A DNA stretch of 64,000 nucleotides, from contig NZ_CP132976.1 in NCBI RefSeq assembly GCF_030864005.1, positions 6,014,001-6,078,000 on the forward strand, read 5' to 3'. How positions within the stretch are numbered: position 1 is the first letter of the stretch; each line of letters begins with the position of its first letter. Position numbers and translations under genes: made by a program. Shown one piece after another: positions 1 through 64,000 of the stretch. The notes beneath the pieces are model-generated. The model saw only the letters and a list, made by a program, of their open reading frames with translations, was not told the DNA's origin and ran no database searches. Source of the stretch: Achromobacter seleniivolatilans (GTDB taxonomy: Bacteria; Pseudomonadota; Gammaproteobacteria; Burkholderiales; Burkholderiaceae_B).

Positions 1-1
1 A

Positions 2-1093
2 TGGGATCAAAGCCCGGTCTTCAAGCAAGTCTATGAAGAAGAATACGGTCAGCTGGGCGGCGAGCCTTACGGTTGCCTGGTGGCGGACTATTACTTCGAC
101 CACACACCGCACGATGTGGATCTGCTGGCTTCGATCGCCAAGGTGGCCGCGGCTTCGCACGCACCCTTCATCGGTGGCGCGGCGCCTTCGGTACTGCAAA
201 TGGATTCGTGGCAAGAACTCGCCAATCCGCGCGATCTGACCAAGATCTTCACGCAGAACCTTGAATACGCTCCGTGGAATGCGCTGCGCAATTCGGAAGA
301 TGCCCGCTACATCGGTCTGGCGATGCCGCGCTTCTTGTCGCGTCTGCCTTACGGCGCCAAGACCAACCCGGTCGATGAATTCGATTTCGAAGAGTCGACT
401 GACGGTTCCGATCACCGCAAGTACGTGTGGTCCAACGCCGCGTATGCGATGGCAGTCAACATCAACCGCTCCTTCAAGGAATACGGCTGGTGCACGCTGA
501 TCCGCGGTGTGGAAAGCGGCGGTGTGGTTGAAAACCTGCCTTGCCATACGTTCCCGACGGACGACGGCGGCGTGGACATGAAGTGCCCGACCGAGATCGC
601 GATTTCCGATCGCCGCGAGGCCGAGTTGTCGAAGGCTGGGTTCATTCCGCTGATCCACCGCAAGAGCACCAACTACGCGGCCTTCATCGGCGCCCAGTCG
701 CTGCAAAAGCCTGCTGAGTACTACGACGCCGACGCAACGGCCAACGCCAATCTGTCGGCACGTTTGCCCTACCTGTTCGCCTGCTCGCGTTTCGCGCACT
801 ACCTGAAGTGCATCGTGCGCGACAAAATCGGTTCGTTCAAGGAACGCGACGAAATGCAGTCGTGGTTGAACGAATGGGTGATGAATTACGTCGATGCCGA
901 TCCCGCCAACAGCTCGCAAGAAACCAAGGCGCGTCGTCCCTTGGCTGCGGCTGAAGTCGTGGTTGAGGATGTTGAAGGCAACCCCGGTTACTACCAAGCC
1001 AAGTTCTTCCTGCGCCCGCACTTCCAGCTGGAAGGCCTGACGGTGTCGCTGCGCCTGGTCGCCAAGCTGCCGTCCGTCAAGGCGGCGGCTTAA
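2..1093 (+). CDS. tssC: T6SS contractile sheath large subunit TssC (5' end cut by window edge)
   Basis: TssC pairs with TssB to build the contractile sheath that propels the Hcp tube. The reading frame is open from the first bases of the window, beginning with W-D-Q-S-P-V-F-K, so the true start lies upstream. About 363 residues are present; the family is usually near 490-500, so roughly the first quarter is missing. Family-typical stretches are visible: EEEYGQLGGEPYG near the left edge, FIGGAAPSVLQ, LAMPRFLSRLPYGAKT and the C-terminal FFLRPHFQLEGLTVSLRLVA. It is followed by hcp after 118 bp, the usual tssB-tssC-hcp order. tssB would be expected just left of the window. Confidence 0.95.
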   Translation, partial: WDQSPVFKQVYEEEYGQLGGEPYGCLVADYYFDHTPHDVDLLASIAKVAAASHAPFIGGAAPSVLQMDSWQELANPRDLTKIFTQNLEYAPWNALRNSEDARYIGLAMPRFLSRLPYGAKTNPVDEFDFEESTDGSDHRKYVWSNAAYAMAVNINRSFKEYGWCTLIRGVESGGVVENLPCHTFPTDDGGVDMKCPTEIAISDRREAELSKAGFIPLIHRKSTNYAAFIGAQSLQKPAEYYDADATANANLSARLPYLFACSRFAHYLKCIVRDKIGSFKERDEMQSWLNEWVMNYVDADPANSSQETKARRPLAAAEVVVEDVEGNPGYYQAKFFLRPHFQLEGLTVSLRLVAKLPSVKAAA

Positions 1094-1211
1094 GCAGCCG
1101 GTCGTTATAGCAAGTTGAGTGTGGCGGATTTTCCGCCGGAGCAGTTGGCTGGAATGCTCTTGAATCTAATCCGGCCATTTTCGAAACAATACATGGTGTA
1201 AAGGATTTCTA

Positions 1212-1694
1212 ATGGCACACGATATTTTCCTCAAGATCGACGGCATCGAAGGCGAGGCAGAAGACTCGACTCACAAGAATGAAATCGAAGTGCTGAGCTG
1301 GTCGTGGAGCGTGTCGCAACAGTCCAACATGCATATGGGCTCGGGCGGCGGCACCGGCAAGGCTACCGTTGATGATCTGTCGTTTGAACACTTCATCGAT
1401 CGCGCAACCCCCAACCTGGTTCAGTACTGCCTGTTGGGCAAGCACATCAAGCAAGCGCAACTGGTCGTGCGCAAGTCCGGCGGCAGCCCGCTGGAATACC
1501 TGAAGCTGACGATGAACGACGTTCTGGTTACCCGCGTCAGCCCCGAAGGCGTGTCGACCGACGAATCGCGTCCCCGTGAACGCGTCAGCCTGTCGTTCAC
1601 CAGCATGAAGCAGGAATACATCATCCAGAACGCCCAGGGCGGCAGCGGCGGTGCCGTGACGGCCACGTTCGACATCAAGAAAAACGCGGCCTAA
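1212..1694 (+). CDS. hcp: Hcp tube protein (TssD)
   Basis: Hcp forms hexameric rings that stack into the inner tube of the T6SS and also carries or chaperones small effectors. The 160-residue product begins MAHDIFLKIDGIEGEAEDS, contains the conserved SWSWSVSQ and FEHFIDRATPNL stretches, and ends in a beta-strand-rich segment with FTSMKQEYIIQN, as expected for the Hcp family. The ATG follows an AAGGAT ribosome site at 1201-1206. The gene sits between tssC and tssJ. A perfect 17-bp hairpin follows its stop codon and could set hcp mRNA apart from the less abundant downstream message. Confidence 0.96.
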   Translation: MAHDIFLKIDGIEGEAEDSTHKNEIEVLSWSWSVSQQSNMHMGSGGGTGKATVDDLSFEHFIDRATPNLVQYCLLGKHIKQAQLVVRKSGGSPLEYLKLTMNDVLVTRVSPEGVSTDESRPRERVSLSFTSMKQEYIIQNAQGGSGGAVTATFDIKKNAA

Positions 1695-1716
1695 GCCTAG
1701 CGGGTTTCCTGAAATC

Positions 1717-1756
1717 AGGACAGATGGCGCTGCGACAGTGCAGCGCCATCTGTCCT
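1717..1756 (+). terminator. Perfect 17-bp hairpin downstream of hcp
   Basis: The arms 1717-1733 and 1740-1756 are perfect reverse complements around a 6-nt loop (GACAGT). There is no clear T-run after the stem (CTTCGTACTG follows), so it is not a textbook intrinsic terminator. It could act as a partial terminator or as a 3' stabiliser of hcp mRNA, letting hcp be expressed well above tssJ-tssM. The structure is seen; the role is inferred. Confidence 0.6.
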
Positions 1757-1826
1757 CTTCGTACTGTATTGCGCGTTGCGAGACGCTCTGCCTGTCGCAG
1801 AGCAGGTGGCGGCGTGCGTTGATCCT

Positions 1827-2366
1827 ATGAATAAAACCGACATTTACCGTTTTCTGCTAGGCCGTATGCGGTCATCGTGCATGCTGGCATTTTTGCTGTT
1901 TGCGATGATGCTGTCTGCTTGCGCCAGTAAGAAAGAGTCGCCGGAGAAGACGGTGAATCTGGACATCGTGATCGAGGCCGACGCGAGCGTGAACGCTGAC
2001 GCTCAAGGGCGTCCGGCGCCCATTCAAGTCCGAGTCTTTGAATTGAAGTCCAGATCGGTGTTTGAAGACGCTGATTTCTTTTCGCTTCAGGGCAAGCCGC
2101 GCCAAGTGCTGGGCGCTGATCTCGCTGATGCTGATGACTTGTTGCTGCGGCCTTCTGATGTCAAGAACATCAAGCGCCGCGCCGACGACAAGACGGTGGC
2201 GATAGGCGTGATCGCGGGTTATCGCGATCTTGGGCGCAGCGTGTGGCGTGCCACCTATGTGATGCCTGCCAAGCAGGCCCAGGGCTGGTTCAGCTCATCC
2301 AACCAGACTGTGCGCGTACGAATAAAAGTCGGCGCCGACACCGTGTCTGTTACCGAGGCGGATTGA
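1827..2366 (+). CDS. tssJ: T6SS outer-membrane lipoprotein TssJ
   Basis: TssJ is the outer-membrane lipoprotein that anchors the TssJLM membrane complex by binding periplasmic TssM. The product has a hydrophobic signal (MLAFLLFAMM) followed by the lipobox LSAC, so cleavage before that Cys and lipidation are expected. The rest is a small beta-sandwich-like domain of about 145 residues, including IQVRVFELKSRSVFEDADFF, typical of TssJ. The ATG at 1827 gives a long n-region; the in-frame ATG at 1866 (MRSSCML) gives a more usual lipoprotein signal and is equally possible. The stop is 5 nt before tssK. Confidence 0.9.
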   Translation: MNKTDIYRFLLGRMRSSCMLAFLLFAMMLSACASKKESPEKTVNLDIVIEADASVNADAQGRPAPIQVRVFELKSRSVFEDADFFSLQGKPRQVLGADLADADDLLLRPSDVKNIKRRADDKTVAIGVIAGYRDLGRSVWRATYVMPAKQAQGWFSSSNQTVRVRIKVGADTVSVTEAD

Positions 2367-2371
2367 AGAAA

Positions 2372-3721
2372 ATGAGTCTATACAGCAAAGTTGTATGGAG
2401 CGAGGGGCTATTCCTCATTCCGCAGTTGTTCCAGCAGCAAGAACGATATCTAGAATTTTTTGCGCACAAGCGCGCGGCGCCTGCGGGTCCCTTTTTCTGG
2501 GGGTATTCGCGGTACGAGATCGACCACGAGTCGCTATCGTTCGGAAAGGTTGCCTTGCAAAAAGGGTCGGGCGTGTTTCCCGATGGCACGCCCTTTGACA
2601 TTCCTGCGCATAATCTTCCGCCAGCGCCGCTGACGGTGTTGCCGGAACACTTGAACCAGTTGATCTATCTGGCGGTGCCGTTGCGCCTGCCGGACGTGGA
2701 CGAGACCGTGTTCGAGCATGATTCCGGCTCGATGGCGCGCTATGTGGCGTTTGACAAGGAAATGGCCGATAGCAACGCAATCGGCCAAGGCCCCAAGGCG
2801 GTGCAACTCGCGCATTTGCAATTGCGCCTGCTGCCCGAGAAAGAGTTGACGCAGTCGTGGATCGGCGTGGCGCTGGGCCGTGTGAAGTCGATTCTCTCGG
2901 ATGGTTCCGTGACATTGCATGATGGCGACTTCATTCCGCCGGTCAGCGCCTGCGCGGCCAATCCGCTGTTGGTGCAGTGGGGGCAGCAGTTGCAAGGCCT
3001 GGTCAAGCTACGCGCCGATGCGCTGGCCGGCCGTTTGTCTAGCGGACAGGGCAATGTGACGTCAGCTGCGGAAGTGTCGGATTATCTGCTGTTGCAGATT
3101 CTGAATCGATATGACCCGCTGCTTGACCATATCTGTAGGGTCGGTGAAACCCCGCCTGAAACTTTGTACACGACGCTGGCGATGCTGGCGGGCGATCTGG
3201 CCACGTATGTCAGGCCGCAATCGCGGCGTCCGCCGCCCGCGCCTGGCTATGACCACGCGCAGCTGTACCGCAGTATTCAGCCCCTGGTTGCTGAGGTCCA
3301 CAGCCTGTTGAACCAAGTGTTGGTGCGCAGTGCCCAGCCGATCGCGCTGGTGGAACAGGCCCACGGTATTCGGACCGCCACGTTGATGCCGTCCGAGCTG
3401 CAAGGCTACGCCAACCTGGTGTTGGCGGTCAGTGCCCAGATGACACCGGATCAGTTGCTTCAACAGTTCGTGTCGCAGACAAAGATCTCGCATCCGCACC
3501 GCTTGCCTGAGTTGATCCGTTCGCACTTGCCTGGCGTGACGCTTTCCCCGCTGCCCGTGCCGCCGCGTCAGATTCCTTTTGCGGCAGGCAATGTGTATTT
3601 CGAGCTGAACCGAACCGGGCCGCTGTGGGACCAGATTGCGCGTCAGGGCGGACTGGCCCTGCATATCGCTGGGCATTTTCCCGAACTGAAACTTGAACTG
3701 TGGGGAGTTCGAAGCCGATGA
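2372..3721 (+). CDS. tssK: T6SS baseplate subunit TssK
   Basis: TssK links the baseplate to the membrane complex, working with TssF and TssG. The 449-residue product begins MSLYSKVVWSEGLFLIPQLF, which matches the TssK N-terminus, followed by FFWGYSRYEID. Its middle carries the interaction shoulder (LVQWGQQLQGLVKLRADALAG) and its C-terminal head includes FELNRTGPLWDQI. An earlier in-frame start would extend back into tssJ, but the family N-terminus fixes the ATG at 2372. The stop overlaps the tssL start as ATGA, indicating translational coupling. Confidence 0.95.
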   Translation: MSLYSKVVWSEGLFLIPQLFQQQERYLEFFAHKRAAPAGPFFWGYSRYEIDHESLSFGKVALQKGSGVFPDGTPFDIPAHNLPPAPLTVLPEHLNQLIYLAVPLRLPDVDETVFEHDSGSMARYVAFDKEMADSNAIGQGPKAVQLAHLQLRLLPEKELTQSWIGVALGRVKSILSDGSVTLHDGDFIPPVSACAANPLLVQWGQQLQGLVKLRADALAGRLSSGQGNVTSAAEVSDYLLLQILNRYDPLLDHICRVGETPPETLYTTLAMLAGDLATYVRPQSRRPPPAPGYDHAQLYRSIQPLVAEVHSLLNQVLVRSAQPIALVEQAHGIRTATLMPSELQGYANLVLAVSAQMTPDQLLQQFVSQTKISHPHRLPELIRSHLPGVTLSPLPVPPRQIPFAAGNVYFELNRTGPLWDQIARQGGLALHIAGHFPELKLELWGVRSR

Positions 3722-5055
3722 ATGCGCCCGGTTTTGATGCAAGAACGTTCGACCTGTTGACGGCCACGGCCCCCGGCCTGCCTGCACGTTCGCTATCCGA
3801 GCCGCCGAGGGCGGTGGAGATTGCACTGGACGACGAAGGCACGGCTGCGGATCTGGCGATTCGTCTTGAAGAAGTGCGCGTGGCGCACAACCCGCTGCTG
3901 GAGGCCGCTGGGCCTTTGCTGCGTTTGCTGGCGTCGATGCCCGAAAACCTGCCAGATCAAACTGCAATTATGGCTTTGCGCCAATTGCTGATGCGTGAGA
4001 TCGGGCAATTTCAGAATCTCTGCGACAAGGCGGGCGTGGCGTGGAAGCAAGTCGCCGTGGCGCGGTACTGCTTGTGTACCGCGCTGGACGAAGCTGCCAA
4101 CCGCAGTGTCTGGGGCGCGGGCGGCGTGTGGGCGGCGCAAGGTCTGCTGATCGCTTTTGAAGGTGAAGTCGACGGCGGCGAGAAGTTCTTCCTGCTGATT
4201 GGCCGGATGGCCAGTGATCCCGAGGAGTACGCCGGGACGCTCGAAGTGCTTTATCACATTCTGGGTTTGGGCTTTGAAGGCCGCTATAGCGTGGTGGCCG
4301 ATGGCCACCGCCATCTGGAACAGATTCGTCAGCGCCTGTCGGCGCTTGTGGCGCGTGCGCGTGATGCTGCCACGAACGAGCTTTCCGTGAATTGGCGTGG
4401 CGAAGGTCCCGTCGTAAACAACGCTCGGCGCATTGTTCCGGGTTGGTTGAGCGCGGCCATAGCGCTATTGGTGTGCGCAAGTGTATTTGCCTACTTGCTG
4501 GATAACGTGGGTTCGCAACGCGACACGCTGGCGTACCGAATTTTGCAGGTTGGCCTGGAAGCGCAGCCTGAGCCGGCCGCCGCTGCCTTGGTGGCAGGCG
4601 TGGCAGGGCAAGCGCCGCAAGTATCCCGGTTGCGTTTGACCGAACTGCTGAAAGAAGAAATCGCGCGCGGTTTGGTGAAGTTGCGTGAAGAACCCAAGCG
4701 GACCTTGGTGACCTTCCCGGGCGACACGATGTTCGTTTCAGGGCGCGCTGACGTGTACGCCCCGATGGTTGCTGTGTTGGAGCGCGTGGCGGACGAGGTC
4801 AAGCGCGTGGACGGCAAGGTGGAAGTGGTGGGCTACACCGACAACCAACCGATCCGTACCCGGCAGTTTCCGGACAACCAGGCGCTGTCGCAAAAGCGTG
4901 CGGAGTTCGTTCGCGATGTGTTCCTCAAGCGTGGTCTGACGCCTGAGCAGGCCGTCGCCGCGGGCCGTGGTGAATTCAGTCCGCTGGGCGACAACGCTAC
5001 GCCGGAAGGCCGTGCGCAGAACCGCCGCGTTGAACTGTACGTAACGTCGTATTGA
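3718..5055 (+). CDS. tssL: T6SS inner-membrane protein TssL with C-terminal OmpA-like domain
   Basis: TssL (IcmH/DotU family) is an inner-membrane part of the TssJLM complex. The 445-residue product has an N-terminal cytoplasmic DotU domain (about residues 40-230, with CTALDEAANRSVWG), one membrane helix at about 240-262 (GWLSAAIALLVCASVFAYLL) and a periplasmic OmpA-like peptidoglycan-binding domain from about 335 to the end (VVGYTDNQPI, AEFVRDVFLKRG, NRRVELYV). This is therefore the extended TssL that anchors itself to the cell wall, so a separate TagL is not needed. Its ATG overlaps the tssK stop. Confidence 0.95.
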   Translation: MNAPGFDARTFDLLTATAPGLPARSLSEPPRAVEIALDDEGTAADLAIRLEEVRVAHNPLLEAAGPLLRLLASMPENLPDQTAIMALRQLLMREIGQFQNLCDKAGVAWKQVAVARYCLCTALDEAANRSVWGAGGVWAAQGLLIAFEGEVDGGEKFFLLIGRMASDPEEYAGTLEVLYHILGLGFEGRYSVVADGHRHLEQIRQRLSALVARARDAATNELSVNWRGEGPVVNNARRIVPGWLSAAIALLVCASVFAYLLDNVGSQRDTLAYRILQVGLEAQPEPAAAALVAGVAGQAPQVSRLRLTELLKEEIARGLVKLREEPKRTLVTFPGDTMFVSGRADVYAPMVAVLERVADEVKRVDGKVEVVGYTDNQPIRTRQFPDNQALSQKRAEFVRDVFLKRGLTPEQAVAAGRGEFSPLGDNATPEGRAQNRRVELYVTSY

Positions 5056-5092
5056 CGTGTGCGCCGCCTGGCGCGCAATGGATGATCAAACA

Positions 5093-8000
5093 ATGAAACG
5101 ATTGCTGGGCTTTCTATTTTCTTGGCGCTTTATTGCCGTCGTGGTCCTGGTCCTGCTTGCGGCGATGGTCTGGATGGTCGGGCCGATGGTCGACCTGGGC
5201 GGCCTGCGGCCGATGGATGCCGTCCTGGTTCGCGTGGTGGTGATCTGCCTGCTGCTTGCCGCGCTTGGCTTCTGGCTGATGGGCTGGCCGCTGTGGATCG
5301 TGTCGGTTGCCGCTATTTGCGCGCTGGTCTGGTTTGGCGGCCCCATGGCCGCCATCGGCGACCTGCGGCCTTTGGCAGAAGTGGGTGTTCGCGTTGGCGT
5401 GATTTCGGTCATCGTTCTGTTGACGGCCATATATGGCGTCTACCGGCTCTTCCAGCTGTTGCGCACTGACGAGGCCTTGTTGCGCCGCATCCTTACGCCC
5501 AAGAGCGAGACGGTAGACGCGGATGCGTCGTCCGAAGTGCGCGCCGTGGGGCTGGTGGTGTCGAAAGCGGTCGGTCAGCTCAAGCGTCTGCGCGGAGCGC
5601 CGCAAGGCTGGCGCCGCCTGCTGGAGAGCAAGCGGTACTTGTATGACCTTCCCTGGTACATGATCATCGGTACGCCGGGCGCAGGTAAGACCACTGCCAT
5701 TCTGAATTCAGGCCTGGATTTTCCCTTGGCCGAACAGATGGGCGTGGCCAGTCTGCCTGGGGCGGGCGGCACGGCGAACTGCGATTGGTGGTTCACCAAC
5801 GAAGCGGTGATGATCGACACGGCTGGCCGGTATAGCGACCAGAACGAGCAAGGCAATAACGACGCCGCGCAGGTAAATGCGGCCGAATGGCACGGGTTTC
5901 TTGGCGCCTTGCGCAAGCACCGCACGCAAGCGCCGATCAACGGCGTCATTCTGGCCGTGAGCGTGGCGGAATTGCTGGAGCATCCGGGCGATACCGGTGT
6001 GCTCGCCTCGATTCTGCGTGCTCGCTTGGCAGATCTGCGCCATGCCTTGGGCATCCGTTTCCCGGTCTATGTGCTTGTGACCAAGCTGGATCTGCTGCCC
6101 GGCTTTGACGAGTATTTCCAAGCGATGACGGCCGAAGGCCGTTCGCAGGTGTGGGGCTTTACGCTTGACTACGCTCGCAAGGAATCCAATGCGCAGCCGA
6201 TTGACCTGCGTGCTCGCTTCAATGATGAATTCGCTCTGCTGGCGCGGCGCCTGGAAGATGGTCTGAATGCGCGCCTGGTAGAGGAATACGGCTTGGCGCG
6301 CCGTAAGCGCTTGTACCCCTTGCCGCAAGAGTTTCGCAGTTTGGCAGTCCAGCTGACCGATCTGCTGTCGAAGGTATTTCTGGATTCGCGTTATGACGAC
6401 GTGCAGATCCAGCGCATGCTGCGCGGCGTCTATCTGACCAGCGCGCAACAGGCCGAGACGGTGGTGCACGCGGATCAGAACTCGCTGTTCGAACGCCTGC
6501 GCCGCACACTGCGCAGGCTTTATGGCGGGGAAGATGTCGCGATATCGTCGGGCGGACGCGAAGCGGCGCTGTTGGCGCATCGCAGCTATTTCCTGCGCAA
6601 TCTGTTCAAGCAGGTGATGATTCCCGAATCGCACTTGGTGCAGCCCAATCGCAAATGGATTCTGACGCGGGGCGCGGTGCGCTGGGGCGTGCATCTGGCG
6701 TCGGCGGCATTGGTGGTTTGGCTGGTGAGCGGGATGATGACCAGCCGCGCCAACAACGATCACTATCTGGCGGCGGTCGGCGAGAAGACCGCCGGGCTTA
6801 CGCAGCGTGCTCAGCAGGTTTCGGTAGGTGTGTTGGATTCCGATGGGGTGCGTCTGCTGACGGAGTCGGCCACGCTTGCGCAGGTTGACGGGCTGGATCT
6901 GGACGAGCCGCCGATGGACTATCGGTATGGCTTGTACGCAGCGCCGCCCGTGGATTCCGCTGCCCAGGCGACCTATGCGCGGATGTTGCGTAAGCATCTG
7001 CTGCCTGCGGTCGAGCAAACGCTAGAGGGGGTGCTGACCAAGCAGATAGCGAGCAAGGATGCCGAAGGCCTGTACGTCACGCTGGGCTTGTATCTGTCGT
7101 TGTTCGACACCCGGTATTTCGAGCCAGACGTTCTGGTCCCTTGGGTCGAGCAGCAATGGGCGCGCAGCCGTCGTGACAGCGAACGCGAGAAATCGCAATT
7201 GGCTGTGCATCTGCGCTCGTTGTTCGCGACGGCATACGAAGCGGGACCAGAAACCGAGTTGAATGCGGGCTTGGTCGAGCAAGCTCGGGCGTTGCTGCAA
7301 GAACGCCCGGACGCCACGCGCATGTACGACCGTGCGATCCGTTCGATGGAAGCCACCGCGCCGCAGCGGTTTACGCTGCAACAGGCGCTGGGCTCGGGCG
7401 ATGCTGCACTGTTTACCGACCACGCAGCAGGCGTCGATGCAGGCGTGCCGGGAATTTTCACCTACAACGGATACCGCGACGTATTCCGCAAGCGGATTGG
7501 CGGGTTCATCAATTCCGTATGGGCCCGTGAAAACTGGATGTTGGGACGCAAGTCCGAGGACGCAACGGCGCTGGCCAGTGTTCAAGATTCCAGGCGTGAT
7601 TGGGTCGACAAGGAACGGATCGAACGCGAAGTCTATACGCTCTACCTGCGCAACTATGCTGCGAACTGGGAGCGCTACATCAACCAGATCCGGCTTGTGT
7701 CGGCGTCGGAATCGGGTGAAGGGCCTTTGGCGGTGAATGTTGCGACGCTACGCGCGTTGGCGGCAGCGGATTCGCCTTTGGCGCGGCTGGGTTTTGCGCT
7801 GGCGCGGCAGACGACGCTGTCTTACGACCCTGATGCCGACAGCCCGGCAGCTGCCGCAGCGGCAAAGCTGGCGCTGGAATCGGCTCAACGCCGATCGTCG
7901 ACGGTGATGCGTGCAGCCGATGCGCTGGGCAAGATCGAGGTGGATTTTGACCAGGACAAGCTGACCGAAGAACTCGTGGACAAGCGTTTCTCGGCTTTGC

Positions 8001-8974
8001 GTGAGGTGGTCACGGGGTCGCCGACTCCTGGCCGTATTGATCCGGTCAAGCCTGGCGCGCAGATGCAACAGGTGCAGCAAATGGTCAACGACCAGTACAC
8101 GCAGCTGGCCGTGGCGAGCAGTGCGCTGGCTTCGTCCAGCATGCCGCCTGCGCAAGAGTCCAGCCCGATGCTGTTCCTGACGGCCGAGACGCTGCCCGCG
8201 CCATTCAAGCGCATTCTTGCCGGTCTGTCGCAACGCGCCGCCAATCAGCTGGGCCGCGAGACAGGGATTCTGTTGTCTGAACAGGTCAACTCCGCCGTGG
8301 GCGGTATTTGCCGCACGGCGATTTCCGGAAAGTTCCCGTTTGCCGATTCGGATCAGGAAGTGGACCCGGACGACTTCGTGCAGCTGTTTGCTGCAGGCGG
8401 CCTGTTCGATTCAACCTTCGAGCGATCGCTTGCGAGCTACGTCGACACCGGAGCAAGCCCGTGGCGCTACAAGCCGGCGAGCCCGGGCATGCGCCCCATT
8501 CAGGGTCCGGATTTGCAGCCGTTTGAGCGGGCCGCGGAAATACGCAGGGCGTTCTTTGACGGCACCAATGCCAAGGGTTTGAGCTACCGCTTGACGGGCC
8601 GTATTGTTTCCGTCGACCCGTCCATTACCGAGCTGTTGCTGGATGTGGACGGTGACAGCCTGCGCTATATGCACGGTCCGATTTCACCCTTCTCGTTCGC
8701 TTGGCCGGGACCGCGCAGCGGCAGCTATCTTGAGCTTGCTGCCCGGCCCCGAGTGACGGCTGAGTCGTCGTCGATACATCTGTCTGGTCCGTGGGCGCCT
8801 ATGCGCTTATTGCAGCAGGGCCATGTCACGGCCACGGCCTCGTCCGGCAGGGCGCTGGTGGACTTTGATTTCGATGGCCGCCATGCCGTGCTGGAGATTG
8901 GCGGCGGACGTAAAGGGAACTTCCTGACCGGGTCCCTGTTGCGAGGCTTTCGCTGTCCGGGAGGTTCGTCGTGA
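5093..8974 (+). CDS. tssM: T6SS membrane-complex protein TssM (IcmF family)
   Basis: TssM spans the inner membrane and periplasm, binding TssL and TssJ. The 1293-residue product has N-terminal membrane helices (residues about 10-125), a Walker A loop GTPGAGKT at 193-200, a DTAGRY motif at 242-247, a further helix near 528-545 (LASAALVVWLVSG) and a long periplasmic C-terminal part. The intact Walker motif suggests an NTPase-competent TssM. In-frame starts at 5057 (GTG) and 5078 (ATG) exist; 5093 was chosen because MKRLLGFLFS looks like the family N-terminus, but no strong ribosome site settles it. Residues about 26-62 and 79-115 resemble each other, as if a membrane hairpin was duplicated. The stop overlaps tagF. 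Confidence 0.95.
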   Translation: MKRLLGFLFSWRFIAVVVLVLLAAMVWMVGPMVDLGGLRPMDAVLVRVVVICLLLAALGFWLMGWPLWIVSVAAICALVWFGGPMAAIGDLRPLAEVGVRVGVISVIVLLTAIYGVYRLFQLLRTDEALLRRILTPKSETVDADASSEVRAVGLVVSKAVGQLKRLRGAPQGWRRLLESKRYLYDLPWYMIIGTPGAGKTTAILNSGLDFPLAEQMGVASLPGAGGTANCDWWFTNEAVMIDTAGRYSDQNEQGNNDAAQVNAAEWHGFLGALRKHRTQAPINGVILAVSVAELLEHPGDTGVLASILRARLADLRHALGIRFPVYVLVTKLDLLPGFDEYFQAMTAEGRSQVWGFTLDYARKESNAQPIDLRARFNDEFALLARRLEDGLNARLVEEYGLARRKRLYPLPQEFRSLAVQLTDLLSKVFLDSRYDDVQIQRMLRGVYLTSAQQAETVVHADQNSLFERLRRTLRRLYGGEDVAISSGGREAALLAHRSYFLRNLFKQVMIPESHLVQPNRKWILTRGAVRWGVHLASAALVVWLVSGMMTSRANNDHYLAAVGEKTAGLTQRAQQVSVGVLDSDGVRLLTESATLAQVDGLDLDEPPMDYRYGLYAAPPVDSAAQATYARMLRKHLLPAVEQTLEGVLTKQIASKDAEGLYVTLGLYLSLFDTRYFEPDVLVPWVEQQWARSRRDSEREKSQLAVHLRSLFATAYEAGPETELNAGLVEQARALLQERPDATRMYDRAIRSMEATAPQRFTLQQALGSGDAALFTDHAAGVDAGVPGIFTYNGYRDVFRKRIGGFINSVWARENWMLGRKSEDATALASVQDSRRDWVDKERIEREVYTLYLRNYAANWERYINQIRLVSASESGEGPLAVNVATLRALAAADSPLARLGFALARQTTLSYDPDADSPAAAAAAKLALESAQRRSSTVMRAADALGKIEVDFDQDKLTEELVDKRFSALREVVTGSPTPGRIDPVKPGAQMQQVQQMVNDQYTQLAVASSALASSSMPPAQESSPMLFLTAETLPAPFKRILAGLSQRAANQLGRETGILLSEQVNSAVGGICRTAISGKFPFADSDQEVDPDDFVQLFAAGGLFDSTFERSLASYVDTGASPWRYKPASPGMRPIQGPDLQPFERAAEIRRAFFDGTNAKGLSYRLTGRIVSVDPSITELLLDVDGDSLRYMHGPISPFSFAWPGPRSGSYLELAARPRVTAESSSIHLSGPWAPMRLLQQGHVTATASSGRALVDFDFDGRHAVLEIGGGRKGNFLTGSLLRGFRCPGGSS

Positions 8975-9678
8975 ACCTTCCACACCCGTGCTACTGGGGC
9001 AAGCTTCCTGCCTATGGCGACTTTGTGCGCCATGGCGCATCCAGCGACGTGCAGCAAGCATGGCGGCACTGGTTGCAGGGCCCATTTCAAGATGCCAGAC
9101 AGGCTTCGCGGTTGAAGGGCGGTTATGCCATGCCGTGGAGTTTCATTCTGACGCCGGGCTGCCTGGGGTTTTCGCGCGACCGTTATGTGGCGGGCGTGTA
9201 TGCGCCATCGCATGACAAGTTTGGCCGCGAGCATCCTTTCTTGATGTGGTTCCAACTGCCTGCGGCCACCGTGTCGGCACTGTTGAGTACGCACGACAAC
9301 GCCTTGTTCTGCTTGTCGCGGCTGGTGCGTGGCCACCTTTCGGCGCCGGCCTCCCCGGCCGCGCGGGGATCGGGGTTGGTCGACCAGATCAACCGGCTTT
9401 GGCGCGCAGGCGGCGCCGGAGTGTGGGGCGCGCTGCGGCGGCGCAAAGAAGCGCAGGACTTCACCGTAGCGCGAACTTGGGCTGATGGCTGGCCTTCCGA
9501 TACCAAAGCAGACGGCTTGGCGGGCGTGCCCTATGCGCCATGGCGGAACTGGCCTTCTATCGTGTTCGGGGACCCGGGCCAGGCGTGGTATTGGCAGCAG
9601 GATGTGCAAGCAGGGTATGTAAGTTTTTTATCGGTAACGGCCGCTGATCCGGCCGATCTCGCCAGAGGAAGTCAATGA
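8971..9678 (+). CDS. tagF: T6SS-associated protein TagF
   Basis: TagF proteins (DUF2094) act as post-translational regulators, restraining T6SS assembly in systems where they have been studied. The 235-residue product begins NLPHPCYWGKLPAYGDFVRH after the initiator Met, the TagF signature, and continues with MPWSFILTPGCLGFSRDRY and EHPFLMWFQLP. The GTG start overlaps the tssM stop (GTGA) and has a GGGAGG ribosome site at 8958-8963. The stop overlaps the vgrG start as ATGA. No PppA or PpkA partners are in the window, although a TagK-type protein is encoded in the opposite arm. Confidence 0.92.
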   Translation: MNLPHPCYWGKLPAYGDFVRHGASSDVQQAWRHWLQGPFQDARQASRLKGGYAMPWSFILTPGCLGFSRDRYVAGVYAPSHDKFGREHPFLMWFQLPAATVSALLSTHDNALFCLSRLVRGHLSAPASPAARGSGLVDQINRLWRAGGAGVWGALRRRKEAQDFTVARTWADGWPSDTKADGLAGVPYAPWRNWPSIVFGDPGQAWYWQQDVQAGYVSFLSVTAADPADLARGSQ

Positions 9679-12600
9679 TGGCCAACGAGAGTACTCCTGT
9701 TTTGAATCAAGCCCGCACGGTGCAAATCCGCGGCGCGGGCCTGCCGGCCGGGATGGGGCAGCAGCCCATGCTGCGCTTGCAGTCGCTGGATGGCCAGGAG
9801 CGTATGGGTGAGCTCTTCACCTATGAAGTATTCCTGCGTACGCCGAATGACACGCAGGTGCCATTGCCGGTGTCTGCAAACATCGATCTGAAAGAGATGA
9901 TCGGCAAAGAGCTGACGGTGTCAGTGCAGCTCTCTGATAACAGCCCGCGGGAAATCACCGGTTTGGTGGTCAAGGCTGGGTTTGTGCGCCAAGAGGGTGA
10001 CTACAACCTGTATCGCGTGTTGATGCGCCCGTGGTTGTGGCTGGCAACGCAAACGACTGACTTCAAGATCTTCCAGGATCAAAGCGTTGTCGAAATCATC
10101 GACCACGTATTGAAGGACTATCCGTACCCTGTGGAAAAGCGGCTGGACATCGAGAAATACGCGATTCAGCCGGAAAGCGATACCAACGAGCCGCGCAATT
10201 TCCAGGTGCAATACGGCGAAACGGACTTCGACTTCATTCAACGCTTGATGGAAGAATGGGGTATTTACTGGTTTTTCGAACACACGGAAGGCGCGCACCG
10301 TCTGGTGCTGTGTGATCACGTGGGCGCTCACCGTCCGCCGGACAGCCCGGCCTATCAGCAAGTCGCAATGCACGCCCAGGGCGGGCATTTTGACGTTGAT
10401 GTGTTCCGCCAGTTTGGCGTTGACGAGCGGCTGTTTCCGGGCCGGGTCGTGGTCGATGACTTTGACTTCACGCGTCCCCGCATGTTGTTGGCGACATCCA
10501 GCCATCAACCCCGCGATACGAGCTGGAGCGAAGGCGAAATCTTTGAATGGCCCGGTGACTACACTGACTCCAAACATGGCGCCTTGATCAGCCGGGTGCG
10601 GATGGAAGAACGCCGCGCGCGCGGCGTGCGTTCGCGCGGTTTTGGTAATGTGCGCGGGCTGGCAGCCGGACAGACGTTTGAGCTGACCGGGCACCTGTAC
10701 GACCGGGCCAATCGCGAGTACCTGGTGTTGGCCTCGCATCTGTCGCTGGCCGAGATTCCTGAAGAATCCGGCAGCGGTGTGATCTATGAATGCGTCAACG
10801 AAATGGAAGTGCAGCCTACGGACGAAGTGTTCCGTATGCCGCGCCAGACGCCCAAGCCCGTGGTCAGCGGCCCGCAGTCCGGGCTTGTGGTCGGCCCGAA
10901 AGGCAAAGAGGTCTGGACGGACGAGTTCGGCCGGGTAAAGGTACGCTTTCTGTGGGACCGCTACGCGCGTAACGATGCTTCCGACTCGTGTTGGGTGCGT
11001 GTGAACCAGGCCTGGGCCGGCGCGAATTTCGGGGGGATGTATATCCCCCGTATCGGCCAGGAAGTGGTTATCAGTTTCATGAACGGCGATCCCGATCGTC
11101 CGATCATTCTGGGTGGCTTGTACAACAGTGTCACCCGTCCGCCTTGGGATCTGCCTGCCGAAGCCACCAAGAGCGGCATCAAGACGCGCAGCTTGGAAGG
11201 CGGCAGGGAAAACTACAACGGCATCCGCTTTGAAGATAAGCGGGGCGCCGAAGAATTCTACGTGCAGGCCGAACGCAACATGGTGCGCCTGACCAAGGGC
11301 GCCGAGCTGCACAACGTTTCGCTGACCTACGGCCAAGTGGTGGGCTTGACTCACTCGACGGCCGTCGGCGGCATGCTGAGCAGCATGGTTGGCGGCGCCG
11401 CGTCCTACAACGTGGGCGGCGCGATGTCGACCCAGGTTGGGGGGATTTGCGGGCTGAATGTGGGCGGCGCTTATGCCGTCAACGTGGGCGCCATGGCCAA
11501 CCTCAACGTGGGCGCAGCGTACGCGCTGAATGCAGGAGCCGCTATTGCGATTACCTGCGGCAAAGCCTCTATCAATATGATGGCGGATGGCTCGATCACG
11601 ATTGCTGGCACGTCGATCAAAATGACGGGTACGCAAGAGGTCATCGTGCAAGGTACGCCTTTGCTGCTGAACCCTGGAGTCCAGGCGAAGGGCTTCGGTT
11701 TTGGTCTTGCCGCCGTCGTGCCGCCGCTGTTCGTACCGACGATTGGTATTCCGGACGGCGGTGGCGGAGATGGGGGCGTACGGCCTACTGATCCGCCGCC
11801 GCCAGGACCGACGCCGCCGGAGCCGACGCCGCCTGAACCGACGCCGCCTGAACCGACGCCGCCTGAGCCGACGCCGCCGGAACCGACGCCGCCGGAACCG
11901 ACGCCGCCGGAACCGACACCGCCAGAACCGACGCCGCCAGAACCGACGCCGCCAGAACCGACGCCGCCGGAGCCGACGCCGCCTGAGCCGACGCCGCCTG
12001 AGCCGACGCCGCCAGAACCGACGCCGCCTGAGCCGACGCCGCCGATCCCGACGCCGCCTGAACCGACGCCGCCGGAACCGACGCCGCCTGAACCGACGCC
12101 GCCTGAACCGACGCCGCCTGAACCGACGCCGCCGGAACCGACGCCGCCGGAACCGACGCCGCCAGAACCGACGCCGCCAGAACCGACGCCGCCAGAACCG
12201 ACGCCGCCAGAACCGACGCCGCCGGAACCGACGCCGCCAGAGCCGACGCCGCCAGAGCCGACGCCGCCTGAACCGACGCCGCCGGAGCCGACGCCGCCGG
12301 AGCCGACGCCGCCTGAACCGACGCCGCCAGAGCCGACGCCGCCTGAACCGACGCCGCCTGAACCGACGCCGCCAGAGCCGACGCCGCCTGAACCGACGCC
12401 GCCGGAGCCGACGCCGCCAGAACCGACGCCGCCGGAGCCGACGCCGCCGGAACCGACGCCGCCAGAACCGACGCCGCCGGAACCGACGCCGCCTGAACCG
12501 ACGCCGCCTGAACCGACGCCGCCTGAACCGACGCCGCCTGAACCGACGCCGCCTGAACCGACGCCGCCGGAGCCGACGCCGCCAGAACCGACGCCGCCAG

Positions 12601-13274
12601 AACCGACGCCGCCGGAGCCGACGCCGCCGGAACCGACGCCGCCAGAACCGACGCCGCCTGAACCGACGCCGCCTGAACCGACGCCGCCGGAACCGACGCC
12701 GCCGGAACCGACGCCGCCAGAACCGACGCCGCCGGAACCGACGCCGCCGGAACCGACGCCGCCGGAACCGACGCCGCCAGAACCGACGCCGCCAGAACCG
12801 ACGCCGCCTGAACCGACGCCGCCTGAGCCGACGCCGCCGGAACCGACGCCGCCAGAACCGACGCCGCCAGAACCGACGCCGCCGGAACCGACGCCGCCGG
12901 AACCGACGCCGCCGGAGCCGACGCCGCCGGAGCCGACGCCGCCAGAGCCGACGCCGCCTGAACCGACGCCGCCGGAGCCGACGCCGCCAGAGCCGACGCC
13001 GCCGGAGCCGACGCCGCCAGAACCGACGCCGCCGGAGCCGACGCCGCCAGAACCGACGCCGCCTGAACCGACGCCGCCTGAGCCGACGCCGCCGGAGCCG
13101 ACGCCGCCTGAGCCGACGCCGCCGGAGCCGACGCCGCCGGAGCCGACGCCGCCGGAGCCGACGCCGCCGGAGCCGACGCCGCCGGAGCCGACGCCGCCTG
13201 AACCGACGCCGCCAGCGCCGACGCCACCGGCGCCAACGCCTGAGCCACCGACTCCAACTGAGTCGGAACTCTGA
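9675..13274 (+). CDS. vgrG: VgrG spike protein with a giant PTPPE-repeat C-terminal extension
   Basis: VgrG trimerises into the spike that caps the Hcp tube. Residues 1 to about 480 are the usual gp27/gp5-like body (LQSLDGQERMGELFTYEV near the N-terminus; MYIPRIGQEVVISFMNGDPD in the OB fold). A needle-like beta-helix with repeated VGG/NVG units follows (about 570-650). From residue 712 the protein becomes a pure PTPPE repeat: 93 units, then two PTPPA units and a short tail ending TESEL. A normal VgrG ends near residue 650-700, so almost 500 residues are added. No catalytic domain follows, so the tail is not a conventional evolved-VgrG effector. It may be an adaptor, a stalk or a glycosylated segment. 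ATG codons at 9675 and 9678 are both usable. Confidence 0.95.
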   Translation: MMANESTPVLNQARTVQIRGAGLPAGMGQQPMLRLQSLDGQERMGELFTYEVFLRTPNDTQVPLPVSANIDLKEMIGKELTVSVQLSDNSPREITGLVVKAGFVRQEGDYNLYRVLMRPWLWLATQTTDFKIFQDQSVVEIIDHVLKDYPYPVEKRLDIEKYAIQPESDTNEPRNFQVQYGETDFDFIQRLMEEWGIYWFFEHTEGAHRLVLCDHVGAHRPPDSPAYQQVAMHAQGGHFDVDVFRQFGVDERLFPGRVVVDDFDFTRPRMLLATSSHQPRDTSWSEGEIFEWPGDYTDSKHGALISRVRMEERRARGVRSRGFGNVRGLAAGQTFELTGHLYDRANREYLVLASHLSLAEIPEESGSGVIYECVNEMEVQPTDEVFRMPRQTPKPVVSGPQSGLVVGPKGKEVWTDEFGRVKVRFLWDRYARNDASDSCWVRVNQAWAGANFGGMYIPRIGQEVVISFMNGDPDRPIILGGLYNSVTRPPWDLPAEATKSGIKTRSLEGGRENYNGIRFEDKRGAEEFYVQAERNMVRLTKGAELHNVSLTYGQVVGLTHSTAVGGMLSSMVGGAASYNVGGAMSTQVGGICGLNVGGAYAVNVGAMANLNVGAAYALNAGAAIAITCGKASINMMADGSITIAGTSIKMTGTQEVIVQGTPLLLNPGVQAKGFGFGLAAVVPPLFVPTIGIPDGGGGDGGVRPTDPPPPGPTPPEPTPPEPTPPEPTPPEPTPPEPTPPEPTPPEPTPPEPTPPEPTPPEPTPPEPTPPEPTPPEPTPPEPTPPEPTPPIPTPPEPTPPEPTPPEPTPPEPTPPEPTPPEPTPPEPTPPEPTPPEPTPPEPTPPEPTPPEPTPPEPTPPEPTPPEPTPPEPTPPEPTPPEPTPPEPTPPEPTPPEPTPPEPTPPEPTPPEPTPPEPTPPEPTPPEPTPPEPTPPEPTPPEPTPPEPTPPEPTPPEPTPPEPTPPEPTPPEPTPPEPTPPEPTPPEPTPPEPTPPEPTPPEPTPPEPTPPEPTPPEPTPPEPTPPEPTPPEPTPPEPTPPEPTPPEPTPPEPTPPEPTPPEPTPPEPTPPEPTPPEPTPPEPTPPEPTPPEPTPPEPTPPEPTPPEPTPPEPTPPEPTPPEPTPPEPTPPEPTPPEPTPPEPTPPEPTPPEPTPPEPTPPEPTPPEPTPPEPTPPEPTPPAPTPPAPTPEPPTPTESEL
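11808..13232 (+). repeat. Tandem 15-bp repeat array (95 units) within vgrG
   Basis: The unit is CCGACGCCGCC-N-GA-R, encoding Pro-Thr-Pro-Pro-Glu. Counting from 11808 in steps of 15, there are 93 consecutive units up to 13202, then two units with Ala in place of Glu. The only amino-acid change inside the 93 is one Ile at 12045-12047. Variation is almost confined to two synonymous third positions (CCG/CCT/CCA and GAA/GAG), plus one ACA for ACG near 11919. This near-identity points to recent expansion by slippage or recombination. Because the unit is a multiple of three, copy-number changes alter protein length without breaking the frame. Confidence 0.98.
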
Positions 13275-13292
13275 GTGTTGCTTAAGTAACCC

Positions 13293-13320
13293 GCCGGACG
13301 GCTTATGCCGTCCGGCTGTT
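13293..13320 (+). terminator. Perfect 10-bp hairpin between vgrG and the PAAR gene
   Basis: The arms GCCGGACGGC (13293-13302) and GCCGTCCGGC (13307-13316) are perfectly complementary around a TTAT tetraloop and are followed by TGTTT. It resembles a weak intrinsic terminator. It would lower expression of the PAAR and rhs genes relative to vgrG, or protect the vgrG 3' end. The ribosome site of the PAAR gene (AGGAGAG) begins only a few bases further on. Confidence 0.6.
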
Positions 13321-13334
13321 TCCAGGAGAGAACA

Positions 13335-13607
13335 ATGGCAATTTTTCCTGCAGTGCGCATGGGCGACAAGATCGCTCACGGCGGCAGCATCTTGACCGGG
13401 TCACCGGACGTATTCATCAACGATTTACCGGCTGCCTTCAAAGGCGCTTCCGCAGTCTGCTGTGGACTTCATATCTCTGCGCAAGTGGTCGCGGTGGGAG
13501 CGCCGCTGGTCTATATCAACGGCTTGAACGCAGCACATATGGCGTGTTGTTCGTCTTGTGGATCGCCGGCAGCGACGGCATCCCCTGATGTGTTTATTGG
13601 CGAATGA
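13335..13607 (+). CDS. PAAR-domain spike-tip protein
   Basis: PAAR proteins cap the VgrG spike with a sharp cone and carry effectors. The 90-residue product starts MAIFPAVRMGDKIAHGGSIL and contains the PAAR-type stretches GSPDVFINDLPAAF and VYINGLNAAHMACC. It is rich in His and Cys, consistent with the zinc site at the PAAR tip. It is a stand-alone PAAR with no extension. The ATG at 13335 follows an AGGAGAG ribosome site. The gene lies between vgrG and rhs, so it is the probable tip for this VgrG and may connect it to the Rhs protein encoded 10 bp downstream. Confidence 0.93.
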   Translation: MAIFPAVRMGDKIAHGGSILTGSPDVFINDLPAAFKGASAVCCGLHISAQVVAVGAPLVYINGLNAAHMACCSSCGSPAATASPDVFIGE

Positions 13608-13617
13608 GCGATAAAGA

Positions 13618-16600
13618 ATGACGGCGATTGGCGGACTTGCGGGACGCTTGACCGCGTTTCCCGGTGAACGGATTGAAAAGTTGAACCTGGCTCCGCCGCA
13701 TGGCTGGTGGCGGAGAAGCGAGGCCGGCGTGCTGCTGCGGCGCTTGCCTGCGGCCGCGCTTGCAGGCTTGGGACCGGGTGGCATCGACATCCGTAGCGGC
13801 CATTTGCTGCGCGATGCTGAGAAGCAGCGCGACGTGTTACCCGCCGGGCCCATGGCGCCCGGGGTCGCGCGCTTCTACGACAGCCGCATAACGCGGTCGG
13901 GAAACTTTGGCCCGGGCTGGCGTGCGCTTTGGGAGATATGCCTGCAAGCGCGTGGCGATACGCTGGCCTATCACGACGAGTGGGGCCGCGTGTTGGTGTT
14001 GCCGCGCCCGCAACCGGGGCACCAGGTCATTCTTGTGGCGGAATCACTGACGCTGGCGTGTTTGGAAGACGGCAGTTTTATAGTGGCGGATTTGCAACCA
14101 GCCTATCGCCACTTCGGGCCGTTCGACGAGACCGGCACTGCCAGTCTGGCCGAGATTGAATATTTGGATGGCAGCCGTACAACGGTGCGGCGCAACCAAG
14201 CAGGAAAATTGCTTGCGCTGGTGAGCCGGACGGAAGCGGGAGTGTGGTTTAGCCTGGACGCGCAAGATCGCATCCAGGCCGTCGCGCGCGGGCCGCAGTC
14301 GAGTCCCAGCGCCACCTTTGTTTACGGCGCTGATGGCAGACTTGCCCGCGTCGAACAAGGGCGGGGCAAGGTAGTCCGGCGTTATGGATACCAGGATGGC
14401 AAGCTGTCCGAAATCACCGATCGCCACGGAACAAGTTCCATCCGGTGGCGCGGCGCGGGTTCGGCAAGCCAGATTGCGGGGCTGCGCAGCCCGGACGGTC
14501 AGATGTGGCTGCTACACCGCGACGAGAGCGCGGGAGCCGTGCGTCTCGAAGGTTCGGATGGTAGTGAACTTCGATGGCGGTTCGACACGAACGGCCGAGT
14601 GACCGAATATCAGGATACGACGGGTGCGGTCTACGGCGTGGAATACAGCGCATTGGGACGTCCGGCAGGCGTAGAGACGCCGCTTGGGCGCTACGCCTTT
14701 GAATACGATGATTTTGGCCGTATCGCGCAAGAGACGGGGCCTGGGGGCACGTTGCGCCGGGTGAGCTATGCCTACGCCACCCGGCGGCCCATGATGCTGG
14801 TACGTGAGAGCGGGCGCCATTGGTTCTGGCTGCGCGACGCCTGTTTGCGCCCTGTGCAGCGGCGTGCGCCGGACGGCGATGTCACCGACTATGCCCATGA
14901 CCCCGCGACTGCGCCTCAAATGCGCAGTCAGACCCCCGCGGGCGAAATCCGCCACACCTACGATGCACTAGGCCGACTCAGCCTTCGGGAAATGCCCGAT
15001 GGCGGCATCGCGCGTTACGCATGGACTGCGACCGGGCAATTGCGCGCTAGTGGCGGCACGGGCATGCCGCTGGAGATGCGAGAACAGGATGAAGCAGGCG
15101 GCCTGCGTATCACGCGAGGCAGTGGTTCCCGGATGCGTCTCGCGGCTTACAACGATCAGGGTGACCTCCTGTCCCTGGCCAACGCGGCCAACCATAAGCG
15201 CTATTGGCACTATGACGCGCTGGGACGGCTGGAAATGTTGATTGACGAAGAGGGCGTCATGACACGCTACTCCCGCGAGCGGCAAGCGCAGGATGTGACT
15301 GTGCAAGGTCCGGGCGGCGGCATCCAGCGTTGGGTCAGGGACGCAGGCGGCCGCGCATTAGCGCGGCAGGATGCCGACGGTGTCGTAACGGAGCATCGCT
15401 TTGATCGAAATGGACGTGTCACAGATATCGTAGAAGCCGCTGGCGACAGCCGTGTGACGACGGTTCTGAGCTATGACGGCGCTGGCCGTCTGGCGGAGCG
15501 CAAGCGAGCCGGCATCCTCTGGAGCTACGAACACGATGCGCAAGGCAGGCTGACAAGCTTGTGCGCTGATGGAGCGGCGGAGTCTTTGGCACCAGGTGCG
15601 TTGGCCTTTGCTTATGGCGAGGCCGGACTGGTCGACGCCGAGACGAGCGCGCAGGGTACGTGGATCGTGACGCGTGACGACACGGGTTTTCCGATAAGGT
15701 TTCACTTACCTTGCGGGCTGGTATTGATGATGGCTCGCGATGCCAGCCAAAGTCTGACTCATCTGGGTTACTCCTATGGTGGGGAATCCGTTGTACTTGT
15801 CTCTCTTCGTCATGACGCCTCTGGCCGGGAGACCCAACGGGTCGGAGCGGGATTGCAACGAGTGATCAATCGCGATGAGGACCACGGGCTGCGGATCGAA
15901 CACGTGACGCGTTTGTCTGATCCCGGGACCGCCATTGAGAGCCTGGCCCGGCGTGAACGCTGGGACGTTGCTGGCCGTCTGGTCGAAGAAGAAGATGCTC
16001 AGGGCCATCGTCTGCACGACTACGACCGGCGCGGGCAACTGGTACGCAGCATTGGCGGGGCCGGCATGCTCTATACAACATGGGACTCAGGCGGAAACAT
16101 CATCGCGCTGGATAGCGCGGGATGGGCTCCGCCGCGCTCGACCCCGGATCATCGAATCGCTCAGGTCGGCAATATTCAATTGTCATACGACAAATGGGGC
16201 CGAGTGGTGCGACGCGACGGTCCATTGGTAAAAGCCCAATACACTTGGGACGCTGCCGGCCGTCTGGCTGTGGCGCAGACCAATGGGGTGCGAGTCAGCT
16301 ACCTTTACGACGCCGCCGGCCGTCTCGCGGGCCGAAGGGTCGGGACGGAAGAAGAGGGGTTTCCGCACACCTTCTTGTGGGAAGGGCTGCGGCTGCTTCA
16401 AGAGACCACGCCTTTCCGGCGAGTTACGTATATTTACGGGCCCGCCCTGCCTGGGTGGCAATCGTTCGCGCCAGTCGCATGCTTGATTCAAAAGCGCGCC
16501 AACGTGCAATCCGACTGGTCGGCGCCTGAGCCGCAGCATCTGTTTACTAATGCTGCGGGGCGGGTACGGGCTGTTGTATCGGAGGATGGCCAGAAGATAT

Positions 16601-16950
16601 GGCAGGTGCCGGCTCGGCCATGGGGAGAGCGTCAAGGCATTGCAGCGGAAGAGTCTTCGGCGTTGCCCGGGTTCGCCGGGCAATGGATGGACCCCGATAC
16701 CCGGCTCTGCTGGAACGGTTTGCGTTTCTATGATCCCTTTACCGGACGCTATTTGAGTCCGAACAGGGATGCGCCACCCGGAGTCAGTCCCTACCGCTAT
16801 GTAATGGCACCGGCGTCCCAAGCGAATCCGTTGGGACAGGCTGTGATGGGGGAGGGAGTCGCCGCGCGGGCCGGAGTGAATATCCGGATGCTGCCGCCGG
16901 TGGAGTGGGCGGGGGCAGAGCGCCCCGCCCCTTGTCTGCCGGGAGTCTAA
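13618..16950 (+). CDS. Rhs/YD-repeat protein without a recognisable C-terminal toxin
   Basis: Rhs proteins form a beta-barrel shell that encloses a C-terminal toxin and are commonly delivered by T6SS spikes. The 1110-residue product has many YD-type repeats (YDALGRLSLREMPDG, YDALGRLEMLIDE, YTWDAAGRLAVAQ, YLYDAAGRLAGRR). It ends with a degenerate core-closing segment (FAGQWMDPDTRLCWNGLRFY, DPFTGRYLSPNRDAPPG). The usual DPxG self-cleavage site is replaced by NPLG, and only 37 residues follow it, with no domain resembling a toxin. No immunity gene follows; the next gene is on the other strand 10 bp away. It may be a truncated relic or a structural Rhs. It belongs with vgrG and the PAAR gene by position. 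Confidence 0.85.
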   Translation: MTAIGGLAGRLTAFPGERIEKLNLAPPHGWWRRSEAGVLLRRLPAAALAGLGPGGIDIRSGHLLRDAEKQRDVLPAGPMAPGVARFYDSRITRSGNFGPGWRALWEICLQARGDTLAYHDEWGRVLVLPRPQPGHQVILVAESLTLACLEDGSFIVADLQPAYRHFGPFDETGTASLAEIEYLDGSRTTVRRNQAGKLLALVSRTEAGVWFSLDAQDRIQAVARGPQSSPSATFVYGADGRLARVEQGRGKVVRRYGYQDGKLSEITDRHGTSSIRWRGAGSASQIAGLRSPDGQMWLLHRDESAGAVRLEGSDGSELRWRFDTNGRVTEYQDTTGAVYGVEYSALGRPAGVETPLGRYAFEYDDFGRIAQETGPGGTLRRVSYAYATRRPMMLVRESGRHWFWLRDACLRPVQRRAPDGDVTDYAHDPATAPQMRSQTPAGEIRHTYDALGRLSLREMPDGGIARYAWTATGQLRASGGTGMPLEMREQDEAGGLRITRGSGSRMRLAAYNDQGDLLSLANAANHKRYWHYDALGRLEMLIDEEGVMTRYSRERQAQDVTVQGPGGGIQRWVRDAGGRALARQDADGVVTEHRFDRNGRVTDIVEAAGDSRVTTVLSYDGAGRLAERKRAGILWSYEHDAQGRLTSLCADGAAESLAPGALAFAYGEAGLVDAETSAQGTWIVTRDDTGFPIRFHLPCGLVLMMARDASQSLTHLGYSYGGESVVLVSLRHDASGRETQRVGAGLQRVINRDEDHGLRIEHVTRLSDPGTAIESLARRERWDVAGRLVEEEDAQGHRLHDYDRRGQLVRSIGGAGMLYTTWDSGGNIIALDSAGWAPPRSTPDHRIAQVGNIQLSYDKWGRVVRRDGPLVKAQYTWDAAGRLAVAQTNGVRVSYLYDAAGRLAGRRVGTEEEGFPHTFLWEGLRLLQETTPFRRVTYIYGPALPGWQSFAPVACLIQKRANVQSDWSAPEPQHLFTNAAGRVRAVVSEDGQKIWQVPARPWGERQGIAAEESSALPGFAGQWMDPDTRLCWNGLRFYDPFTGRYLSPNRDAPPGVSPYRYVMAPASQANPLGQAVMGEGVAARAGVNIRMLPPVEWAGAERPAPCLPGV

Positions 16951-16960
16951 GCGCCCAGGC

Positions 16961-18334
16961 TTAAGCCCCGACGCCTTTTTCGAACTGAGTCACGACTTGC
17001 GCATCTGCATCCAGCAAGCTGACTTGGTACATGCTGGCGGCGGCTTCGCCCAAATCACTCAGGAATTCCACACGCAGTTCATACATGTCGTCGCGGCAAC
17101 GTGCTCGCGCGGCTTGGATGTCTTCTATTTCTTCATGCAGCACAGAGCCATCCGCGCGCAAGGCCCGCACGCGGCACTGGACAACGCTTTCACAATGCAC
17201 GATGTCCAGAGAATCTTTAGGGACGACGATGTGTAGAAAATGAGGACGCCTTAGCGTGCTGTTCCATACTGCGAGATCGGATTTCTGCGCGCCGGCCACA
17301 GGCTCAATATGCGCCGATGCTTCGGGTTGGATGGCACGTTCGCGGAAGCAGATGCCCGCATAGGCCTCGTAGTCTTCCAAGCTGCGAACATTGCCAAAAC
17401 CGTACTCACTGTCTTGCGGGGATGGGACGTGGCTCTCGCCTTGATCCATGCCAAACAAGGCGCGATTGCGCGCCAGCGAGCGCTCGTTTCGAGCCCACCA
17501 GACTTCGCTGACAATTCCCGCGTCGCGAGCAGCCCCGTTGTGATCGTCCCAGATCTTGACGCGTCCTTTACGTGCGTATTCATGCCAGGCCAAGCAGCGG
17601 TGCGGGTGGTACAAGTCATAGCCGTGGGTGAAGGCGCGCACCGCCAGCGATATCTCTTCGCCATGAAAAAAGTAATCTGGATCGTGGCGGACCTCGCGGG
17701 CAAACGAGCCGTCGGCGAAGGTGAAGTGTCCGCTGTAGAAGCGCGCACGCACGGGGGCTTGCAGCGTCTCCCAGTCCGGAAGTGGAAACCCGGTGAAGAG
17801 AATAGCGCCTTCGGGAATGAAGCGAAGAAAACGCATGCCGTGCGGTCGAACCGGCGTAGAGCGGTCCACGCCAGGTTCGGACGGCGTGTAGCTAGGCAAA
17901 TACGCGGTCAACAGCGGCTTCGGGCTGTGGGCCCGAAGTTGTTCCGTCATGCCTATCAGTTGGGTATCCCAGTGCTGAACGAAACGGTGATGTGAATCCA
18001 ATTGCAGGGTGTAGGCTTCGTCCTGATAATCCTGCTGAATCAGGTTGCGGGCCCAGCAGGCCCCTTTCGACTGTTCATACGGAACGTCGATCAAATCGAT
18101 GCGAGCCCCCAGATAGTGGAACGTGTGCCGGGTAAATGGCGCTTGCGGCTGCAATTGCCATTGTTCAAAACGGTTAGAAAAAAACATACCGATTTGTTCA
18201 TCCGGGGCATGTTGCCAGCACACGACGACACGCAGGTTTTCCGGACGCTGCGCGCGCTCGATAAGATCGTGCAAGGTCGGTATGAGTTCGGGGTCGCGAT
18301 AGCTTGCGATCTGAACAAAGATGCTTTGAGTCAT
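16961..18334 (-). CDS. Skp1-type GlcNAc-transferase-like glycosyltransferase (GlcNAc/GT60-like)
   Basis: The 457-residue product resembles the GlcNAc family typified by the eukaryotic Skp1 hydroxyproline GlcNAc-transferase, which transfers GlcNAc from UDP-GlcNAc to a polypeptide. Visible marks are an N-terminal IFVQIASYRDPELIPTL, WARNLIQQDY leading to the metal-site-like LQLDSHHRF (DSH at 113-115), GHFTFADGSF (202-211), FFHGEEISLAVR (222-233) and LAWHEY (248-253). The last ~150 residues are less typical. There is no signal peptide, so it is probably cytoplasmic. It is the last gene of the minus-strand T6SS arm, 16 bp after the adhesin-like gene, and ends 10 bp from rhs. Nearby candidate acceptors are the Thr/Pro-rich VgrG tail and the adhesin. 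An upstream start at 18388 would overlap the adhesin gene. The acceptor is inferred. Confidence 0.75.
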   Translation of the reverse strand: MTQSIFVQIASYRDPELIPTLHDLIERAQRPENLRVVVCWQHAPDEQIGMFFSNRFEQWQLQPQAPFTRHTFHYLGARIDLIDVPYEQSKGACWARNLIQQDYQDEAYTLQLDSHHRFVQHWDTQLIGMTEQLRAHSPKPLLTAYLPSYTPSEPGVDRSTPVRPHGMRFLRFIPEGAILFTGFPLPDWETLQAPVRARFYSGHFTFADGSFAREVRHDPDYFFHGEEISLAVRAFTHGYDLYHPHRCLAWHEYARKGRVKIWDDHNGAARDAGIVSEVWWARNERSLARNRALFGMDQGESHVPSPQDSEYGFGNVRSLEDYEAYAGICFRERAIQPEASAHIEPVAGAQKSDLAVWNSTLRRPHFLHIVVPKDSLDIVHCESVVQCRVRALRADGSVLHEEIEDIQAARARCRDDMYELRVEFLSDLGEAAASMYQVSLLDADAQVVTQFEKGVGA

Positions 18335-18350
18335 GTCGATAAGAGCGGAA

Positions 18351-19376
18351 TTAGAGAAAAGACAGCGTGACGACTGCCTGGGCATCAATGAGACCTGGCA
18401 TTGGCGTCAAACTATTAACGCGTAGGACAGTAGCTTCCAGGTTGAAGGTTGCGTTAAACCCAGGCGAGGTCTGGGTCAGCGTGCTGGTGCTGTCCTGGGG
18501 CCTTAAAACATTCTGACTGCCGATGTCGCGCAACCGGATCGCCAGATTGGTGGCGCCGCTATTCTTGATGTAGCTAGGTTGATCTGTATCTGGTGTTGCG
18601 GTAAGCGAGGCGGAAATGGTGTTGGGCGCAGTGGGGCCGTCGCACGCAACACTAATCGTGACAGGCTTGGTGGGACCCCTAAGTGGAGATACATCCTTAG
18701 GACCAAAGGGACCAAAGTCCACAAACATCGCCGAGTCGCTAGCAACCCAGCAGTGGGGCAGGACTCGCAAGGTGACCGGGTCTGCGTTAAACAATACGGT
18801 CGTCTGACCGTCACCCCCCGCGACAATCTTTGCGACGGGGCCAAGGGCCACGGTCGACTGACTGAGCATGTCACCTGTCTTGACCAAATCGACCGAAAAC
18901 GAAGCGCCTGCCACCAGTGAAATAAAAGCGGGCGTTCGGCCACCTACTTGGGTATACGGGTTGATGCTAGGAAACACCACCTGAGAACCACTGGCCCGCG
19001 TGTAGATAAAGCGATACCCGACACCCTGAATGCCCGTGGGATAAACGCCGGAGGGTTCCCCCGCATCTCCTGATGCCAAGTCGTATCGGATCGTGCCGGC
19101 CATGTCCTCGCAGGCAACGATATAGGAGCCTGCTTCAGTGGGAGTCATCCCGGTGACAATGGTCTCCCCGACAGCCAGGCCAGGATCGACGTCGATGATG
19201 GCCTGGCCAAAAGAGACCTGACGTTCAGAATAGGGCACAAGCGGGCCGGCAGACAGGTTCTGATCAACCCATTCAGTTGTGTCGGTATCGAGGTTGATCT
19301 TCCGGCATTCGGCCATCGCCGTTTGCGCTTGAAAAAGCGACGCTGCAAGCAGCGCCGCGTATAGGATTTTCTTCAT
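18351..19376 (-). CDS. Fimbrial adhesin-like secreted protein
   Basis: The 341-residue product has a clear signal peptide (MKKILYAALLAASLFQAQ, cleavage near AMA-EC). A unique N-terminal half follows, then a C-terminal part resembling the fimbrial (FimA/FimH pilin) domain: a Cys pair (CWVASDS and VACDGPT), a strand-rich core and a beta-strand end (AQAVVTLSFL). Two-domain layouts like this are typical of pilus-tip adhesins. There are no chaperone, usher or major-pilin genes in the window, which makes it an orphan. It lies between tssA and the glycosyltransferase gene on the same strand (43 and 16 bp gaps), so all three are probably co-transcribed. It could instead be a T6SS-linked surface protein. 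Confidence 0.65.
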   Translation of the reverse strand: MKKILYAALLAASLFQAQTAMAECRKINLDTDTTEWVDQNLSAGPLVPYSERQVSFGQAIIDVDPGLAVGETIVTGMTPTEAGSYIVACEDMAGTIRYDLASGDAGEPSGVYPTGIQGVGYRFIYTRASGSQVVFPSINPYTQVGGRTPAFISLVAGASFSVDLVKTGDMLSQSTVALGPVAKIVAGGDGQTTVLFNADPVTLRVLPHCWVASDSAMFVDFGPFGPKDVSPLRGPTKPVTISVACDGPTAPNTISASLTATPDTDQPSYIKNSGATNLAIRLRDIGSQNVLRPQDSTSTLTQTSPGFNATFNLEATVLRVNSLTPMPGLIDAQAVVTLSFL

Positions 19377-19419
19377 ACGACTAACTCCTGTATTCGTCTT
19401 GGCGTAAGCGTTGCAGCGG

Positions 19420-20466
19420 TTATTCCTGGGGCGCATCCCATTGCTCTAGAAGATCCGGCGGCACCATCCGGTGCAGTTCGGAAAAGCGCCGGCCGACCAT
19501 GCGCTCGGCCTGCTTGATCAAGACGCTGACAGGGCTGCTGGGTTCGTGGGTTTCAAACCAGAGCCGGGCGATTCGCATGTTTTCCAACATGTCCCAGCGC
19601 GTGGTGACTGGCGCGCTGGCGGCGGCCGCCACGCGTGCAGGGGCGGACGTTACGGGCGCCGGCGCACCGGTTGCGGGAGGCGGCGTTTCACCGCTATCGA
19701 CCGCTACGGGTTCGACGACCTCCACGGGCACGGCGTGCATCGACGCAGGAGCGTCAAACGGTTCCAGCAAGCGCCCAAGCAAATTCAGATCGGGCGCCGT
19801 CGAGCCCAGTTGTTCCGCGGCCCAGGCATTGATGCGCGCGAGCGCGGCCGCAGCTGCGGCCAGCGCCATCGCGGCTGGATCGCGCCGGTCGTGCAGGTCG
19901 GAGACCAGGCGCAACGCTGACTCAGGGGCGATCGTGTCTTTGCCGCGGGTCTTCGCCAGCGCGCGTTCAATATCGCGAATCTGCAACGCCGTACCCATGC
20001 TCTTGGGCAAGGCAATGTCGCGCACGTCGGCGACCAAGCCATCGGGGTCTGCCAGCGCGCTAAGCACATTGGCGACAATCAGCGGATCGTGCTCGCCGTC
20101 CAGCAATGGCACGGGGTTGAGCGCATCGGGGTACGTGCGCAGCATGGCGTCAATCAATGCCAGGGCTGCGCGCAGGCCGGCAGCGCCGGCCTGACGAGCT
20201 CGGCAGCGAGCCAGTATCACCAGCAGGCGCAGATCCTTGCTGCGCGCAAGCAACGCGCGGCAATCGCGTTCCGCTTCGCTCCAGTTGATGGGCGTGGCGG
20301 CGTCGACGAAGTCACCGTATTGCGCATCGCCGCGTGTGGCGACGTTGGCTTGCAGCACGACAAAGTCCGGGTCGTACTCCAGATCCGGGCCGCAGGCCAG
20401 GTCGCCATCCAGCGGTGTCAGCAGGCCCGCTTCCGGGCCCACATCGGTGTCCAGGTGAGTGCTCAT
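19420..20466 (-). CDS. tssA: T6SS protein TssA (ImpA domain)
   Basis: TssA proteins prime or cap sheath assembly at the baseplate. The 348-residue product has the ImpA N-terminal domain in its first ~130 residues (GPDLEYDPDFVVLQ, WSEAERDCRALLARSKDLRL, YPDALNPVPLLDG). A central helical, Ala/Pro-rich stretch follows, and a short C-terminal module closes the protein (MLENMRIARLWFETHEPSSP, IKQAERMVGRRF). That C-terminus is the short-TssA type. The gene starts 11 bp after tssG ends on the minus strand, within the tagK-tagJ-tssE-F-G-A arm. Confidence 0.92.
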   Translation of the reverse strand: MSTHLDTDVGPEAGLLTPLDGDLACGPDLEYDPDFVVLQANVATRGDAQYGDFVDAATPINWSEAERDCRALLARSKDLRLLVILARCRARQAGAAGLRAALALIDAMLRTYPDALNPVPLLDGEHDPLIVANVLSALADPDGLVADVRDIALPKSMGTALQIRDIERALAKTRGKDTIAPESALRLVSDLHDRRDPAAMALAAAAAALARINAWAAEQLGSTAPDLNLLGRLLEPFDAPASMHAVPVEVVEPVAVDSGETPPPATGAPAPVTSAPARVAAAASAPVTTRWDMLENMRIARLWFETHEPSSPVSVLIKQAERMVGRRFSELHRMVPPDLLEQWDAPQE

Positions 20467-20477
20467 TCAGGCAATCC

Positions 20478-21524
20478 TTAGTTTGATTTGGGGTCGCGGT
20501 AGTGCTCGGGTTCGAACACCATGCCGACCACCGGCGCCTCGGTCGACGCCTGGCCGAGCCAGGTGGAGTACCCCAGACGATGGTCGGTGCGCGCGCGGGC
20601 GCAAGGGGCGGCGCGCGGTTTGATCAGCAGCTTGAGTTCCCAGTCGAATTCGTATCCGACAAAGGTGCGAACCCAGTCCACCAGGGTGGGCAGGTCATCG
20701 CCATGCGGCGTCAGCCGCAGGTATTGCTCCAGACTCAACGGTCCCATCACCAGGCGAAAGCGGTGCTGGCAGTCGGGAATGGACTGTCCGAGCGTGGCTT
20801 GATCGCCCAATATCGCAGCAGGCGACGGAACGCCAAGAACGCCCCGGCCGGAAATGTCCAGCGGAATCCAGTTCGGCACGAACTCTTCCACATCGACATC
20901 CACGCCAAAGTAGAACGACAGGGCGCGCGCCAAACCTTCAGGGTTGCGCGCTTCCCGCACCAGATGCGATGCCGCTGCGTAACGCGCGTGGACGGCGGGG
21001 TGCAGGCTGGCGCTGTCGCGGGGATCGTCGCCGATCAGACTGCCGATGTAGAACGTAAAGCGCTCATCGGCTGGCCGGTCGAGTGACGCGGTCGATTGTC
21101 CGGCGGCCCAGGCGCGGTAGAACAGCGACAAGGCTCTGTGGTGGAACAGGTCAGCGAAATCGGTCAGCGTGCTGTCGTGATGGCTTTCGACACGCGTATA
21201 CGCTTGCTCGGTCATGTGCAGCGGCATTGGCCCCTGCGGCCCCCACATCCCCAGGCTGTACAACTGCACATTGACGTGCTTGCCGTCATGGTCGACGGAC
21301 GCGATCTCGCTGGGAGCAAACACCAGGCTTGCGCGTTGGCCGATCCGGTGCGCTTCTTCGCTGGGCAAGGCGGCGGCGCCAGGCACCGGCGCATGAGCCG
21401 TCTGCGCGGCCAGCGCCCGCATCAGGCTAAGAAAGCTGCTCTTCCACGGCTGTTCCTGGTCGAACCATTCTTCCAGGGCGGGCGCCGGTCCTGCGGGTTT
21501 GGCGGGGCTGGGAAACTTGTGCAT
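20478..21524 (-). CDS. tssG: T6SS baseplate subunit TssG
   Basis: TssG forms the baseplate wedge with TssF, TssE and TssK. The 348-residue product contains the family stretches SLGMWGPQGPMPLHMTEQAY, FADLFHHRALSLFYRAWA and FYFGVDVDVEEFVPNWIPL. The ATG at 21524 (MHKFPSP) lies 2 bp after the tssF stop. An upstream in-frame GTG at 21563 would overlap tssF and add 13 atypical residues, so the ATG is preferred. The gene is coupled to tssF upstream and followed by tssA. Confidence 0.95.
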   Translation of the reverse strand: MHKFPSPAKPAGPAPALEEWFDQEQPWKSSFLSLMRALAAQTAHAPVPGAAALPSEEAHRIGQRASLVFAPSEIASVDHDGKHVNVQLYSLGMWGPQGPMPLHMTEQAYTRVESHHDSTLTDFADLFHHRALSLFYRAWAAGQSTASLDRPADERFTFYIGSLIGDDPRDSASLHPAVHARYAAASHLVREARNPEGLARALSFYFGVDVDVEEFVPNWIPLDISGRGVLGVPSPAAILGDQATLGQSIPDCQHRFRLVMGPLSLEQYLRLTPHGDDLPTLVDWVRTFVGYEFDWELKLLIKPRAAPCARARTDHRLGYSTWLGQASTEAPVVGMVFEPEHYRDPKSN

Positions 21525-21526
21525 GG

Positions 21527-23407
21527 TCAGACGACGCTGCGGCCACCTGGCCTTGGCGACCACTTAGCCACATCTCCGCGCTGAATGGAGCGCAATGACG
21601 TCTCGGTGAATACGTTGATGGAGACGTGGCGAGCGATGTATTGCTCCAGAATCAGGCCGAACAGGTAGGGGCTGACACCAGAGAATCCGGTTTCATCCAC
21701 TGTCAGGCTGCAATTGACGCCACGTCCATAGACCATCAAGGCGTGACGCGGCAGCCGGCGCACCACTCGCGTGATGCGGGAACCGACCAGAGCGTCGATC
21801 TGATTGGAAAGGTCGGTTTCACCGGCGTGCAGGAACAGCCTGAGCATGTTGCGCAGCGCCTGGCCTCCATCGCTTTCGTCCAGGTCGGCCAGCGGGATGT
21901 AGTTAAAGCTCAATTGGCGGATCAAGCGCCAGGCCGCCTCGCCGTGCGCGTAAGGTTCGCGCGGGACACTGGGCGGATGCAGCAGGGTGACTCGTTCGAT
22001 CGGAACAGACTCGCGCATGGTCAGATCGTTGTATCCGTCATGGGGAATCAGCCTGGGCAGATCGCGGTTGGTCACCAGCGCGTCGACTGACAAATAGCGG
22101 ATGTCTCCGCCATAAGGGGCTTCGTATTGGTCCACTAAAGACAAATAGACCTCGGTGCCGACATACTGCGTGCGCGTTCCGTACTTGCGGGCATTGTCGG
22201 ACAGCATGCGTCGTTCCCGATTCACGGAAAAGTAACGCCCGTTGTTGCCCAGATCGCTGTGCAACGTGTGATACAGCGGATTGAATACCACTTCGCTCGC
22301 CGTCTTGGCTTGCTGGCCAACCACGCGCTGCACGGAAAATACTTCGTAGTCCAAGGGGCGGCTGCGGTCGGGAACCAAGTGGAATTCAGTCTTGGCTCGG
22401 TCGATCTCGACGCGATCGGCGCGCTTCTCGAACAGGTTGACGATTGGGGTGCAGAACAGCGCGAAGCGCGATGCGTTGACGTGCGTAGACAGCGACTGGG
22501 GCAGCCGGTCCAGCAACAGAATGATCTCGGCTTCTTGACAGTCGGCCGAGGCCAGTCCGCGCGCCAGCTGAGTCGCATTGAAGAAGTAGAAGCGCTGGCG
22601 GAAGGCAAAGTATTCCTGGATCAGGTTATTGCCGTGAAATCCGTTCCATCCTGTAGGCAGTTGCGCTTCGCCAGCGCTCAACCCGGCATGGGTGACCGCT
22701 TGTTTGGTGATGACGTGGCCCGTATGCTCGTCCGCGTTTGTGCCGCGCACGACTGCGGCTACGCAGCCCACATGTATCAGTTCAAACAGATGCGAGGTAA
22801 TGCGCTCGTCACCGGTGATGTAGAAGCACAGCTCATCAAGTCCGCGCAATTGCGAAAACTTGATGTCGCCGGTGGTGCGAAGACGTAAGCGCAGCGCACC
22901 CTGAAGGCGCTGGCCGGCCGCCAGGTGTCTGCGCATGTCGGGGAGGTCGGGCGGTACGATCGTTAGCGAGGCATTCGAAATCTCGATAGGCCACAGCATC
23001 ACATCCTGGCTGCTGCGGAATTCGCAGGCCGTCTGTTCGCCCGGGGTGATCGCCGATCGGAACACGCTGTGCCGCGGTACCTGCACGCCATTGCTGAAGT
23101 CGCCTTCGCGCGTGGCCGGATACAAGCGGGCAACGCTCATCGATGGCGTGGGTGCGACGTAGTTGGGGTAGACCACTTCCAGCAGGCGCTGCGTGAACCG
23201 GGGAAACTCCGCGTCCAGCTTCAGCTGCACTCGCGCGGCCATGAAGCAGAACGCCTCGATCATGCGTTCCACATACGGGTCGGCGACTTCAACGCCCTGC
23301 ATGCCGAGCCTGCGAGCGACCTTGGGATGGGCCTCGGCGAATTCGCCGGCCAGATCCCGCAAATACGTCAGCTCGCTGTTGTAGTAGTCAAGTAGTTTTG
23401 GATCCAT
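21527..23407 (-). CDS. tssF: T6SS baseplate subunit TssF
   Basis: TssF is the main wedge protein of the T6SS baseplate. The 626-residue product is the usual family length. It begins MDPKLLDYYNSELTYLRDL, the conserved TssF start, then shows GVEVADPYVERMIEAFCFMA, FTQRLLEVVYPNY and the C-terminal RLPRHALMVYGRGVNCSLTV. The ATG lies 1 bp after the tssE stop and its own stop is 2 bp from the tssG start, so tssE-tssF-tssG are tightly coupled. Confidence 0.96.
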   Translation of the reverse strand: MDPKLLDYYNSELTYLRDLAGEFAEAHPKVARRLGMQGVEVADPYVERMIEAFCFMAARVQLKLDAEFPRFTQRLLEVVYPNYVAPTPSMSVARLYPATREGDFSNGVQVPRHSVFRSAITPGEQTACEFRSSQDVMLWPIEISNASLTIVPPDLPDMRRHLAAGQRLQGALRLRLRTTGDIKFSQLRGLDELCFYITGDERITSHLFELIHVGCVAAVVRGTNADEHTGHVITKQAVTHAGLSAGEAQLPTGWNGFHGNNLIQEYFAFRQRFYFFNATQLARGLASADCQEAEIILLLDRLPQSLSTHVNASRFALFCTPIVNLFEKRADRVEIDRAKTEFHLVPDRSRPLDYEVFSVQRVVGQQAKTASEVVFNPLYHTLHSDLGNNGRYFSVNRERRMLSDNARKYGTRTQYVGTEVYLSLVDQYEAPYGGDIRYLSVDALVTNRDLPRLIPHDGYNDLTMRESVPIERVTLLHPPSVPREPYAHGEAAWRLIRQLSFNYIPLADLDESDGGQALRNMLRLFLHAGETDLSNQIDALVGSRITRVVRRLPRHALMVYGRGVNCSLTVDETGFSGVSPYLFGLILEQYIARHVSINVFTETSLRSIQRGDVAKWSPRPGGRSVV

Positions 23408-23408
23408 G

Positions 23409-23921
23409 TCAGAAGCCGTCCCGGCCGTCTATCGAGGCGTGCGAGGATTCCAGGTCGTACCTGCTTTGCACCAGAAACTCCAGCGGATAAGGCGACCAGT
23501 GCATAAGCGCCTTGATCTCGAGTTGAATGACGTTGTAGGTGCCGCGCCGCGACTGAGGCAGCACGCGCACCGACAAGGTCTCGGGGATCAAGCGGGGCTC
23601 GAATGTCACGATGGTGTCGCGCACCAGCTTTTCGATGGTGGCCGGACTGTGACTGGCGCGCAGCGTGCCAGACAGCGGCGGCAGCCCATAGTTCACGGCC
23701 GAACGCGCTGCCTGGGGATATCGTGCCGTGTCCAGCGCCGCACCCAGATTGCAGGTATTGAGCAGCAAGGCCAGATCGCGCTGGATCAGCCGTTGCATGC
23801 CCGCAGCATTGGGCGAATACGCGTCCGGGCGTTCATGCTTGGAGCGCGGTTCGTTATCGCGAAGGCGGTCGAATAGCGAAGGTAGGTAGCGGACTTTCGG
23901 GAACGCCTCACGCGCATTCAA
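23409..23921 (-). CDS. tssE: T6SS baseplate subunit TssE (gp25-like)
   Basis: TssE is the gp25-like baseplate protein that nucleates the sheath. The 170-residue product has the gp25-like region LIQRDLALLLNTCN, the segment VNYGLPPLSG, the Glu-bearing VTFEPRLIPETLSVRVLP and a strand-rich C-terminus. Its start overlaps the tagJ 3' end by 14 bp, and its stop is 1 bp from the tssF start. Order and length fit the family. Confidence 0.94.
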   Translation of the reverse strand: MNAREAFPKVRYLPSLFDRLRDNEPRSKHERPDAYSPNAAGMQRLIQRDLALLLNTCNLGAALDTARYPQAARSAVNYGLPPLSGTLRASHSPATIEKLVRDTIVTFEPRLIPETLSVRVLPQSRRGTYNVIQLEIKALMHWSPYPLEFLVQSRYDLESSHASIDGRDGF

Positions 23922-24750
23922 TGGATTGCCCCTCGAAATGCATGCTGAGCACGCTCAGCATCGCGATATCTCCGGAATCGGTAATCCAGGTCCGTTGGCC
24001 AGTGCCGATGACGGCCGTTTGGCTTTGGTCAGACCATGTCGTGACGGCGGCAAGGCTTTGCGCATCTGTCTCTTCGCGTACGAACGGATAACGCGTAGGC
24101 ATGTAGGCGCTCAGTTCACTCTGATCACGCAGCGTCACCTTGCACTGGCGCCAGATCAGATCCAACGCGCCTTCCACCGGAGGAAACGACAGCTTGGCAA
24201 TCCGGGAAAAGGGCACCCAGCGATAGCCGCCAGAGAACATCAGTTCGCAATGGGGGCCCAAACGCGAGTCGCTATCGCTGATCCATGCGAATTCGTTGCC
24301 GGGATTGGCGTGGCCCGCTGCATCCGGGGCCAGGTCCAGCGCCTGGCCTCTGAGCTCATCGGAACGCTCAACGTCGCCGATTGCCATGGCGCCTATGGCT
24401 TGCGCCAACTGCTTGGACCAAGGGGCGGGCTCGTCCAGCCAGCCGGGTTCCTTCAGGCCCTTCATGACTTCGCCGCGATAGGCCTCGGCACGAAGCAATT
24501 CGCGCAGCATTTGAGCCGTGCGCAAGTGTTCGGAGTTCAGGCTTGCCCAGATTTGCAGCTGTTTCAACGCACGGACCCAGTCGCCCCTGATGCACAGCAG
24601 TTGGAACAGAAGCCAGCGCAGATCAATGGACCCGGGCTGATGCTGAATTTTCCCCGTGGCCTCCTCAATGGCGCTAGCGAGCGATCGGCCATGCAGCAAC
24701 TGGCGCAGCGAGTCACGCGATTCAGAGAGGGGGGCTTGGGTTTTCAACAT
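23908..24750 (-). CDS. tagJ: T6SS accessory protein TagJ (ImpE family)
   Basis: TagJ/ImpE proteins bind sheath or ClpV components and modulate sheath recycling in some systems. The 280-residue product has an N-terminal helical, TPR-like part (LRWLLFQLLCIRGDWVRALK, QLQIWASLNSEH) and the C-terminal ImpE part (FSGGYRWVPFSRIAKLSF, AYMPTRYPF). It lies 13 bp after tagK and overlaps tssE by 14 bp, so it is part of the minus-strand operon. Its presence would fit a clpV and tssB/C nearby, which are mostly outside the window. Confidence 0.92.
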   Translation of the reverse strand: MLKTQAPLSESRDSLRQLLHGRSLASAIEEATGKIQHQPGSIDLRWLLFQLLCIRGDWVRALKQLQIWASLNSEHLRTAQMLRELLRAEAYRGEVMKGLKEPGWLDEPAPWSKQLAQAIGAMAIGDVERSDELRGQALDLAPDAAGHANPGNEFAWISDSDSRLGPHCELMFSGGYRWVPFSRIAKLSFPPVEGALDLIWRQCKVTLRDQSELSAYMPTRYPFVREETDAQSLAAVTTWSDQSQTAVIGTGQRTWITDSGDIAMLSVLSMHFEGQSIECA

Positions 24751-24763
24751 AGTTTTCTACTGT

Positions 24764-25702
24764 TCAGTGCGTGGATTCGGAAAGGTCTTGCTCGAAGTGA
24801 CTGTCGATAGACAAATCGTGGTGTTCGCGGCGCGCCAGCGAAGCGATATTCTTTTCTGGCAAGTGGGCGGCGGATTGCTCGGCAAGCAGACGCAGCACAT
24901 CTTGGTTCGGGGTCGGAGCAAACAATTGCGATTCGTTGAATTCGTTCATGTCCCCCAAAATGCTGTCGATATCGGTCGCTTCGGGGAGCAGTCCTTCCAG
25001 CAGCATGCGCGTGGTGGGCCGGTCCGAAGCATCTTCGAACGGATCAGGCGGCGGGGGCAGGGTGCTGCTGGGCAAGCCGGGCGCGGCCGCGTGCATAGGG
25101 CGCAGCCCTTGATGCGTACCCAGAATGGCTTGATCGAACTCGGTTGCCAGCGACAGCAGCGGGTCCTGTGTCTCGTTTGGAGTCACGTCCGCTGCCGCCC
25201 CGCCGCGGCTGTGCCGGCGGTCTTCGGGCGAAAAGGCGCCGGTGTGCATTTCGATGTTGTTCAGCGCGCGCAAAGCCTCTAGCGCAGCAGCCTCGTCATC
25301 CAGCACGTGACCCGGACGGCTACCGCCCCAGGCGTCCCACTGCTGAGGCGAGTCGGCCTCCAAGACCGACAGGCGAGCCAGGCCAACCGTTATTTCGTCG
25401 CGGTCCGCCAGCGCCCAGCGTTCGCCCGGACGCATCTCAGCGCCGTTGACGCGGCACGAAAGCGTTGCGCAGGAATTCTGGACCCAGGCGCGCTGATCGT
25501 CACCCACGCCGAACAATGAATGCTCGGTGCCAGTGACGCCCAATGCGTCATAGGGAACCAGCTTTCCAGTCACCGCATGCAGGCACAGGGGCTGCTCTTG
25601 CAGGGAGTGCACGTGCATGCCTTCATACGGCTGGCCGGCATGTGCGGACAGCCATATTCCCCAAGCGATGGGCGTAGTTCTTTCTACGGTGGAATGAGTC
25701 AT
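24764..25702 (-). CDS. tagK: T6SS-associated FHA-like protein TagK
   Basis: The 312-residue product has an N-terminal FHA-like fold (about residues 40-115, with VNGAEMRPGERWALADRDEI and a closing TVG) and a C-terminal TagK-like segment (MLLEGLLPEATDIDSILGDM, QLFAPTPNQDVLRLLAEQ). FHA domains usually bind phosphothreonine, but the canonical GR and SxxH residues are not clear here, so binding may be lost or altered. The ATG at 25702 (MTHSTVERTTPIAWG) was chosen over an upstream in-frame start at 25828, whose extension looks non-coding. It is the first gene of the minus-strand T6SS arm, so the arm's promoter should lie in the 165 bp upstream of it. Confidence 0.8.
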   Translation of the reverse strand: MTHSTVERTTPIAWGIWLSAHAGQPYEGMHVHSLQEQPLCLHAVTGKLVPYDALGVTGTEHSLFGVGDDQRAWVQNSCATLSCRVNGAEMRPGERWALADRDEITVGLARLSVLEADSPQQWDAWGGSRPGHVLDDEAAALEALRALNNIEMHTGAFSPEDRRHSRGGAAADVTPNETQDPLLSLATEFDQAILGTHQGLRPMHAAAPGLPSSTLPPPPDPFEDASDRPTTRMLLEGLLPEATDIDSILGDMNEFNESQLFAPTPNQDVLRLLAEQSAAHLPEKNIASLARREHHDLSIDSHFEQDLSESTH

Positions 25703-25867
25703 GGTATAGGCGCGAAACAAAGCCCCTTCCCTGGCGGGAGGGGTTTCCAGAATGCGATGGGGCCATCGTATGAAGGGGGGGGCGTGCTTGCCATCGGCGC
25801 TGTCTGATATGCAGCGCAACATTGGCATTGGCCCGCTTATGAAGAGCCGCTGACAGCCGAAAGCCGC

Positions 25868-26332
25868 TCAGATGAGCAGTTGCTGATCCCGTAGCGACAA
25901 TCCGCAAGCGACCACTTGCTTGCGTGCTTTGTTAAGCCTGGGAAAGCCGCTTTCCAGTTCGCCATAGCTACGGTCGGAAATGGCTGCCCGTGCTGCGGCC
26001 TCCTGCACAGAGATGCTCAGGTATTCGCGCCATGCCCGCGGCAGATGCCAATGATTATTGGTAGCCTCTTCCAGCACTTCTTGGGGAATGCTGCCGTCGG
26101 CAGGTACCGTGCGTGGCGTCATTAACTCCAACTCGGCAAGCGCCGCAGTGCGGCGCGCCGCGTCAGTCAACAAGGGCTTGGCCAGCAATGCTGAAGTCGA
26201 CGGGCGTGAGGGGGCAGGTGCAGTGGCTTGCGATACGGCGCCGATGGCTTGCGTCGATCCCTGTAGCAACGTCAGATATTCGTCTCTGCGCAACAAGACA
26301 TAGTCCTCTTGGTTGTGGCTGATGGCCGTCAA
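25868..26332 (-). CDS. Helix-turn-helix, antitoxin-like protein
   Basis: From a TTG start the product has 154 residues: MTAISHNQEDYVLLRRDEYL, a Pro/Ala-rich linker, a conserved-looking block (ALLAKPLLTDAARRTAALAE, LMTPRTVPADGSIPQEVLEE) and a C-terminal HTH-like region (WREYLSISVQEAAARAAISD, then SYGELESG). This layout resembles antitoxins with a short N-terminal neutralising segment and an XRE-type DNA-binding end. The TTG start overlaps the stop of the upstream gene as TTGA, the geometry expected of coupled toxin-antitoxin genes. A longer reading back to 26638 is open in frame, but its first 100 residues look like out-of-frame sequence. Function not proven. Confidence 0.55.
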   Translation of the reverse strand: MTAISHNQEDYVLLRRDEYLTLLQGSTQAIGAVSQATAPAPSRPSTSALLAKPLLTDAARRTAALAELELMTPRTVPADGSIPQEVLEEATNNHWHLPRAWREYLSISVQEAAARAAISDRSYGELESGFPRLNKARKQVVACGLSLRDQQLLI

Positions 26333-26638
26333 TGCGGGTGGCTGCGATTGCGCGCTGAAGAGGTCGATGATTGCTGAATGTGTTCGATCAGCACTCCGGC
26401 CTCGTCCTTCAAATAGTGAACCTCTAGCGATCCCATTACTTTCAGAACTTGCGGCAGCGCGCCACTGACTTGAGAGGATTTGAGCGACGCGTGCAGTGCC
26501 CCCAGGTTCCTGGTGGCAATCAGCACCGCACGGCGCCTGCGCGGGAGGAGGGCAAGCAGAGCCGAGGCAGCGGGGCAGCTCCAACGCACAGTTGTCGATG
26601 TCGGGGAGGGCATATTCATGTAGTTGTATGGGGGTCAT
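26329..26638 (-). pseudogene. Frameshifted gene upstream of the HTH gene, possible toxin partner
   Basis: The frame starting at ATG 26638 (MTPIQLHEYALPD, then ALELP) reads protein-like for about 22 residues and then becomes unnatural. The +1 frame reads naturally from there: PAASALLALLPRRRRAVLIA, GALHASLKSSQVSGALPQVL, VMGSLEVHYLKDEAGVLIEH, ending at 26329. The switch falls in a run of four C on the coding strand (26572-26575). Removing one C would join the two halves into a protein of about 102 residues whose stop overlaps the next gene as TTGA. It may be a disrupted gene, a slippage-controlled gene or a sequencing error. I do not recognise the family. Confidence 0.5.
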
Positions 26639-26765
26639 GAATTTTGGCGACGCTCGTGGCGCGCCATTCGATGAGCGATAGTCTTGTTGGGACTGTAGGC
26701 TTGGAGCAACGCACCGACAATAGGACTGGTTCGAGATTCAAGCCATATCTTGAAACATGCGCAGA

Positions 26766-26993
26766 TCAATCCGCGGCCGGCGGCTTGCCCAGCAATGCTT
26801 TTCGAATTCGCGCGACGCCGATTGCCGCGTCCACCGAATCGCTACGTCTCATGGACGCTTCCATCGCATCGAGAAAGGCCGCAATCTCCGCCCGCGTCTC
26901 CGCGCCGTTGGCCTGCTGCCTTAGCGTGAGATTCAGGGCATAGGCGACTGCAAGGATTTTTCCACGGAGGCGATTAAGAGATCGTTCTGGCAT
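26766..26993 (-). CDS. Small helical protein, unknown function
   Basis: The 75-residue product begins MPERSLNRLRGKILAVAYAL and contains ETRAEIAAFLDAMEASMRRS. It has amphipathic helical composition and natural codon use, unlike the overlapping plus-strand reading. There is no membrane segment and no recognisable domain. The ribosome site upstream of the ATG is weak. It lies upstream of the HTH pair on the same strand but 127 bp away, so it may be a separate transcript. The call rests only on the quality of the reading frame. Confidence 0.4.
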   Translation of the reverse strand: MPERSLNRLRGKILAVAYALNLTLRQQANGAETRAEIAAFLDAMEASMRRSDSVDAAIGVARIRKALLGKPPAAD

Positions 26994-27282
26994 GGATTCT
27001 TCAGGCCTTATCGAAGGGACGGAAACAGACGGCCGATCTGGCGCCTGAGTCTGGGCTCAGACTTGGCCAGAGTTGGACATGACGTCCGTGTTGGCTGGAA
27101 ACGCATCGCCGCGCATCAGGCGGCGTATCGATACTGCATCCGCAGTTGCGGCTATCGGTAATATGAATTTACTTCGTGGTCAGCCCTTTAAACAGCCTCT
27201 GGTTGTTGCACGAGTCAATTTGCGGCCACGGCACATCATTTTTAGAAATAAACGTCTGCATGAGACTGGGCCTATTTACTGC

Positions 27283-27314
27283 AAAAAAATGGGCCGTATG
27301 TCTGTATACGGCCC
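27283..27314 (-). terminator. Intrinsic terminator of the autotransporter gene
   Basis: On the minus strand a 9-bp GC-rich stem (arms 27291-27299 and 27306-27314, 6-nt loop) is followed by a run of seven T (27283-27289). This is a textbook intrinsic terminator. It lies 63 bp beyond the autotransporter stop, after a second hairpin. Confidence 0.85.
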
Positions 27315-27335
27315 ACGCCTTTGTGGTTGTCAGTG

Positions 27336-27367
27336 CCATTGCCTGGCGCCATGGGGCCAGGCAATGG
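27336..27367 (-). terminator. Second hairpin just after the autotransporter stop
   Basis: The 11-bp arms CCATTGCCTGG (27336-27346) and CCAGGCAATGG (27357-27367) are perfectly complementary around a 10-nt loop. The hairpin starts 10 bp past the stop codon and has no T-run. With the terminator at 27283-27314 it forms a tandem structure that may protect or help end the transcript. Confidence 0.6.
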
Positions 27368-27377
27368 CGGCGAGTCA

Positions 27378-30300
27378 CTACCAGGTGTACTTGGCGCCCA
27401 CTCGCACGGTCGTCTCGGAATAGCTCTGACTGCCCAACTGGTGCCCCACGTTGCCCCAAACGGACCAACCGCTGCTCAACTTGGCATTGACCCCTGCTTT
27501 CGCTTCGTAGCGGTTCTTGGGAAGCAGATCTCCAACCGTCACGCCGTTGAATGCAAGGGCGTTGCTTGTGTTGTCGTGCCACCAATTCAACGTCAGGTAT
27601 GGCTGTATGAGTTTGCCGGAGCTGGTCTCCCAAGTGCGATGGGTGCGCACGCCCAGCCGGGACATCCAACCGTTGCGATCGTTGCCGTCCGTGATACGGG
27701 TGCCGTTCGATTCGGCAACATCGTCCTGGCCGTAGCGAACGAAGATCATCTGTGCCTGCGGCTCGACAATCCAGTCCGAATCCTGCCTGACTTTCAAGGC
27801 ATAGCCGGTTTCGGCCGACAAGGTCAGCACATCGGAGTCGTAGCGCACTTGTGGCATGGAGTCGCCATGGACCGTATTTTTAAATCGGCCATACGTCGCC
27901 CAGGCGTCTGCATACCAGCCCAACTTATTCTCGTCGTTTTGATACCACGTGCCGTACGCACCCACGTTCCAGCCTTCGGTCTTGCCGCGCGCCTTCGCGC
28001 TATTTCCCGTTGCGCTTGCGTCGCTGCGGGCCTCGCCATAACCGAGCATTCCGCCAAGGTGCAATCGGGCATGCTCGCCACCGATATTCCAGCGTGCAAT
28101 ATCTCCGCCGCCTTGAATGAGCGAGCTGTCGCTCTTTGCGCCGAAGTCTTTGTGGCGGCTGGTTGCGTCGGCAGTCTTTGCAACGACGCGCATCCAGGCC
28201 GATCCGCGCCGCTCCTCTTGACCGTTCTGCTTGCCGGCTTGCAACCATTGCGGCTCTCCGAGCCGATCGTGCAGGCTGTGAACAAACATGCCGATGGCCT
28301 GCTGCTGGTTCGCCAGGTAGGCGGCGGTTTCGGGACGGTATAGCGGTCGCGTCACCGATACGTCAGGCTTGTCCGGGGACGCCTCGGGTGTTGATTCGAC
28401 GGGCGGCTTCACTTCTTGCTCCGATCGCAAGTACCAACCTTGCTCATCCGAGTCATCTCGGCTGCCGCGGATCAAGCGGTATTCGTAGGGCCCGGCAACA
28501 ACCCGATTGCGCAGCGTAAACGCACCCGCAGCCGTGATGCCGCCGTTCGCGGCTTCGACGACCTGAATTCCATTAACAAGGGTGTGAGCACCTGGGCCGC
28601 CAGTATTGGCGATTCGCAACCCCGTGTCGCCAGAGGCGGCGCCGCCGTCGACGACCAGACGGTCAGAGGGGGCGCCATCTGCGCCCAGGTAGGTGTTCAA
28701 GCCTATGTCACCGCCGTTGCCGGCGTAGTTGGCAACGGTAAGCGTCTTGTAGCTCGATGCGAGTGCAGGCACGCCGCTAGGAGCGGAAAAGCGGATCTGA
28801 CTGTCGTTATTGGTCAGGTTGCTGACGTTGGAGTTTGCCGTCATCTCCCAATCCGTGCCGTTGCTCAGTATCACGTTGGATGTGGAGCCCACGGCCGTCG
28901 TTGCGGCGCCTTTGACGATAGACGCGTCCAGAGTCGCGGTCAGCACCGACGCATCAGCGACTTGGCCGTTTCCAACCGTGAGCCACCGTCCGTCATTTAC
29001 CTGGGCCTTGGAATTGAGCAGACTGAGGTCTGCCGTACCGCCATCTACCGCCACTGACGCGCCTTGCGCCGCACTGAGAATGACGTTACTTAGCGTGGCC
29101 GTTCCATTGACATCGGCAGGGCCGGTCATGAAGACCGCAGCGGCGTTTGCACCGGTTGCAGTCAGGGTGCTGTCCGATATGCTGACTTGGCCGCCATTCC
29201 GAACGACGCTTGCGTGAGCATCCAGGCCAGCAGTGTCGACGCGGACATGTTGGGCCGAGAGAGTGGCTGACTGCCCAAACGCGACCAGTCCATAGGCCGA
29301 TGAACCCTGGGTGGACAGGCTGACGCCGTTGATATCCATCGACGCGCGAGCGCCTGCGCCAGCGATGTCATTGCCGAGCGGAGCCGTACAGTCTGGGGAA
29401 CCCGCGGTGCGCGAACACACCATGGCGCCGTGCGCCATTTCTCCCAAGGTGGTAACGCTATTTGCAGCGCTGCCGCCGTTGAACGTCAGGACGGTATCGG
29501 GCTGATTGTTATCGCCGCCGACCTGAGAGAGCAAACCAATGGCGCGGGTGCCTTTGGTCGTCACGCTACTGTCGCCGCCGATTGCAACGTTGGCTCCAAA
29601 TTCAGAGACCACTCCGGCCGCTGCGATAGCGCCGAGGTGGTCGCCGGTTGTCGTGACCTGCACATTGTTCGCTTGGATGACCGAGCCAGGATCTATCGCG
29701 GTCATTCCATAACCGCGAGACCCTTCGGTGACTATGGTCGAGTTTGTAAGCGTGAGAGACCCGCCGGCAGCGGCTCTTGCGCCAGCAGCAAGGTCACCGA
29801 GCGTACTGATGGTTGCTCCGTCCGCACGCGTATCGCCGTTGGCGATGACATTGATGCCGTGTGACGACTCACCGCGCGTCCCGATGACGGTTCCCGACCC
29901 ATTGGCGGATCGCGCAATAACAGCAGTGCCGCCGTTGTTCATAGCGCCAATAGCGCCTTCGCCCGTGGTCAAGACGGAGCCGCCATTGATTTCCAGCCGA
30001 GCGCCATTGGCCACGCCAGCGCCGATCGCGCGCATGCCGCTTGTCGCCACATCGGTGTTGCCCAGGTACAAGGACGCGTTCGTGTTCTCTGCCCAAACAC
30101 CCGCCGAATCCGTGCCGGTCGTAGTGACCCGGCTGGCTTGCATATCGCCACTCAGCGTGATGCTTGCGCCAATATCGGCATGGACGCCTTGGGAGCCATC
30201 GCCTTGGGTCACGATATCCACGTTGGTCAACGACATTGACGAGCCGGCGCCATGGGCGAATGCCCCATGAGCGTTCGCACCCGCAGTCCGAACCTCTAAT

Positions 30301-31088
30301 AACCTGTCGTCGCCCGTCGCAATAAGCGCGCCTGCTGTTTGCGCCCACAAACCGCTTGCTTGTGCGCCGGTGGTCGTGATGGATGTTGCGTTGCTTGATG
30401 AGTGGGCAAGGACCAGGGTTCCTCCCCCCTCTGCAATAGCGCCTACCGACGAATTTGCGCCTTCAGTCGTTCCCGTCGTTTGAACGGCGACCCCTTCTGC
30501 ATTGACGCGAGAGTTGGCGCCAGAGGACTGTATTCCATACGACCCGTTGCCCGTGGTCGAAACTGTAACGTCGGTCAGGTTGATGGTGCCGGCGCCCACA
30601 GCTCTGACGCCGTTCGATCCACGGCCCGAGGTTGACACCGTGGAGTCTGTCAGCCTGATCTCGCTGCCCGCGTTGTAGGCGTCCAGGCCATAAGCGGTCG
30701 CGCCGGTGGTTGTGACAGTGGCATTATCGAAAAAAGCAGAAGCGCCCGTTTGGACAAAGACGCCGTATGCCGTCGATCCGCCTGTCGTGATCGTGATCGG
30801 ACCCGAGTTCGTCACCGTGCCGCTATTGGTAGCGAGAACGGCGTGGCCGTTGGTTCCTGCTGTCGTGCCCGTTTCAATAATCGATTGCGCCGCTACGACT
30901 CCGGTTGTTCCATTGATACGTAATTGGGCGGAAGCCGCCAGGTTCGGGGCAAGGCATGAGATGCCGGCCGCAAGTAGATATCCAATCGACCGGCTTGAAG
31001 CGGATACCGACATGCCATGTGACTGGCGGTCTGATTTACTGAGTGCCGCTGCAATGTGGACGGTGCTGCGTTTGGGTATGAAGCTCAT
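27378..31088 (-). CDS. Classical (type Va) autotransporter with beta-helix passenger
   Basis: The product is about 1236 residues. An extended, basic N-terminal region (MSFIPKRSTVHIAAALSKSD) precedes a hydrophobic signal (SIGYLLAAGISCLAPNLA), as in long autotransporter signal peptides. A passenger of about 800 residues follows, full of 20-25-residue beta-helix-like repeats rich in TTG, SYG and ITL motifs. Then comes a pertactin-like linker (YRPETAAYLANQQQAIGMFV) and a C-terminal 12-strand beta-barrel ending VGAKYTW with the terminal aromatic residue. It acts at the cell surface, plausibly in adhesion. No protease triad or RGD motif was noticed. A single closely spaced Cys pair lies in the passenger (CSRTAGSPDC). 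An in-frame ATG at 31013 is a possible alternative start. Confidence 0.88.
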   Translation of the reverse strand: MSFIPKRSTVHIAAALSKSDRQSHGMSVSASSRSIGYLLAAGISCLAPNLAASAQLRINGTTGVVAAQSIIETGTTAGTNGHAVLATNSGTVTNSGPITITTGGSTAYGVFVQTGASAFFDNATVTTTGATAYGLDAYNAGSEIRLTDSTVSTSGRGSNGVRAVGAGTINLTDVTVSTTGNGSYGIQSSGANSRVNAEGVAVQTTGTTEGANSSVGAIAEGGGTLVLAHSSSNATSITTTGAQASGLWAQTAGALIATGDDRLLEVRTAGANAHGAFAHGAGSSMSLTNVDIVTQGDGSQGVHADIGASITLSGDMQASRVTTTGTDSAGVWAENTNASLYLGNTDVATSGMRAIGAGVANGARLEINGGSVLTTGEGAIGAMNNGGTAVIARSANGSGTVIGTRGESSHGINVIANGDTRADGATISTLGDLAAGARAAAGGSLTLTNSTIVTEGSRGYGMTAIDPGSVIQANNVQVTTTGDHLGAIAAAGVVSEFGANVAIGGDSSVTTKGTRAIGLLSQVGGDNNQPDTVLTFNGGSAANSVTTLGEMAHGAMVCSRTAGSPDCTAPLGNDIAGAGARASMDINGVSLSTQGSSAYGLVAFGQSATLSAQHVRVDTAGLDAHASVVRNGGQVSISDSTLTATGANAAAVFMTGPADVNGTATLSNVILSAAQGASVAVDGGTADLSLLNSKAQVNDGRWLTVGNGQVADASVLTATLDASIVKGAATTAVGSTSNVILSNGTDWEMTANSNVSNLTNNDSQIRFSAPSGVPALASSYKTLTVANYAGNGGDIGLNTYLGADGAPSDRLVVDGGAASGDTGLRIANTGGPGAHTLVNGIQVVEAANGGITAAGAFTLRNRVVAGPYEYRLIRGSRDDSDEQGWYLRSEQEVKPPVESTPEASPDKPDVSVTRPLYRPETAAYLANQQQAIGMFVHSLHDRLGEPQWLQAGKQNGQEERRGSAWMRVVAKTADATSRHKDFGAKSDSSLIQGGGDIARWNIGGEHARLHLGGMLGYGEARSDASATGNSAKARGKTEGWNVGAYGTWYQNDENKLGWYADAWATYGRFKNTVHGDSMPQVRYDSDVLTLSAETGYALKVRQDSDWIVEPQAQMIFVRYGQDDVAESNGTRITDGNDRNGWMSRLGVRTHRTWETSSGKLIQPYLTLNWWHDNTSNALAFNGVTVGDLLPKNRYEAKAGVNAKLSSGWSVWGNVGHQLGSQSYSETTVRVGAKYTW

Positions 31089-31150
31089 TATTTGATGAAT
31101 TTGTTTCAACTCTAGGCATCTCGCGATGCATTGCGTAGACATGTAAAGAG

Positions 31151-31178
31151 GCCCGCTCGGGTGTTTCACCGAGCGGGC
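31151..31178. repeat. Inverted repeat in the autotransporter leader
   Basis: The arms GCCCGCTCGG (31151-31160) and CCGAGCGGGC (31169-31178) are perfect complements around an 8-nt loop. It lies 63 bp upstream of the autotransporter ATG, so it may be in the mRNA leader. On the plus strand a T-run starts 12 bp after the stem, so it could instead be a weak terminator for plus-strand transcription. Confidence 0.5.
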
Positions 31179-31249
31179 TAGGCTTTAAAAAGTTTTTTGA
31201 CGTCTTTCGATCAGCGGGTACGTGCGGAAGATTACGTACCGCTCTAATT

Positions 31250-31271
31250 CATCGCATTCAAGAATGCGATG
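31250..31271. promoter_or_regulatory. 22-bp palindrome, candidate operator
   Basis: The 10-bp arms CATCGCATTC and GAATGCGATG are perfect complements separated by only AA, giving a dyad centred at 31260/31261. A 2-nt loop cannot fold as RNA without opening pairs, so a dimeric DNA-binding protein is the more natural reading. It lies 162 bp upstream of the autotransporter start and 333 bp upstream of the ybiO-like gene. I do not recognise the regulator. Confidence 0.4.
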
Positions 31272-31603
31272 TCAATTCTTAAGTCGCGCCAACAAACCCC
31301 GAGCCGCAGTTCCGACTGTTCGTGGGAAAGACGCGGACGATCATGCGGATGTGGGTTGAATTCTTGCCGGGGCGCCAAGAGCGTTCAATTGGACGAGTAC
31401 GAAAGCGCAACCGCTTTGACCTAACTCATCCGGAAATCTGTGCGGCCCGCTCTGTGTAAGGGTTTCGCGTAGCGCACGGGCATGGTGCGGACCCATGCCT
31501 GGGTTGCTCTGAAACCGCAGGGCTTTATCATTTAGGCAGTAGCGGCGTTGCGACCGCGATCGCGCGCTGCATTTTTTTGCCTTGATCGTAAGGAGATTTA
31601 TTA

Positions 31604-34117
31604 GTGGTTAGATTCGCAACGACAGCATCCCTTTCTTTCCTGCCCCGCACTCATGCCGCTACCCACTGGCGGCGCCGACGGGAGAGACCTTGGCTGGCGG
31701 CCCTGTTGCTGGCAGTGATGCTGAGTTGCTTGTCTTTCGTCTGGCAAGCCCAGGCCATGGCGGCTGCGCCCTTCCAAGCGCAGCAACCAGCCGCTTCGGC
31801 TTCCGCGCTGACCCCGGCTGCGCTGGCCGACCTGCTGGACAACCCCGAGGCGCGTCAGGCGCTGGTGGATGAGCTGCGTGCGCAGGCGTCTGGAACCAAA
31901 CCGGCCCCGTCGCGCTCGCCGGGCGCTGTGGATGCGACCGTGCAACCGGCGGCTCCCGGCTTGCAGGAACGCATGGCTGATGGCGTTCAGCGTTTTCTGA
32001 CCGGCGTGGCCGCCGACATGGGCCAGGGCGTGGACGACATGCGCGCGCTGGCCGCGGGACGCAGCCTGCGGATGGATAGCAGCGCCGCAGGCAATGCCTT
32101 GCTGCCCCTGATGCTGGCTGCTGTGGCGACGATCATCGCCTTCCTCGTGCTGCGGATGATCGCCATGCGCATCTACACCCGAATCGACCGCTGGGTGGCC
32201 GAGCACGGCTCTGAGTTCAAAGCGCCGCCGACACGCGGCGCACCAGCCTCGATACGCGTGTTGTACCGCCGCGCAGGGGCCATCGTGGGGGCGCTGGCCA
32301 TTGATGTGGGCGTGGTGCTGCTTGCCGCCATGGCGGGCGGCGCGGCAGCGCTGTGGAGTACGCCCGGCCGTGGCGCCCTGGATACGCTGGCTGCCGTGTT
32401 CTTGCAGGCTTTCGTTGCCGTTGAGATCGTGAAGGTGCTGGTTCGCACGGTGTTCGCTGTACGGCATCCCCACCTGCGTCTTTTGCCCATGTCTGACGAT
32501 CTGGCCAAATATTGGAACGCCTGGCTGGTGCGCATTGTCGCGGCGTTGGGCTACGGTACGCTGCTGGTCGATCCGGTGATGTCGGCGTCGCTGTCGCCCG
32601 CGCTGGGGCGGCTGGCCAGCATGGTCATCATGCTGGCGGTGTATGTGTACGCGGTGCGCGTCATCTGGCAGAACCGCCACTCGGTGCGCGAACACCTGAA
32701 CCGCCGCGCCGCTGATGCGGCGACGTTCATGGGCTCGCGGCTGCATTTTCTATCGCGTGTGTGGCATGTTCTGGGCATCGGGTACTTCACCATCCTGCTG
32801 GTGGTCAGCCAGATCGACCCGACCAACGCATTGCCCTTCATGGCGCGCGCCACCGCCCAAACCTTGGCTGTCATCGGCGTGGGCAGCCTGCTGATCCTGT
32901 TGCTCAACACCGTGTTGGCCAAGCCCATCCAATTGCCGGATGACCTGCGGCGCCGTCTGCCGCTGCTGGAGGCGCGCGTGAACGCTTACGTGCCAGCCAT
33001 CTTGAAAGTGGTTGGCTGGGTCGTTCGTATTGTTGTCGTGCTGCTGATTCTGGATGCCTGGCATGCCTTTGACCTGTCGCGCTGGCTCGCTTCGGATGCG
33101 GGCGGCGCGGCCATCAAGGTGGCGTTGAATATTGGCATCGTGTTGCTGATCGCCGCGCTGGCCTGGACCGTGATTGCCAGCATCATCGAACACCGCCTGA
33201 GCCAGAGCGAAGGGCGGGGCATGCCCAGTGCGCGTGAACGCACGCTGCTCGCGCTGTTTCGCAATGCCGCGCTGATTGTCATCGTGACGATGACATTGAT
33301 GGTGCTGCTGTCGCAGATAGGCATCGATGTGGGGCCGCTGATCGCTGGCGCTGGCGTGGTGGGCTTGGCCATCGGCTTTGGCGCGCAGAAGCTGGTCCAG
33401 GACATCATCACTGGCGTCTTCATCCAGCTTGAGAACGGCATGAATGAAAACGACGTGGTGCAAGTCGCGGGCGTGTTCGGCACGGTAGAGCGAATGACGA
33501 TACGGTCTGTGGGTATACGCACCCTGGACGGCGGCTATCACCTGGTGCCGTTCTCATCGGTGGACGTGGTGGCCAACCACATGCGTGACTTCTCTTATCA
33601 CCTGGGCGAGTACACCATTGCGCACCGCGAAAGCGTCGACGATGCCATCGACCATATGCGTGCCGCCTTCGCGGAGCTGATGACCGATACGGTGCTGGGG
33701 CCCGAGATCCTGGAAGAGATCACGGTTGCTGGTGTCACGGCGGTCAACGACCGTGGCGTGACCATCCGGATTCTGATCAAGACCACACCGGGCATGCAGT
33801 GGGCTGTTCAGCGCGGCTACAACCGCCTCCTTAAAAAGCACTTCGATGCAGCGGGTATCGAGCTGCCGTACCCGCATACGGTGGTCTATTTCGGGCAGGA
33901 CAAGCGGGGGTACGCGCCTGCTGCCAATGTGGCCGTGCAGACCGAGCGGCCCGACGAGGGCGAAGATGCCCGCGCCGCAGGACACACCCGCCGCCGCTTG
34001 AAACCGGAAGCCAGCGGCGATGACTCGGCCGAGGTGCTGGGCAACGAGCTTGAAGCGCGCGAGGAATCTGATGCGGAGGCGGAGGCGCAAGCAGATAAAG
34101 ATACGCGGCGCGCGTAG
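31604..34117 (+). CDS. ybiO: Mechanosensitive channel of the MscS family, YbiO-like
   Basis: The 837-residue product starts at GTG with a strong AAGGAGA ribosome site. It has an N-terminal signal (LAALLLAVMLSCLSFVWQAQ) and a periplasmic part with ALADLLDNPEARQALVDELR, a segment seen in YbiO-type channels. Many membrane helices follow, and the MscS core lies from about residue 570 (IAGAGVVGLAIGFGAQKLVQ, then FSSVDVVANHMRDFSYH). The Glu/Ala-rich C-terminal tail is probably unstructured. MscS-family channels open under hypo-osmotic stress in the inner membrane to release solutes. It stands alone and converges on a TonB-receptor gene, with a terminator hairpin between them. Confidence 0.85.
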   Translation: MVRFATTASLSFLPRTHAATHWRRRRERPWLAALLLAVMLSCLSFVWQAQAMAAAPFQAQQPAASASALTPAALADLLDNPEARQALVDELRAQASGTKPAPSRSPGAVDATVQPAAPGLQERMADGVQRFLTGVAADMGQGVDDMRALAAGRSLRMDSSAAGNALLPLMLAAVATIIAFLVLRMIAMRIYTRIDRWVAEHGSEFKAPPTRGAPASIRVLYRRAGAIVGALAIDVGVVLLAAMAGGAAALWSTPGRGALDTLAAVFLQAFVAVEIVKVLVRTVFAVRHPHLRLLPMSDDLAKYWNAWLVRIVAALGYGTLLVDPVMSASLSPALGRLASMVIMLAVYVYAVRVIWQNRHSVREHLNRRAADAATFMGSRLHFLSRVWHVLGIGYFTILLVVSQIDPTNALPFMARATAQTLAVIGVGSLLILLLNTVLAKPIQLPDDLRRRLPLLEARVNAYVPAILKVVGWVVRIVVVLLILDAWHAFDLSRWLASDAGGAAIKVALNIGIVLLIAALAWTVIASIIEHRLSQSEGRGMPSARERTLLALFRNAALIVIVTMTLMVLLSQIGIDVGPLIAGAGVVGLAIGFGAQKLVQDIITGVFIQLENGMNENDVVQVAGVFGTVERMTIRSVGIRTLDGGYHLVPFSSVDVVANHMRDFSYHLGEYTIAHRESVDDAIDHMRAAFAELMTDTVLGPEILEEITVAGVTAVNDRGVTIRILIKTTPGMQWAVQRGYNRLLKKHFDAAGIELPYPHTVVYFGQDKRGYAPAANVAVQTERPDEGEDARAAGHTRRRLKPEASGDDSAEVLGNELEAREESDAEAEAQADKDTRRA

Positions 34118-34135
34118 CGAGTAACCGGGCGGAGG

Positions 34136-34168
34136 GGTCATGCTGGATTTGGAAATTCCAGCATGACC
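34136..34168. terminator. Bidirectional hairpin between convergent genes
   Basis: The 12-bp arms GGTCATGCTGGA (34136-34147) and TCCAGCATGACC (34157-34168) are perfectly complementary around a 9-nt loop. The hairpin fills the 61 bp between the ybiO-like gene and the receptor gene, so it probably ends both transcripts. Confidence 0.7.
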
Positions 34169-34178
34169 ACCGCGCGGA

Positions 34179-36620
34179 CTACAGGCTGTATCGGAAATTC
34201 AATGCGAAGCGGCGCGGCGTGCCATAGAAGCTGTAGAACCATGGGTCGCCGACTGCGCTGTAATAGCGCCGGTCAAACAGATTGTCCACGGTCAGGCTGA
34301 CTTCGGCCTGGCGGTTGATCTGGTATTTCGCCAGCAGGCCGACCAGCGCGTAGCTGCCTTGGCGCACGGTGTAGCCGTCGCCAGAATTGGAGATGCCGCT
34401 TTGTGCCTTCAGGTTGCCGCCGAGAGTCCAGCTTGTGTTGGGCAATCGGTAGGTGGTGTACAGCCGGAAGAGGTGGTCGGGTGTGTTGGCCGCGTAAGGC
34501 TTGCCCTTGTCCGCGCCCTTGGCATAGGCGCTGTGCACGTAGGTGTAGCCCGCGCCAAGCTGCCAACCCGGCGTGAGTTCGCCGTTGATGGTCAGGTCCA
34601 CCCCTTTACTGACGACCAGGCCCGAAGCCGAGTAGCAATAACCCTTGCAGATATTGCTTTCGTCGTAGGGGATGCTCTGGTCGACCTGCGCAAGATTGGT
34701 TTGTTCCAAGCGAAACAGAGCTGCGCTCGTGTTTAGTTTGCCGCCCAGGTATTCGCCCTTGATGCCGATTTCATAGTTCTTCCCCACAACCGGGTCGACC
34801 GTGCTGCCATTGGCGTTGAGACTGTCCTGTGGTTTGAAGATGTCAGAGTAGCTGGCATAGGCCGAGTGCGCGCTGTCGATGTCATAGACCAGGCCGGCAT
34901 AGGGGCTGACGATGCCATTTTCCTTCTGCGCACGGACCCCTGCATTGCGGTATTCATACCAACTCACCCGAGTTCCAAGAATGAGTTTCAGCGGGTCGGC
35001 CAGGTTCAGGCGCGCCACGCCATAGACGCCACGCTGTATGGTCTCGTTGGGTTCGGTCCAGGGGTCCAGAGGCTCGTCAGGGCGCGGTATGTCGGCGTTG
35101 AACCGGTAGACATTCATCGGTATGCCAGCGCCGTAATAGCCTCTTGATCGGGCCTTCAGTGTGGAGGCATTGAAGCCAAACACCAACTCATGCTCGCGGC
35201 CAAAAAGCGGCACAGGGCCGTTGGCATAGACGTCGTAGCTGTTCGACGAGAAATCACGCTTAAGCAATTGTTGATAAAGCCGCAGGCCGTTGCCGGTATC
35301 CGGGTTCAATGTTCCGTACAGGTAGCTTGAGGCGTTGTCCGCGTCCGCCTCGTTGTGACTGTAGCTGGCGCGCAGTTGCCAGCCGGCTGGCAGACGTTGC
35401 GTCAGATTGAGCGTGTACATCTGATATTCCTTGTCGATGCCATCGTTGGCTCCGGCAAAGAATGCCGACCGGCGCAAGTGCAGGTCACCGCCCTCGGGCG
35501 AGGTCGGTATGCCCAGGTGATTGTTGCCCTTGTTGCGTTGCCATTGGAAACTGGCACCGATCGTGGTCGATGGCGTGATGTCGGTATCGATCACGCCGTA
35601 AAAGCCTTTCTTGTCGTCATGGACGTGGTCGATGAACGAATTGCTGTCGTCCCAAAGCACCACCGCGCGTCCACGGATCTTTCCAGATTCGATCAGTGGC
35701 CCGGACACATCGCCTACCAGCCGCCGTTTGTCCCATGATCCCACCTGCGCTTCGAATTGGGCTTGGAATTGCTCGGTGGGGCGTTTGCGGACCAGATTGA
35801 TGGTGCCTCCGGGTTCCCCGGCGCCAGCCAGGAGACCCGCCGCGCCTTGCAGCACCTCAACCCGATCCAGGAAGGCGCTGTCGGGCGCCGGGCTGATGTT
35901 GTTTTCGCCAATACCGATCGGGTTCATCATCCCGTCGTACTGCATCTGAAGCGCAAACCCGCGGCTGTAGAAGTTTGTGCCGTCCGCGCCCTGCGAACTC
36001 ACGACCACGCTGCTGGTGCTTTGCAGCACGTCATTGACGTCGGTCAGCGCAAAGTCATCCATCTTCTGCCGAGTGACGACAGTGACGCTCTGCGGCGTTT
36101 CACGCAACGTCAGGGGCAGGCGGGTGGCGGTGGCGGTTGCGCCGGTTGTATAGGAGCCTGACCCTTCGGTAGTGCCATCGCTGGCGAATCCTGTAACGGC
36201 GACCGGAGACAAGGTGGTGATGCCCGCGCCGCTGCCGGGAAGCTGGCGCACGATATAGCTGCCATCGGCACTGCGAGTAGCGGCCAGACCCGAGCCCTCC
36301 AGCAGGCGGCTCAAGGCCGTGTCAGCGTTGAAATCGCCTTGCACGCCCGGGCTGTGCCGGCCTTCGACCAAGGCGGGCGGCGCAGCCAGTGGCACGCCGG
36401 ATTCTGTGACGAACCTGGCCAGGGCGGCATCCAGAGGTCCGGCGGGAATGGCGTAGCCGCGCATTCCTGCTCCGCGAACCTCTGTCTGCGCATGCGCTGC
36501 CGGCGTCCAGACGCTGGCCAACGCGCCTGCCAGCGTCAAATGGATCAGCGTGGTGAGCAATACGGGACTGGCGGCCTGGCGAGACGCACGAGCCGCTGGG
36601 GGTGACGAGGGGCAAGACAT
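34179..36620 (-). CDS. TonB-dependent siderophore receptor with STN signalling domain (cassette 1)
   Basis: This outer-membrane receptor imports a ferric siderophore with TonB energy and signals through FecR. The 813-residue product has a signal peptide (LIHLTLAGALASVWTPAAHA) and an STN domain at about residues 50-105 (YAIPAGPLDAALARFVTESG). A plug follows (LRETPQSVTVVTRQKMDDF, VEVLQGAAGLLAGAGEPGGT), then a barrel ending in an aromatic-rich strand (RRFALNFRYSL). The ATG at 36620 has a ribosome site AGGAAG. The STN domain marks it as a transducing receptor, matching the FecR and sigma-factor genes upstream. The 141-bp gap after fecR contains an AT-rich stretch and an inverted repeat (36686-36711), so it may have its own promoter. 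The ligand cannot be read from sequence. Confidence 0.93.
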   Translation of the reverse strand: MSCPSSPPAARASRQAASPVLLTTLIHLTLAGALASVWTPAAHAQTEVRGAGMRGYAIPAGPLDAALARFVTESGVPLAAPPALVEGRHSPGVQGDFNADTALSRLLEGSGLAATRSADGSYIVRQLPGSGAGITTLSPVAVTGFASDGTTEGSGSYTTGATATATRLPLTLRETPQSVTVVTRQKMDDFALTDVNDVLQSTSSVVVSSQGADGTNFYSRGFALQMQYDGMMNPIGIGENNISPAPDSAFLDRVEVLQGAAGLLAGAGEPGGTINLVRKRPTEQFQAQFEAQVGSWDKRRLVGDVSGPLIESGKIRGRAVVLWDDSNSFIDHVHDDKKGFYGVIDTDITPSTTIGASFQWQRNKGNNHLGIPTSPEGGDLHLRRSAFFAGANDGIDKEYQMYTLNLTQRLPAGWQLRASYSHNEADADNASSYLYGTLNPDTGNGLRLYQQLLKRDFSSNSYDVYANGPVPLFGREHELVFGFNASTLKARSRGYYGAGIPMNVYRFNADIPRPDEPLDPWTEPNETIQRGVYGVARLNLADPLKLILGTRVSWYEYRNAGVRAQKENGIVSPYAGLVYDIDSAHSAYASYSDIFKPQDSLNANGSTVDPVVGKNYEIGIKGEYLGGKLNTSAALFRLEQTNLAQVDQSIPYDESNICKGYCYSASGLVVSKGVDLTINGELTPGWQLGAGYTYVHSAYAKGADKGKPYAANTPDHLFRLYTTYRLPNTSWTLGGNLKAQSGISNSGDGYTVRQGSYALVGLLAKYQINRQAEVSLTVDNLFDRRYYSAVGDPWFYSFYGTPRRFALNFRYSL

Positions 36621-36761
36621 GAGGAACTGGCTTCCTGAAGCAGGGTGGTTGATATAACGACCACCTTCGCCACAGGCTTGGTGATCTCTCATACGCTTAA
36701 TCGAATGAGAGCGAAAAAAGTAGAAGCGGAAACGAGATATTTTTTTTGTGGCGCGCAGAAT

Positions 36762-37748
36762 TCAAGCGGGTTCGATACTTATCCACCACGACCAGCGGCG
36801 CTGCACCCGTATGGGCAGCACTTGTTCCAGCATGTGCAGGGCCCGCTCAGGTTCGGCCAGCGGAAACCCGCCAAAAACGGGCAGGTTGGCGATTTCCGGC
36901 GCGGCGCCCAAGTGGCCCCGAAAGTACGGACGCAGCTCGGCCACGACCTCGGACAGCGGGATGTGGCGGGCGACCAGCAGGCCGCGGGACCACGCTTCGC
37001 GGGCGGGATCGGCGTCGGCGGTATTGGCGATGGCATCGCGTGAGAATCGCACCTGGCGTCCCGCAGCGATGACGGCCCGGTTTTTGGTCGCTGCCGGACT
37101 GACTTCGACCGCGCCTTCGTAGACGGCCAGGAATGTCTGGTCTTCTTCCAGGCGCACGGAAAAGCGGGTGCCTAGCGCCTGTAGCTGGCCCTGGGGGGTC
37201 TGGACATAGAAGGGCCGCGGATCGCTGGCCGTGTCGATCAGGATCTCGCCACGCAGTAGACGCAGGCTGCGCTGGCCGTCGCTATAGCCGTTGTTGAACG
37301 CGCTTAGCGCGTTCAACCACACACGCGTGCCGTCGGATAACACCATTGTGCGCAGCTCGCCGGTGCCAGTATGAGCATCCGCCGTCCAGGCGTAGAACAG
37401 ATCAGGCAAGGGTGTGTAGCGTGTGGCGCCCCAGCCCAGCAAGGCCGTTCCGGTGAGCAATCCCAGGCTACGCAAGACCTGCCGCCGCCGTATCGTGTGC
37501 GACTGTTCATACGCCGCAATTGCATTGCCCCGCTCGGGACTGGACTTAATGGGTTCAAACCGATGACTGATGCGCTCGACGTATCGCCAGGCTTCGCGAT
37601 GTTCGGGTGCCGCGGCCAGCCAGCTTTCCCAACGCCGCTTGTCATCAGCATTCGCCTCGCCCGAACTCAGAACGGCAAACCAGTGCGCTGCCTGGTTCAA
37701 CGCCTGGTGTGGCACTGCGGCAGGCATTGAACCCGTGCCAGTGCTCAC
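36762..37748 (-). CDS. FecR-type anti-sigma factor (cassette 1)
   Basis: FecR proteins relay receptor occupancy across the inner membrane to their ECF sigma factor. The 328-residue product has a cytoplasmic DUF4880-like N-terminus (HQALNQAAHWFAVLSSGEAN, RRWESWLAAAPEHREAW), a single membrane helix near residue 100 (SLGLLTGTALLGWG) and a periplasmic FecR domain (LSDGTRVWLNALSAF, LLRGEILIDTA). The GTG start overlaps the sigma-factor stop as GTGA; an ATG seven codons later (37727) is also possible. It lies between the sigma factor and the receptor. Confidence 0.92.
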   Translation of the reverse strand: MSTGTGSMPAAVPHQALNQAAHWFAVLSSGEANADDKRRWESWLAAAPEHREAWRYVERISHRFEPIKSSPERGNAIAAYEQSHTIRRRQVLRSLGLLTGTALLGWGATRYTPLPDLFYAWTADAHTGTGELRTMVLSDGTRVWLNALSAFNNGYSDGQRSLRLLRGEILIDTASDPRPFYVQTPQGQLQALGTRFSVRLEEDQTFLAVYEGAVEVSPAATKNRAVIAAGRQVRFSRDAIANTADADPAREAWSRGLLVARHIPLSEVVAELRPYFRGHLGAAPEIANLPVFGGFPLAEPERALHMLEQVLPIRVQRRWSWWISIEPA

Positions 37749-38317
37749 AACGCGACTCTGGGCCCAGGATGCGGCGGAAACCATCCACCTCCTGGCGTAT
37801 CCGCCACGGCCAGACGTGCTTCCAGTTGCAGGCAATGCAGCATGGCCTGCGCCACATAGGTGGTGACACTGCGCGTGGACACATTCAACTCACGCGCCAC
37901 CTCTTTGTGCGTCATATCGCCAGCGACGGCCATAACGAACGCGCGTGCGACCTTGACGGGCAAGGTGCGCAACATGGTGTCGATCTCGCTCAATGCCTCA
38001 AGCACGATGGCCTGGTGTTCTGCGGAAGGCGCTACCGCTTCAGGCTGCGCGGCCAGCGTTTCAAGCCAGGCCTGCTCGATGTTGCGGCGGCGCCAGAGGT
38101 CCACGCACATGCCGTTGGCCATGCTGCGCAGATAGCTGCGCGCTTCGGGGGCGCTGCCGAAACGCCGGGGAACCTGGATCAGCTTCAGAAAAGCATCATG
38201 CGCAAGGTCGGCCGCGTCGGCCGCGCTTCCCAATCTCCGGTGCAGCCAGCTTTGCAGCCAGCGGTGGTGGTCGCAGTACAAAGATACGAATTCCGCTTGG
38301 GAAGCCTGATTGGGCAC
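37745..38317 (-). CDS. FecI-type ECF sigma factor (cassette 1)
   Basis: The 190-residue product has sigma region 2 (LYCDHHRWLQSWLHRRLG, ADLAHDAFLKLI) and region 4 with an HTH (MTHKEVARELNVSTRSVTTY), and lacks regions 1 and 3, as in the FecI group. It should direct transcription of the linked receptor gene. The start is GTG. The C-terminal tail after region 4 is Pro-rich and longer than usual, probably because the frame runs on to overlap fecR. A weak Fur-box candidate lies about 50 bp upstream. Confidence 0.93.
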   Translation of the reverse strand: MPNQASQAEFVSLYCDHHRWLQSWLHRRLGSAADAADLAHDAFLKLIQVPRRFGSAPEARSYLRSMANGMCVDLWRRRNIEQAWLETLAAQPEAVAPSAEHQAIVLEALSEIDTMLRTLPVKVARAFVMAVAGDMTHKEVARELNVSTRSVTTYVAQAMLHCLQLEARLAVADTPGGGWFPPHPGPRVAL

Positions 38318-38366
38318 GGTGCATTCCAGTAGGGCGCGGGTCCTGGAACTCCAAGCCGCAAATAGG

Positions 38367-38385
38367 AATGGATATTATTAGCATC
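38367..38385 (-). promoter_or_regulatory. Candidate Fur box upstream of sigma factor 1
   Basis: On the minus strand GATGCTAATAATATCCATT matches the 19-bp Fur consensus (GATAATGATAATCATTATC) at 11 positions. This is weaker than the sites of the two other cassettes. Its place about 50 bp upstream of the sigma-factor gene is suitable. Confidence 0.35.
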
Positions 38386-38448
38386 TTTACAAATCTGCAA
38401 TACGCACCGGAGACTTCAACGGCGCCCGATCAGCCGGCCGGGCGCGCA

Positions 38449-38787
38449 CTAGTGATTTTCTTTTGCATGATTGATCGTGTACTTGGGAATATCGACAGTA
38501 AGGTCTTGTTCCCCCACGATGGCTTGGCAACTCAGGCGCGACTGCGCCTCCAGGCCCCATGCCCGGTCCAACAAATCTTCTTCGTTCTCGCCAGCCTCAT
38601 TCAGCGTGTCCAAGCCTTTGCGCACGATGCAGTGGCAAGTGGTGCATGCAGCGCTTTGATCACACGCATGTTCTATTTCAATGCCGTGATCGAGCAGGGC
38701 TTCGCAAATGGATGTCCCTGTTGGCGCATCCACAACAGCGCCTTCTGGCGCAAGAGTGGCATGGGGCAGAACGGTAATTTTTGGCAT
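38449..38787 (-). CDS. fdx: ISC-type [2Fe-2S] ferredoxin
   Basis: The 112-residue product closely follows the Fdx pattern: HACDQSAACTTCHCIVRKG, LDRAWGLEAQSRLSCQA and IPKYTINH. The four cluster ligands are Cys42, Cys48, Cys51 and Cys87; the non-ligand Cys found in enteric Fdx at position 46 is Ala. It transfers electrons for iron-sulphur cluster assembly or related redox steps in the cytoplasm. It is usually in the isc operon, but no isc genes are nearby; here it stands between a FecI cassette and a dioxygenase-like gene. Confidence 0.92.
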   Translation of the reverse strand: MPKITVLPHATLAPEGAVVDAPTGTSICEALLDHGIEIEHACDQSAACTTCHCIVRKGLDTLNEAGENEEDLLDRAWGLEAQSRLSCQAIVGEQDLTVDIPKYTINHAKENH

Positions 38788-38900
38788 GTAGGCTCGCTAT
38801 CCTTGTCGATCTGCTCACCCGGGTTTCCCCGCCCGTGAGCTTGCATCGAACCAAGGCTAAACGTGCCCATCGTTGCAAGGTCAAGCCTGAGCTGTCGCTT

Positions 38901-39677
38901 CTAGCCGGCGTGTTCCCATTGCCCAGAGTCTGGCCGCAGCGTCGCGCGCGCCCCGTTTACCCAAACCTGTTCCTGATCCAGCTGCGCTGCGGTCTGGGGT
39001 TCGACGTCAAAGGCGACTCCAAGCGCCGTCGCGACGCAAGCCGCTTCAATTGGCAATTCCCAGGTCAAGAACAGCTGCGACCAGTCTTCCGCGCTGGCAA
39101 AGTCGCCTTCGTCAAAATCATTCTTCTGCCGTGCAATGACGCCATGGGGCTGACACGTATCGAAGATCATAGCGGTGCCGCGTTGTAGCGGGATGCGATG
39201 CCCCGAGGCGGGGAAGAACACGTCCAGCCCCTTGTCTTCACTCAGGAAAAGATTGCAAAAGGCCGCGCTGCCATATTGCCCGCCGTCGTGGTGGTACCGC
39301 GCGCCGCGGCATGCCATGAGCGCGATGTCGCTGTCGGCCAGCACGTCAGGCAATCCCAGCGTATGCGTCCAAGCCTGCATGGCTTGAAGACAGCGATTGA
39401 ATTCTGGCCAGCGCGCTTGCGTTCGCGCCAATGGCATTTGTTCGACGTCTCCGGGTTCCAGGCACAAGCGCGTTGTGATTTCTCTTTGCCAATCGGCAAT
39501 CAGGCGCGCAGGCACGTCTGGCACATCGACCGTGCCGGTCAGAATAATGTTGCCCACGCTGCGGCTGCGGATGGCGTCGCCGCTCCAGAAAAAAGAGGTA
39601 AGACGATCGTGCATGCGAGAGGGCTGGGCCGTGGAGATACGTTGAATCATTTGGGTTGTGCGCGCGGGTTCAAGCAT
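38901..39677 (-). CDS. Fe(II)/2-oxoglutarate dioxygenase-like protein
   Basis: The 258-residue product shows an HxD motif (RYHHDGGQYGS, His129 and Asp131) and a distal His at 178 (DTCQPHGVIAR) with an Arg three residues on, compatible with the Fe(II)/2-oxoglutarate facial triad. The surrounding strands (AFCNLFLSED, LDVFFPASGHRIPLQRGTAM) fit a jelly-roll. The N-terminal ~110 residues are not distinctive. It may hydroxylate a small molecule or protein; nothing indicates which. ATG codons at 39677 and 39650 are both plausible starts. It lies 24 bp after the hydrolase gene on the same strand and may be co-transcribed with it. Confidence 0.6.
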   Translation of the reverse strand: MLEPARTTQMIQRISTAQPSRMHDRLTSFFWSGDAIRSRSVGNIILTGTVDVPDVPARLIADWQREITTRLCLEPGDVEQMPLARTQARWPEFNRCLQAMQAWTHTLGLPDVLADSDIALMACRGARYHHDGGQYGSAAFCNLFLSEDKGLDVFFPASGHRIPLQRGTAMIFDTCQPHGVIARQKNDFDEGDFASAEDWSQLFLTWELPIEAACVATALGVAFDVEPQTAAQLDQEQVWVNGARATLRPDSGQWEHAG

Positions 39678-39701
39678 GACGCGCGCATTCGTGCGGGGGG
39701 G

Positions 39702-41477
39702 CTAGCCCCCCCGGTTGTCGTAAGCCGCTTCCTTGCCTTCGCCATCGTCCATCGCGGCGCGGGCCCGCTCCATCAGATGCTGCTTCAATTTCGTCAACGC
39801 ATCGGCTGGCCAATCGCGCACATCCGTTACGGCCACCCAGGCGTCTACATAGTGCTGCGGGGCATACACATGGCCATAGCCGATGGGCGTATGCGTGCTG
39901 ACAGACATGTCCAGCGCAAGTTGCAGCATGGTCACTACGGGATACCAGCGCAGGTCGGGTGATACGTCTGGGCCATAGGGCGGGTCCATCCAGGCCGGAC
40001 GGCGGTACAAATCGCGATAGTCAAAAAAGGTGACGGCGTCGCTGGCATATTGCAGGTAGACAATACGCATCGGGCCCCATGGGGCATCGGCGGGCACGGG
40101 CGAACCGTTCTGATTCATGAAGCGCACGAAGGCGCCATCACGTAATTCGGGCAGCCAGGCTGGTGACCCGGGGTTTCGTGCATTGGTGATGGCGCGCCAG
40201 ACTCGGCTTTCGAACGGCGGGCCGCTCCACAGCGCGCCCTGGATCGGGTCGCCGATCATTTCAAAGAGTTCGGCGGAACCGGCGGAGTTCATCGCGCCCA
40301 GGCTCAATCCATGCAGGTACAGCTTGGGCCGCTGGCTTTGCGGCAAAGCGGTCCAGTAGTTGTAGACCTCCACGAACAAGGCACGTGCCGCCTCCGCGCC
40401 ATATTCCGGCTGCGCCAGCAGCGACAGCGGGCTGGACAGGTAGGAGTACTGCATGGCGACACTGGCCACGTCGCCGTGATGCAGGTATTCGATGGAATCC
40501 ATGGCTGCGGGATCGATCCAGCCCGTGCCGGTGGGGGTAACCAGGACCAACACCGACCGGTTGAAAGCGCCGACGCGCTTCATCTCGGCCAGTGCAATCT
40601 TGGCACGGTCCTGCGGGGTGTCGGCGGCGCGCAGGCCCACGTAGACACGGACAGGCTCTTTAGCGTCTTGCCCCGTCTGCGCCTTGATCTCGGCGGCGCT
40701 TGGGCCGGATGCAATGTACTCACGGCCAGCGCGGCCGAGTTGAGTCCACTTGACCAGGGAATCCGGACCTCCGGTCTTGAAGGCCGCAGTAGGCTGAGGG
40801 CGCTCGGGCTCAAGCAGTGCATCGTATTCCCGGAAAGACGCGTCCAGCATATGCAGCGCCGCACGGAAGAACACATTATTGGCCAACGACCAGAAGAGCA
40901 AAATCGCAATCGCTGCGCCCACCACGTTGGCGACGCGCCGGGGCACAACGCGGCGCACCTGTCTGGATACGAATCGGGCGACCCGTTGGAATAGCCGGGC
41001 CAACGCCAGCAATACGAGGAAAGTGATCAGCGCCGTAGCGCTGACTTTGAAGGGATGGGCGCTGGTGACAGGCGCCATCTGCATCAGGGCCCGGATCGTG
41101 TTTTGCCATTCGGCTGCGCGCCACAAGAACAGGATGACGACCGTCAGGCACAGCAGGGTGATCACGGCATTGATCACGCGGGCGGCGCGCGCTTTGGGTT
41201 CGGGCAGTTCCAGATAGGTCCAGACCCAGTGCCACAGCACACCCAGCCCATATCCGGCGGCAAAACACGTGCCAGCCAGAACGCCTTGGGTGAGATAGGT
41301 ACGGGGTACCAGCGTGGGAGTCAAGGACGCGGCGAAGAATAGCGTGCCCAGGATCAGGCCAACGCCAGACAGCGATTCCAGATGCGGCCGAAGAAAGGCG
41401 GGCAGGTGTCGTTGCAGAGAGGGCGGCAAAGGCGTTGTCCTGGTCCAGGGGCGTTTCGCTGATTCTCGCATAGGCAT
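39702..41477 (-). CDS. Membrane-anchored alpha/beta hydrolase family protein
   Basis: The 591-residue product has about five N-terminal membrane helices (SGVGLILGTLFFAASLTPTL, INAVITLLCLTVVILFLW, ALITFLVLLALARLF). A C-terminal hydrolase-like domain has the nucleophile elbow LHGLSLGAMNS (GxSxG with Ser) followed by LWSGPPFESRVWRAI and TPIGYGHVYAPQHYVDAW. It matches the large bacterial membrane alpha/beta hydrolase family (Abhydrolase_9 type), whose substrates are unknown. The ATG at 41477 was chosen over an upstream TTG at 41531. It is divergent from the aldolase-like gene. Confidence 0.8.
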   Translation of the reverse strand: MPMRESAKRPWTRTTPLPPSLQRHLPAFLRPHLESLSGVGLILGTLFFAASLTPTLVPRTYLTQGVLAGTCFAAGYGLGVLWHWVWTYLELPEPKARAARVINAVITLLCLTVVILFLWRAAEWQNTIRALMQMAPVTSAHPFKVSATALITFLVLLALARLFQRVARFVSRQVRRVVPRRVANVVGAAIAILLFWSLANNVFFRAALHMLDASFREYDALLEPERPQPTAAFKTGGPDSLVKWTQLGRAGREYIASGPSAAEIKAQTGQDAKEPVRVYVGLRAADTPQDRAKIALAEMKRVGAFNRSVLVLVTPTGTGWIDPAAMDSIEYLHHGDVASVAMQYSYLSSPLSLLAQPEYGAEAARALFVEVYNYWTALPQSQRPKLYLHGLSLGAMNSAGSAELFEMIGDPIQGALWSGPPFESRVWRAITNARNPGSPAWLPELRDGAFVRFMNQNGSPVPADAPWGPMRIVYLQYASDAVTFFDYRDLYRRPAWMDPPYGPDVSPDLRWYPVVTMLQLALDMSVSTHTPIGYGHVYAPQHYVDAWVAVTDVRDWPADALTKLKQHLMERARAAMDDGEGKEAAYDNRGG

Positions 41478-41599
41478 GGCGCGTTTCACCAGACGGACAG
41501 CTGCGCTTGCCGTCGTGTCAGGTTCGCGCAAAACGAATAAAGTTCACCTCAGACCCGCTGACGCATTCGCTGCGGGCGCATATTAAAACTGGAGACGGG

Positions 41600-42367
41600 A
41601 TGGACACGGTAAGCAAGCAGGGCGCCAGCGTGCGCGAACAGGTCAGCGCAACAGAGTGGCAGATCCGCACGGACCTGGCGGCCTTGTACCGGCTGGTAGC
41701 GCTGTTTGGCTGGGACGATCTGATCTTTACGCACATCACGGCCAAGGTGCCGGGCACCGAGCACTTTCTGATCAATCCCTACGGCATGATGTTCGACGAG
41801 ATTACGGCGTCCAGCCTGGTCAAGATCGATCTCAACGGGAACAAGGTCATGGAGTCCGAATACGACATCAACCCGGCCGGGTTCACCATACACAGCTGTA
41901 TTCACGCAGCGCGCAAGGATGCCATGTGTGTGTTGCACACGCACTCCATCAATGGCGTGGCGGTGTCGGCGCAGAAGGCGGGTTTGCTGCCCTTGTCGCA
42001 GTTTGCGTTCATTGCGCTGCGTTCGCTGAGCTATCACGACTACGAAGGTTTGGCGCTCAATCCGGAAGAGCAGCCGCGTCTGGTGCGCGATCTGGGCGCC
42101 AACAATTATCTGATTCTGCGCAATCACGGCCTGTTGACCGTGGGGCAAACGATGGCCGAGGCGTTTCAGGCCATGCACCGGCTGGAAGCCGCCTGCATGG
42201 CGCAGGTGCGCGCTCAGGCCGGCGGCGGTGAACTGATCTACATCCCGCCGGAGGTGCTGGCGCGGGCGGCAGTGGAATCGCCGGCCGACCGGGCGCATAA
42301 AGCAGCGCTGGCCTGGCCGGGCTTGCTGCGCCGTCTGGACCGGCGCAATCCGGGCTACGCGGAATAA
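41600..42367 (+). CDS. Class II aldolase/adducin family protein
   Basis: The 255-residue product has the class II aldolase/adducin layout: LVALFGWDDLIFTHITAK, FLINPYGMMFDEITASSLVK, the zinc-binding HTHS motif (CVLHTHSINGVAVSAQ) and a third His in YLILRNHGLLTVG. Such proteins act on sugar phosphates or related hydroxy compounds, but the length and missing sugar-phosphate context do not define a substrate. The ATG at 41600 follows a GGAGACGGG ribosome site; an earlier in-frame start at 41507 is less likely. A GC hairpin follows the stop. Confidence 0.88.
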   Translation: MDTVSKQGASVREQVSATEWQIRTDLAALYRLVALFGWDDLIFTHITAKVPGTEHFLINPYGMMFDEITASSLVKIDLNGNKVMESEYDINPAGFTIHSCIHAARKDAMCVLHTHSINGVAVSAQKAGLLPLSQFAFIALRSLSYHDYEGLALNPEEQPRLVRDLGANNYLILRNHGLLTVGQTMAEAFQAMHRLEAACMAQVRAQAGGGELIYIPPEVLARAAVESPADRAHKAALAWPGLLRRLDRRNPGYAE

Positions 42368-42374
42368 GCGGTTT

Positions 42375-42393
42375 GGGGCCCTGGTTGGGCCCC
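42375..42393. terminator. GC hairpin between convergent genes
   Basis: The arms GGGGCCC and GGGCCCC form a 7-bp stem around TGGTT, followed on the plus strand by TACGGCTTTTATTT. It lies between the aldolase-like gene and the convergent hypothetical gene and probably terminates the former, perhaps both. Confidence 0.65.
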
Positions 42394-42401
42394 TACGGCT
42401 T

Positions 42402-43202
42402 TTATTTCAGGTTGACGCGCAAGAACTTGGCGCAGTCGGGCAGTTTGGCCGTGGGTTCATACACCGAAGCTGCTGCCTGCCACTGGTAGGTCGCGGTATA
42501 GCTGCATTGCCTGTCGGTTACCGGCGTAAGCTGCGATGCACTAATAGTGGGCTTGGCCGTTGCATCGGCCTCTCGGCTGACGCCTACGGGCACGCGAGTC
42601 GCCTGGGTGGTGACTTGCAGATCGGGATAGTTCTTGCCGGCGTCCGCTTTCTTGCCCGGTATCGCTTTCAGCAACGCCTGGAAGTGATAAGTGTCTGAGC
42701 AGTGGCCGTCACGCTTTTGCTCTTCGGTTTGATTGGAGCAGCCGCGAATCGACGCATTCGTGGAATACGGCGTGACGAACACCAGATTGGAACCCGGTTG
42801 TTCGCCCAGGCTGACTTCGTACAGGTAAAGATCCTTGCGCGTGAAGCTGCCGCCAGAAATCGGCGTTTCCAGCTTGTAATCGGGCTCAGCCGGACCAATC
42901 ACGCCGACCAGGGCGCGTTCTTCATCCAGCCGGATCAGTTCAGGCCATACCGTGAAGTGCGTGAAATCGGGCACATCCGGCGCGTCCCAGAAGCGGCGGT
43001 CAGCGCGCAAGGTGCGGCTGGTGGCGAAGGGGCCATTTTCTTCAAAAGTGCCGTCCGTTTTAATGCCCACGCACCAATCGGTTTGCGCATTGCAGTAGAG
43101 CTTGTTGTCTGCGTTCAGCTTCAAGGGCTCGGCGGCATGCGCTACGGCAGCAACTGGCAACGCGGCAGAGATCAGCAAAGCAAATACTTTTTTCATGGTC
43201 AT
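42402..43202 (-). CDS. Secreted protein of unknown function
   Basis: The 266-residue product has a signal peptide (MTMKKVFALLISAALPVAAV, cleavage near AHA-AE) and no other membrane segment. It contains several Cys (LYCNAQTDWCVG, RGCSNQTEEQKRDGHCSD, DRQCSYT, PDCAKF), so disulphides in the periplasm are likely. I do not recognise a family. An earlier in-frame reading back to 43352 looks like leader sequence. It is divergent from yceI across 269 bp with no clear regulatory motif. Confidence 0.75.
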   Translation of the reverse strand: MTMKKVFALLISAALPVAAVAHAAEPLKLNADNKLYCNAQTDWCVGIKTDGTFEENGPFATSRTLRADRRFWDAPDVPDFTHFTVWPELIRLDEERALVGVIGPAEPDYKLETPISGGSFTRKDLYLYEVSLGEQPGSNLVFVTPYSTNASIRGCSNQTEEQKRDGHCSDTYHFQALLKAIPGKKADAGKNYPDLQVTTQATRVPVGVSREADATAKPTISASQLTPVTDRQCSYTATYQWQAAASVYEPTAKLPDCAKFLRVNLK

Positions 43203-43471
43203 CCTGGGGTTGCGAATAATGCCCAGGCGCATTATTGCTTGCCGGACACCCTGTAAATTTTGTTTTAGTGAGTATTTCGGACAGAACTTTTCAGGCTGCG
43301 TATGCGCGTGCCGTGGCTGTCTGTTTGACGTGTTGTCATGCGCAGGGCGCAAGCCGCTCGTAGCTGGGCGCCTAGTCTGACTGGGAACTGAATTATAGTG
43401 TTTGGGCTCTTATCCCTTGCGGTCGCCACTTGCTGGCGGCACGCGTCCCCATCCCATAACTAGGAGCCTCA

Positions 43472-44056
43472 ATGAAGCTGATCCCGACCCTGCTGCTGGG
43501 CGCAAGCGCGCTGCTCGCGAGTCTGCCTGCCGCTGCCGCGCCAGTGACCTACGACTTGGACCCCTCGCATACCTATCCCAGCTTTGAAGCCGATCACTTT
43601 GGCGGGCTGTCGACATGGCGCGGGAAATTCAATCAGTCCCGCGGAGTAGTGGTGTTGGATCGCGAGGCCCGCACTGGCACGGTGGACGTCACCGTCGACA
43701 TCAAGTCGGTGGACTTTGGCCACGACGAGATGAACCAGCACGCAATCGCTCCCGATATCTTTGACGCGGCTCGCTACCCCACCGCTACTTTCAAGGGCAC
43801 ATTCACCAAGTTTGATGGAGACCGCCCCGAAGAAGCCACGGGCGATCTGACCCTGCGTGGCGTCACGCGGCAGGTCAAGATGGACATTGACGATTTCAAG
43901 TGCATTCAGCACCCGATGGAGAAGCGCGAAGTGTGCGGCGCTGACGTGTCCACAAAGTTCAGCCGCAAGGACTTCGGGCTGAATTTTGGCCTGGATATGG
44001 GATTCAAGCCCGAAGTTGAATTGAAGATTCAAGTAGAAGCCGGCCGGCGCCCTTGA
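43472..44056 (+). CDS. yceI: YceI family periplasmic lipid-binding protein
   Basis: The 194-residue product has a signal peptide (MKLIPTLLLGASALLASLPA) and the YceI domain: YDLDPSHTYPSFEADHFGGL, DVTVDIKSVDFGHDEMN, DLTLRGVTRQVKM. YceI proteins fold as lipocalin-like barrels that bind polyisoprenoids in the periplasm. The ATG follows a TAGGAG ribosome site. Two Cys (KCIQHPMEKREVCG) may form a disulphide. It stands alone as a single gene. Confidence 0.93.
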   Translation: MKLIPTLLLGASALLASLPAAAAPVTYDLDPSHTYPSFEADHFGGLSTWRGKFNQSRGVVVLDREARTGTVDVTVDIKSVDFGHDEMNQHAIAPDIFDAARYPTATFKGTFTKFDGDRPEEATGDLTLRGVTRQVKMDIDDFKCIQHPMEKREVCGADVSTKFSRKDFGLNFGLDMGFKPEVELKIQVEAGRRP

Positions 44057-44073
44057 TGGGCAGGCAAGCGCAA

Positions 44074-44520
44074 TCAGTCCGGGGTATCGGCTTCTACAAG
44101 ACGCGCCAGCTGCATCAGTGAATCCTGCCAGCCCAGGTAGCACATCTCCACAGGGATAACGGCCGGCACCCCTTCCTGCACGATGGTGATGTCCGTGCCG
44201 CAGGCCACTTGCCGCAAGGTAATGGTGGTCTGCATCTGGCCGGGCAGGTTCGGGTCGTCGAACTGATCCGAATAGCGGATCTTTTCAAACGGAACTAGTT
44301 CCAGGTATACGCCGCCAAAACTCTGGCTGATGCCGGTGCTGAAGTTGCGAAAGGACATCTTGTGGGAGCCGCCGGTTTTAGGGTCCAGGTGATGGATCTG
44401 ACAGGTGTAGCCGTACGGAGGCAGCCATTTCGCTACGGCATCGGCTTCAAGAAAAGCGCGATAGACGCGTTCCGGCGGTGCGCGCAGAACGCGGTGAAGA
44501 TTGATGGTTCCGGTGGTCAT
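44074..44520 (-). CDS. SRPBCC (AHSA1-type) domain protein
   Basis: The 148-residue product begins MTTGTINLHRVLRAPPERVY and continues with WLPPYGYTCQIHHLDPKTGG, FGGVYLELVPFEKIRYSDQF and YLGWQDSLMQLARLVE. This is a START-like AHSA1 fold used for binding hydrophobic ligands. It is a stand-alone domain, and the ligand is unknown. It lies between yceI (convergent) and the FAD hydroxylase gene, 104 bp upstream on the same strand. Confidence 0.88.
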   Translation of the reverse strand: MTTGTINLHRVLRAPPERVYRAFLEADAVAKWLPPYGYTCQIHHLDPKTGGSHKMSFRNFSTGISQSFGGVYLELVPFEKIRYSDQFDDPNLPGQMQTTITLRQVACGTDITIVQEGVPAVIPVEMCYLGWQDSLMQLARLVEADTPD

Positions 44521-44624
44521 GGTGTGATCGCCTTTCAGTATGAGTGGATCGTACTGACACGACGAACCGGCGGCACGAAAATCGACAAGGTCTGCGGCTA
44601 GGGGAAACCCGAGGTGCTGGGTTT

Positions 44625-46211
44625 TCAGGCCCGCAATTGCGCGAGATAGTCCGCCAAGGCCTGCGCGTGGCCACGCTCTGCGCGCAAGCCAATATGGCCA
44701 TCTGAGCGGACCACAAGCAGCACCATGTTGGTAATGCCCAGTTTTTCCGCTGTTGCGGGATCAAGGTAGGCGTCCACATGCGGATCTGACGCACCGGGTT
44801 CGACGGCGTTTGCTGTGATGGAGATCACGATGTCGATGATGGACCGGTCCGCAAGCTCAGCCATATCGCGGCGGGTTTGCGCCAGCTCGGCCGGGGGCGT
44901 GGAGGCGCCGCCGATGAGCAAGGCCGTGTGACCACGGCGGCGGGTGTAGTGGTGCAGGCGGCCGGGTCCGCCAACCACGTCCCGGATGGCAATCTGATCC
45001 GACAGCCGCTGGCCGGGCCAAACGGCCGGGTGCGGATCGCCCATGACTATGGGAGATCCGGCGTAATCGATATCCAGCTCGGCCTCTGCAACGGCTTCGT
45101 GGTGCCGGGTGGCCGGATCGGCGAATGCGGTTCGGATCGCCTTGTCGCGGTCCTTGCGCTCTTTGTCACCGGAGACCAGCTGCGCGCTTTCGGCAGCATC
45201 GCCCGACGCCATCACCTGATCCGCCACCGGGCGCCGCTCCGCGTGATAGCTGTCCAGCAGCTTGTCTGAACAATGCCCGTGGCATACCAACGCCAGCTTC
45301 CAGCCCAGGTTGTAGGCGTCTTGAAGACCGCTGTTCATGCCATGGCCTTGCGCCGGGCTGCACGTGTGGGCGGCATCGCCTGCCAACAGCACGCGGCCCG
45401 CGCGGAAACGCTGTGCGACTTTGGTTTGGCAATCGAAGCGGGTGGGATGCGAGACATCGATGAAGCGAGACTCGGGCAGATAGCGGTGCAGTGTGGATAA
45501 GGCGTCGGCGACCAGGTCGGACTCGGGCGCGCTGGGTCGTAGATAGACCCGCCAGCGTTGGTCTGGCAGGGCGGTCAGAATGACGGGAATCGGGTCTAGA
45601 TAGGCGTAGTTCGCTTCGAAAGACGCCGGCCAATCGCTGATACCCGCATCGAATACTGCCCAAGGCTGATTGATGTCGTGGCCCTCTTGTTCGATGCCGG
45701 CAAGTGTGCGCACCGTGCTGTGATGGCCGTCACATCCAACCACCCACAGCGCAAACACCTGCGATGAAACGCCTGCATGCTCAATCGTGGCAAGCACGCC
45801 ATCGTCCTGCGCTTGCAATCCGACCAGCTTGGTTGCGCGTGTGACAGTGCCGCCATGCTGGACGAGGTAGCTTGTGAGCAGCGCTTCGGTGACTTCTTCC
45901 GAAATACCGATATTGAACGGATACCGGCTTCCGCATTGGGCCAGATCGATTTCACCCAACACGGCGCCGTCTGAATGGATGCAGGCCCGCCGCTGTTTGA
46001 CGCCCGCTGAAAGCAGCGGCTCGGACAAGCCCAGCGTGTCCAGTATTTCCAGCGACCGGGGATGCACGACGGTTGCGCGGTCCCAATCCAAGGGGCGCTC
46101 ATGCGCATCAATCAATAGGCACTCAACGCCGCGCCGTTGCAGTTCAGCTGCTGTGAGCAGGCCTGCGGGGCCTGCACCAACCACCAAGACAGTCGTCGTC
46201 GCAATTGCCAT
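44625..46211 (-). CDS. FAD-dependent aromatic hydroxylase-like monooxygenase
   Basis: The 528-residue product has the Rossmann loop VLVVGAGPAG (Gly12, 14, 17), the DG motif region (WVVGCDGHHSTVR), the FAD-ribityl GDAAH motif (LLAGDAAHTCSPAQGHGMNS) and a C-terminal thioredoxin-like tail (about residues 400-528). This is the PheA/TfdB/MhpA layout, hydroxylating phenolic or polyketide-like rings with NAD(P)H and O2. No other aromatic-degradation gene is adjacent, so the substrate is unknown. It could also be a resistance-type monooxygenase. Confidence 0.88.
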   Translation of the reverse strand: MAIATTTVLVVGAGPAGLLTAAELQRRGVECLLIDAHERPLDWDRATVVHPRSLEILDTLGLSEPLLSAGVKQRRACIHSDGAVLGEIDLAQCGSRYPFNIGISEEVTEALLTSYLVQHGGTVTRATKLVGLQAQDDGVLATIEHAGVSSQVFALWVVGCDGHHSTVRTLAGIEQEGHDINQPWAVFDAGISDWPASFEANYAYLDPIPVILTALPDQRWRVYLRPSAPESDLVADALSTLHRYLPESRFIDVSHPTRFDCQTKVAQRFRAGRVLLAGDAAHTCSPAQGHGMNSGLQDAYNLGWKLALVCHGHCSDKLLDSYHAERRPVADQVMASGDAAESAQLVSGDKERKDRDKAIRTAFADPATRHHEAVAEAELDIDYAGSPIVMGDPHPAVWPGQRLSDQIAIRDVVGGPGRLHHYTRRRGHTALLIGGASTPPAELAQTRRDMAELADRSIIDIVISITANAVEPGASDPHVDAYLDPATAEKLGITNMVLLVVRSDGHIGLRAERGHAQALADYLAQLRA

Positions 46212-46390
46212 GTCGTGTCCTCAGTCGCGGGATCGTGGTGCGCCGCCGTGTCCAAAGGCGGCCTGCCCAAAAAAATAAATCAGGCAGATGCCATCGTCAA
46301 CGCTTCTGGAATGGCCAAAGGATGGAGTCAGGGCTGAAATTTTGCATGACGGTATGGTTGCCCCGGTATGAATGTCCCGCGGCCAGAAAC

Positions 46391-46419
46391 GGCAAGGGCC
46401 GCTATTCGCGGCCCTTGCC
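46391..46419 (-). terminator. 12-bp hairpin downstream of the DUF1993 gene
   Basis: The arms GGCAAGGGCCGC (46391-46402) and GCGGCCCTTGCC (46408-46419) are perfectly complementary around a 5-nt loop. The hairpin lies 37 bp past the DUF1993 stop on the minus strand. There is no strong T-run, so it may work with Rho or protect the 3' end. Confidence 0.55.
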
Positions 46420-46456
46420 ATGTTGCCGTCGCGCGTGACGCGCGCGGCCTTTGGAA

Positions 46457-46969
46457 TCAGTAAGCGCCCATGTAGTCGCGCTTGCCGACTTCAATGCCGT
46501 TGTGACGCAGGATCGCGTAGGACGTGGTCACGTGGAAGAAAAACTGCGGCAAGCCATAGTGCAACAGATAAGCGCTGGCCGACAGCTTCTTTTCCTTGGG
46601 CGTGCCCGGGCGCAGCACGATTTCAAGCGCTTCGCTTTTCTCGAATTGTTCCGGCGTGAACGAGCCGACGTGTGCCAGGGTCTTGGCGATCAGCGCTTGC
46701 AGGTCGGCAAAGGTGGCGTCGGTGTCGGGCCAGGACGGAACCTCGGCGCCGGCCAGGCGGGACGAGATGCCTTTGGCGAAATCCGCGGCGATCTGCACCT
46801 GACGCGACAGCGGGAACATGTCGGGAAACAGACGCGCGCCCAGATAGGCGTTCGGATCAATATTCTTTTCGGTGGCATGGGCCTCGGCCTTCTTCAGCAC
46901 GTCGGACAACGCCGACAGCATTTGCTTCAGAACGGGGACGGATGCGGTGTACAGGGGACTGGTCATCAT
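46457..46969 (-). CDS. DUF1993 family protein
   Basis: The 170-residue product begins MTSPLYTASVPVLKQMLSAL after a second Met and continues with LFPDMFPLSRQVQIAADFAK and LHYGLPQFFFHVTTSYAILR. This is the DUF1993 pattern, a helical-bundle family resembling the DinB superfamily. The function is unknown. The start may be either of two adjacent Met codons (46969 or 46966). It is divergent from the dehydrogenase operon across 256 bp, which is AT-rich near 47110-47225. Confidence 0.9.
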   Translation of the reverse strand: MMTSPLYTASVPVLKQMLSALSDVLKKAEAHATEKNIDPNAYLGARLFPDMFPLSRQVQIAADFAKGISSRLAGAEVPSWPDTDATFADLQALIAKTLAHVGSFTPEQFEKSEALEIVLRPGTPKEKKLSASAYLLHYGLPQFFFHVTTSYAILRHNGIEVGKRDYMGAY

Positions 46970-47225
46970 AAGTCTCGCAGGGTTAGGCGGGCGCGGGAGA
47001 TACCGCGCGGGTGGGGCAAGACTACCACCTTGATAAGAACCGCTGGTCAGCCCCCGCGTGCCAGCCGGAATCTCAAACGGTTGCCTGCTGCGAATACGGG
47101 GTCAGAGTTCTCATTTTGTATTTTTAATGTTTCCGAAAACTTCTGAATCCTAGGGTTTACTCGGGTTTTGCCCCCTCATTTCCGCAAGCTATAAACCTTT
47201 ATGTATTTTTTTTGTATTTAAGGTC

Positions 47226-48101
47226 ATGAAAATAGCGCTGATTGGATGTGGGGAAGTGGGTGACTGCTACGCGCAAGCCTGGCTTGAGGGCGGTCATTCG
47301 ATTGTTGGCATTTGCGAGTTGCGTCAAGACGCGGAGATGCAGGCGCGCGTGCGTGCGCACGGCAGCACGCTGCACAGCGAACCCGGCCCGTGGCTGGCGC
47401 AGGCGGACATCGTGGTGTCGGCAGTGTTTGGCCATTCAGCGCTGGCGGTTGCCAGGCAGGCCCTGCCGCACGTACGGCAAGGCGGGTCTTATGCGGATTT
47501 CACGACGGCAAGTTCGGCCGACATGCGTGCGGGGGCTGAAGACGCCGCGCGGCTTGGCGTGCCGTTTATCGACGTCGCCATCATGGGGGCGATTGCGTTG
47601 CTGGGTGCGCGCACGCCGCTGCTGTGCGCCGGCGTGGGCGCGGAATCCGTGGCCGAATTCACGCGCACTTGCGGCGCGCCCGCGCAGGCGATTGACGGCG
47701 AGGCTGGCGATGCCGTCCGCCTGAAGCTGCTGCGCAGCATTATGACCAAGGGCATGGAAAGCCTGGCGGTGGAATGTATGGTGGCTGCCGAAAGCATGGG
47801 CTTGCGCGCATCGCTTTATGAAGTGCTGTCCGATATGGACCGCACGCCGCTCACCACGTTTATCGATTCGTTTGTGCGCTCGCATGTGTTGCACGCGCCG
47901 CGCCGCCTGGCCGAAGTCCGCGAGGCGCGCGAACAACTGGTTCAAGCCGGCTTGCAGCCATTGGTGCTTGACGGCGTGGAACGTCTCTTTGCCCGCACGG
48001 CGCAAGGCATTGCCGCTGCGCGCGAAGCCGGTACTTTCGATGTGGCCGATTCCGTGTCGGCCAAGCTGGCGTGGCTGACGCCCCTGGCGCGTCAGACCTG
48101 A
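47226..48101 (+). CDS. NAD(P)-binding 6-phosphogluconate/3-hydroxyisobutyrate dehydrogenase-like protein
   Basis: The 291-residue product has a Rossmann N-terminus (MKIALIGCGEVGDCYA, Gly7-x-Gly9-x2-Gly12) and a C-terminal helical domain with LLRSIMTKGMESLAVECMVA, where the Lys falls at the catalytic position of the beta-hydroxyacid dehydrogenase family. The C-terminal part resembles DUF1932. It probably oxidises a hydroxy acid. It is followed by a Bug solute-binding protein (84 bp) and an RraA-like aldolase gene (38 bp), suggesting a small uptake-and-catabolism operon. An AAGGT ribosome site precedes the ATG. Confidence 0.87.
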   Translation: MKIALIGCGEVGDCYAQAWLEGGHSIVGICELRQDAEMQARVRAHGSTLHSEPGPWLAQADIVVSAVFGHSALAVARQALPHVRQGGSYADFTTASSADMRAGAEDAARLGVPFIDVAIMGAIALLGARTPLLCAGVGAESVAEFTRTCGAPAQAIDGEAGDAVRLKLLRSIMTKGMESLAVECMVAAESMGLRASLYEVLSDMDRTPLTTFIDSFVRSHVLHAPRRLAEVREAREQLVQAGLQPLVLDGVERLFARTAQGIAAAREAGTFDVADSVSAKLAWLTPLARQT

Positions 48102-48185
48102 ACGGTCAGACAGATCACCCGGCACTCAACAACACAGGCCCCGCAGAGGGCCGATCCATCTAATAAAGCACGAGCGAGGAAGACT

Positions 48186-49151
48186 ATGAAACCCCTGAAG
48201 AATCTGCTGGCGGCCACCCTGATGGCCGCTTGCGCGTCGGCTGGCGCGGCCGACATGGGCTCGGCCCCGATCACCTTGATTTCGCCATTCCCGCCAGGTG
48301 GCGGAACCGATACCTTGACCCGCATGATCGGGTCGGCGATCGGCCAGGACACGGGCTGGAACATCGTGGTGGAAAACAAGCCCGGAGCGGGCGGCAACCT
48401 GGCGTTGGACGCGACGGCCCGCGCCAAGCCCGACGGCCACACGCTGGTCATGGCGCAAACCGACAACATCGTGCTGAACCCTTGGCTGTACCAGAAACTC
48501 AGCTACGACACGTTCAAGGATTTCAAGCCTGTTGGTCTGGTCGCCTCTTCGCCCAGCGTGTTCGTGGTGGTGCCCGAGTCTCCGTACAAAACGCTGGACG
48601 ATGTGGTGAAGGCCGCGAAGGCGCGTCCGGGTCAGGTGTCTCTGGGTATCCCGGGCATCGGCGGCAGCGGTGATCTGATCGGTCATCTGTGGCGCAAGGC
48701 GGCGGGCATGGAACTGATGCATGTGCCGTATCGCGGCTGGTCGCAGGCATTCCCTGATCTGGCCAGCGGCCGCATTGATCTGTACACGGGATCGGTGGCG
48801 TCCCTGCTGCCGCAGATCCGCGGCGGCAAGGTCCGAGCGCTGGCGGTGGTGGCGGATGAGCGTTCTCCCGCTTTGCCGGACGTGCCCACCTTTGTGGAAA
48901 GCGGCTTCAAGACCATCAACCAGACCATCTGGTGGGGCCTGATGGCGCCGGGCAAGACGCCGGATGACGTGGTCGCCACGCTGAACCAGGCGTTGAATAA
49001 ATCGCAGGCCAACCCGGAGCTGGTGAAGAAGCTTGAAGACTCGGGTTACAGCGTCATGACGGGCACCCCGGCCGACCTGGGCAAGCGTCATCGCGCCGAC
49101 CACGACATCTTCGGCAAGGTCGTGCAGGAAGCCGGTATTCCTAAGCAATAG
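48186..49151 (+). CDS. Bug/TctC family tricarboxylate-type solute-binding protein
   Basis: The 321-residue product has a signal peptide (MKPLKNLLAATLMAACASAG) and the Bug layout: ITLISPFPPGGGTDTLTRMI, NIVVENKPGAGGNLALDATA, MELMHVPYRGWSQAFPDLAS. Bug proteins bind small carboxylates in the periplasm for tripartite (TctAB-type) uptake or sensing, and are greatly expanded in Bordetella and Achromobacter. No tctA or tctB gene is here, as is common for orphan Bug genes. Its neighbours imply that the ligand is the substrate of the flanking enzymes. Confidence 0.93.
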   Translation: MKPLKNLLAATLMAACASAGAADMGSAPITLISPFPPGGGTDTLTRMIGSAIGQDTGWNIVVENKPGAGGNLALDATARAKPDGHTLVMAQTDNIVLNPWLYQKLSYDTFKDFKPVGLVASSPSVFVVVPESPYKTLDDVVKAAKARPGQVSLGIPGIGGSGDLIGHLWRKAAGMELMHVPYRGWSQAFPDLASGRIDLYTGSVASLLPQIRGGKVRALAVVADERSPALPDVPTFVESGFKTINQTIWWGLMAPGKTPDDVVATLNQALNKSQANPELVKKLEDSGYSVMTGTPADLGKRHRADHDIFGKVVQEAGIPKQ

Positions 49152-49189
49152 ACAGACTGAATTCAAACAGGCTTTGCAGGAGAACCCTA

Positions 49190-49858
49190 ATGATTGGTTT
49201 TGAGATTCACCCGCGCAAACGTGCGGTCAGCAGCGAGTTTGTTGAAAAGTTCCGCAGCGTTCCGGTAGCGAATATCAGCGATTGCATGTCGCGGATGACG
49301 GCGGGCGGCGCGCGGCTGCGTCCCATGCACAATGGCAGTCCGCTGGCTGGGCCGGCACTGACGGTGCGCACGCGTCCAGGCGACAACCTGCTGGTGCACA
49401 AGGCGCTGGAACTGGCCCAGCCCGGCGACGTGGTGGTGGTGGATGCGGGCGGCGATCTGACCAATGCCATCATCGGCGAGATCATGACGACGTATGCGCA
49501 AACACGCGGCCTGGCCGGCATCGTGATCAACGGCGCGATCCGCGATTGCGCAACGATACGCCGCAGCGCATTCCCGGTGTACGCCGCTGGCGTCACGCAC
49601 CGCGGGCCTTATAAGGATGGCCCGGGCGAGATCAACGGCGTCATTTCGCTGGATGGCATGACGATCGAGCCGGGTGATCTGATTCTGGGCGACGAAGACG
49701 GTCTGCTGTCGTTGCCCTACGATCAGGTCGCCACGCTGTATGAAGCCGCAGCGGCCAAGCATGTGATCGAAGAGCAGATGCTGGCGCAGATTGCCGCCGG
49801 CACGCTGGATACGTCGTGGATTGATGCGCGTCTCAAGGCTCAGGGTTGGAAGCCATAA
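49190..49858 (+). CDS. RraA-like / HMG-CHA aldolase family protein
   Basis: The 222-residue product has the RraA fold: VPVANISDCMSRMTAGG, GDVVVVDAGGDLTNAIIGEI, GIVINGAIRDCATIRRSAFP. The Gly/Asp-rich GGDLTNAIIGE and the Arg-Asp pair of NGAIRDC fit the metal site of 4-hydroxy-4-methyl-2-oxoglutarate/4-carboxy-4-hydroxy-2-oxoadipate aldolases. It would cleave or decarboxylate an oxo-acid, giving pyruvate. A CAGGAGAA ribosome site precedes it. It is the last gene of the operon and converges on the GntR gene. Confidence 0.88.
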   Translation: MIGFEIHPRKRAVSSEFVEKFRSVPVANISDCMSRMTAGGARLRPMHNGSPLAGPALTVRTRPGDNLLVHKALELAQPGDVVVVDAGGDLTNAIIGEIMTTYAQTRGLAGIVINGAIRDCATIRRSAFPVYAAGVTHRGPYKDGPGEINGVISLDGMTIEPGDLILGDEDGLLSLPYDQVATLYEAAAAKHVIEEQMLAQIAAGTLDTSWIDARLKAQGWKP

Positions 49859-49911
49859 ACCGCTGAACCAAACCGCTGAATCAAACCGCTGGCGCAGGCG
49901 CCGGCGGTTTG
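49857..49911. repeat. Short 13-bp-period repeat and hairpin at the 3' end of the operon
   Basis: AAACCGCT occurs three times at 13-bp spacing (49857, 49870, 49883). The last copy pairs with GCGGTTTG at 49904-49911 to make an 8-bp stem. It covers the aldolase stop codon and the 3' end of gntR. It may serve as a terminator for the operon, but no T-run follows. Confidence 0.45.
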
Positions 49912-50546
49912 CGCTGACTGCGAAACAGCAGATGGGTTGCCGTCAGGTGAAAGCGCATGGCGATGTCGGCGCAGGCGGGATCACGTGCGCGCAAAGCTGC
50001 AATGATCTGCCGGTGGTGTTCCACACTGCGCAGCATGTCGTCTTGCGTGTAGAAGTAGAACGAGCCGATGATGATCGGCATGTCCAGCAGGTTTTCCACC
50101 ATGGTCCGCACGCGCGCGGATTGCGCCGCGTCCAGCAGGGCGTGGTGAAAAAGGTTGTTGCAGTGCTGCACGCGGGCGACCTTGTCCGTGTCGTCCGAGC
50201 GGATGGCATCCAGCATGCTTTGGTTGATCTGTTCAAGATGATCAATCTGTTCGGGGGTTGCGCGTTCGGCGGCCGTTCTGGCGGCATAAGGTTCGAGCAG
50301 CATGCGCAGTTCGAACGCCTCGTTGATGTCGCGATCCACCCACCCCAATACCACCGCGCCACGGCCGCCTTCGCGTTTGACGAGGCCATCAGTGACAAGC
50401 CGTTCAATGGCGCTGCGCACCGGCGTGCGGCTGACAGAAAGCTCTGCGGCAATGTGTTCTTCGCGCAAGCGTTCGCCGGGCAGGAATACGCCGGACATCA
50501 GCCGGCGGCGGAGTTCCCCGTAGACAAGGTCGCGGGCGCTGGTCAT
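49881..50546 (-). CDS. GntR-family (FadR-type, FCD domain) regulator
   Basis: The 221-residue product has an N-terminal winged helix (YGELRRRLMSGVFLPGERLR, LSVSRTPVRSAIERLVTDGL) and a C-terminal FCD ligand-binding domain (NNLFHHALLDAAQSARVRTM, VEHHRQIIAALRARD), the FadR subgroup that responds to carboxylic acids. It converges on the dehydrogenase-Bug-aldolase operon and is the obvious candidate regulator of it. It ends in a Pro/Ala tail. The link to the operon is inferred from position. Confidence 0.92.
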   Translation of the reverse strand: MTSARDLVYGELRRRLMSGVFLPGERLREEHIAAELSVSRTPVRSAIERLVTDGLVKREGGRGAVVLGWVDRDINEAFELRMLLEPYAARTAAERATPEQIDHLEQINQSMLDAIRSDDTDKVARVQHCNNLFHHALLDAAQSARVRTMVENLLDMPIIIGSFYFYTQDDMLRSVEHHRQIIAALRARDPACADIAMRFHLTATHLLFRSQRKPPAPAPAV

Positions 50547-50607
50547 GGTGGCGCAGGGTTCCTGATGACGCGAAGAGTTTCAGACTATACCCGAACGCCG
50601 CGCCAAT

Positions 50608-51951
50608 TCAGCAGCTGAACGGGTAGGTCAGTTTCGATGATAATTCGCCGCGTTCGCTAACCGATTTCCACTCGCTGTCCTGCTTGAGCCGGACCATGCC
50701 GCAGCCCAAGTTGGTGAATTGCGTGTAGGGTCCGCCAGGCAGCTCTTGGCCCTGTGCATTTACGATCCGATAGGGGGCGCTTGCGGCGTGCGTATCCTTC
50801 AAAATCGATACCCCCGTTTTGAAGGCAAAGACCAGGTCACCGCTGATATCGCTGGCCGTGCGGGTCATGACGGGCGCGCCTTTTTGCACGGACTTGCGGT
50901 AGATCTGCGTCATGCCGTCTCTGGAATAGGCGAAAAAGGCGCTTTGGTCCGAATTTTTCGTCACGCAGTAGCCCGAGGTCTGCATCGTTTGCGCTTGCGG
51001 AAGCAGCGGCTCCATCCGGGTCGAATACAGGCGGCATTCCCTTGCCTGGGCATCGACGATTTCCAATATGGCGGGGCTGGGTTCTTTCTGCCCGGGCGCG
51101 GCGGGAATCCAGTCGTAGATCATGCTCACCCGATCAAAGCGCGGCAGGGTCGCGGGCGTGCCGTCTTCGGTAAAAAGGTGCAGGCCGTCGGGGCCTAGAG
51201 CGGTCAGAAAAGTCTGCCTGGGTTTTCCGTTCTTGACCGCGGACGTATCAGCCAAGGCGCCTATGCCCAGCCATGTGGGCGGTATCGTTTCTTGCAGCGT
51301 GTGCAGGTTGAGCAATCCAATCGCATTGTCCGATGCCGCTACCACCCGCAGGTACGCGGGCAGTGAACCGGCAGGTTTCACTTCGTGCGCCGAAAACTGG
51401 GTGGCGTAAAGCCTGCGCGATGCCGCGATTTTCTTGCCGTGCTTGAACATCACATACCCGACGCTATCAGCGGCGCTTGCGCTTGATCGGCGCAGTACGA
51501 GGCGTGAGGTGCCTTTGGGGGCGTTGGCGTCCGAGTAGTCCTCTTCTACGGACGTGAATGGCGCCACGCCCAACGAGCGGCCGTTGCCGTCCATCAGCAC
51601 CCCGCAGCCTTGCCGGTAAGCGGCGAACCCGGTGGACTTGCCGCCCAAGCTGACGGGCTCAATGGATTCGTACTCGGTCCGGTCCGCCTTGGGCAGGCGT
51701 TTAAACACGAAACGCTGCGACCCCTCCGCTTGAGTCAGGGGCTGCACGGCCTGGAACCAGGGTTCATTGCGCTCCAGGCTACCTTTGTACCCGGTGGGCT
51801 CATATCCCGAATAAGGCTCGGCAGCAGTCGAATTCAAGGCTGCCGGGTCAGTCACGCATTCAGTGGCAAGCGCGGCGGGCGCCCCGTATGCAGGCGCGAT
51901 GGCCAGGGCCAGCAGGGGCCAAGCCGCCAGGTGGAAAGAGCGCAGTGTCAT
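50608..51951 (-). CDS. Secreted protein of unknown function
   Basis: The 447-residue product has a signal peptide (MTLRSFHLAAWPLLALAIAP, cleavage near AYG-AP) and no other membrane helix. The remainder is beta-rich with repeated short strands ending in polar loops (FKTGVSILKD, YRIVNAQGQELPGG, GMVRLKQDSEWKSVS), suggesting a WG-repeat or propeller-like fold. I do not recognise a family. It is divergent from the second FecI cassette. Confidence 0.72.
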   Translation of the reverse strand: MTLRSFHLAAWPLLALAIAPAYGAPAALATECVTDPAALNSTAAEPYSGYEPTGYKGSLERNEPWFQAVQPLTQAEGSQRFVFKRLPKADRTEYESIEPVSLGGKSTGFAAYRQGCGVLMDGNGRSLGVAPFTSVEEDYSDANAPKGTSRLVLRRSSASAADSVGYVMFKHGKKIAASRRLYATQFSAHEVKPAGSLPAYLRVVAASDNAIGLLNLHTLQETIPPTWLGIGALADTSAVKNGKPRQTFLTALGPDGLHLFTEDGTPATLPRFDRVSMIYDWIPAAPGQKEPSPAILEIVDAQARECRLYSTRMEPLLPQAQTMQTSGYCVTKNSDQSAFFAYSRDGMTQIYRKSVQKGAPVMTRTASDISGDLVFAFKTGVSILKDTHAASAPYRIVNAQGQELPGGPYTQFTNLGCGMVRLKQDSEWKSVSERGELSSKLTYPFSC

Positions 51952-52060
51952 CGGAGTATCGGCAAGGCGATAAGAATCGGGCGATCAGGGTAGCAGGCCA
52001 GGCGAGGGTGCTGGGCCGCTTGCCTGTAACCGCTTGGCGCCTGACTCGACGGGCTGTGTC

Positions 52061-52079
52061 TATAATGCGAATCGTTATT
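52061..52079 (+). promoter_or_regulatory. Fur box overlapping the promoter of sigma factor 2
   Basis: TATAATGCGAATCGTTATT matches the 19-bp Fur consensus at 14 positions, and its first six bases are a perfect -10 hexamer TATAAT. No good -35 is evident. Fur binding here would block transcription when iron is plentiful. The sigma-factor start follows at 52105 or 52126. Confidence 0.65.
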
Positions 52080-52104
52080 GTTACCTTGCAGCGCAGTCCT
52101 AGAC

Positions 52105-52617
52105 GTGTCTCCCGCATCCAATGCTATGAAAGGCCAAGCCGTCGAGGACCTGTATCGCGTCCATCATGGCTGGCTCGTCAGCCTTTTGCGGCGCAAGACG
52201 GGCAACGTAGATCAGGCGGCGGATCTTGCGCATGACACGTTTGAACGGGTGCTGCGCGACGATATTCTTGCGATCATGGCTGCGCCCAGGGCGTGCCTGA
52301 CCAATATTGCACGCACACTGACCATCGGTTATTTTCGCCGCGCGGCTGTCGAGGCCGCCTATTGCGATGTACTGGCGCGCCAACCTATAGAGGTTGCGCC
52401 GTCGCCGGAAGAGCAGGCTTTGGTGGTCGAGGCGGTGATGGCGGTATGCGCCGTGCTGGATGGCCTGTCGGTACACGTGCACCGGGTGTTCATGCTGTCG
52501 CAGGTACAGGGTCTGTCGCAGCCGGAGATCGCCCGGGAATTGGGCATCTCGACCAATGCCGTGCAGAAGGCGCTGTCCAAGGCCTTGCAGCATTGTTATC
52601 TGGCGATCTATGGCTAA
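52105..52617 (+). CDS. FecI-type ECF sigma factor (cassette 2)
   Basis: The 170-residue product has sigma region 2 (VEDLYRVHHGWLVSLLRRKT, ADLAHDTFERVL) and region 4 (GLSQPEIARELGISTNAVQK). GTG 52105 (MSPASNAMKG) and ATG 52126 (MKGQAVEDLY) are both possible; a TTG at 52078 is too close to the predicted promoter. The gene follows a Fur box and is 6 bp ahead of fecR, so the cassette should be iron-repressed and then amplified by the receptor signal. Confidence 0.92.
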   Translation: MSPASNAMKGQAVEDLYRVHHGWLVSLLRRKTGNVDQAADLAHDTFERVLRDDILAIMAAPRACLTNIARTLTIGYFRRAAVEAAYCDVLARQPIEVAPSPEEQALVVEAVMAVCAVLDGLSVHVHRVFMLSQVQGLSQPEIARELGISTNAVQKALSKALQHCYLAIYG

Positions 52618-52623
52618 GCCGCG

Positions 52624-53613
52624 ATGCTGCTGACCCGCGCTAAGGAGGATCTGCCGGTTGATCGCAAGCGTCTGGCGCAGGCGGCGGACTGGATGGCGCG
52701 CCTGCAGGGCGCGACCGATGAGCACACGGCGGCCGCCTGTCTGCGATGGCGTCAGGACCATGCAGACAACGAAACCATTTGGCAGCGTTTGTGCGCAATG
52801 CGTGGCGATCTGGCTGCCACCTGTGGCGTGGCGCCTCCGGCAGTCGCCGTCGAACTTATTGAGCGGGCCGCAGTGCAGCGCGCACGGCGCAATGCGCTCA
52901 AGTGGATGGTGACCGGGGGGGCAGTGACGGGGCTGGCGTGGGCGGCCGAACCGATGGTGCCGTGGCCTGTTTTTCTGGCGGATATTCACACCGGAACGGG
53001 CGAGCTGCGCACGATATCGCTGAATGACGGCACCAGCATTGTCATGGGGCCAGGCACGGCGCTGGATCTGCGAGTGAATACGTTGCCGCGATCCATCGTG
53101 CTGCGTGCGGGGGAAATTATGGTCACTAGCGGCCGCCCCAGCGCTTCGGGTCCGATTTCGGTGATGACCCGTGACGGCGTGCTGACCCCAGCCGGCACGC
53201 GCTATTCCGTGCGCGACAACGGCGATGACCGGGGTTATGACATTGCCGTTTTCGAAGGCGCCGTCGATGTGCTGGCGCGTGCTGATGGCCGGGTGACCCA
53301 TGTGCTGGCCGGCCAGCGGACCGCGTTGCAACCGTCTGGCGCGGGCCCGGTTTTGCCGTTGGCGCGCGGCGAGGACGCCTGGACGCAGGGCATGCTGTTG
53401 GCGGATCGCATGCCCTTGGGCGAATTCGTTGCGCGCGTCGCCCGTTACCGGACGGGCGTCTTGCGTTGCGACCCTGCCATCGCAAACCTTGAAGTGGTGG
53501 GCACTTATCCGCTGACCGATACCCAGAGCATTCTCAATATGCTGCCGCGAGTCTTGCCCATACAGGTGCATTACCGCACGCGGTACTGGGTCACGCTAGG
53601 CGCTGCGGACTGA
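52624..53613 (+). CDS. FecR-type anti-sigma factor (cassette 2)
   Basis: The 329-residue product has a DUF4880-like N-terminus (LAQAADWMARLQGATDEHTA), a membrane helix near residue 95-115 (WMVTGGAVTGLAWAAEP) and a periplasmic FecR domain (ISLNDGTSIVMGPGTALDLR, IVLRAGEIMVTSG). It ends with the short C-terminal domain that contacts the receptor STN. It starts 6 bp after the sigma-factor gene. Confidence 0.92.
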   Translation: MLLTRAKEDLPVDRKRLAQAADWMARLQGATDEHTAAACLRWRQDHADNETIWQRLCAMRGDLAATCGVAPPAVAVELIERAAVQRARRNALKWMVTGGAVTGLAWAAEPMVPWPVFLADIHTGTGELRTISLNDGTSIVMGPGTALDLRVNTLPRSIVLRAGEIMVTSGRPSASGPISVMTRDGVLTPAGTRYSVRDNGDDRGYDIAVFEGAVDVLARADGRVTHVLAGQRTALQPSGAGPVLPLARGEDAWTQGMLLADRMPLGEFVARVARYRTGVLRCDPAIANLEVVGTYPLTDTQSILNMLPRVLPIQVHYRTRYWVTLGAAD

Positions 53614-53642
53614 CGGCGCAGGAAAGTTGTTACAGGAAAGGC

Positions 53643-53662
53643 GGAAATTCAGGTCTCAAGCG
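53643..53662 (+). promoter_or_regulatory. Possible FecI-type promoter before receptor 2
   Basis: GGAAAT at 53643-53648 equals the -35 element used by E. coli FecI at fecA, with GTC at 53654-53656 inside the downstream window. The 116-bp gap between fecR and the receptor gene fits a separate, sigma-dependent promoter. The element is short, so chance is a real alternative. Confidence 0.25.
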
Positions 53663-53729
53663 AAAGAGAGAGAACCGCGCCGCAATCTCGGTGCAAGTGC
53701 TTTCGATCCCAGACCAGGAACTCTGAACT

Positions 53730-56210
53730 ATGGCCTTTACCCGAGCCGCCACTCACACTCTGCTTGCTTCGGTATTGCTTGGCGCAATCATCCCCACCTT
53801 ATCAACATCAGCAAGGGCGCAAGCGGCACCCGGCGAGCAGCGCCGCGCCTACCGCATCGACGCCGGCGGCCTGAACGCCGCTCTGCTGAGTTTTGGCGCC
53901 CAGGCCGGAGTGCTGATTGCCAGCGATCCTGCGGTTACCTCCGGGGTGCAAAGCCCCGGCGTGGATGGGGTGATGACGGTCAAGGACGGTCTGGCAGCGT
54001 TGCTTCGCGGCACGGGCCTGGAAGCCTTGCCCGAGCGTGACGGGTTTCGCCTGGTCCGGGTGCCAGCGCCTGCCGTGACGCAGCTAAATGCCGTCACCGT
54101 AGTGGGCCGGGCCGGTGCCACTGAAAACACGGGTTCCTTCACGACCAGTTCGGCCACGGTCGGGGGCAAGACGGCACAGGCTTTGCGCGAGGTGCCGCAA
54201 AGCGTGTCGGTCATTACACGGCAAGAGATCGAAGACCGGCATCTGGTCAGCCTGAACGACGTCATGAGCGCTACGCCAGGCATTGCCATCTTCCAGGGAG
54301 CCATGCTCAGCAGCAATTATTTGTCGCGGGGATTCGCGATCGGCAATATGCGCGTGGACGGCGGCGCGTCGGTCTATCGTTCTTTCGGGGCGGATGACGA
54401 CATGGCCTTCTATGACCATGTTGAAGTGCTGCGCGGCGCTGACGGACTGTTTGGAGGCGCCAATGAGGCGGGCGGCACGATCAATCTGGTGCGCAAGAAA
54501 CCGACGCCCGAACTACAGATCATTGCCCAGGCGCAGGTGGGTAGCTGGAACTACAAGCGCACCGATCTGGATGTCAGCGGACCGTTGACTGAAAACGGCA
54601 AGCTGCGCGCGCGCGGCGTGCTGGCCTATGAAGACAAAGACTTTTTCTACCAAGTGGCTCATAGCCGACGCACGCTGGGTTACGGGATTCTGGAAGCCGA
54701 TCTGACGAGCGACACCACGGCCTATATCGGGGCGTCTTATCAAAAGCGGGACTCGTCATACCAAGGCTATGGACTGCCGCGCTACGCGACGGGGGAAGAT
54801 CTGAAACTGCCCCGCGACACCTATTTGAGCGGCGCCGACGATAAGGCGGTCAAGACCATCGTCAACGTGTTCGGCCATGTGACGCAGCGCCTTTGGGGCG
54901 ATTGGAGCGCCAACCTGGACATCAATCAGGAGAACTCCCGCCAGGATCGCTTCGATCATTATTTTTCGGGTGCGATCGACCCGTTGACGGGGGGCGGGCT
55001 GTTTGACGCCGCCAGCGATCAGAACGAACGGTTCAAGAACACCTCGATCGATCTATCGGCCAACGGTTCCTTTGGTTTGTGGGGGCGGCGCCATCAGGTA
55101 GTGGTGGGTGCCAGCTGGGAGCGATTTCGGCCCAACTCCTATGGCGCCAAACCCTCCAATCGCGGTCAGGCGGTTGACGACATCTTCACGTTTGATCCAG
55201 ACGATTATCCACGGTCCACTGATTTCATCCCGATGTGGTATCAAGCCACCGACATCCGGCAAAGCGGCTTGTACGGATCGCTCAGGATGCATCTGGCGGA
55301 CCCCGTTCACGTCATCGTGGGCGGCCGCTTGAGCCGGTACGACTACACGTTCACGAACCAGAACTTGAATGCCGCTGGCGCCGTCCAGACGAGCTCCGTG
55401 ACCAAATATCAGGACAACAATGTCGTAACGCCTTATGTGGCCGCCACGTTCGATCTGAATGAAACGTGGACCACCTACGCGAGTGTTGCCGAGACGTTCA
55501 AGTCGCAGGCAAACAGCTTGCAAGGCCCCGCACCCGGCAGTCCGCTTGATCCCGTGACGGGCCGCAATTACGAGATCGGCTTGAAGGGCGAACACCTGGA
55601 TGGCAAGTTGCACAGCGCATTCGCCATCTACCAGATCGAGCGCAAGAACGCCGCCGTGCGCGATACCGCCTATCCGGCCAGTAACGCAGGCAATGGCAAC
55701 ACGTGCTGCTTCTTGCCGAACGGGAACATCGTCAGCAAAGGCTTTGACGCGGAACTGAGCGGCGAACTGGCGCCCGGTGTGCAATTGACGGCCAGCTACA
55801 ACTACAACCAGAACCGCGACCGAAATGCTACAGGCGGCAGCTATCAGCCGTTGACGCCCAAGCATATGGCGAAGATCTTTGCTACCTACCAGTTGCCGGG
55901 CGATCTGCACCGCTGGAAGCTGGGCGGGGGCGTCAGCATCCAAAGCGCCACCTATGTCAGTGGCAGCGCCTTTTTGCGCAACGCGGATGGCAGCCTGAGC
56001 AAACAAAGCACGCCGTACAAGTTCACGCAGCCGGGTTACGCCATCTGGAATGCGTTTGCCGAATATCAGATCAGCGACAACTGGGCAGCGCAGCTTAACG
56101 TGAACAATCTATTCGACAAGACCTACTACAGCACCGTGGGCTATCTGGACTATGGCAATTTCTATGGCGCGCCCCGCAACGCTGCCCTGACGATCAGAGG
56201 CCGGTTCTAA
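53730..56210 (+). CDS. TonB-dependent siderophore receptor with STN domain (cassette 2)
   Basis: The 826-residue product has a signal peptide (THTLLASVLLGAIIPTLSTS), an STN domain at about residues 40-105 (YRIDAGGLNAALLSFGAQAG), a plug (LREVPQSVSVITRQEIEDRH, YDHVEVLRGADGLFGGANEA) and a barrel ending LTIRGRF. The layout is that of FpvA/FoxA-type ferric-siderophore transducers. Two adjacent Cys lie in an extracellular-type loop (NGNTCCFLPNG). The gap to fecR (116 bp) contains a possible FecI promoter. The ligand is not inferable. Confidence 0.94.
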   Translation: MAFTRAATHTLLASVLLGAIIPTLSTSARAQAAPGEQRRAYRIDAGGLNAALLSFGAQAGVLIASDPAVTSGVQSPGVDGVMTVKDGLAALLRGTGLEALPERDGFRLVRVPAPAVTQLNAVTVVGRAGATENTGSFTTSSATVGGKTAQALREVPQSVSVITRQEIEDRHLVSLNDVMSATPGIAIFQGAMLSSNYLSRGFAIGNMRVDGGASVYRSFGADDDMAFYDHVEVLRGADGLFGGANEAGGTINLVRKKPTPELQIIAQAQVGSWNYKRTDLDVSGPLTENGKLRARGVLAYEDKDFFYQVAHSRRTLGYGILEADLTSDTTAYIGASYQKRDSSYQGYGLPRYATGEDLKLPRDTYLSGADDKAVKTIVNVFGHVTQRLWGDWSANLDINQENSRQDRFDHYFSGAIDPLTGGGLFDAASDQNERFKNTSIDLSANGSFGLWGRRHQVVVGASWERFRPNSYGAKPSNRGQAVDDIFTFDPDDYPRSTDFIPMWYQATDIRQSGLYGSLRMHLADPVHVIVGGRLSRYDYTFTNQNLNAAGAVQTSSVTKYQDNNVVTPYVAATFDLNETWTTYASVAETFKSQANSLQGPAPGSPLDPVTGRNYEIGLKGEHLDGKLHSAFAIYQIERKNAAVRDTAYPASNAGNGNTCCFLPNGNIVSKGFDAELSGELAPGVQLTASYNYNQNRDRNATGGSYQPLTPKHMAKIFATYQLPGDLHRWKLGGGVSIQSATYVSGSAFLRNADGSLSKQSTPYKFTQPGYAIWNAFAEYQISDNWAAQLNVNNLFDKTYYSTVGYLDYGNFYGAPRNAALTIRGRF

Positions 56211-56241
56211 GCCATCGTGTTTCGGCGCTGGCAAGGGCAAT

Positions 56242-56285
56242 TTGACAGACTGCACCCAGATTCGGCAATAATAACAATTACTATT
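56242..56285 (+). promoter_or_regulatory. Promoter with -35 TTGACA and Fur box, cassette 3
   Basis: A perfect -35 hexamer TTGACA lies at 56242-56247. Further on, AATAATAACAATTACTATT (56267-56285) matches the 19-bp Fur consensus at 13 positions and covers the expected -10 area (AATAAT-like). Fur would therefore occlude the promoter of the third sigma-factor gene. Confidence 0.6.
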
Positions 56286-56358
56286 TCCAATATCGTGTGT
56301 GTGCAGTTGTCCTGCGTCAGCCTGTCAGGCGGCAATGGCTTGATCAAAAGGCTCGATT

Positions 56359-56880
56359 TTGAGTACGCCGGGATGCGTCTTTCCTACGACCGTCGAAACG
56401 CTGTATTGCGACCACCACTCCTGGCTCAAGGGGTGGTTGCGCAGGCGCCTGGGCAACGCGGATCACGCTGAAGATCTGGCGCATGACACTTTCATCCGCC
56501 TGCTCAGCAGCGATCGGGTTCCTTCGGTTCTGAGCGAGCCGCGCGCTTTTTTGACAACCGTCGCGCAAAACCTGCTGTCCAACCATTGGCGGCGCGAAAA
56601 GCTGGAACGCGCTTATCTGGAAGCCTTGGCGCAGGCGCCACAGCCGATGAGCTGGTCGCCCGAAGACCGTGTGATCGTACTGGAAACGCTGGTGGAACTG
56701 GACCGGCTGCTGGACGGTCTGCCGTCTATTGTGCGGCGCGCCTTTCTGTTGTCGCAACTGGACGGAAAGACGCATGGGCAGGTGGCCGAGGCGCTGGCTA
56801 TTTCCATTCCCACCGTCAAGCGTTACATCGTCAAGGCCATGCAGCGCTGCTATTTCGCCGATCTTTCGTTTACGGGATAG
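56359..56880 (+). CDS. FecI-type ECF sigma factor (cassette 3)
   Basis: The 173-residue product has region 2 (VETLYCDHHSWLKGWLRRRL, AEDLAHDTFIRLL) and region 4 (KTHGQVAEALAISIPTVKRY). The start is TTG at 56359 with AAAAGG upstream; no in-frame ATG is available nearby. Its region 2 opening (YCDHHxWLxxWLxRRLG) is strikingly like that of sigma factor 1 in cassette 1, suggesting a shared origin. It is followed by fecR after 7 bp. Confidence 0.92.
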   Translation: MSTPGCVFPTTVETLYCDHHSWLKGWLRRRLGNADHAEDLAHDTFIRLLSSDRVPSVLSEPRAFLTTVAQNLLSNHWRREKLERAYLEALAQAPQPMSWSPEDRVIVLETLVELDRLLDGLPSIVRRAFLLSQLDGKTHGQVAEALAISIPTVKRYIVKAMQRCYFADLSFTG

Positions 56881-56887
56881 CCGATCC

Positions 56888-57913
56888 TTGTCTTCTTTCC
56901 CCTGGTACCGGAACACGCGCGGCGCCACCCCCATTCGCCCGGAGGTGGCGCAACGCGCGCTGGAATGGCTGGTGGAATTGCAGTCAGACTCTGTGACGCC
57001 CGACGTCGTGCAAGCGTGGACGCGCTGGCGCGCCGCGCATCCAGAGCACGAGCAGGCGTGGCTGCGCATCGAGTCCGTCAAGGGCAAGCTGCAACCGCTT
57101 TCGGCCCCGCACACCTCGGCGATCGCGCAAGCCACGCTAGTGCAGCCGGCATCCGAACATCGCCGCCGCGCGCTCAAGGCGGTGCTGGGCCTGGCAGTGA
57201 CGGCGGGAGTGGTGTGGCGCGCCGGACAATACACGCCATGGCGGGAATGGTCCGCCGATCATCACACGAAGGTGGGCGAGCGCCGCGAGCTCTCGTTGCC
57301 GGACGGCACACGCTTGCAGCTCAATACGAACAGTGCAATTGATATCGCGTTTACCGAAGCCGAACGCCGGGTCAAGCTCATAGCAGGTGAAATCCTGGTG
57401 ACGACCGCCCACGAGTCATTCGCTGTGTACCGTCCGTTCCTGGTTGAGACCACGCAGGGAACGGCGCGCGCGCTGGGCACGGAATTCGCTGTCAGGCACC
57501 ACGACGGGACGACGCAGGTCAGCGTCTTCGAGGGATCTGTTCAGATCGAACCCCGGCTGAATGCGGCCCAGGCGCTGGTGTTGCGGGCCGGCATGCGGGC
57601 GGACTATTCGGACCGGATCATCCAGCCCGCGGGTGCTGCCGAGGAATCCAGCGTGGCCTGGAAAGAGGGCTACATCGTGGCTCGCGGCATGCGCCTGGAC
57701 GACTTCCTGGCCGAGCTGGGCCGCTATAGCGGCGATACCTTGTCTTGCGATCCGGCGTTGGCGGGCCTGCGGCTGTCCGGGTCGTTCCCCGTCAACGACA
57801 TTGGCCGGGGGCTGGCGGCAGTTGCGGTCACGCTGAACCTGCGAGTCGAAACCGAGACGCGATTGTGGCGCGGCAAACTCTGGCGTCTGGTGCCCGCGCC
57901 GGTGCGCAGCTAG
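56888..57913 (+). CDS. FecR-type anti-sigma factor (cassette 3)
   Basis: The 341-residue product has a cytoplasmic start (RPEVAQRALEWLVELQSDSV, TRWRAAHPEHEQAWLRIESV), a weak membrane helix near residue 100 (AVLGLAVTAGVVWRAG) and a periplasmic FecR domain (ELSLPDGTRLQLNTNSAIDI, VKLIAGEILVTTAH). The likely start is TTG at 56888, 7 bp after the sigma-factor stop. The frame is open further upstream, but that part overlaps the sigma factor and looks non-coding. Confidence 0.9.
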   Translation: MSSFPWYRNTRGATPIRPEVAQRALEWLVELQSDSVTPDVVQAWTRWRAAHPEHEQAWLRIESVKGKLQPLSAPHTSAIAQATLVQPASEHRRRALKAVLGLAVTAGVVWRAGQYTPWREWSADHHTKVGERRELSLPDGTRLQLNTNSAIDIAFTEAERRVKLIAGEILVTTAHESFAVYRPFLVETTQGTARALGTEFAVRHHDGTTQVSVFEGSVQIEPRLNAAQALVLRAGMRADYSDRIIQPAGAAEESSVAWKEGYIVARGMRLDDFLAELGRYSGDTLSCDPALAGLRLSGSFPVNDIGRGLAAVAVTLNLRVETETRLWRGKLWRLVPAPVRS

Positions 57914-57932
57914 CGCAAGCGGCTGACAAGGC

Positions 57933-60359
57933 ATGAGTGACGCTCGGCCGTCCGCAAGCCAGCGCCATGGTTGCCTGCGGGCCGTGGTATCAGCGCGGTT
58001 GGCGGTGCATCTTGCCGTTGGCGTTACTGCTGGGGCGCCCAGCCTGATGTGGCCGCAGGCCGCGCACGCGCAGGCTACGCAGGCCCGCGACTACGACATC
58101 CCTGCCGGAACGCTGGAAGACGCGCTGGGCCGCTTTGGGCGCGAGGCAGGCATTGTTCTGTCCTTCAGGCCCGACGTGACGGCAGACTTGCACAGCGATG
58201 GGTTGCGGGGCAGCCATACCGTTCGCGGCGGGCTGGATGCGTTGCTGGAAGGGTCGGGCATCCGCGTGTTGCCGCAATCCTCTGACAGCTACGTGCTGGA
58301 ACGCCCGCGAGTCATGGAGATCGGCACGACGCAATTGCCGGCAGTGACCGTCACGGGTTCGGATTACGGTTTGTCTTTGGCCTACGCAGGCGGACAAATC
58401 GCTCGTGGGGGCAGCTTGGGCGTGTTGGACGCGTCTGACGTCATGGATACCCCTTTCAGCACCATCAACTACACCGCCCAAACGCTGGAAAACCAGCAGG
58501 CGCGAACGCTGGCCGATGTGGTGATCAATGATTCGTCAGTGCGCACGCTGACGGCAAGCGGCGGGTTCAGCGAAGACTTCCAGATTCGCGGTTATGCCGT
58601 GTCCAGCGGCGACGTCGGCTTGAACGGCCTGTACGGGCTGGCCTCGTCCAGCCGCATGCCCGCCGCCATGATGGAACGGGTTGAAGTGCTGAAAGGGCCG
58701 GGCACCTTGATGAACGGCATCGGTCCCGATGGCAGTGTGGGCGGTGGTATCAATATCGTCACGAAACGCGCGAGCGATGAACCGCTGACCCGGCTGACCG
58801 CGACTTATCAGGACCCATCGCAGCTCGGCAGCCAGCTCGATATGGGCCGGCGCTTTGGCGGGAACAACGCGTGGGGCATACGCTTCAATGGCGTGTATCG
58901 CAATGGGGCGACTGCTATCGATGATGGCAGGCAACAGCAGGGCGTGGGCGTATTGGCCCTGGACTACGGCGGACAGAAATTGCGCTGGTCGCTGGACGCC
59001 TACACGCAGCACGAGACCGATCAGAACGTACGCCCGCAGGTCGGCTTCCTATCGTCGCTGACATCATTGCCATCACCGCCGTCGGGACACCGGAATTTTT
59101 TCCCCGGCACCCAGCTAAAACTGGATGACTCCGCCGTCGCTACCCGGCTTGAGTACGACATTAGCGACGCCATCACCGTATTCGGCGCCGCAGGTTATCG
59201 CTACGGCAGGGCGGAGCAGACCTTGCCGTCGGGGCCAGTCGATCAGCAGGGAAACTTCACGGCGTTGAATGCGTATTACGACGCTTATTCGCGCACCAAG
59301 ACGGGCGACGTTGGAATAAGAGCGCGCTTTTTCACCTGGGGCGTCAAGCACACCGTAAGCCTCGGAGCCACTCGCCTGGATCAGGAAACTGGCAACGGCT
59401 ACGTCACATCAGGCACGACCCTATCTTCCAATATTTATCGTCCTGCGCGCTTGCCTGAGATTTCGGCCCAGCGCCCGTCGCCGGTCAAAGCATCCAACAC
59501 GGAGCTGTCCAGCTACACGCTGACCGACACGTTATCGTTTGCCGATGACCGGTTGATCGTTATTGGCGGGCTGCGCAAGCAAAGCGTCGTTGCGAACAAC
59601 TATTCTGCGGCCACAGGCGGCTTGGCCTCGTCCTATGAGGACAGCGCCACGTCACCGCTGGCGGGCATAGTTTTCAAGCCTGTGTCCAATGTGTCGGTGT
59701 ATGGCAATTTCACCTCCGGACTGACCCGTGGCGGCATGGCTCCCAGCACCGCCGCCAACGCCGGCCAGGTGTTCGCGCCCTACAAAGCCAAGCAGTACGA
59801 GGCGGGCGTCAAAGTGGACTGGGGCCAGATCCTGACGAGCGCGTCTGTATTCCAGATCAAACAACCGAACGCCGTGACGGACCCGGCTACCAACCGCTAC
59901 AGCGTGGATGACGAACAGCGCAATCGCGGGCTGGAACTGGCCGTGTATGGCGAGGCCACGCGCAGCCTGCGCATGATGGCAAGCGCTACCTTCTATGACG
60001 CCACGCTGACCCGAACTGCGGGCGGCGTGAATGACGGCAATGCGGCGAGCGGCGTGCCAAAGAATACGTTCAATCTGGGCCTGGATTGGGATATGCCCTG
60101 GGTGCGCGGCCTGAGCTTGAGCGCCCGCGTTATCCATACCGCGTCGGCGTACTTCAATGCGTCCAACACGCTGACGCTGCCAGCCTGGACCCGCTACGAC
60201 ATCGGCGCGCGTTATTCCACCGGCATCCTGGGCCACACGGTGGTGCTCCGAGCCAACGTCGAAAACCTGTTCAATAAGGACTATTGGCTACTCAGCGGCA
60301 ATTACGCCACCGTGGCCGCGCCGCGTACGGTTTTGCTGTCGGCGCAGATCGACTTTTAA
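57933..60359 (+). CDS. TonB-dependent siderophore receptor with STN domain (cassette 3)
   Basis: The 808-residue product has an N-terminal signal (VSARLAVHLAVGVTAGAPSL), an STN domain at about residues 50-110 (YDIPAGTLEDALGRFGREAG) and a plug of a different subtype (FSTINYTAQTLENQQARTLA, RVEVLKGPGTLMNGIGPDGS). It ends as a barrel (RTVLLSAQIDF). It is closer to the FhuE/CirA-like TonB receptors with the INYTAQ plug than to receptors 1 and 2, so it probably handles a different ligand. It starts 19 bp after fecR, so no separate promoter is expected. Its stop codon overlaps that of the convergent response-regulator gene. Confidence 0.93.
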   Translation: MSDARPSASQRHGCLRAVVSARLAVHLAVGVTAGAPSLMWPQAAHAQATQARDYDIPAGTLEDALGRFGREAGIVLSFRPDVTADLHSDGLRGSHTVRGGLDALLEGSGIRVLPQSSDSYVLERPRVMEIGTTQLPAVTVTGSDYGLSLAYAGGQIARGGSLGVLDASDVMDTPFSTINYTAQTLENQQARTLADVVINDSSVRTLTASGGFSEDFQIRGYAVSSGDVGLNGLYGLASSSRMPAAMMERVEVLKGPGTLMNGIGPDGSVGGGINIVTKRASDEPLTRLTATYQDPSQLGSQLDMGRRFGGNNAWGIRFNGVYRNGATAIDDGRQQQGVGVLALDYGGQKLRWSLDAYTQHETDQNVRPQVGFLSSLTSLPSPPSGHRNFFPGTQLKLDDSAVATRLEYDISDAITVFGAAGYRYGRAEQTLPSGPVDQQGNFTALNAYYDAYSRTKTGDVGIRARFFTWGVKHTVSLGATRLDQETGNGYVTSGTTLSSNIYRPARLPEISAQRPSPVKASNTELSSYTLTDTLSFADDRLIVIGGLRKQSVVANNYSAATGGLASSYEDSATSPLAGIVFKPVSNVSVYGNFTSGLTRGGMAPSTAANAGQVFAPYKAKQYEAGVKVDWGQILTSASVFQIKQPNAVTDPATNRYSVDDEQRNRGLELAVYGEATRSLRMMASATFYDATLTRTAGGVNDGNAASGVPKNTFNLGLDWDMPWVRGLSLSARVIHTASAYFNASNTLTLPAWTRYDIGARYSTGILGHTVVLRANVENLFNKDYWLLSGNYATVAAPRTVLLSAQIDF

Positions 60360-60991
60360 GGGCAGGCGAGGCCGCCACGCCGCGCTACAAGCGTTGCTTG
60401 AGTACGATTCAGCGCGCCCAAAGTGCTCAGGATGGCGGTGACGTGAGTCTTGACGGTCTTCTCGCTCATGTTCAGCCGCTCGGAAATTTCTTTATTGCGC
60501 AGGCCATCGCACATCAGCCGCAGCACCTCGTTCTGGCGCGGGGTCAGCGCGCGTAGCAAAGCGGTCTCGTCCTGCAAACCCGGGGGCGACGAGAAGGCTG
60601 GCGCATCGTGAGCAGTGCCCGAGGCCGTTGCATTCATGGTGTCCAGGGCGGCGGCCAGTTCCTGGCAACTGGCGGCTTTGCTCAGGAAACCTTGCGCGCC
60701 AGCATCCATTGCCCTGCGTTGATCCTCTGGATCTTGCGAGGCGGATACCACCAGGATGCGCAACGCTGCCCGTTGCTGGCGCAATCGCATGAGCAGTTCG
60801 GGCCCGGTCACATCCGGCAGGTAAAAATCCATGATGACGTGGACGATAGACGGGTTCCGATCCAATACCTCCAGGGCTTCCTTGCCGCTGGCCGCCGGGT
60901 GCAGCGTCAGGGCAGGCACGGCGTTGCCCAGCGCCATGACCAGCGCCTCGCGGAACATTTCGTGATCGTCGATCAACAGAACGGCCGTCAT
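60356..60991 (-). CDS. NarL/FixJ-type response regulator
   Basis: The 211-residue product has a receiver domain (VLLIDDHEMFREALVMAL, Asp8/Asp9, phospho-acceptor Asp55 in MDFYLPD, Lys in GFLSKAA) and a C-terminal LuxR-type HTH (LTPRQNEVLRLMCDGLRNKE, ISERLNMSEKTVKTHVTAIL). The ATG overlaps the hybrid-kinase stop (ATGA), so the two are translationally coupled and presumably a phosphorelay pair. The stop overlaps the convergent receptor gene within the sequence TTAA. Confidence 0.95.
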   Translation of the reverse strand: MTAVLLIDDHEMFREALVMALGNAVPALTLHPAASGKEALEVLDRNPSIVHVIMDFYLPDVTGPELLMRLRQQRAALRILVVSASQDPEDQRRAMDAGAQGFLSKAASCQELAAALDTMNATASGTAHDAPAFSSPPGLQDETALLRALTPRQNEVLRLMCDGLRNKEISERLNMSEKTVKTHVTAILSTLGALNRTQATLVARRGGLACP

Positions 60992-62823
60992 TCGGCGGCT
61001 CCGGCTCCGGCTGCGCGCTGGGCGCCCGCTGTTTGCAGCAGATGCGTCACCTGCTCCTGCAAGGCCTGTACCTGTACGGGCTTGTGCAAAAGAGGGATGG
61101 CGCGCGCGGCGGCTTCTGCCAGCCGCGCTGGATCAGTATCGCCGCTGATAAGCAAGGCAGGCAGAAGCGGGTCGTTGTATTCCTCGCGCAGCCGTTCAAT
61201 GACGTGGATGCCGGTTTCGTGATCGCGCAGACGATAGTCGCTGACGATCAGAGCAGGGCGTTCGGCCAGCGGCAGCACGCGTTCAAGCAAGGCGTCGCCA
61301 CTGGTGGCAGCGATCACGCGGCAGCCCCAGCTTTCAAACAGCATGGACAGCCCCGCCAGGTTCTGCGCATCGTCATCCACCAGCAACGTCAGTTGCCCTC
61401 GCAAGGCGTCGCCGGCGTTGCGCCTTGCTGGAAGGCTGGCATCCGGCCGAGCCGCAGTTTGGATGCCCGCGGCATTATCGGCAGCGGGCACAGTCAGCAT
61501 GAACACAGTGCCCCGGTCTTCCTGGGATCTCAGGCCCAGCGCGTGTCCCAACAACTTGGCGGTGCGCCGCACGATAGCCAAGCCCAATCCCAATCCTTTG
61601 CTGCGATCCCGTTCCGGATTGCCCAATTGATGGAATTCCCAAAAAATCCGTTCCTGTTCGGGTGCCGGTATCCCTCGCCCGTTGTCCCATACCTCGATAC
61701 GCAATTGATCGCCAAGGCCGCGGCAACCGACGAGTACCCGGCCGCCAGCGCTATGCACAATGGCATTGCTGATCAGGTTTCGAAGAATGCGCTCCAGCAG
61801 CATCGGGTCCGACCACACGCTAGCCGAGCAGGCGCGCACCCTTAACGCAAGCCCTTTTTCACGCGCTTGCGGCGTGTATTCGGCGCGCAATTGATCCAGC
61901 AGAGGATTCAGCGGGAAGGCCTCCCAGCGGGGATCGATGACTCCCGCGTCCAGACGGGACAGGTTCAGCAAGGCATCAAACAGATGTCCCATTGCAGAAA
62001 GGGCGCTGGCGATATTGTCGACAAGGTAGCGGCCGTGCTTGGACAAAGGTTCGTTCGTCAGCAGTCCCAGGAACAGGTTCACGGCATGGACGGGTTGGCG
62101 CAGGTCATGGCTGGCGGCAGCCAGAAAGCGGGACTTTTCCAGATCGCTGCGTTCGGCGGCGGTTTTTTCCTGACGGACCTGATCCAGCAGCGCCAGGTTT
62201 TCATACCCTAGCCGCAAGGCGTCCAGGTGGGTGCGGTTCATGCGGTGAATAAAGGCCAGCGTCGCGACCAGATACGCCAGCCCGGCGCTCACCAGCGCCA
62301 GATGGATCGCAGATGGTTGCGCCGCCAGCGCAATGAACATGGGGGCAAAAGCCGGTATCTCGAATGCGTACATCACCGGCAGCATCATGTAGTTCGAGTA
62401 AATGGCGCCCGTGCCCAGCCCGAACAAAATGACGATGAAGAACAGCTGGTATTCCAGCGGGACAAAGAACGTCCAGTAGGCGAAGGGCAGCCCCCACAGA
62501 ATTCCCGAACATAGATTGCCCGCCAGCATATGGCGGACCCACCGCCGGGCAGCTTCAGGGTCGGCGCGCCGGTGGTCATACACGATCATGGCGCCGAACC
62601 GCAGGGCGCCGACGATCAGCGTTGCGACTATCCACAACAGCACTTCACGCAGGGGCAGGACATCGTGCAGGGCGTAAGCCGAGACGCAGGCAGAGATCAG
62701 AGAGCCGGCCAGCGCAAACGGAAAGCTTCGGCGCAGGGCTTCGACTTGCACCTGCCGGATGCGAGCGGAATAGGACGAACCGGGTGGCGTAACGGAAGAG
62801 GACTGGCCGATGGTGGGCTGCAC
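60988..62823 (-). CDS. Hybrid sensor histidine kinase with receiver domain
   Basis: The 611-residue product has six or so N-terminal membrane helices (about residues 35-200), a HisKA domain with His239 (LAAASHDLRQPVHAVN), a HATPase_c domain (LISNAIVHSAGGRVLVGCRG, WDNGRGIPAPEQERIFWEFH, GLGLGLAIVRRTAKLLGH) and a C-terminal receiver (LTLLVDDDAQNLAG, ALIVSDYRLRD). The DLRQPVHA H-box is typical of the ATPase-hybrid kinases paired with NarL-type regulators. The start is GTG at 62823. The membrane sensor has no clear ligand-binding domain. It is coupled to the response-regulator gene downstream. Confidence 0.94.
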   Translation of the reverse strand: MQPTIGQSSSVTPPGSSYSARIRQVQVEALRRSFPFALAGSLISACVSAYALHDVLPLREVLLWIVATLIVGALRFGAMIVYDHRRADPEAARRWVRHMLAGNLCSGILWGLPFAYWTFFVPLEYQLFFIVILFGLGTGAIYSNYMMLPVMYAFEIPAFAPMFIALAAQPSAIHLALVSAGLAYLVATLAFIHRMNRTHLDALRLGYENLALLDQVRQEKTAAERSDLEKSRFLAAASHDLRQPVHAVNLFLGLLTNEPLSKHGRYLVDNIASALSAMGHLFDALLNLSRLDAGVIDPRWEAFPLNPLLDQLRAEYTPQAREKGLALRVRACSASVWSDPMLLERILRNLISNAIVHSAGGRVLVGCRGLGDQLRIEVWDNGRGIPAPEQERIFWEFHQLGNPERDRSKGLGLGLAIVRRTAKLLGHALGLRSQEDRGTVFMLTVPAADNAAGIQTAARPDASLPARRNAGDALRGQLTLLVDDDAQNLAGLSMLFESWGCRVIAATSGDALLERVLPLAERPALIVSDYRLRDHETGIHVIERLREEYNDPLLPALLISGDTDPARLAEAAARAIPLLHKPVQVQALQEQVTHLLQTAGAQRAAGAGAAE

Positions 62824-62890
62824 TAGGCGGGTGTGCTTCGTAGAAGTAGGCCTCGGCGCCGAGGCGGTCAGTTCGAAACGTACGCGAATT

Positions 62891-64000
62891 CTAGACTGAT
62901 TGTTGCGTCGCGGGGCGCAGCTTCAATAGGGCGGTCAAGGTGGTGCGGCCAGGTTCGGACGAGATATGAAGTGTGCCTTGCACGCGAGCAATGCGGGCGT
63001 GCATGCTGCGCATCCCGACGCTGATGCCGGCCAGCCGCACTGCCGCCACATCGAAGCCCGCGCCATTGTCTTCAATATGCAATTCCAGCTGAGTGGTATC
63101 GGCTTGCACCAATTGCACCTGCACGCGGCGCGCGCGGCTGTGCTTGACCACGTTCGTCAGCGCCTCTTCCACCAGCCGGGTCAGCGCCAGGCATTGCAGG
63201 GCGCTGGGCGGGGCATGCCATTTCGGCGGAAACTTCCACGTGGAATCCAGATCCAGCTCGTCGAACAACTGAACAAAGCGGTGGCGTAAAGGCGCAATCC
63301 ATTCCTGCGGCGTGGCGGGGACTTTGACGCCCGGGCTGGAGCCATTGTCGATGGTCTGGCGCAAGTCATCGCGCAGCAGTTTCAGCATGGACAGGAACTG
63401 CTGCCCCTTCAGCGGCGTGCTGGTCTGTTCGACCATGGCCATCATGCGCACCAATGATCCGCCCAGACCGTCGTGCAGATCATGCGCGATCTGCAACCGT
63501 TCTTGCAGCCGCGTATTGGCCATTGCCAGCGCATGTTCGCGCTCTAGCGTGGTGGCCAGATCGGTGCGTGCGCGCTCGATGCCTTCGGCAAGCTCGTGGT
63601 TAAAGCTCTCGATGCGCCGCACGTTGCGCGCGTGGCGCAGTCCCAGAATGGCCGACATGCAAATGGAGACCACGATGCTGGAGAAGGGGGTGTATGCCGT
63701 GCCCGGGCCGATGAACTGGAAGATCAGCAGCAGGTCGTGGACGCTGACCATAAAAAAGATCAGCAGGCAGGCCGCCAGCATGATGTGTTGTGTCTGGCGG
63801 GTACGCAGCGCGTGCACGGGAAATTGCAGACAGTTGACGAGAAAAATCCCAGCAGCGATCAATGTGACCCCGGCCAGCGACGAGGTCAGGCTGGCCTCGG
63901 GCGCGAAGGCGGCCGTTGCAATCAGCGCGGCGGACAGTATCCATAGCGCCCGTTCGAGGCGCGGCAGGGTTTGCCCGCCGAAGCGCCACGTAAACAGGCA
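62891..64000 (-). CDS. HisKA_3-type sensor histidine kinase (N-terminus cut by window edge)
   Basis: The frame stays open to the right edge of the window (reading C-L-F-T-W-R-F-G at the edge), so the start lies outside. Visible parts are several membrane helices (AGVTLIAAGIFLVNCL, HIMLAACLLIFFMVSVHDLL), a coiled-coil (FNHELAEGIERARTDLATTL), the HisKA_3 dimerisation motif with the phospho-acceptor His (IAHDLHDGLGGSLVRMMAMV) and a HATPase_c domain (LVEEALTNVVKHSRARRVQV, EDNGAGFDVAAV). It is a NarX/LiaS-type kinase, which pairs with NarL-type regulators. It ends 67 bp before the hybrid-kinase gene starts, so all three signalling genes may form one operon. Confidence 0.9.
   Translation of the reverse strand, partial: CLFTWRFGGQTLPRLERALWILSAALIATAAFAPEASLTSSLAGVTLIAAGIFLVNCLQFPVHALRTRQTQHIMLAACLLIFFMVSVHDLLLIFQFIGPGTAYTPFSSIVVSICMSAILGLRHARNVRRIESFNHELAEGIERARTDLATTLEREHALAMANTRLQERLQIAHDLHDGLGGSLVRMMAMVEQTSTPLKGQQFLSMLKLLRDDLRQTIDNGSSPGVKVPATPQEWIAPLRHRFVQLFDELDLDSTWKFPPKWHAPPSALQCLALTRLVEEALTNVVKHSRARRVQVQLVQADTTQLELHIEDNGAGFDVAAVRLAGISVGMRSMHARIARVQGTLHISSEPGRTTLTALLKLRPATQQSV

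Follow-up and report, generated by a model that had tools for sequence, protein, structure and literature searches.

A GT60-like transferase gene beside a VgrG with a Pro/Thr repeat tail in a T6SS cluster of Achromobacter seleniivolatilans: a candidate for spike glycosylation

Dedicated glycosylation of bacterial adhesins is known for the serine-rich repeat proteins and for the heptosylated HMW and autotransporter adhesins. Another polypeptide-modifying enzyme, the alpha-GlcNAc-transferase of T. cruzi, has a Pro/Thr-rich mucin-like repeat as its acceptor. It is placed together with Skp1 Gnt1 in family GT60 (PMC6939170), and a DxH motif is described for GT27/GT60 (PMC7185993). Among the matches listed in a search of open-licence PMC, a collection with most subscription journals outside it, no title or abstract opening mentioned a glycosylated T6SS spike or a role for a bacterial GT60 enzyme.

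We have analysed a stretch of 64,000 nucleotides of A. seleniivolatilans DNA (the window) that contains a T6SS cluster with a GT60-like transferase gene and a repeat-tailed VgrG. The nearest named database hits of this VgrG and of the transferase likewise point to Achromobacter. From the gene content of this and related clusters, we consider it probable that the enzyme (16961-18334), a predicted cytosolic DxH polypeptide GlcNAc-transferase of GT60 type, puts HexNAc on Ser/Thr residues of its cognate VgrG tail before the spike is loaded.

The transferase, the VgrG tail and the adhesin in the window

The + strand genes of the cluster run in the order tssC, hcp, tssJ, tssK, tssL, tssM (5057..8974; IcmF domains), tagF (8971..9678; PF09867), vgrG, PAAR and rhs. 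On the - strand, the genes are, by rising coordinate, those of the transferase and of an adhesin, followed by tssA (19420..20466; ImpA_N), tssG (20478..21563; PF06996), tssF (21527..23407; PF05947), which was used as the marker for cluster type, tssE (gp25-like, 23409..23921; PF04965) and tagJ/impE (23908..24750; PF07024).

The transferase gene (16961..18334, - strand) matched the PF11397 profile, which we take to correspond to GT60, over its full length (positions 1-350 of 352, E = 5.1e-81). Met19 of the ORF, at about 18334, is the likely start because the database copy has 457 aa. In an alignment of 106 enzymes, the DxH motif, here DSH, had D131 and H133 conserved in 102 rows each, with four gaps at either position, and the C-terminal metal His, H269, was conserved in 103 (two gaps and one Q). 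No convincing match was found among PDB sequences. The full-length match bears out the preliminary description, made from the letters of the window, which had predicted a Skp1-type GlcNAc-transferase in a T6SS cluster with a repeat-bearing VgrG.

The proposed substrate, VgrG (TssI), is a protein of 1199 aa (9675..13274, + strand) with the Pfam domains GPD, gp5_trimer_C and base_V. Its core is complete and scored 510.6 bits against the TIGR03361 cut-off of 186.35 for TssI/VgrG. The C-terminal tail is encoded by a 15-bp tandem array (11793..13230, + strand; 95.9 copies, 92% matches, TRF score 2190) and has 92 exact PTPPE units, together with one PTPPI within the array and two PTPPA at its end, so that the earlier figure of 93 repeats was right to within one unit. 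Of the exact units, 91 are encoded by six synonymous DNA forms. Residues 701-1199 include 99 Thr, 295 Pro, 95 Glu and 1 Ser. The tail is mucin-like (PTS) in the sense that it is a tandem Pro/Ser/Thr repeat whose composition is kept across relatives while its sequence and length vary. Long antisense ORFs, for example 9921-13379, run across the array and look like by-products of the repeat.

Downstream of vgrG are the genes of a PAAR spike tip protein (13305..13607, + strand; PF05488) and of an Rhs core protein (13618..16950, + strand; PF05593, Rhs_assc_core). The Rhs_assc_core match covers residues 1000-1073 of 1110 and the protein stops 37 aa beyond it; short Rhs C-termini were also present at 22 enzyme-carrying loci. 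The rhs and transferase genes are convergent, their ends being separated by 10 bp.

Between tssA and the transferase lies the gene of a two-domain fimbrial adhesin (18351..19376, - strand), with an MrkD/Abp-like receptor-binding domain (PF22003, MrkDrd), a pilin domain (PF00419, Fimbrial) and a signal peptide judged by eye. Its likely start is at about 19376, and its 3' end is 16 bp upstream of the likely start of the transferase. In the adhesin set, the Fimbrial domain was found in 13/13 and MrkDrd in 8/13 proteins, and the matches for the two-domain architecture were 3u4k (9e-12), Abp2D (4.5e-10) and FimF (0.004). A Pfam scan of 30 window ORFs gave no chaperone or usher gene, and the locus is not classed as a chaperone-usher pilus.

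Co-occurrence in related clusters and the enzyme family outside T6SS

In a Burkholderiales sample of 177 genomes, every cluster with a TssF match of at least 66% was fetched (n = 14). The enzyme and the adhesin were both present in all 14, and a Pro/Ser/Thr tandem tail was observed on 12/12 VgrGs in reach, belonging to 12 of these clusters. Two enzyme-carrying genomes had no VgrG beside the enzyme: in one (G562) a VgrG elsewhere on the same contig has a (GPT)n tail, and in the other (G116) an SPSASPEP-tailed VgrG is on another contig, in addition to a tail-less VgrG of 49% identity. The contrast set comprised 33 fetched clusters with TssF of 60% or less from 30 genomes, which are a part of such clusters; neither enzyme nor adhesin was found in the 33 fetched stretches, and none of 12 VgrGs from 11 of these loci was tailed.

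The second sample consisted of 198 genomes of one family, probably enterobacterial, 16 of which carried the enzyme. The VgrG subtype (at least 476 bits; next best 380) was found in these 16 and in one further genome, G1146, which had no PF11397, no adhesin match and no tail. By the tail criterion, 14 of the 16 were positive; in the two others, a contig end cuts the VgrG within TETPTETPT (L253) or the tail is short, 65 aa (L260). None of the best VgrGs of 14 enzyme-less genomes was tailed (Fisher 8e-7 for tail versus enzyme, genome kinship being ignored). The adhesin was present in 16/16 enzyme-carrying genomes, but 13 of these were themselves represented in the query alignment, which leaves three independent finds; in 16 enzyme-less genomes, 13 gave no match and three a weak one. 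In one genome (G1037) the interval from tssA to the enzyme lacks the adhesin gene, which lies on a different draft contig, the tail being kept. A natural loss of the adhesin in this genome was considered and rejected, as only its position differs.

Enzyme, tail and adhesin thus co-occur near-strictly in the sampled clusters, and the combination of enzyme and adhesin without repeat-bearing VgrGs, which would have spoken against the preliminary description, was not encountered in the two groups. The three features mark related T6SS clusters, and the genomes are therefore not independent.

The tail units of related VgrGs are unrelated to each other: PTPPE, PPPSEE, TPDE, PPQTEE, STPEP, AASDEEP, TETP, PPPPSSE and GPT. 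Despite this wholesale replacement, Pro and Ser/Thr are present in all of them, the AASDEEP tail being low in Pro (15%). Within one genus, the unit was wholly different between clusters with 92% identical TssF. Among the closest VgrG homologues, 47 of 120 passed the tail criterion, as did 13/26 of those with at least 53% identity, enzyme presence not being part of either count. Some failing homologues are partial or short, yet visibly Pro/Ser/Thr-rich; seven have other C-termini (P0130, 84%; P0145, P0148, P0152, P0153, P0155 and P0186).

Outside T6SS, a strict Pro/Ser/Thr tract was found within 2.5 kb in 7 of 28 PF11397 loci of a first sample, one of the seven (L050) having been scored in the antisense frame of a PTDTPTDA-repeat gene. 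Further loci had the tract between two enzyme copies (two), at 2.5-5 kb (one) or at 5-10 kb (two). A second sample, dominated by one family and overlapping the first by at least two loci (L174 and L176), gave 4/28. Control regions had a tract in 1/32 cases from the same genomes and in 2/47 enzyme-less T6SS regions; counted as 5-kb pieces, these were 1/82 and 1/185, with one extra tract in an uncounted end piece. Two of the tract cases (L034 and L247) are in extracellular contractile clusters, and in Phyllobacterium the PF11397 gene is near an RTX protein with such a tract. The Granulicella and Methylobacterium loci had no tract within 8 kb. The link between PF11397 and Pro/Ser/Thr tracts outside T6SS is real and far from universal. 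The idea that the T6SS enzymes arose twice independently was also considered and dropped, as a single origin was not rejected (p-AU 0.478; 76 rows, with L022, L246 and long or near-duplicate rows left out).

The acceptor of the enzyme and alternative readings

The sugar added to the tail would be HexNAc, most likely alpha-GlcNAc from UDP-GlcNAc, the acceptors would be Ser/Thr residues in the Pro-rich tandem repeat, and the reaction would take place in the cytosol ahead of spike loading. Each VgrG trimer would then carry three densely glycosylated, stiff and hydrophilic tails around the PAAR/Rhs tip, like bacterial mucin brushes, which may affect firing, protease resistance or target contact. 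The gene content suggests a sugar coating of the VgrG spike before firing. The earlier proposal that the enzyme decorates the VgrG tail agrees with the co-occurrence in both sampled groups; the adhesin, which was named as the rival substrate, proved equally strict.

As the adhesin accompanies the enzyme as regularly as the tail does, co-occurrence does not separate the two as substrates. The adhesin might be glycosylated before Sec export, with the VgrG tail only a mark of the lineage. We regard this as unlikely. The 16 bp between the two genes, the adhesin's presence in every enzyme-carrying cluster or genome of the two samples with its absence or weak match in enzyme-less ones, a GPTPP stretch conserved in the pilin domain of Burkholderiales adhesins, and the presence of a chaperone-usher fimbrial operon 6.7 kb away from an enzyme copy on a Klebsiella plasmid all favour it. 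However, the adhesins consist of folded domains by profile and have no tandem Pro/Ser/Thr repeat; their best 40-residue windows contain 13-21 Pro/Ser/Thr (17-21 in Burkholderiales), far below the VgrG tails. The separate contigs of adhesin and enzyme in G1037, with the tail retained, and the non-T6SS relatives adjoining Pro/Ser/Thr tracts also argue against it. Quite unlikely, in our estimate, is that one T6SS lineage has passed on enzyme, adhesin and tail together with no biochemical link between them, the tail serving only as a spacer and the enzyme having some other substrate. All T6SS cases are indeed in related clusters, their enzymes may share one origin, and half of the VgrG homologues with at least 53% identity do not pass the tail criterion. 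Against this stand the joint absence of all three from G1146, the retention of Ser/Thr while the repeat units are wholly replaced, and the association of the enzyme family with Pro/Ser/Thr tracts outside T6SS.

The preliminary description had pointed to hydroxyproline as the acceptor of the Skp1 enzymes. A route in which tail prolines are hydroxylated first and then receive GlcNAc has the precedent of the GT60 enzyme Gnt1, which acts on hydroxyproline (PMC6939170), and the VgrG tails are rich in Pro. We consider it very improbable, since the Pfam scan of 30 window ORFs gave no prolyl hydroxylase, and the tails that were read keep Ser or Thr even where Pro is low, as in AASDEEP; hydroxyproline is not required when the tail units of related VgrGs offer these residues. 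There is an equally slight chance that the enzyme acts as a T6SS effector and glycosylates a protein of the target cell. Its gene is inside the cluster and convergent with rhs, but the enzyme has no fusion to a T6SS part, its gene is downstream of tssF-tssG-tssA-adhesin on one strand, and the family also occurs outside T6SS.

To the probable modification of the VgrG tail by the transferase, a wider and more doubtful reading can be added. GT60 enzymes might modify VgrG tails with O-glycans of mucin type, in which case the MrkD/Abp-type adhesin might be a lectin-like reader of the Pro-rich glycosylated tail on a passing or displayed spike; bacterial GT60 would then possibly serve mucin-type O-glycosylation for T6SS and extracellular contractile systems in general. 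The Pro/Ser/Thr tracts concerned belong to the spike, to the sheath region or to a protein neighbouring the baseplate.

Comparison with known systems

If the proposed modification of the tail is true, the spike of a T6SS would be glycosylated and the bacterial GT60 branch would have a function. Substrates could then be predicted from genomes, the candidate being a protein with Pro/Ser/Thr repeats encoded close to PF11397. One would further have to ask how a contractile machine accommodates a mucin-like brush, whether in passage or seated on it.

With the GT60 enzymes Skp1 Gnt1 and that of T. cruzi, the window enzyme shares PF11397 by profile, the DxH motif and the C-terminal His, and with the T. 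cruzi enzyme also a Pro/Thr-rich mucin-like repeat as the proposed acceptor. It differs in being bacterial and encoded in a T6SS baseplate operon, with a secretion-machine spike as the proposed substrate. The VgrG resembles C-terminally extended VgrG/TssI spikes in its complete core and adjoining PAAR and Rhs; unlike them, it has a Pro/Ser/Thr tandem tail, no recognised effector domain and a co-occurring transferase. The adhesin has the receptor-binding and pilin domains of MrkD/Abp two-domain fimbrial tip adhesins, whereas no chaperone or usher accompanies it among the scanned window ORFs and its gene is between tssA and the transferase. As in dedicated adhesin glycosylation, the gene of a putative dedicated cytosolic transferase lies close to that of a surface or exported protein rich in repeats; the enzyme here, however, is of GT60 rather than of other GT families, and the carrier would be a part of a contractile injection machine.

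The type VI secretion cluster and its VgrG tail

ORF and profile annotation placed most of one type VI secretion system (T6SS) cluster within the window. On the + strand, the genes are in the order tssC (cut by the window edge), hcp, tssJ, tssK, tssL, tssM, tagF, vgrG (9675-13274), PAAR and rhs (13618-16950). Convergent with these, the - strand carries the PF11397 gene (16961-18334), the fimbrial adhesin (18351-19376), tssA, tssG, tssF, tssE and tagJ/impE. An autotransporter of 1263 aa (27378-31169; PF03797, AC_1) lies directly past the cluster, and a set of TonB receptor, FecR and ECF sigma factor is located at 34179-38317.

The VgrG tail is encoded by a 15-bp DNA array of 95.9 copies and contains 92 exact PTPPE units, with one PTPPI variant inside the array and two PTPPA variants at its end. 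Six common synonymous DNA forms were observed among the exact units; synonymous unit forms with a near-invariant peptide are as expected if selection keeps the peptide repeat.

The enzyme, whose gene is present in one copy in this genome, covers the profile PF11397 from end to end (E 5.1e-81). We take PF11397 to be GT60. GT60 includes Gnt1, which acts on Skp1, and the polypeptide alpha-GlcNAc-transferase of T. cruzi (PMC6939170). D131 and H133 are conserved in 102 of 106 aligned enzymes (the other four are gaps at each site), and H269 in 103 (exceptions are two gaps and one Q). In the tree, the T6SS enzymes form two clades amid non-T6SS enzymes, and a single origin is not rejected.

The Rhs of the window ends 37 aa past its Rhs_assc_core match. 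In 22 enzyme-bearing loci, the distance from the start of the last core motif to the end of Rhs is 73-104 aa, and this end is at most 167 bp from that of the enzyme. No toxin domain was recognised after the core in Rhs of this cluster type. As the ends of Rhs and enzyme are so close, there is no space for an immunity gene between them. This, together with the short C-terminus, suggests that the T6SS of this cluster may lack the usual Rhs toxin; the spike itself may be the important cargo.

Co-occurrence of enzyme, adhesin and tail

A search based on the enzyme gave 47 loci. In 19 of them (L004-L021, L023), tssF-tssG-tssA is upstream of the enzyme; the hosts are Paraburkholderia, Burkholderia, Cupriavidus, Trinickia and one Neisseriaceae bacterium. 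A clear adhesin match lies between tssF-tssG-tssA and the enzyme in 18 of the 19, and the intervening ORF of the Neisseriaceae locus matches weakly. Within the stretch covered, rhs-PAAR-vgrG is convergent with the enzyme set in most of these loci. Burkholderia ambifaria MC40-6 plasmid pBMC401 is a named example, having PPPPSSE repeats in its VgrG tail.

To avoid selecting by the enzyme, we also sampled by TssF within what is probably the order Burkholderiales: in 43 genomes of the window's own genus, and in two further genera with 117 and 60 genomes, probably Paraburkholderia and Cupriavidus. Every cluster of these two with a TssF of at least 66% was fetched (n=14); as nine overlap the enzyme-found loci, the two samples are not additive. 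Both enzyme and adhesin were present in 14/14 of these clusters, and neither was found by tblastn over ∼20 kb each in any of 33 fetched stretches with a TssF of 60% or lower. Using one fixed criterion, which was defined after tails had been looked at, a Pro/Ser/Thr tail was found in all 12 VgrGs in reach in the former group versus none of 12 (from 11 loci) in the latter.

The own genus has the enzyme in 2 of 43 genomes, the only two with TssF above 47%. The second of these has a VgrG core 83% identical to that of the window and a different tail unit. Fourteen sister-type clusters of this genus lack both enzyme and adhesin in the fetched stretch, and the one VgrG readable to its end among them has no tail. 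After removal of duplicates, the same criterion detects a tail in 22 of 23 distinct cognate Burkholderiales VgrGs with readable tails (not counted are G601, where the contig stops short of the tail, and an additional VgrG of G116, which is tail-less). The single failure, at locus L021, is narrow, and PPPSDE repeats are visible. Tails are absent from the more distant VgrGs fetched from enzyme-bearing genomes, the genome of the window included. At another locus (L134, genome G562), the VgrG tail consists of collagen-like GPT triplets. A second VgrG of genome G000 (G000:C1:1556452-1558434; L140), 50% identical and tail-less, has one reported in-frame TAG stop.

The tssF-tssG-tssA-adhesin-enzyme order was also found in one genome (G649) out of a phylum sample, in which 28 of 398 genomes have PF11397. 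Its family is probably Enterobacteriaceae, because VgrG homologues of Erwinia, Pantoea, Serratia and Morganella carry similar tails. PF11397 is present in 16 of 198 genomes of this family. The VgrG subtype (at least 476 bits; next match 380), apparently counted in the same 198-genome draw, occurs in the same 16 genomes and in G1146. Tails were detected in 14 of the 16 enzyme-bearing genomes versus none of the best VgrGs of 14 enzyme-less genomes, G1146 among them, read out of 95 such genomes with some VgrG match (Fisher 8e-7, not phylogeny-corrected). In locus L253 the contig ends inside TETPTETPT, and the tail of L260 is short (65 aa) and contains SPTESP. G1146 has the VgrG subtype, yet no tail, PF11397 or adhesin match, and 5.9 kb after its tssA is without match to the T6SS queries. 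The association of the enzyme with repeat-tailed VgrGs, expected from the preliminary description in which the enzyme is proposed to decorate the tail, was borne out in both groups.

The adhesin, the proposed rival substrate, was matched in all 16 enzyme-bearing genomes of the second family, 13 of which supplied query rows. Among 16 enzyme-less genomes searched, 13 gave no match and three a weak one (best 1.3e-9). The adhesins of Burkholderiales and the second family are homologous (hhalign 99.7%). The 120 closest VgrG homologues among the matches listed, being counted irrespective of enzyme presence, neither support nor break the link between enzyme and tail. Tails were detected in 47 of these: 13/26 at an identity of at least 53%, 9/24 at 45-53%, 25/66 at 40-45% and 0/4 below. 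Some of the failing homologues have partial or short tails, and 7 of the 26 at 53% or above have other C-termini.

PF11397 genes outside T6SS

A strict Pro/Ser/Thr tract lies within 2.5 kb of the enzyme in 7 of 28 non-T6SS loci, and two more have it between two enzyme copies; tract coverage in this first sample is 2.1% up to a distance of 2.5 kb and 0.2% farther out. A tract was found in 4 of 28 loci of a second sample; among the controls, one was found in 1 of 32 regions taken from those genomes and in 2 of 47 enzyme-less T6SS regions. In Phyllobacterium zundukense (L249 7986-8927), an RTX calcium-binding protein, which carries PTPEPTPQYTPSPTAN repeats, precedes the PF11397 gene by ∼355 bp, and type I secretion genes come after the enzyme. 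On an Azospirillum thermophilum plasmid (L247), the enzyme adjoins an extracellular contractile cluster having (PT)n tracts in two overlapping sheath-region ORFs. In a Sphingomonas MAG (L034), the enzyme likewise adjoins an extracellular contractile cluster, whose baseplate genes include a Pro/Thr-rich 1202-aa protein directly before the enzyme. The Granulicella and Methylobacterium loci have no such tract within 8 kb of the enzyme, and a strict tract is absent from the 12 kb around it at the locus on the Klebsiella plasmid.

Two further surroundings were recorded. On a Klebsiella aerogenes plasmid (L246), the PF11397 gene is in a stretch without T6SS genes, and a chaperone-usher fimbrial operon lies 6.7 kb away. 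In Burkholderia dolosa (L022), a second PF11397 gene lies apart from T6SS; 6 kb from it, an ORF of 420 aa encodes a PSPTPSPNPTPSP linker together with a PA-IIL fucose-binding lectin domain.

Proposed modification and known systems

Judged by eye, a signal peptide is present in the adhesin and absent from the enzyme. VgrG assembly takes place in the cytosol, and therefore the enzyme and VgrG would meet there. Ser/Thr residues of the tail may then receive an O-GlcNAc-type modification ahead of spike loading. Among the matches listed in the open-licence PMC literature, neither a glycosylated VgrG nor a T6SS-linked PF11397 enzyme is described. The adhesin resembles the receptor domains of MrkD and Abp. 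As MrkD binds collagen, which is a Pro-rich repeat, it is thinkable by analogy that the adhesin is a putative reader of the Pro-rich tail.
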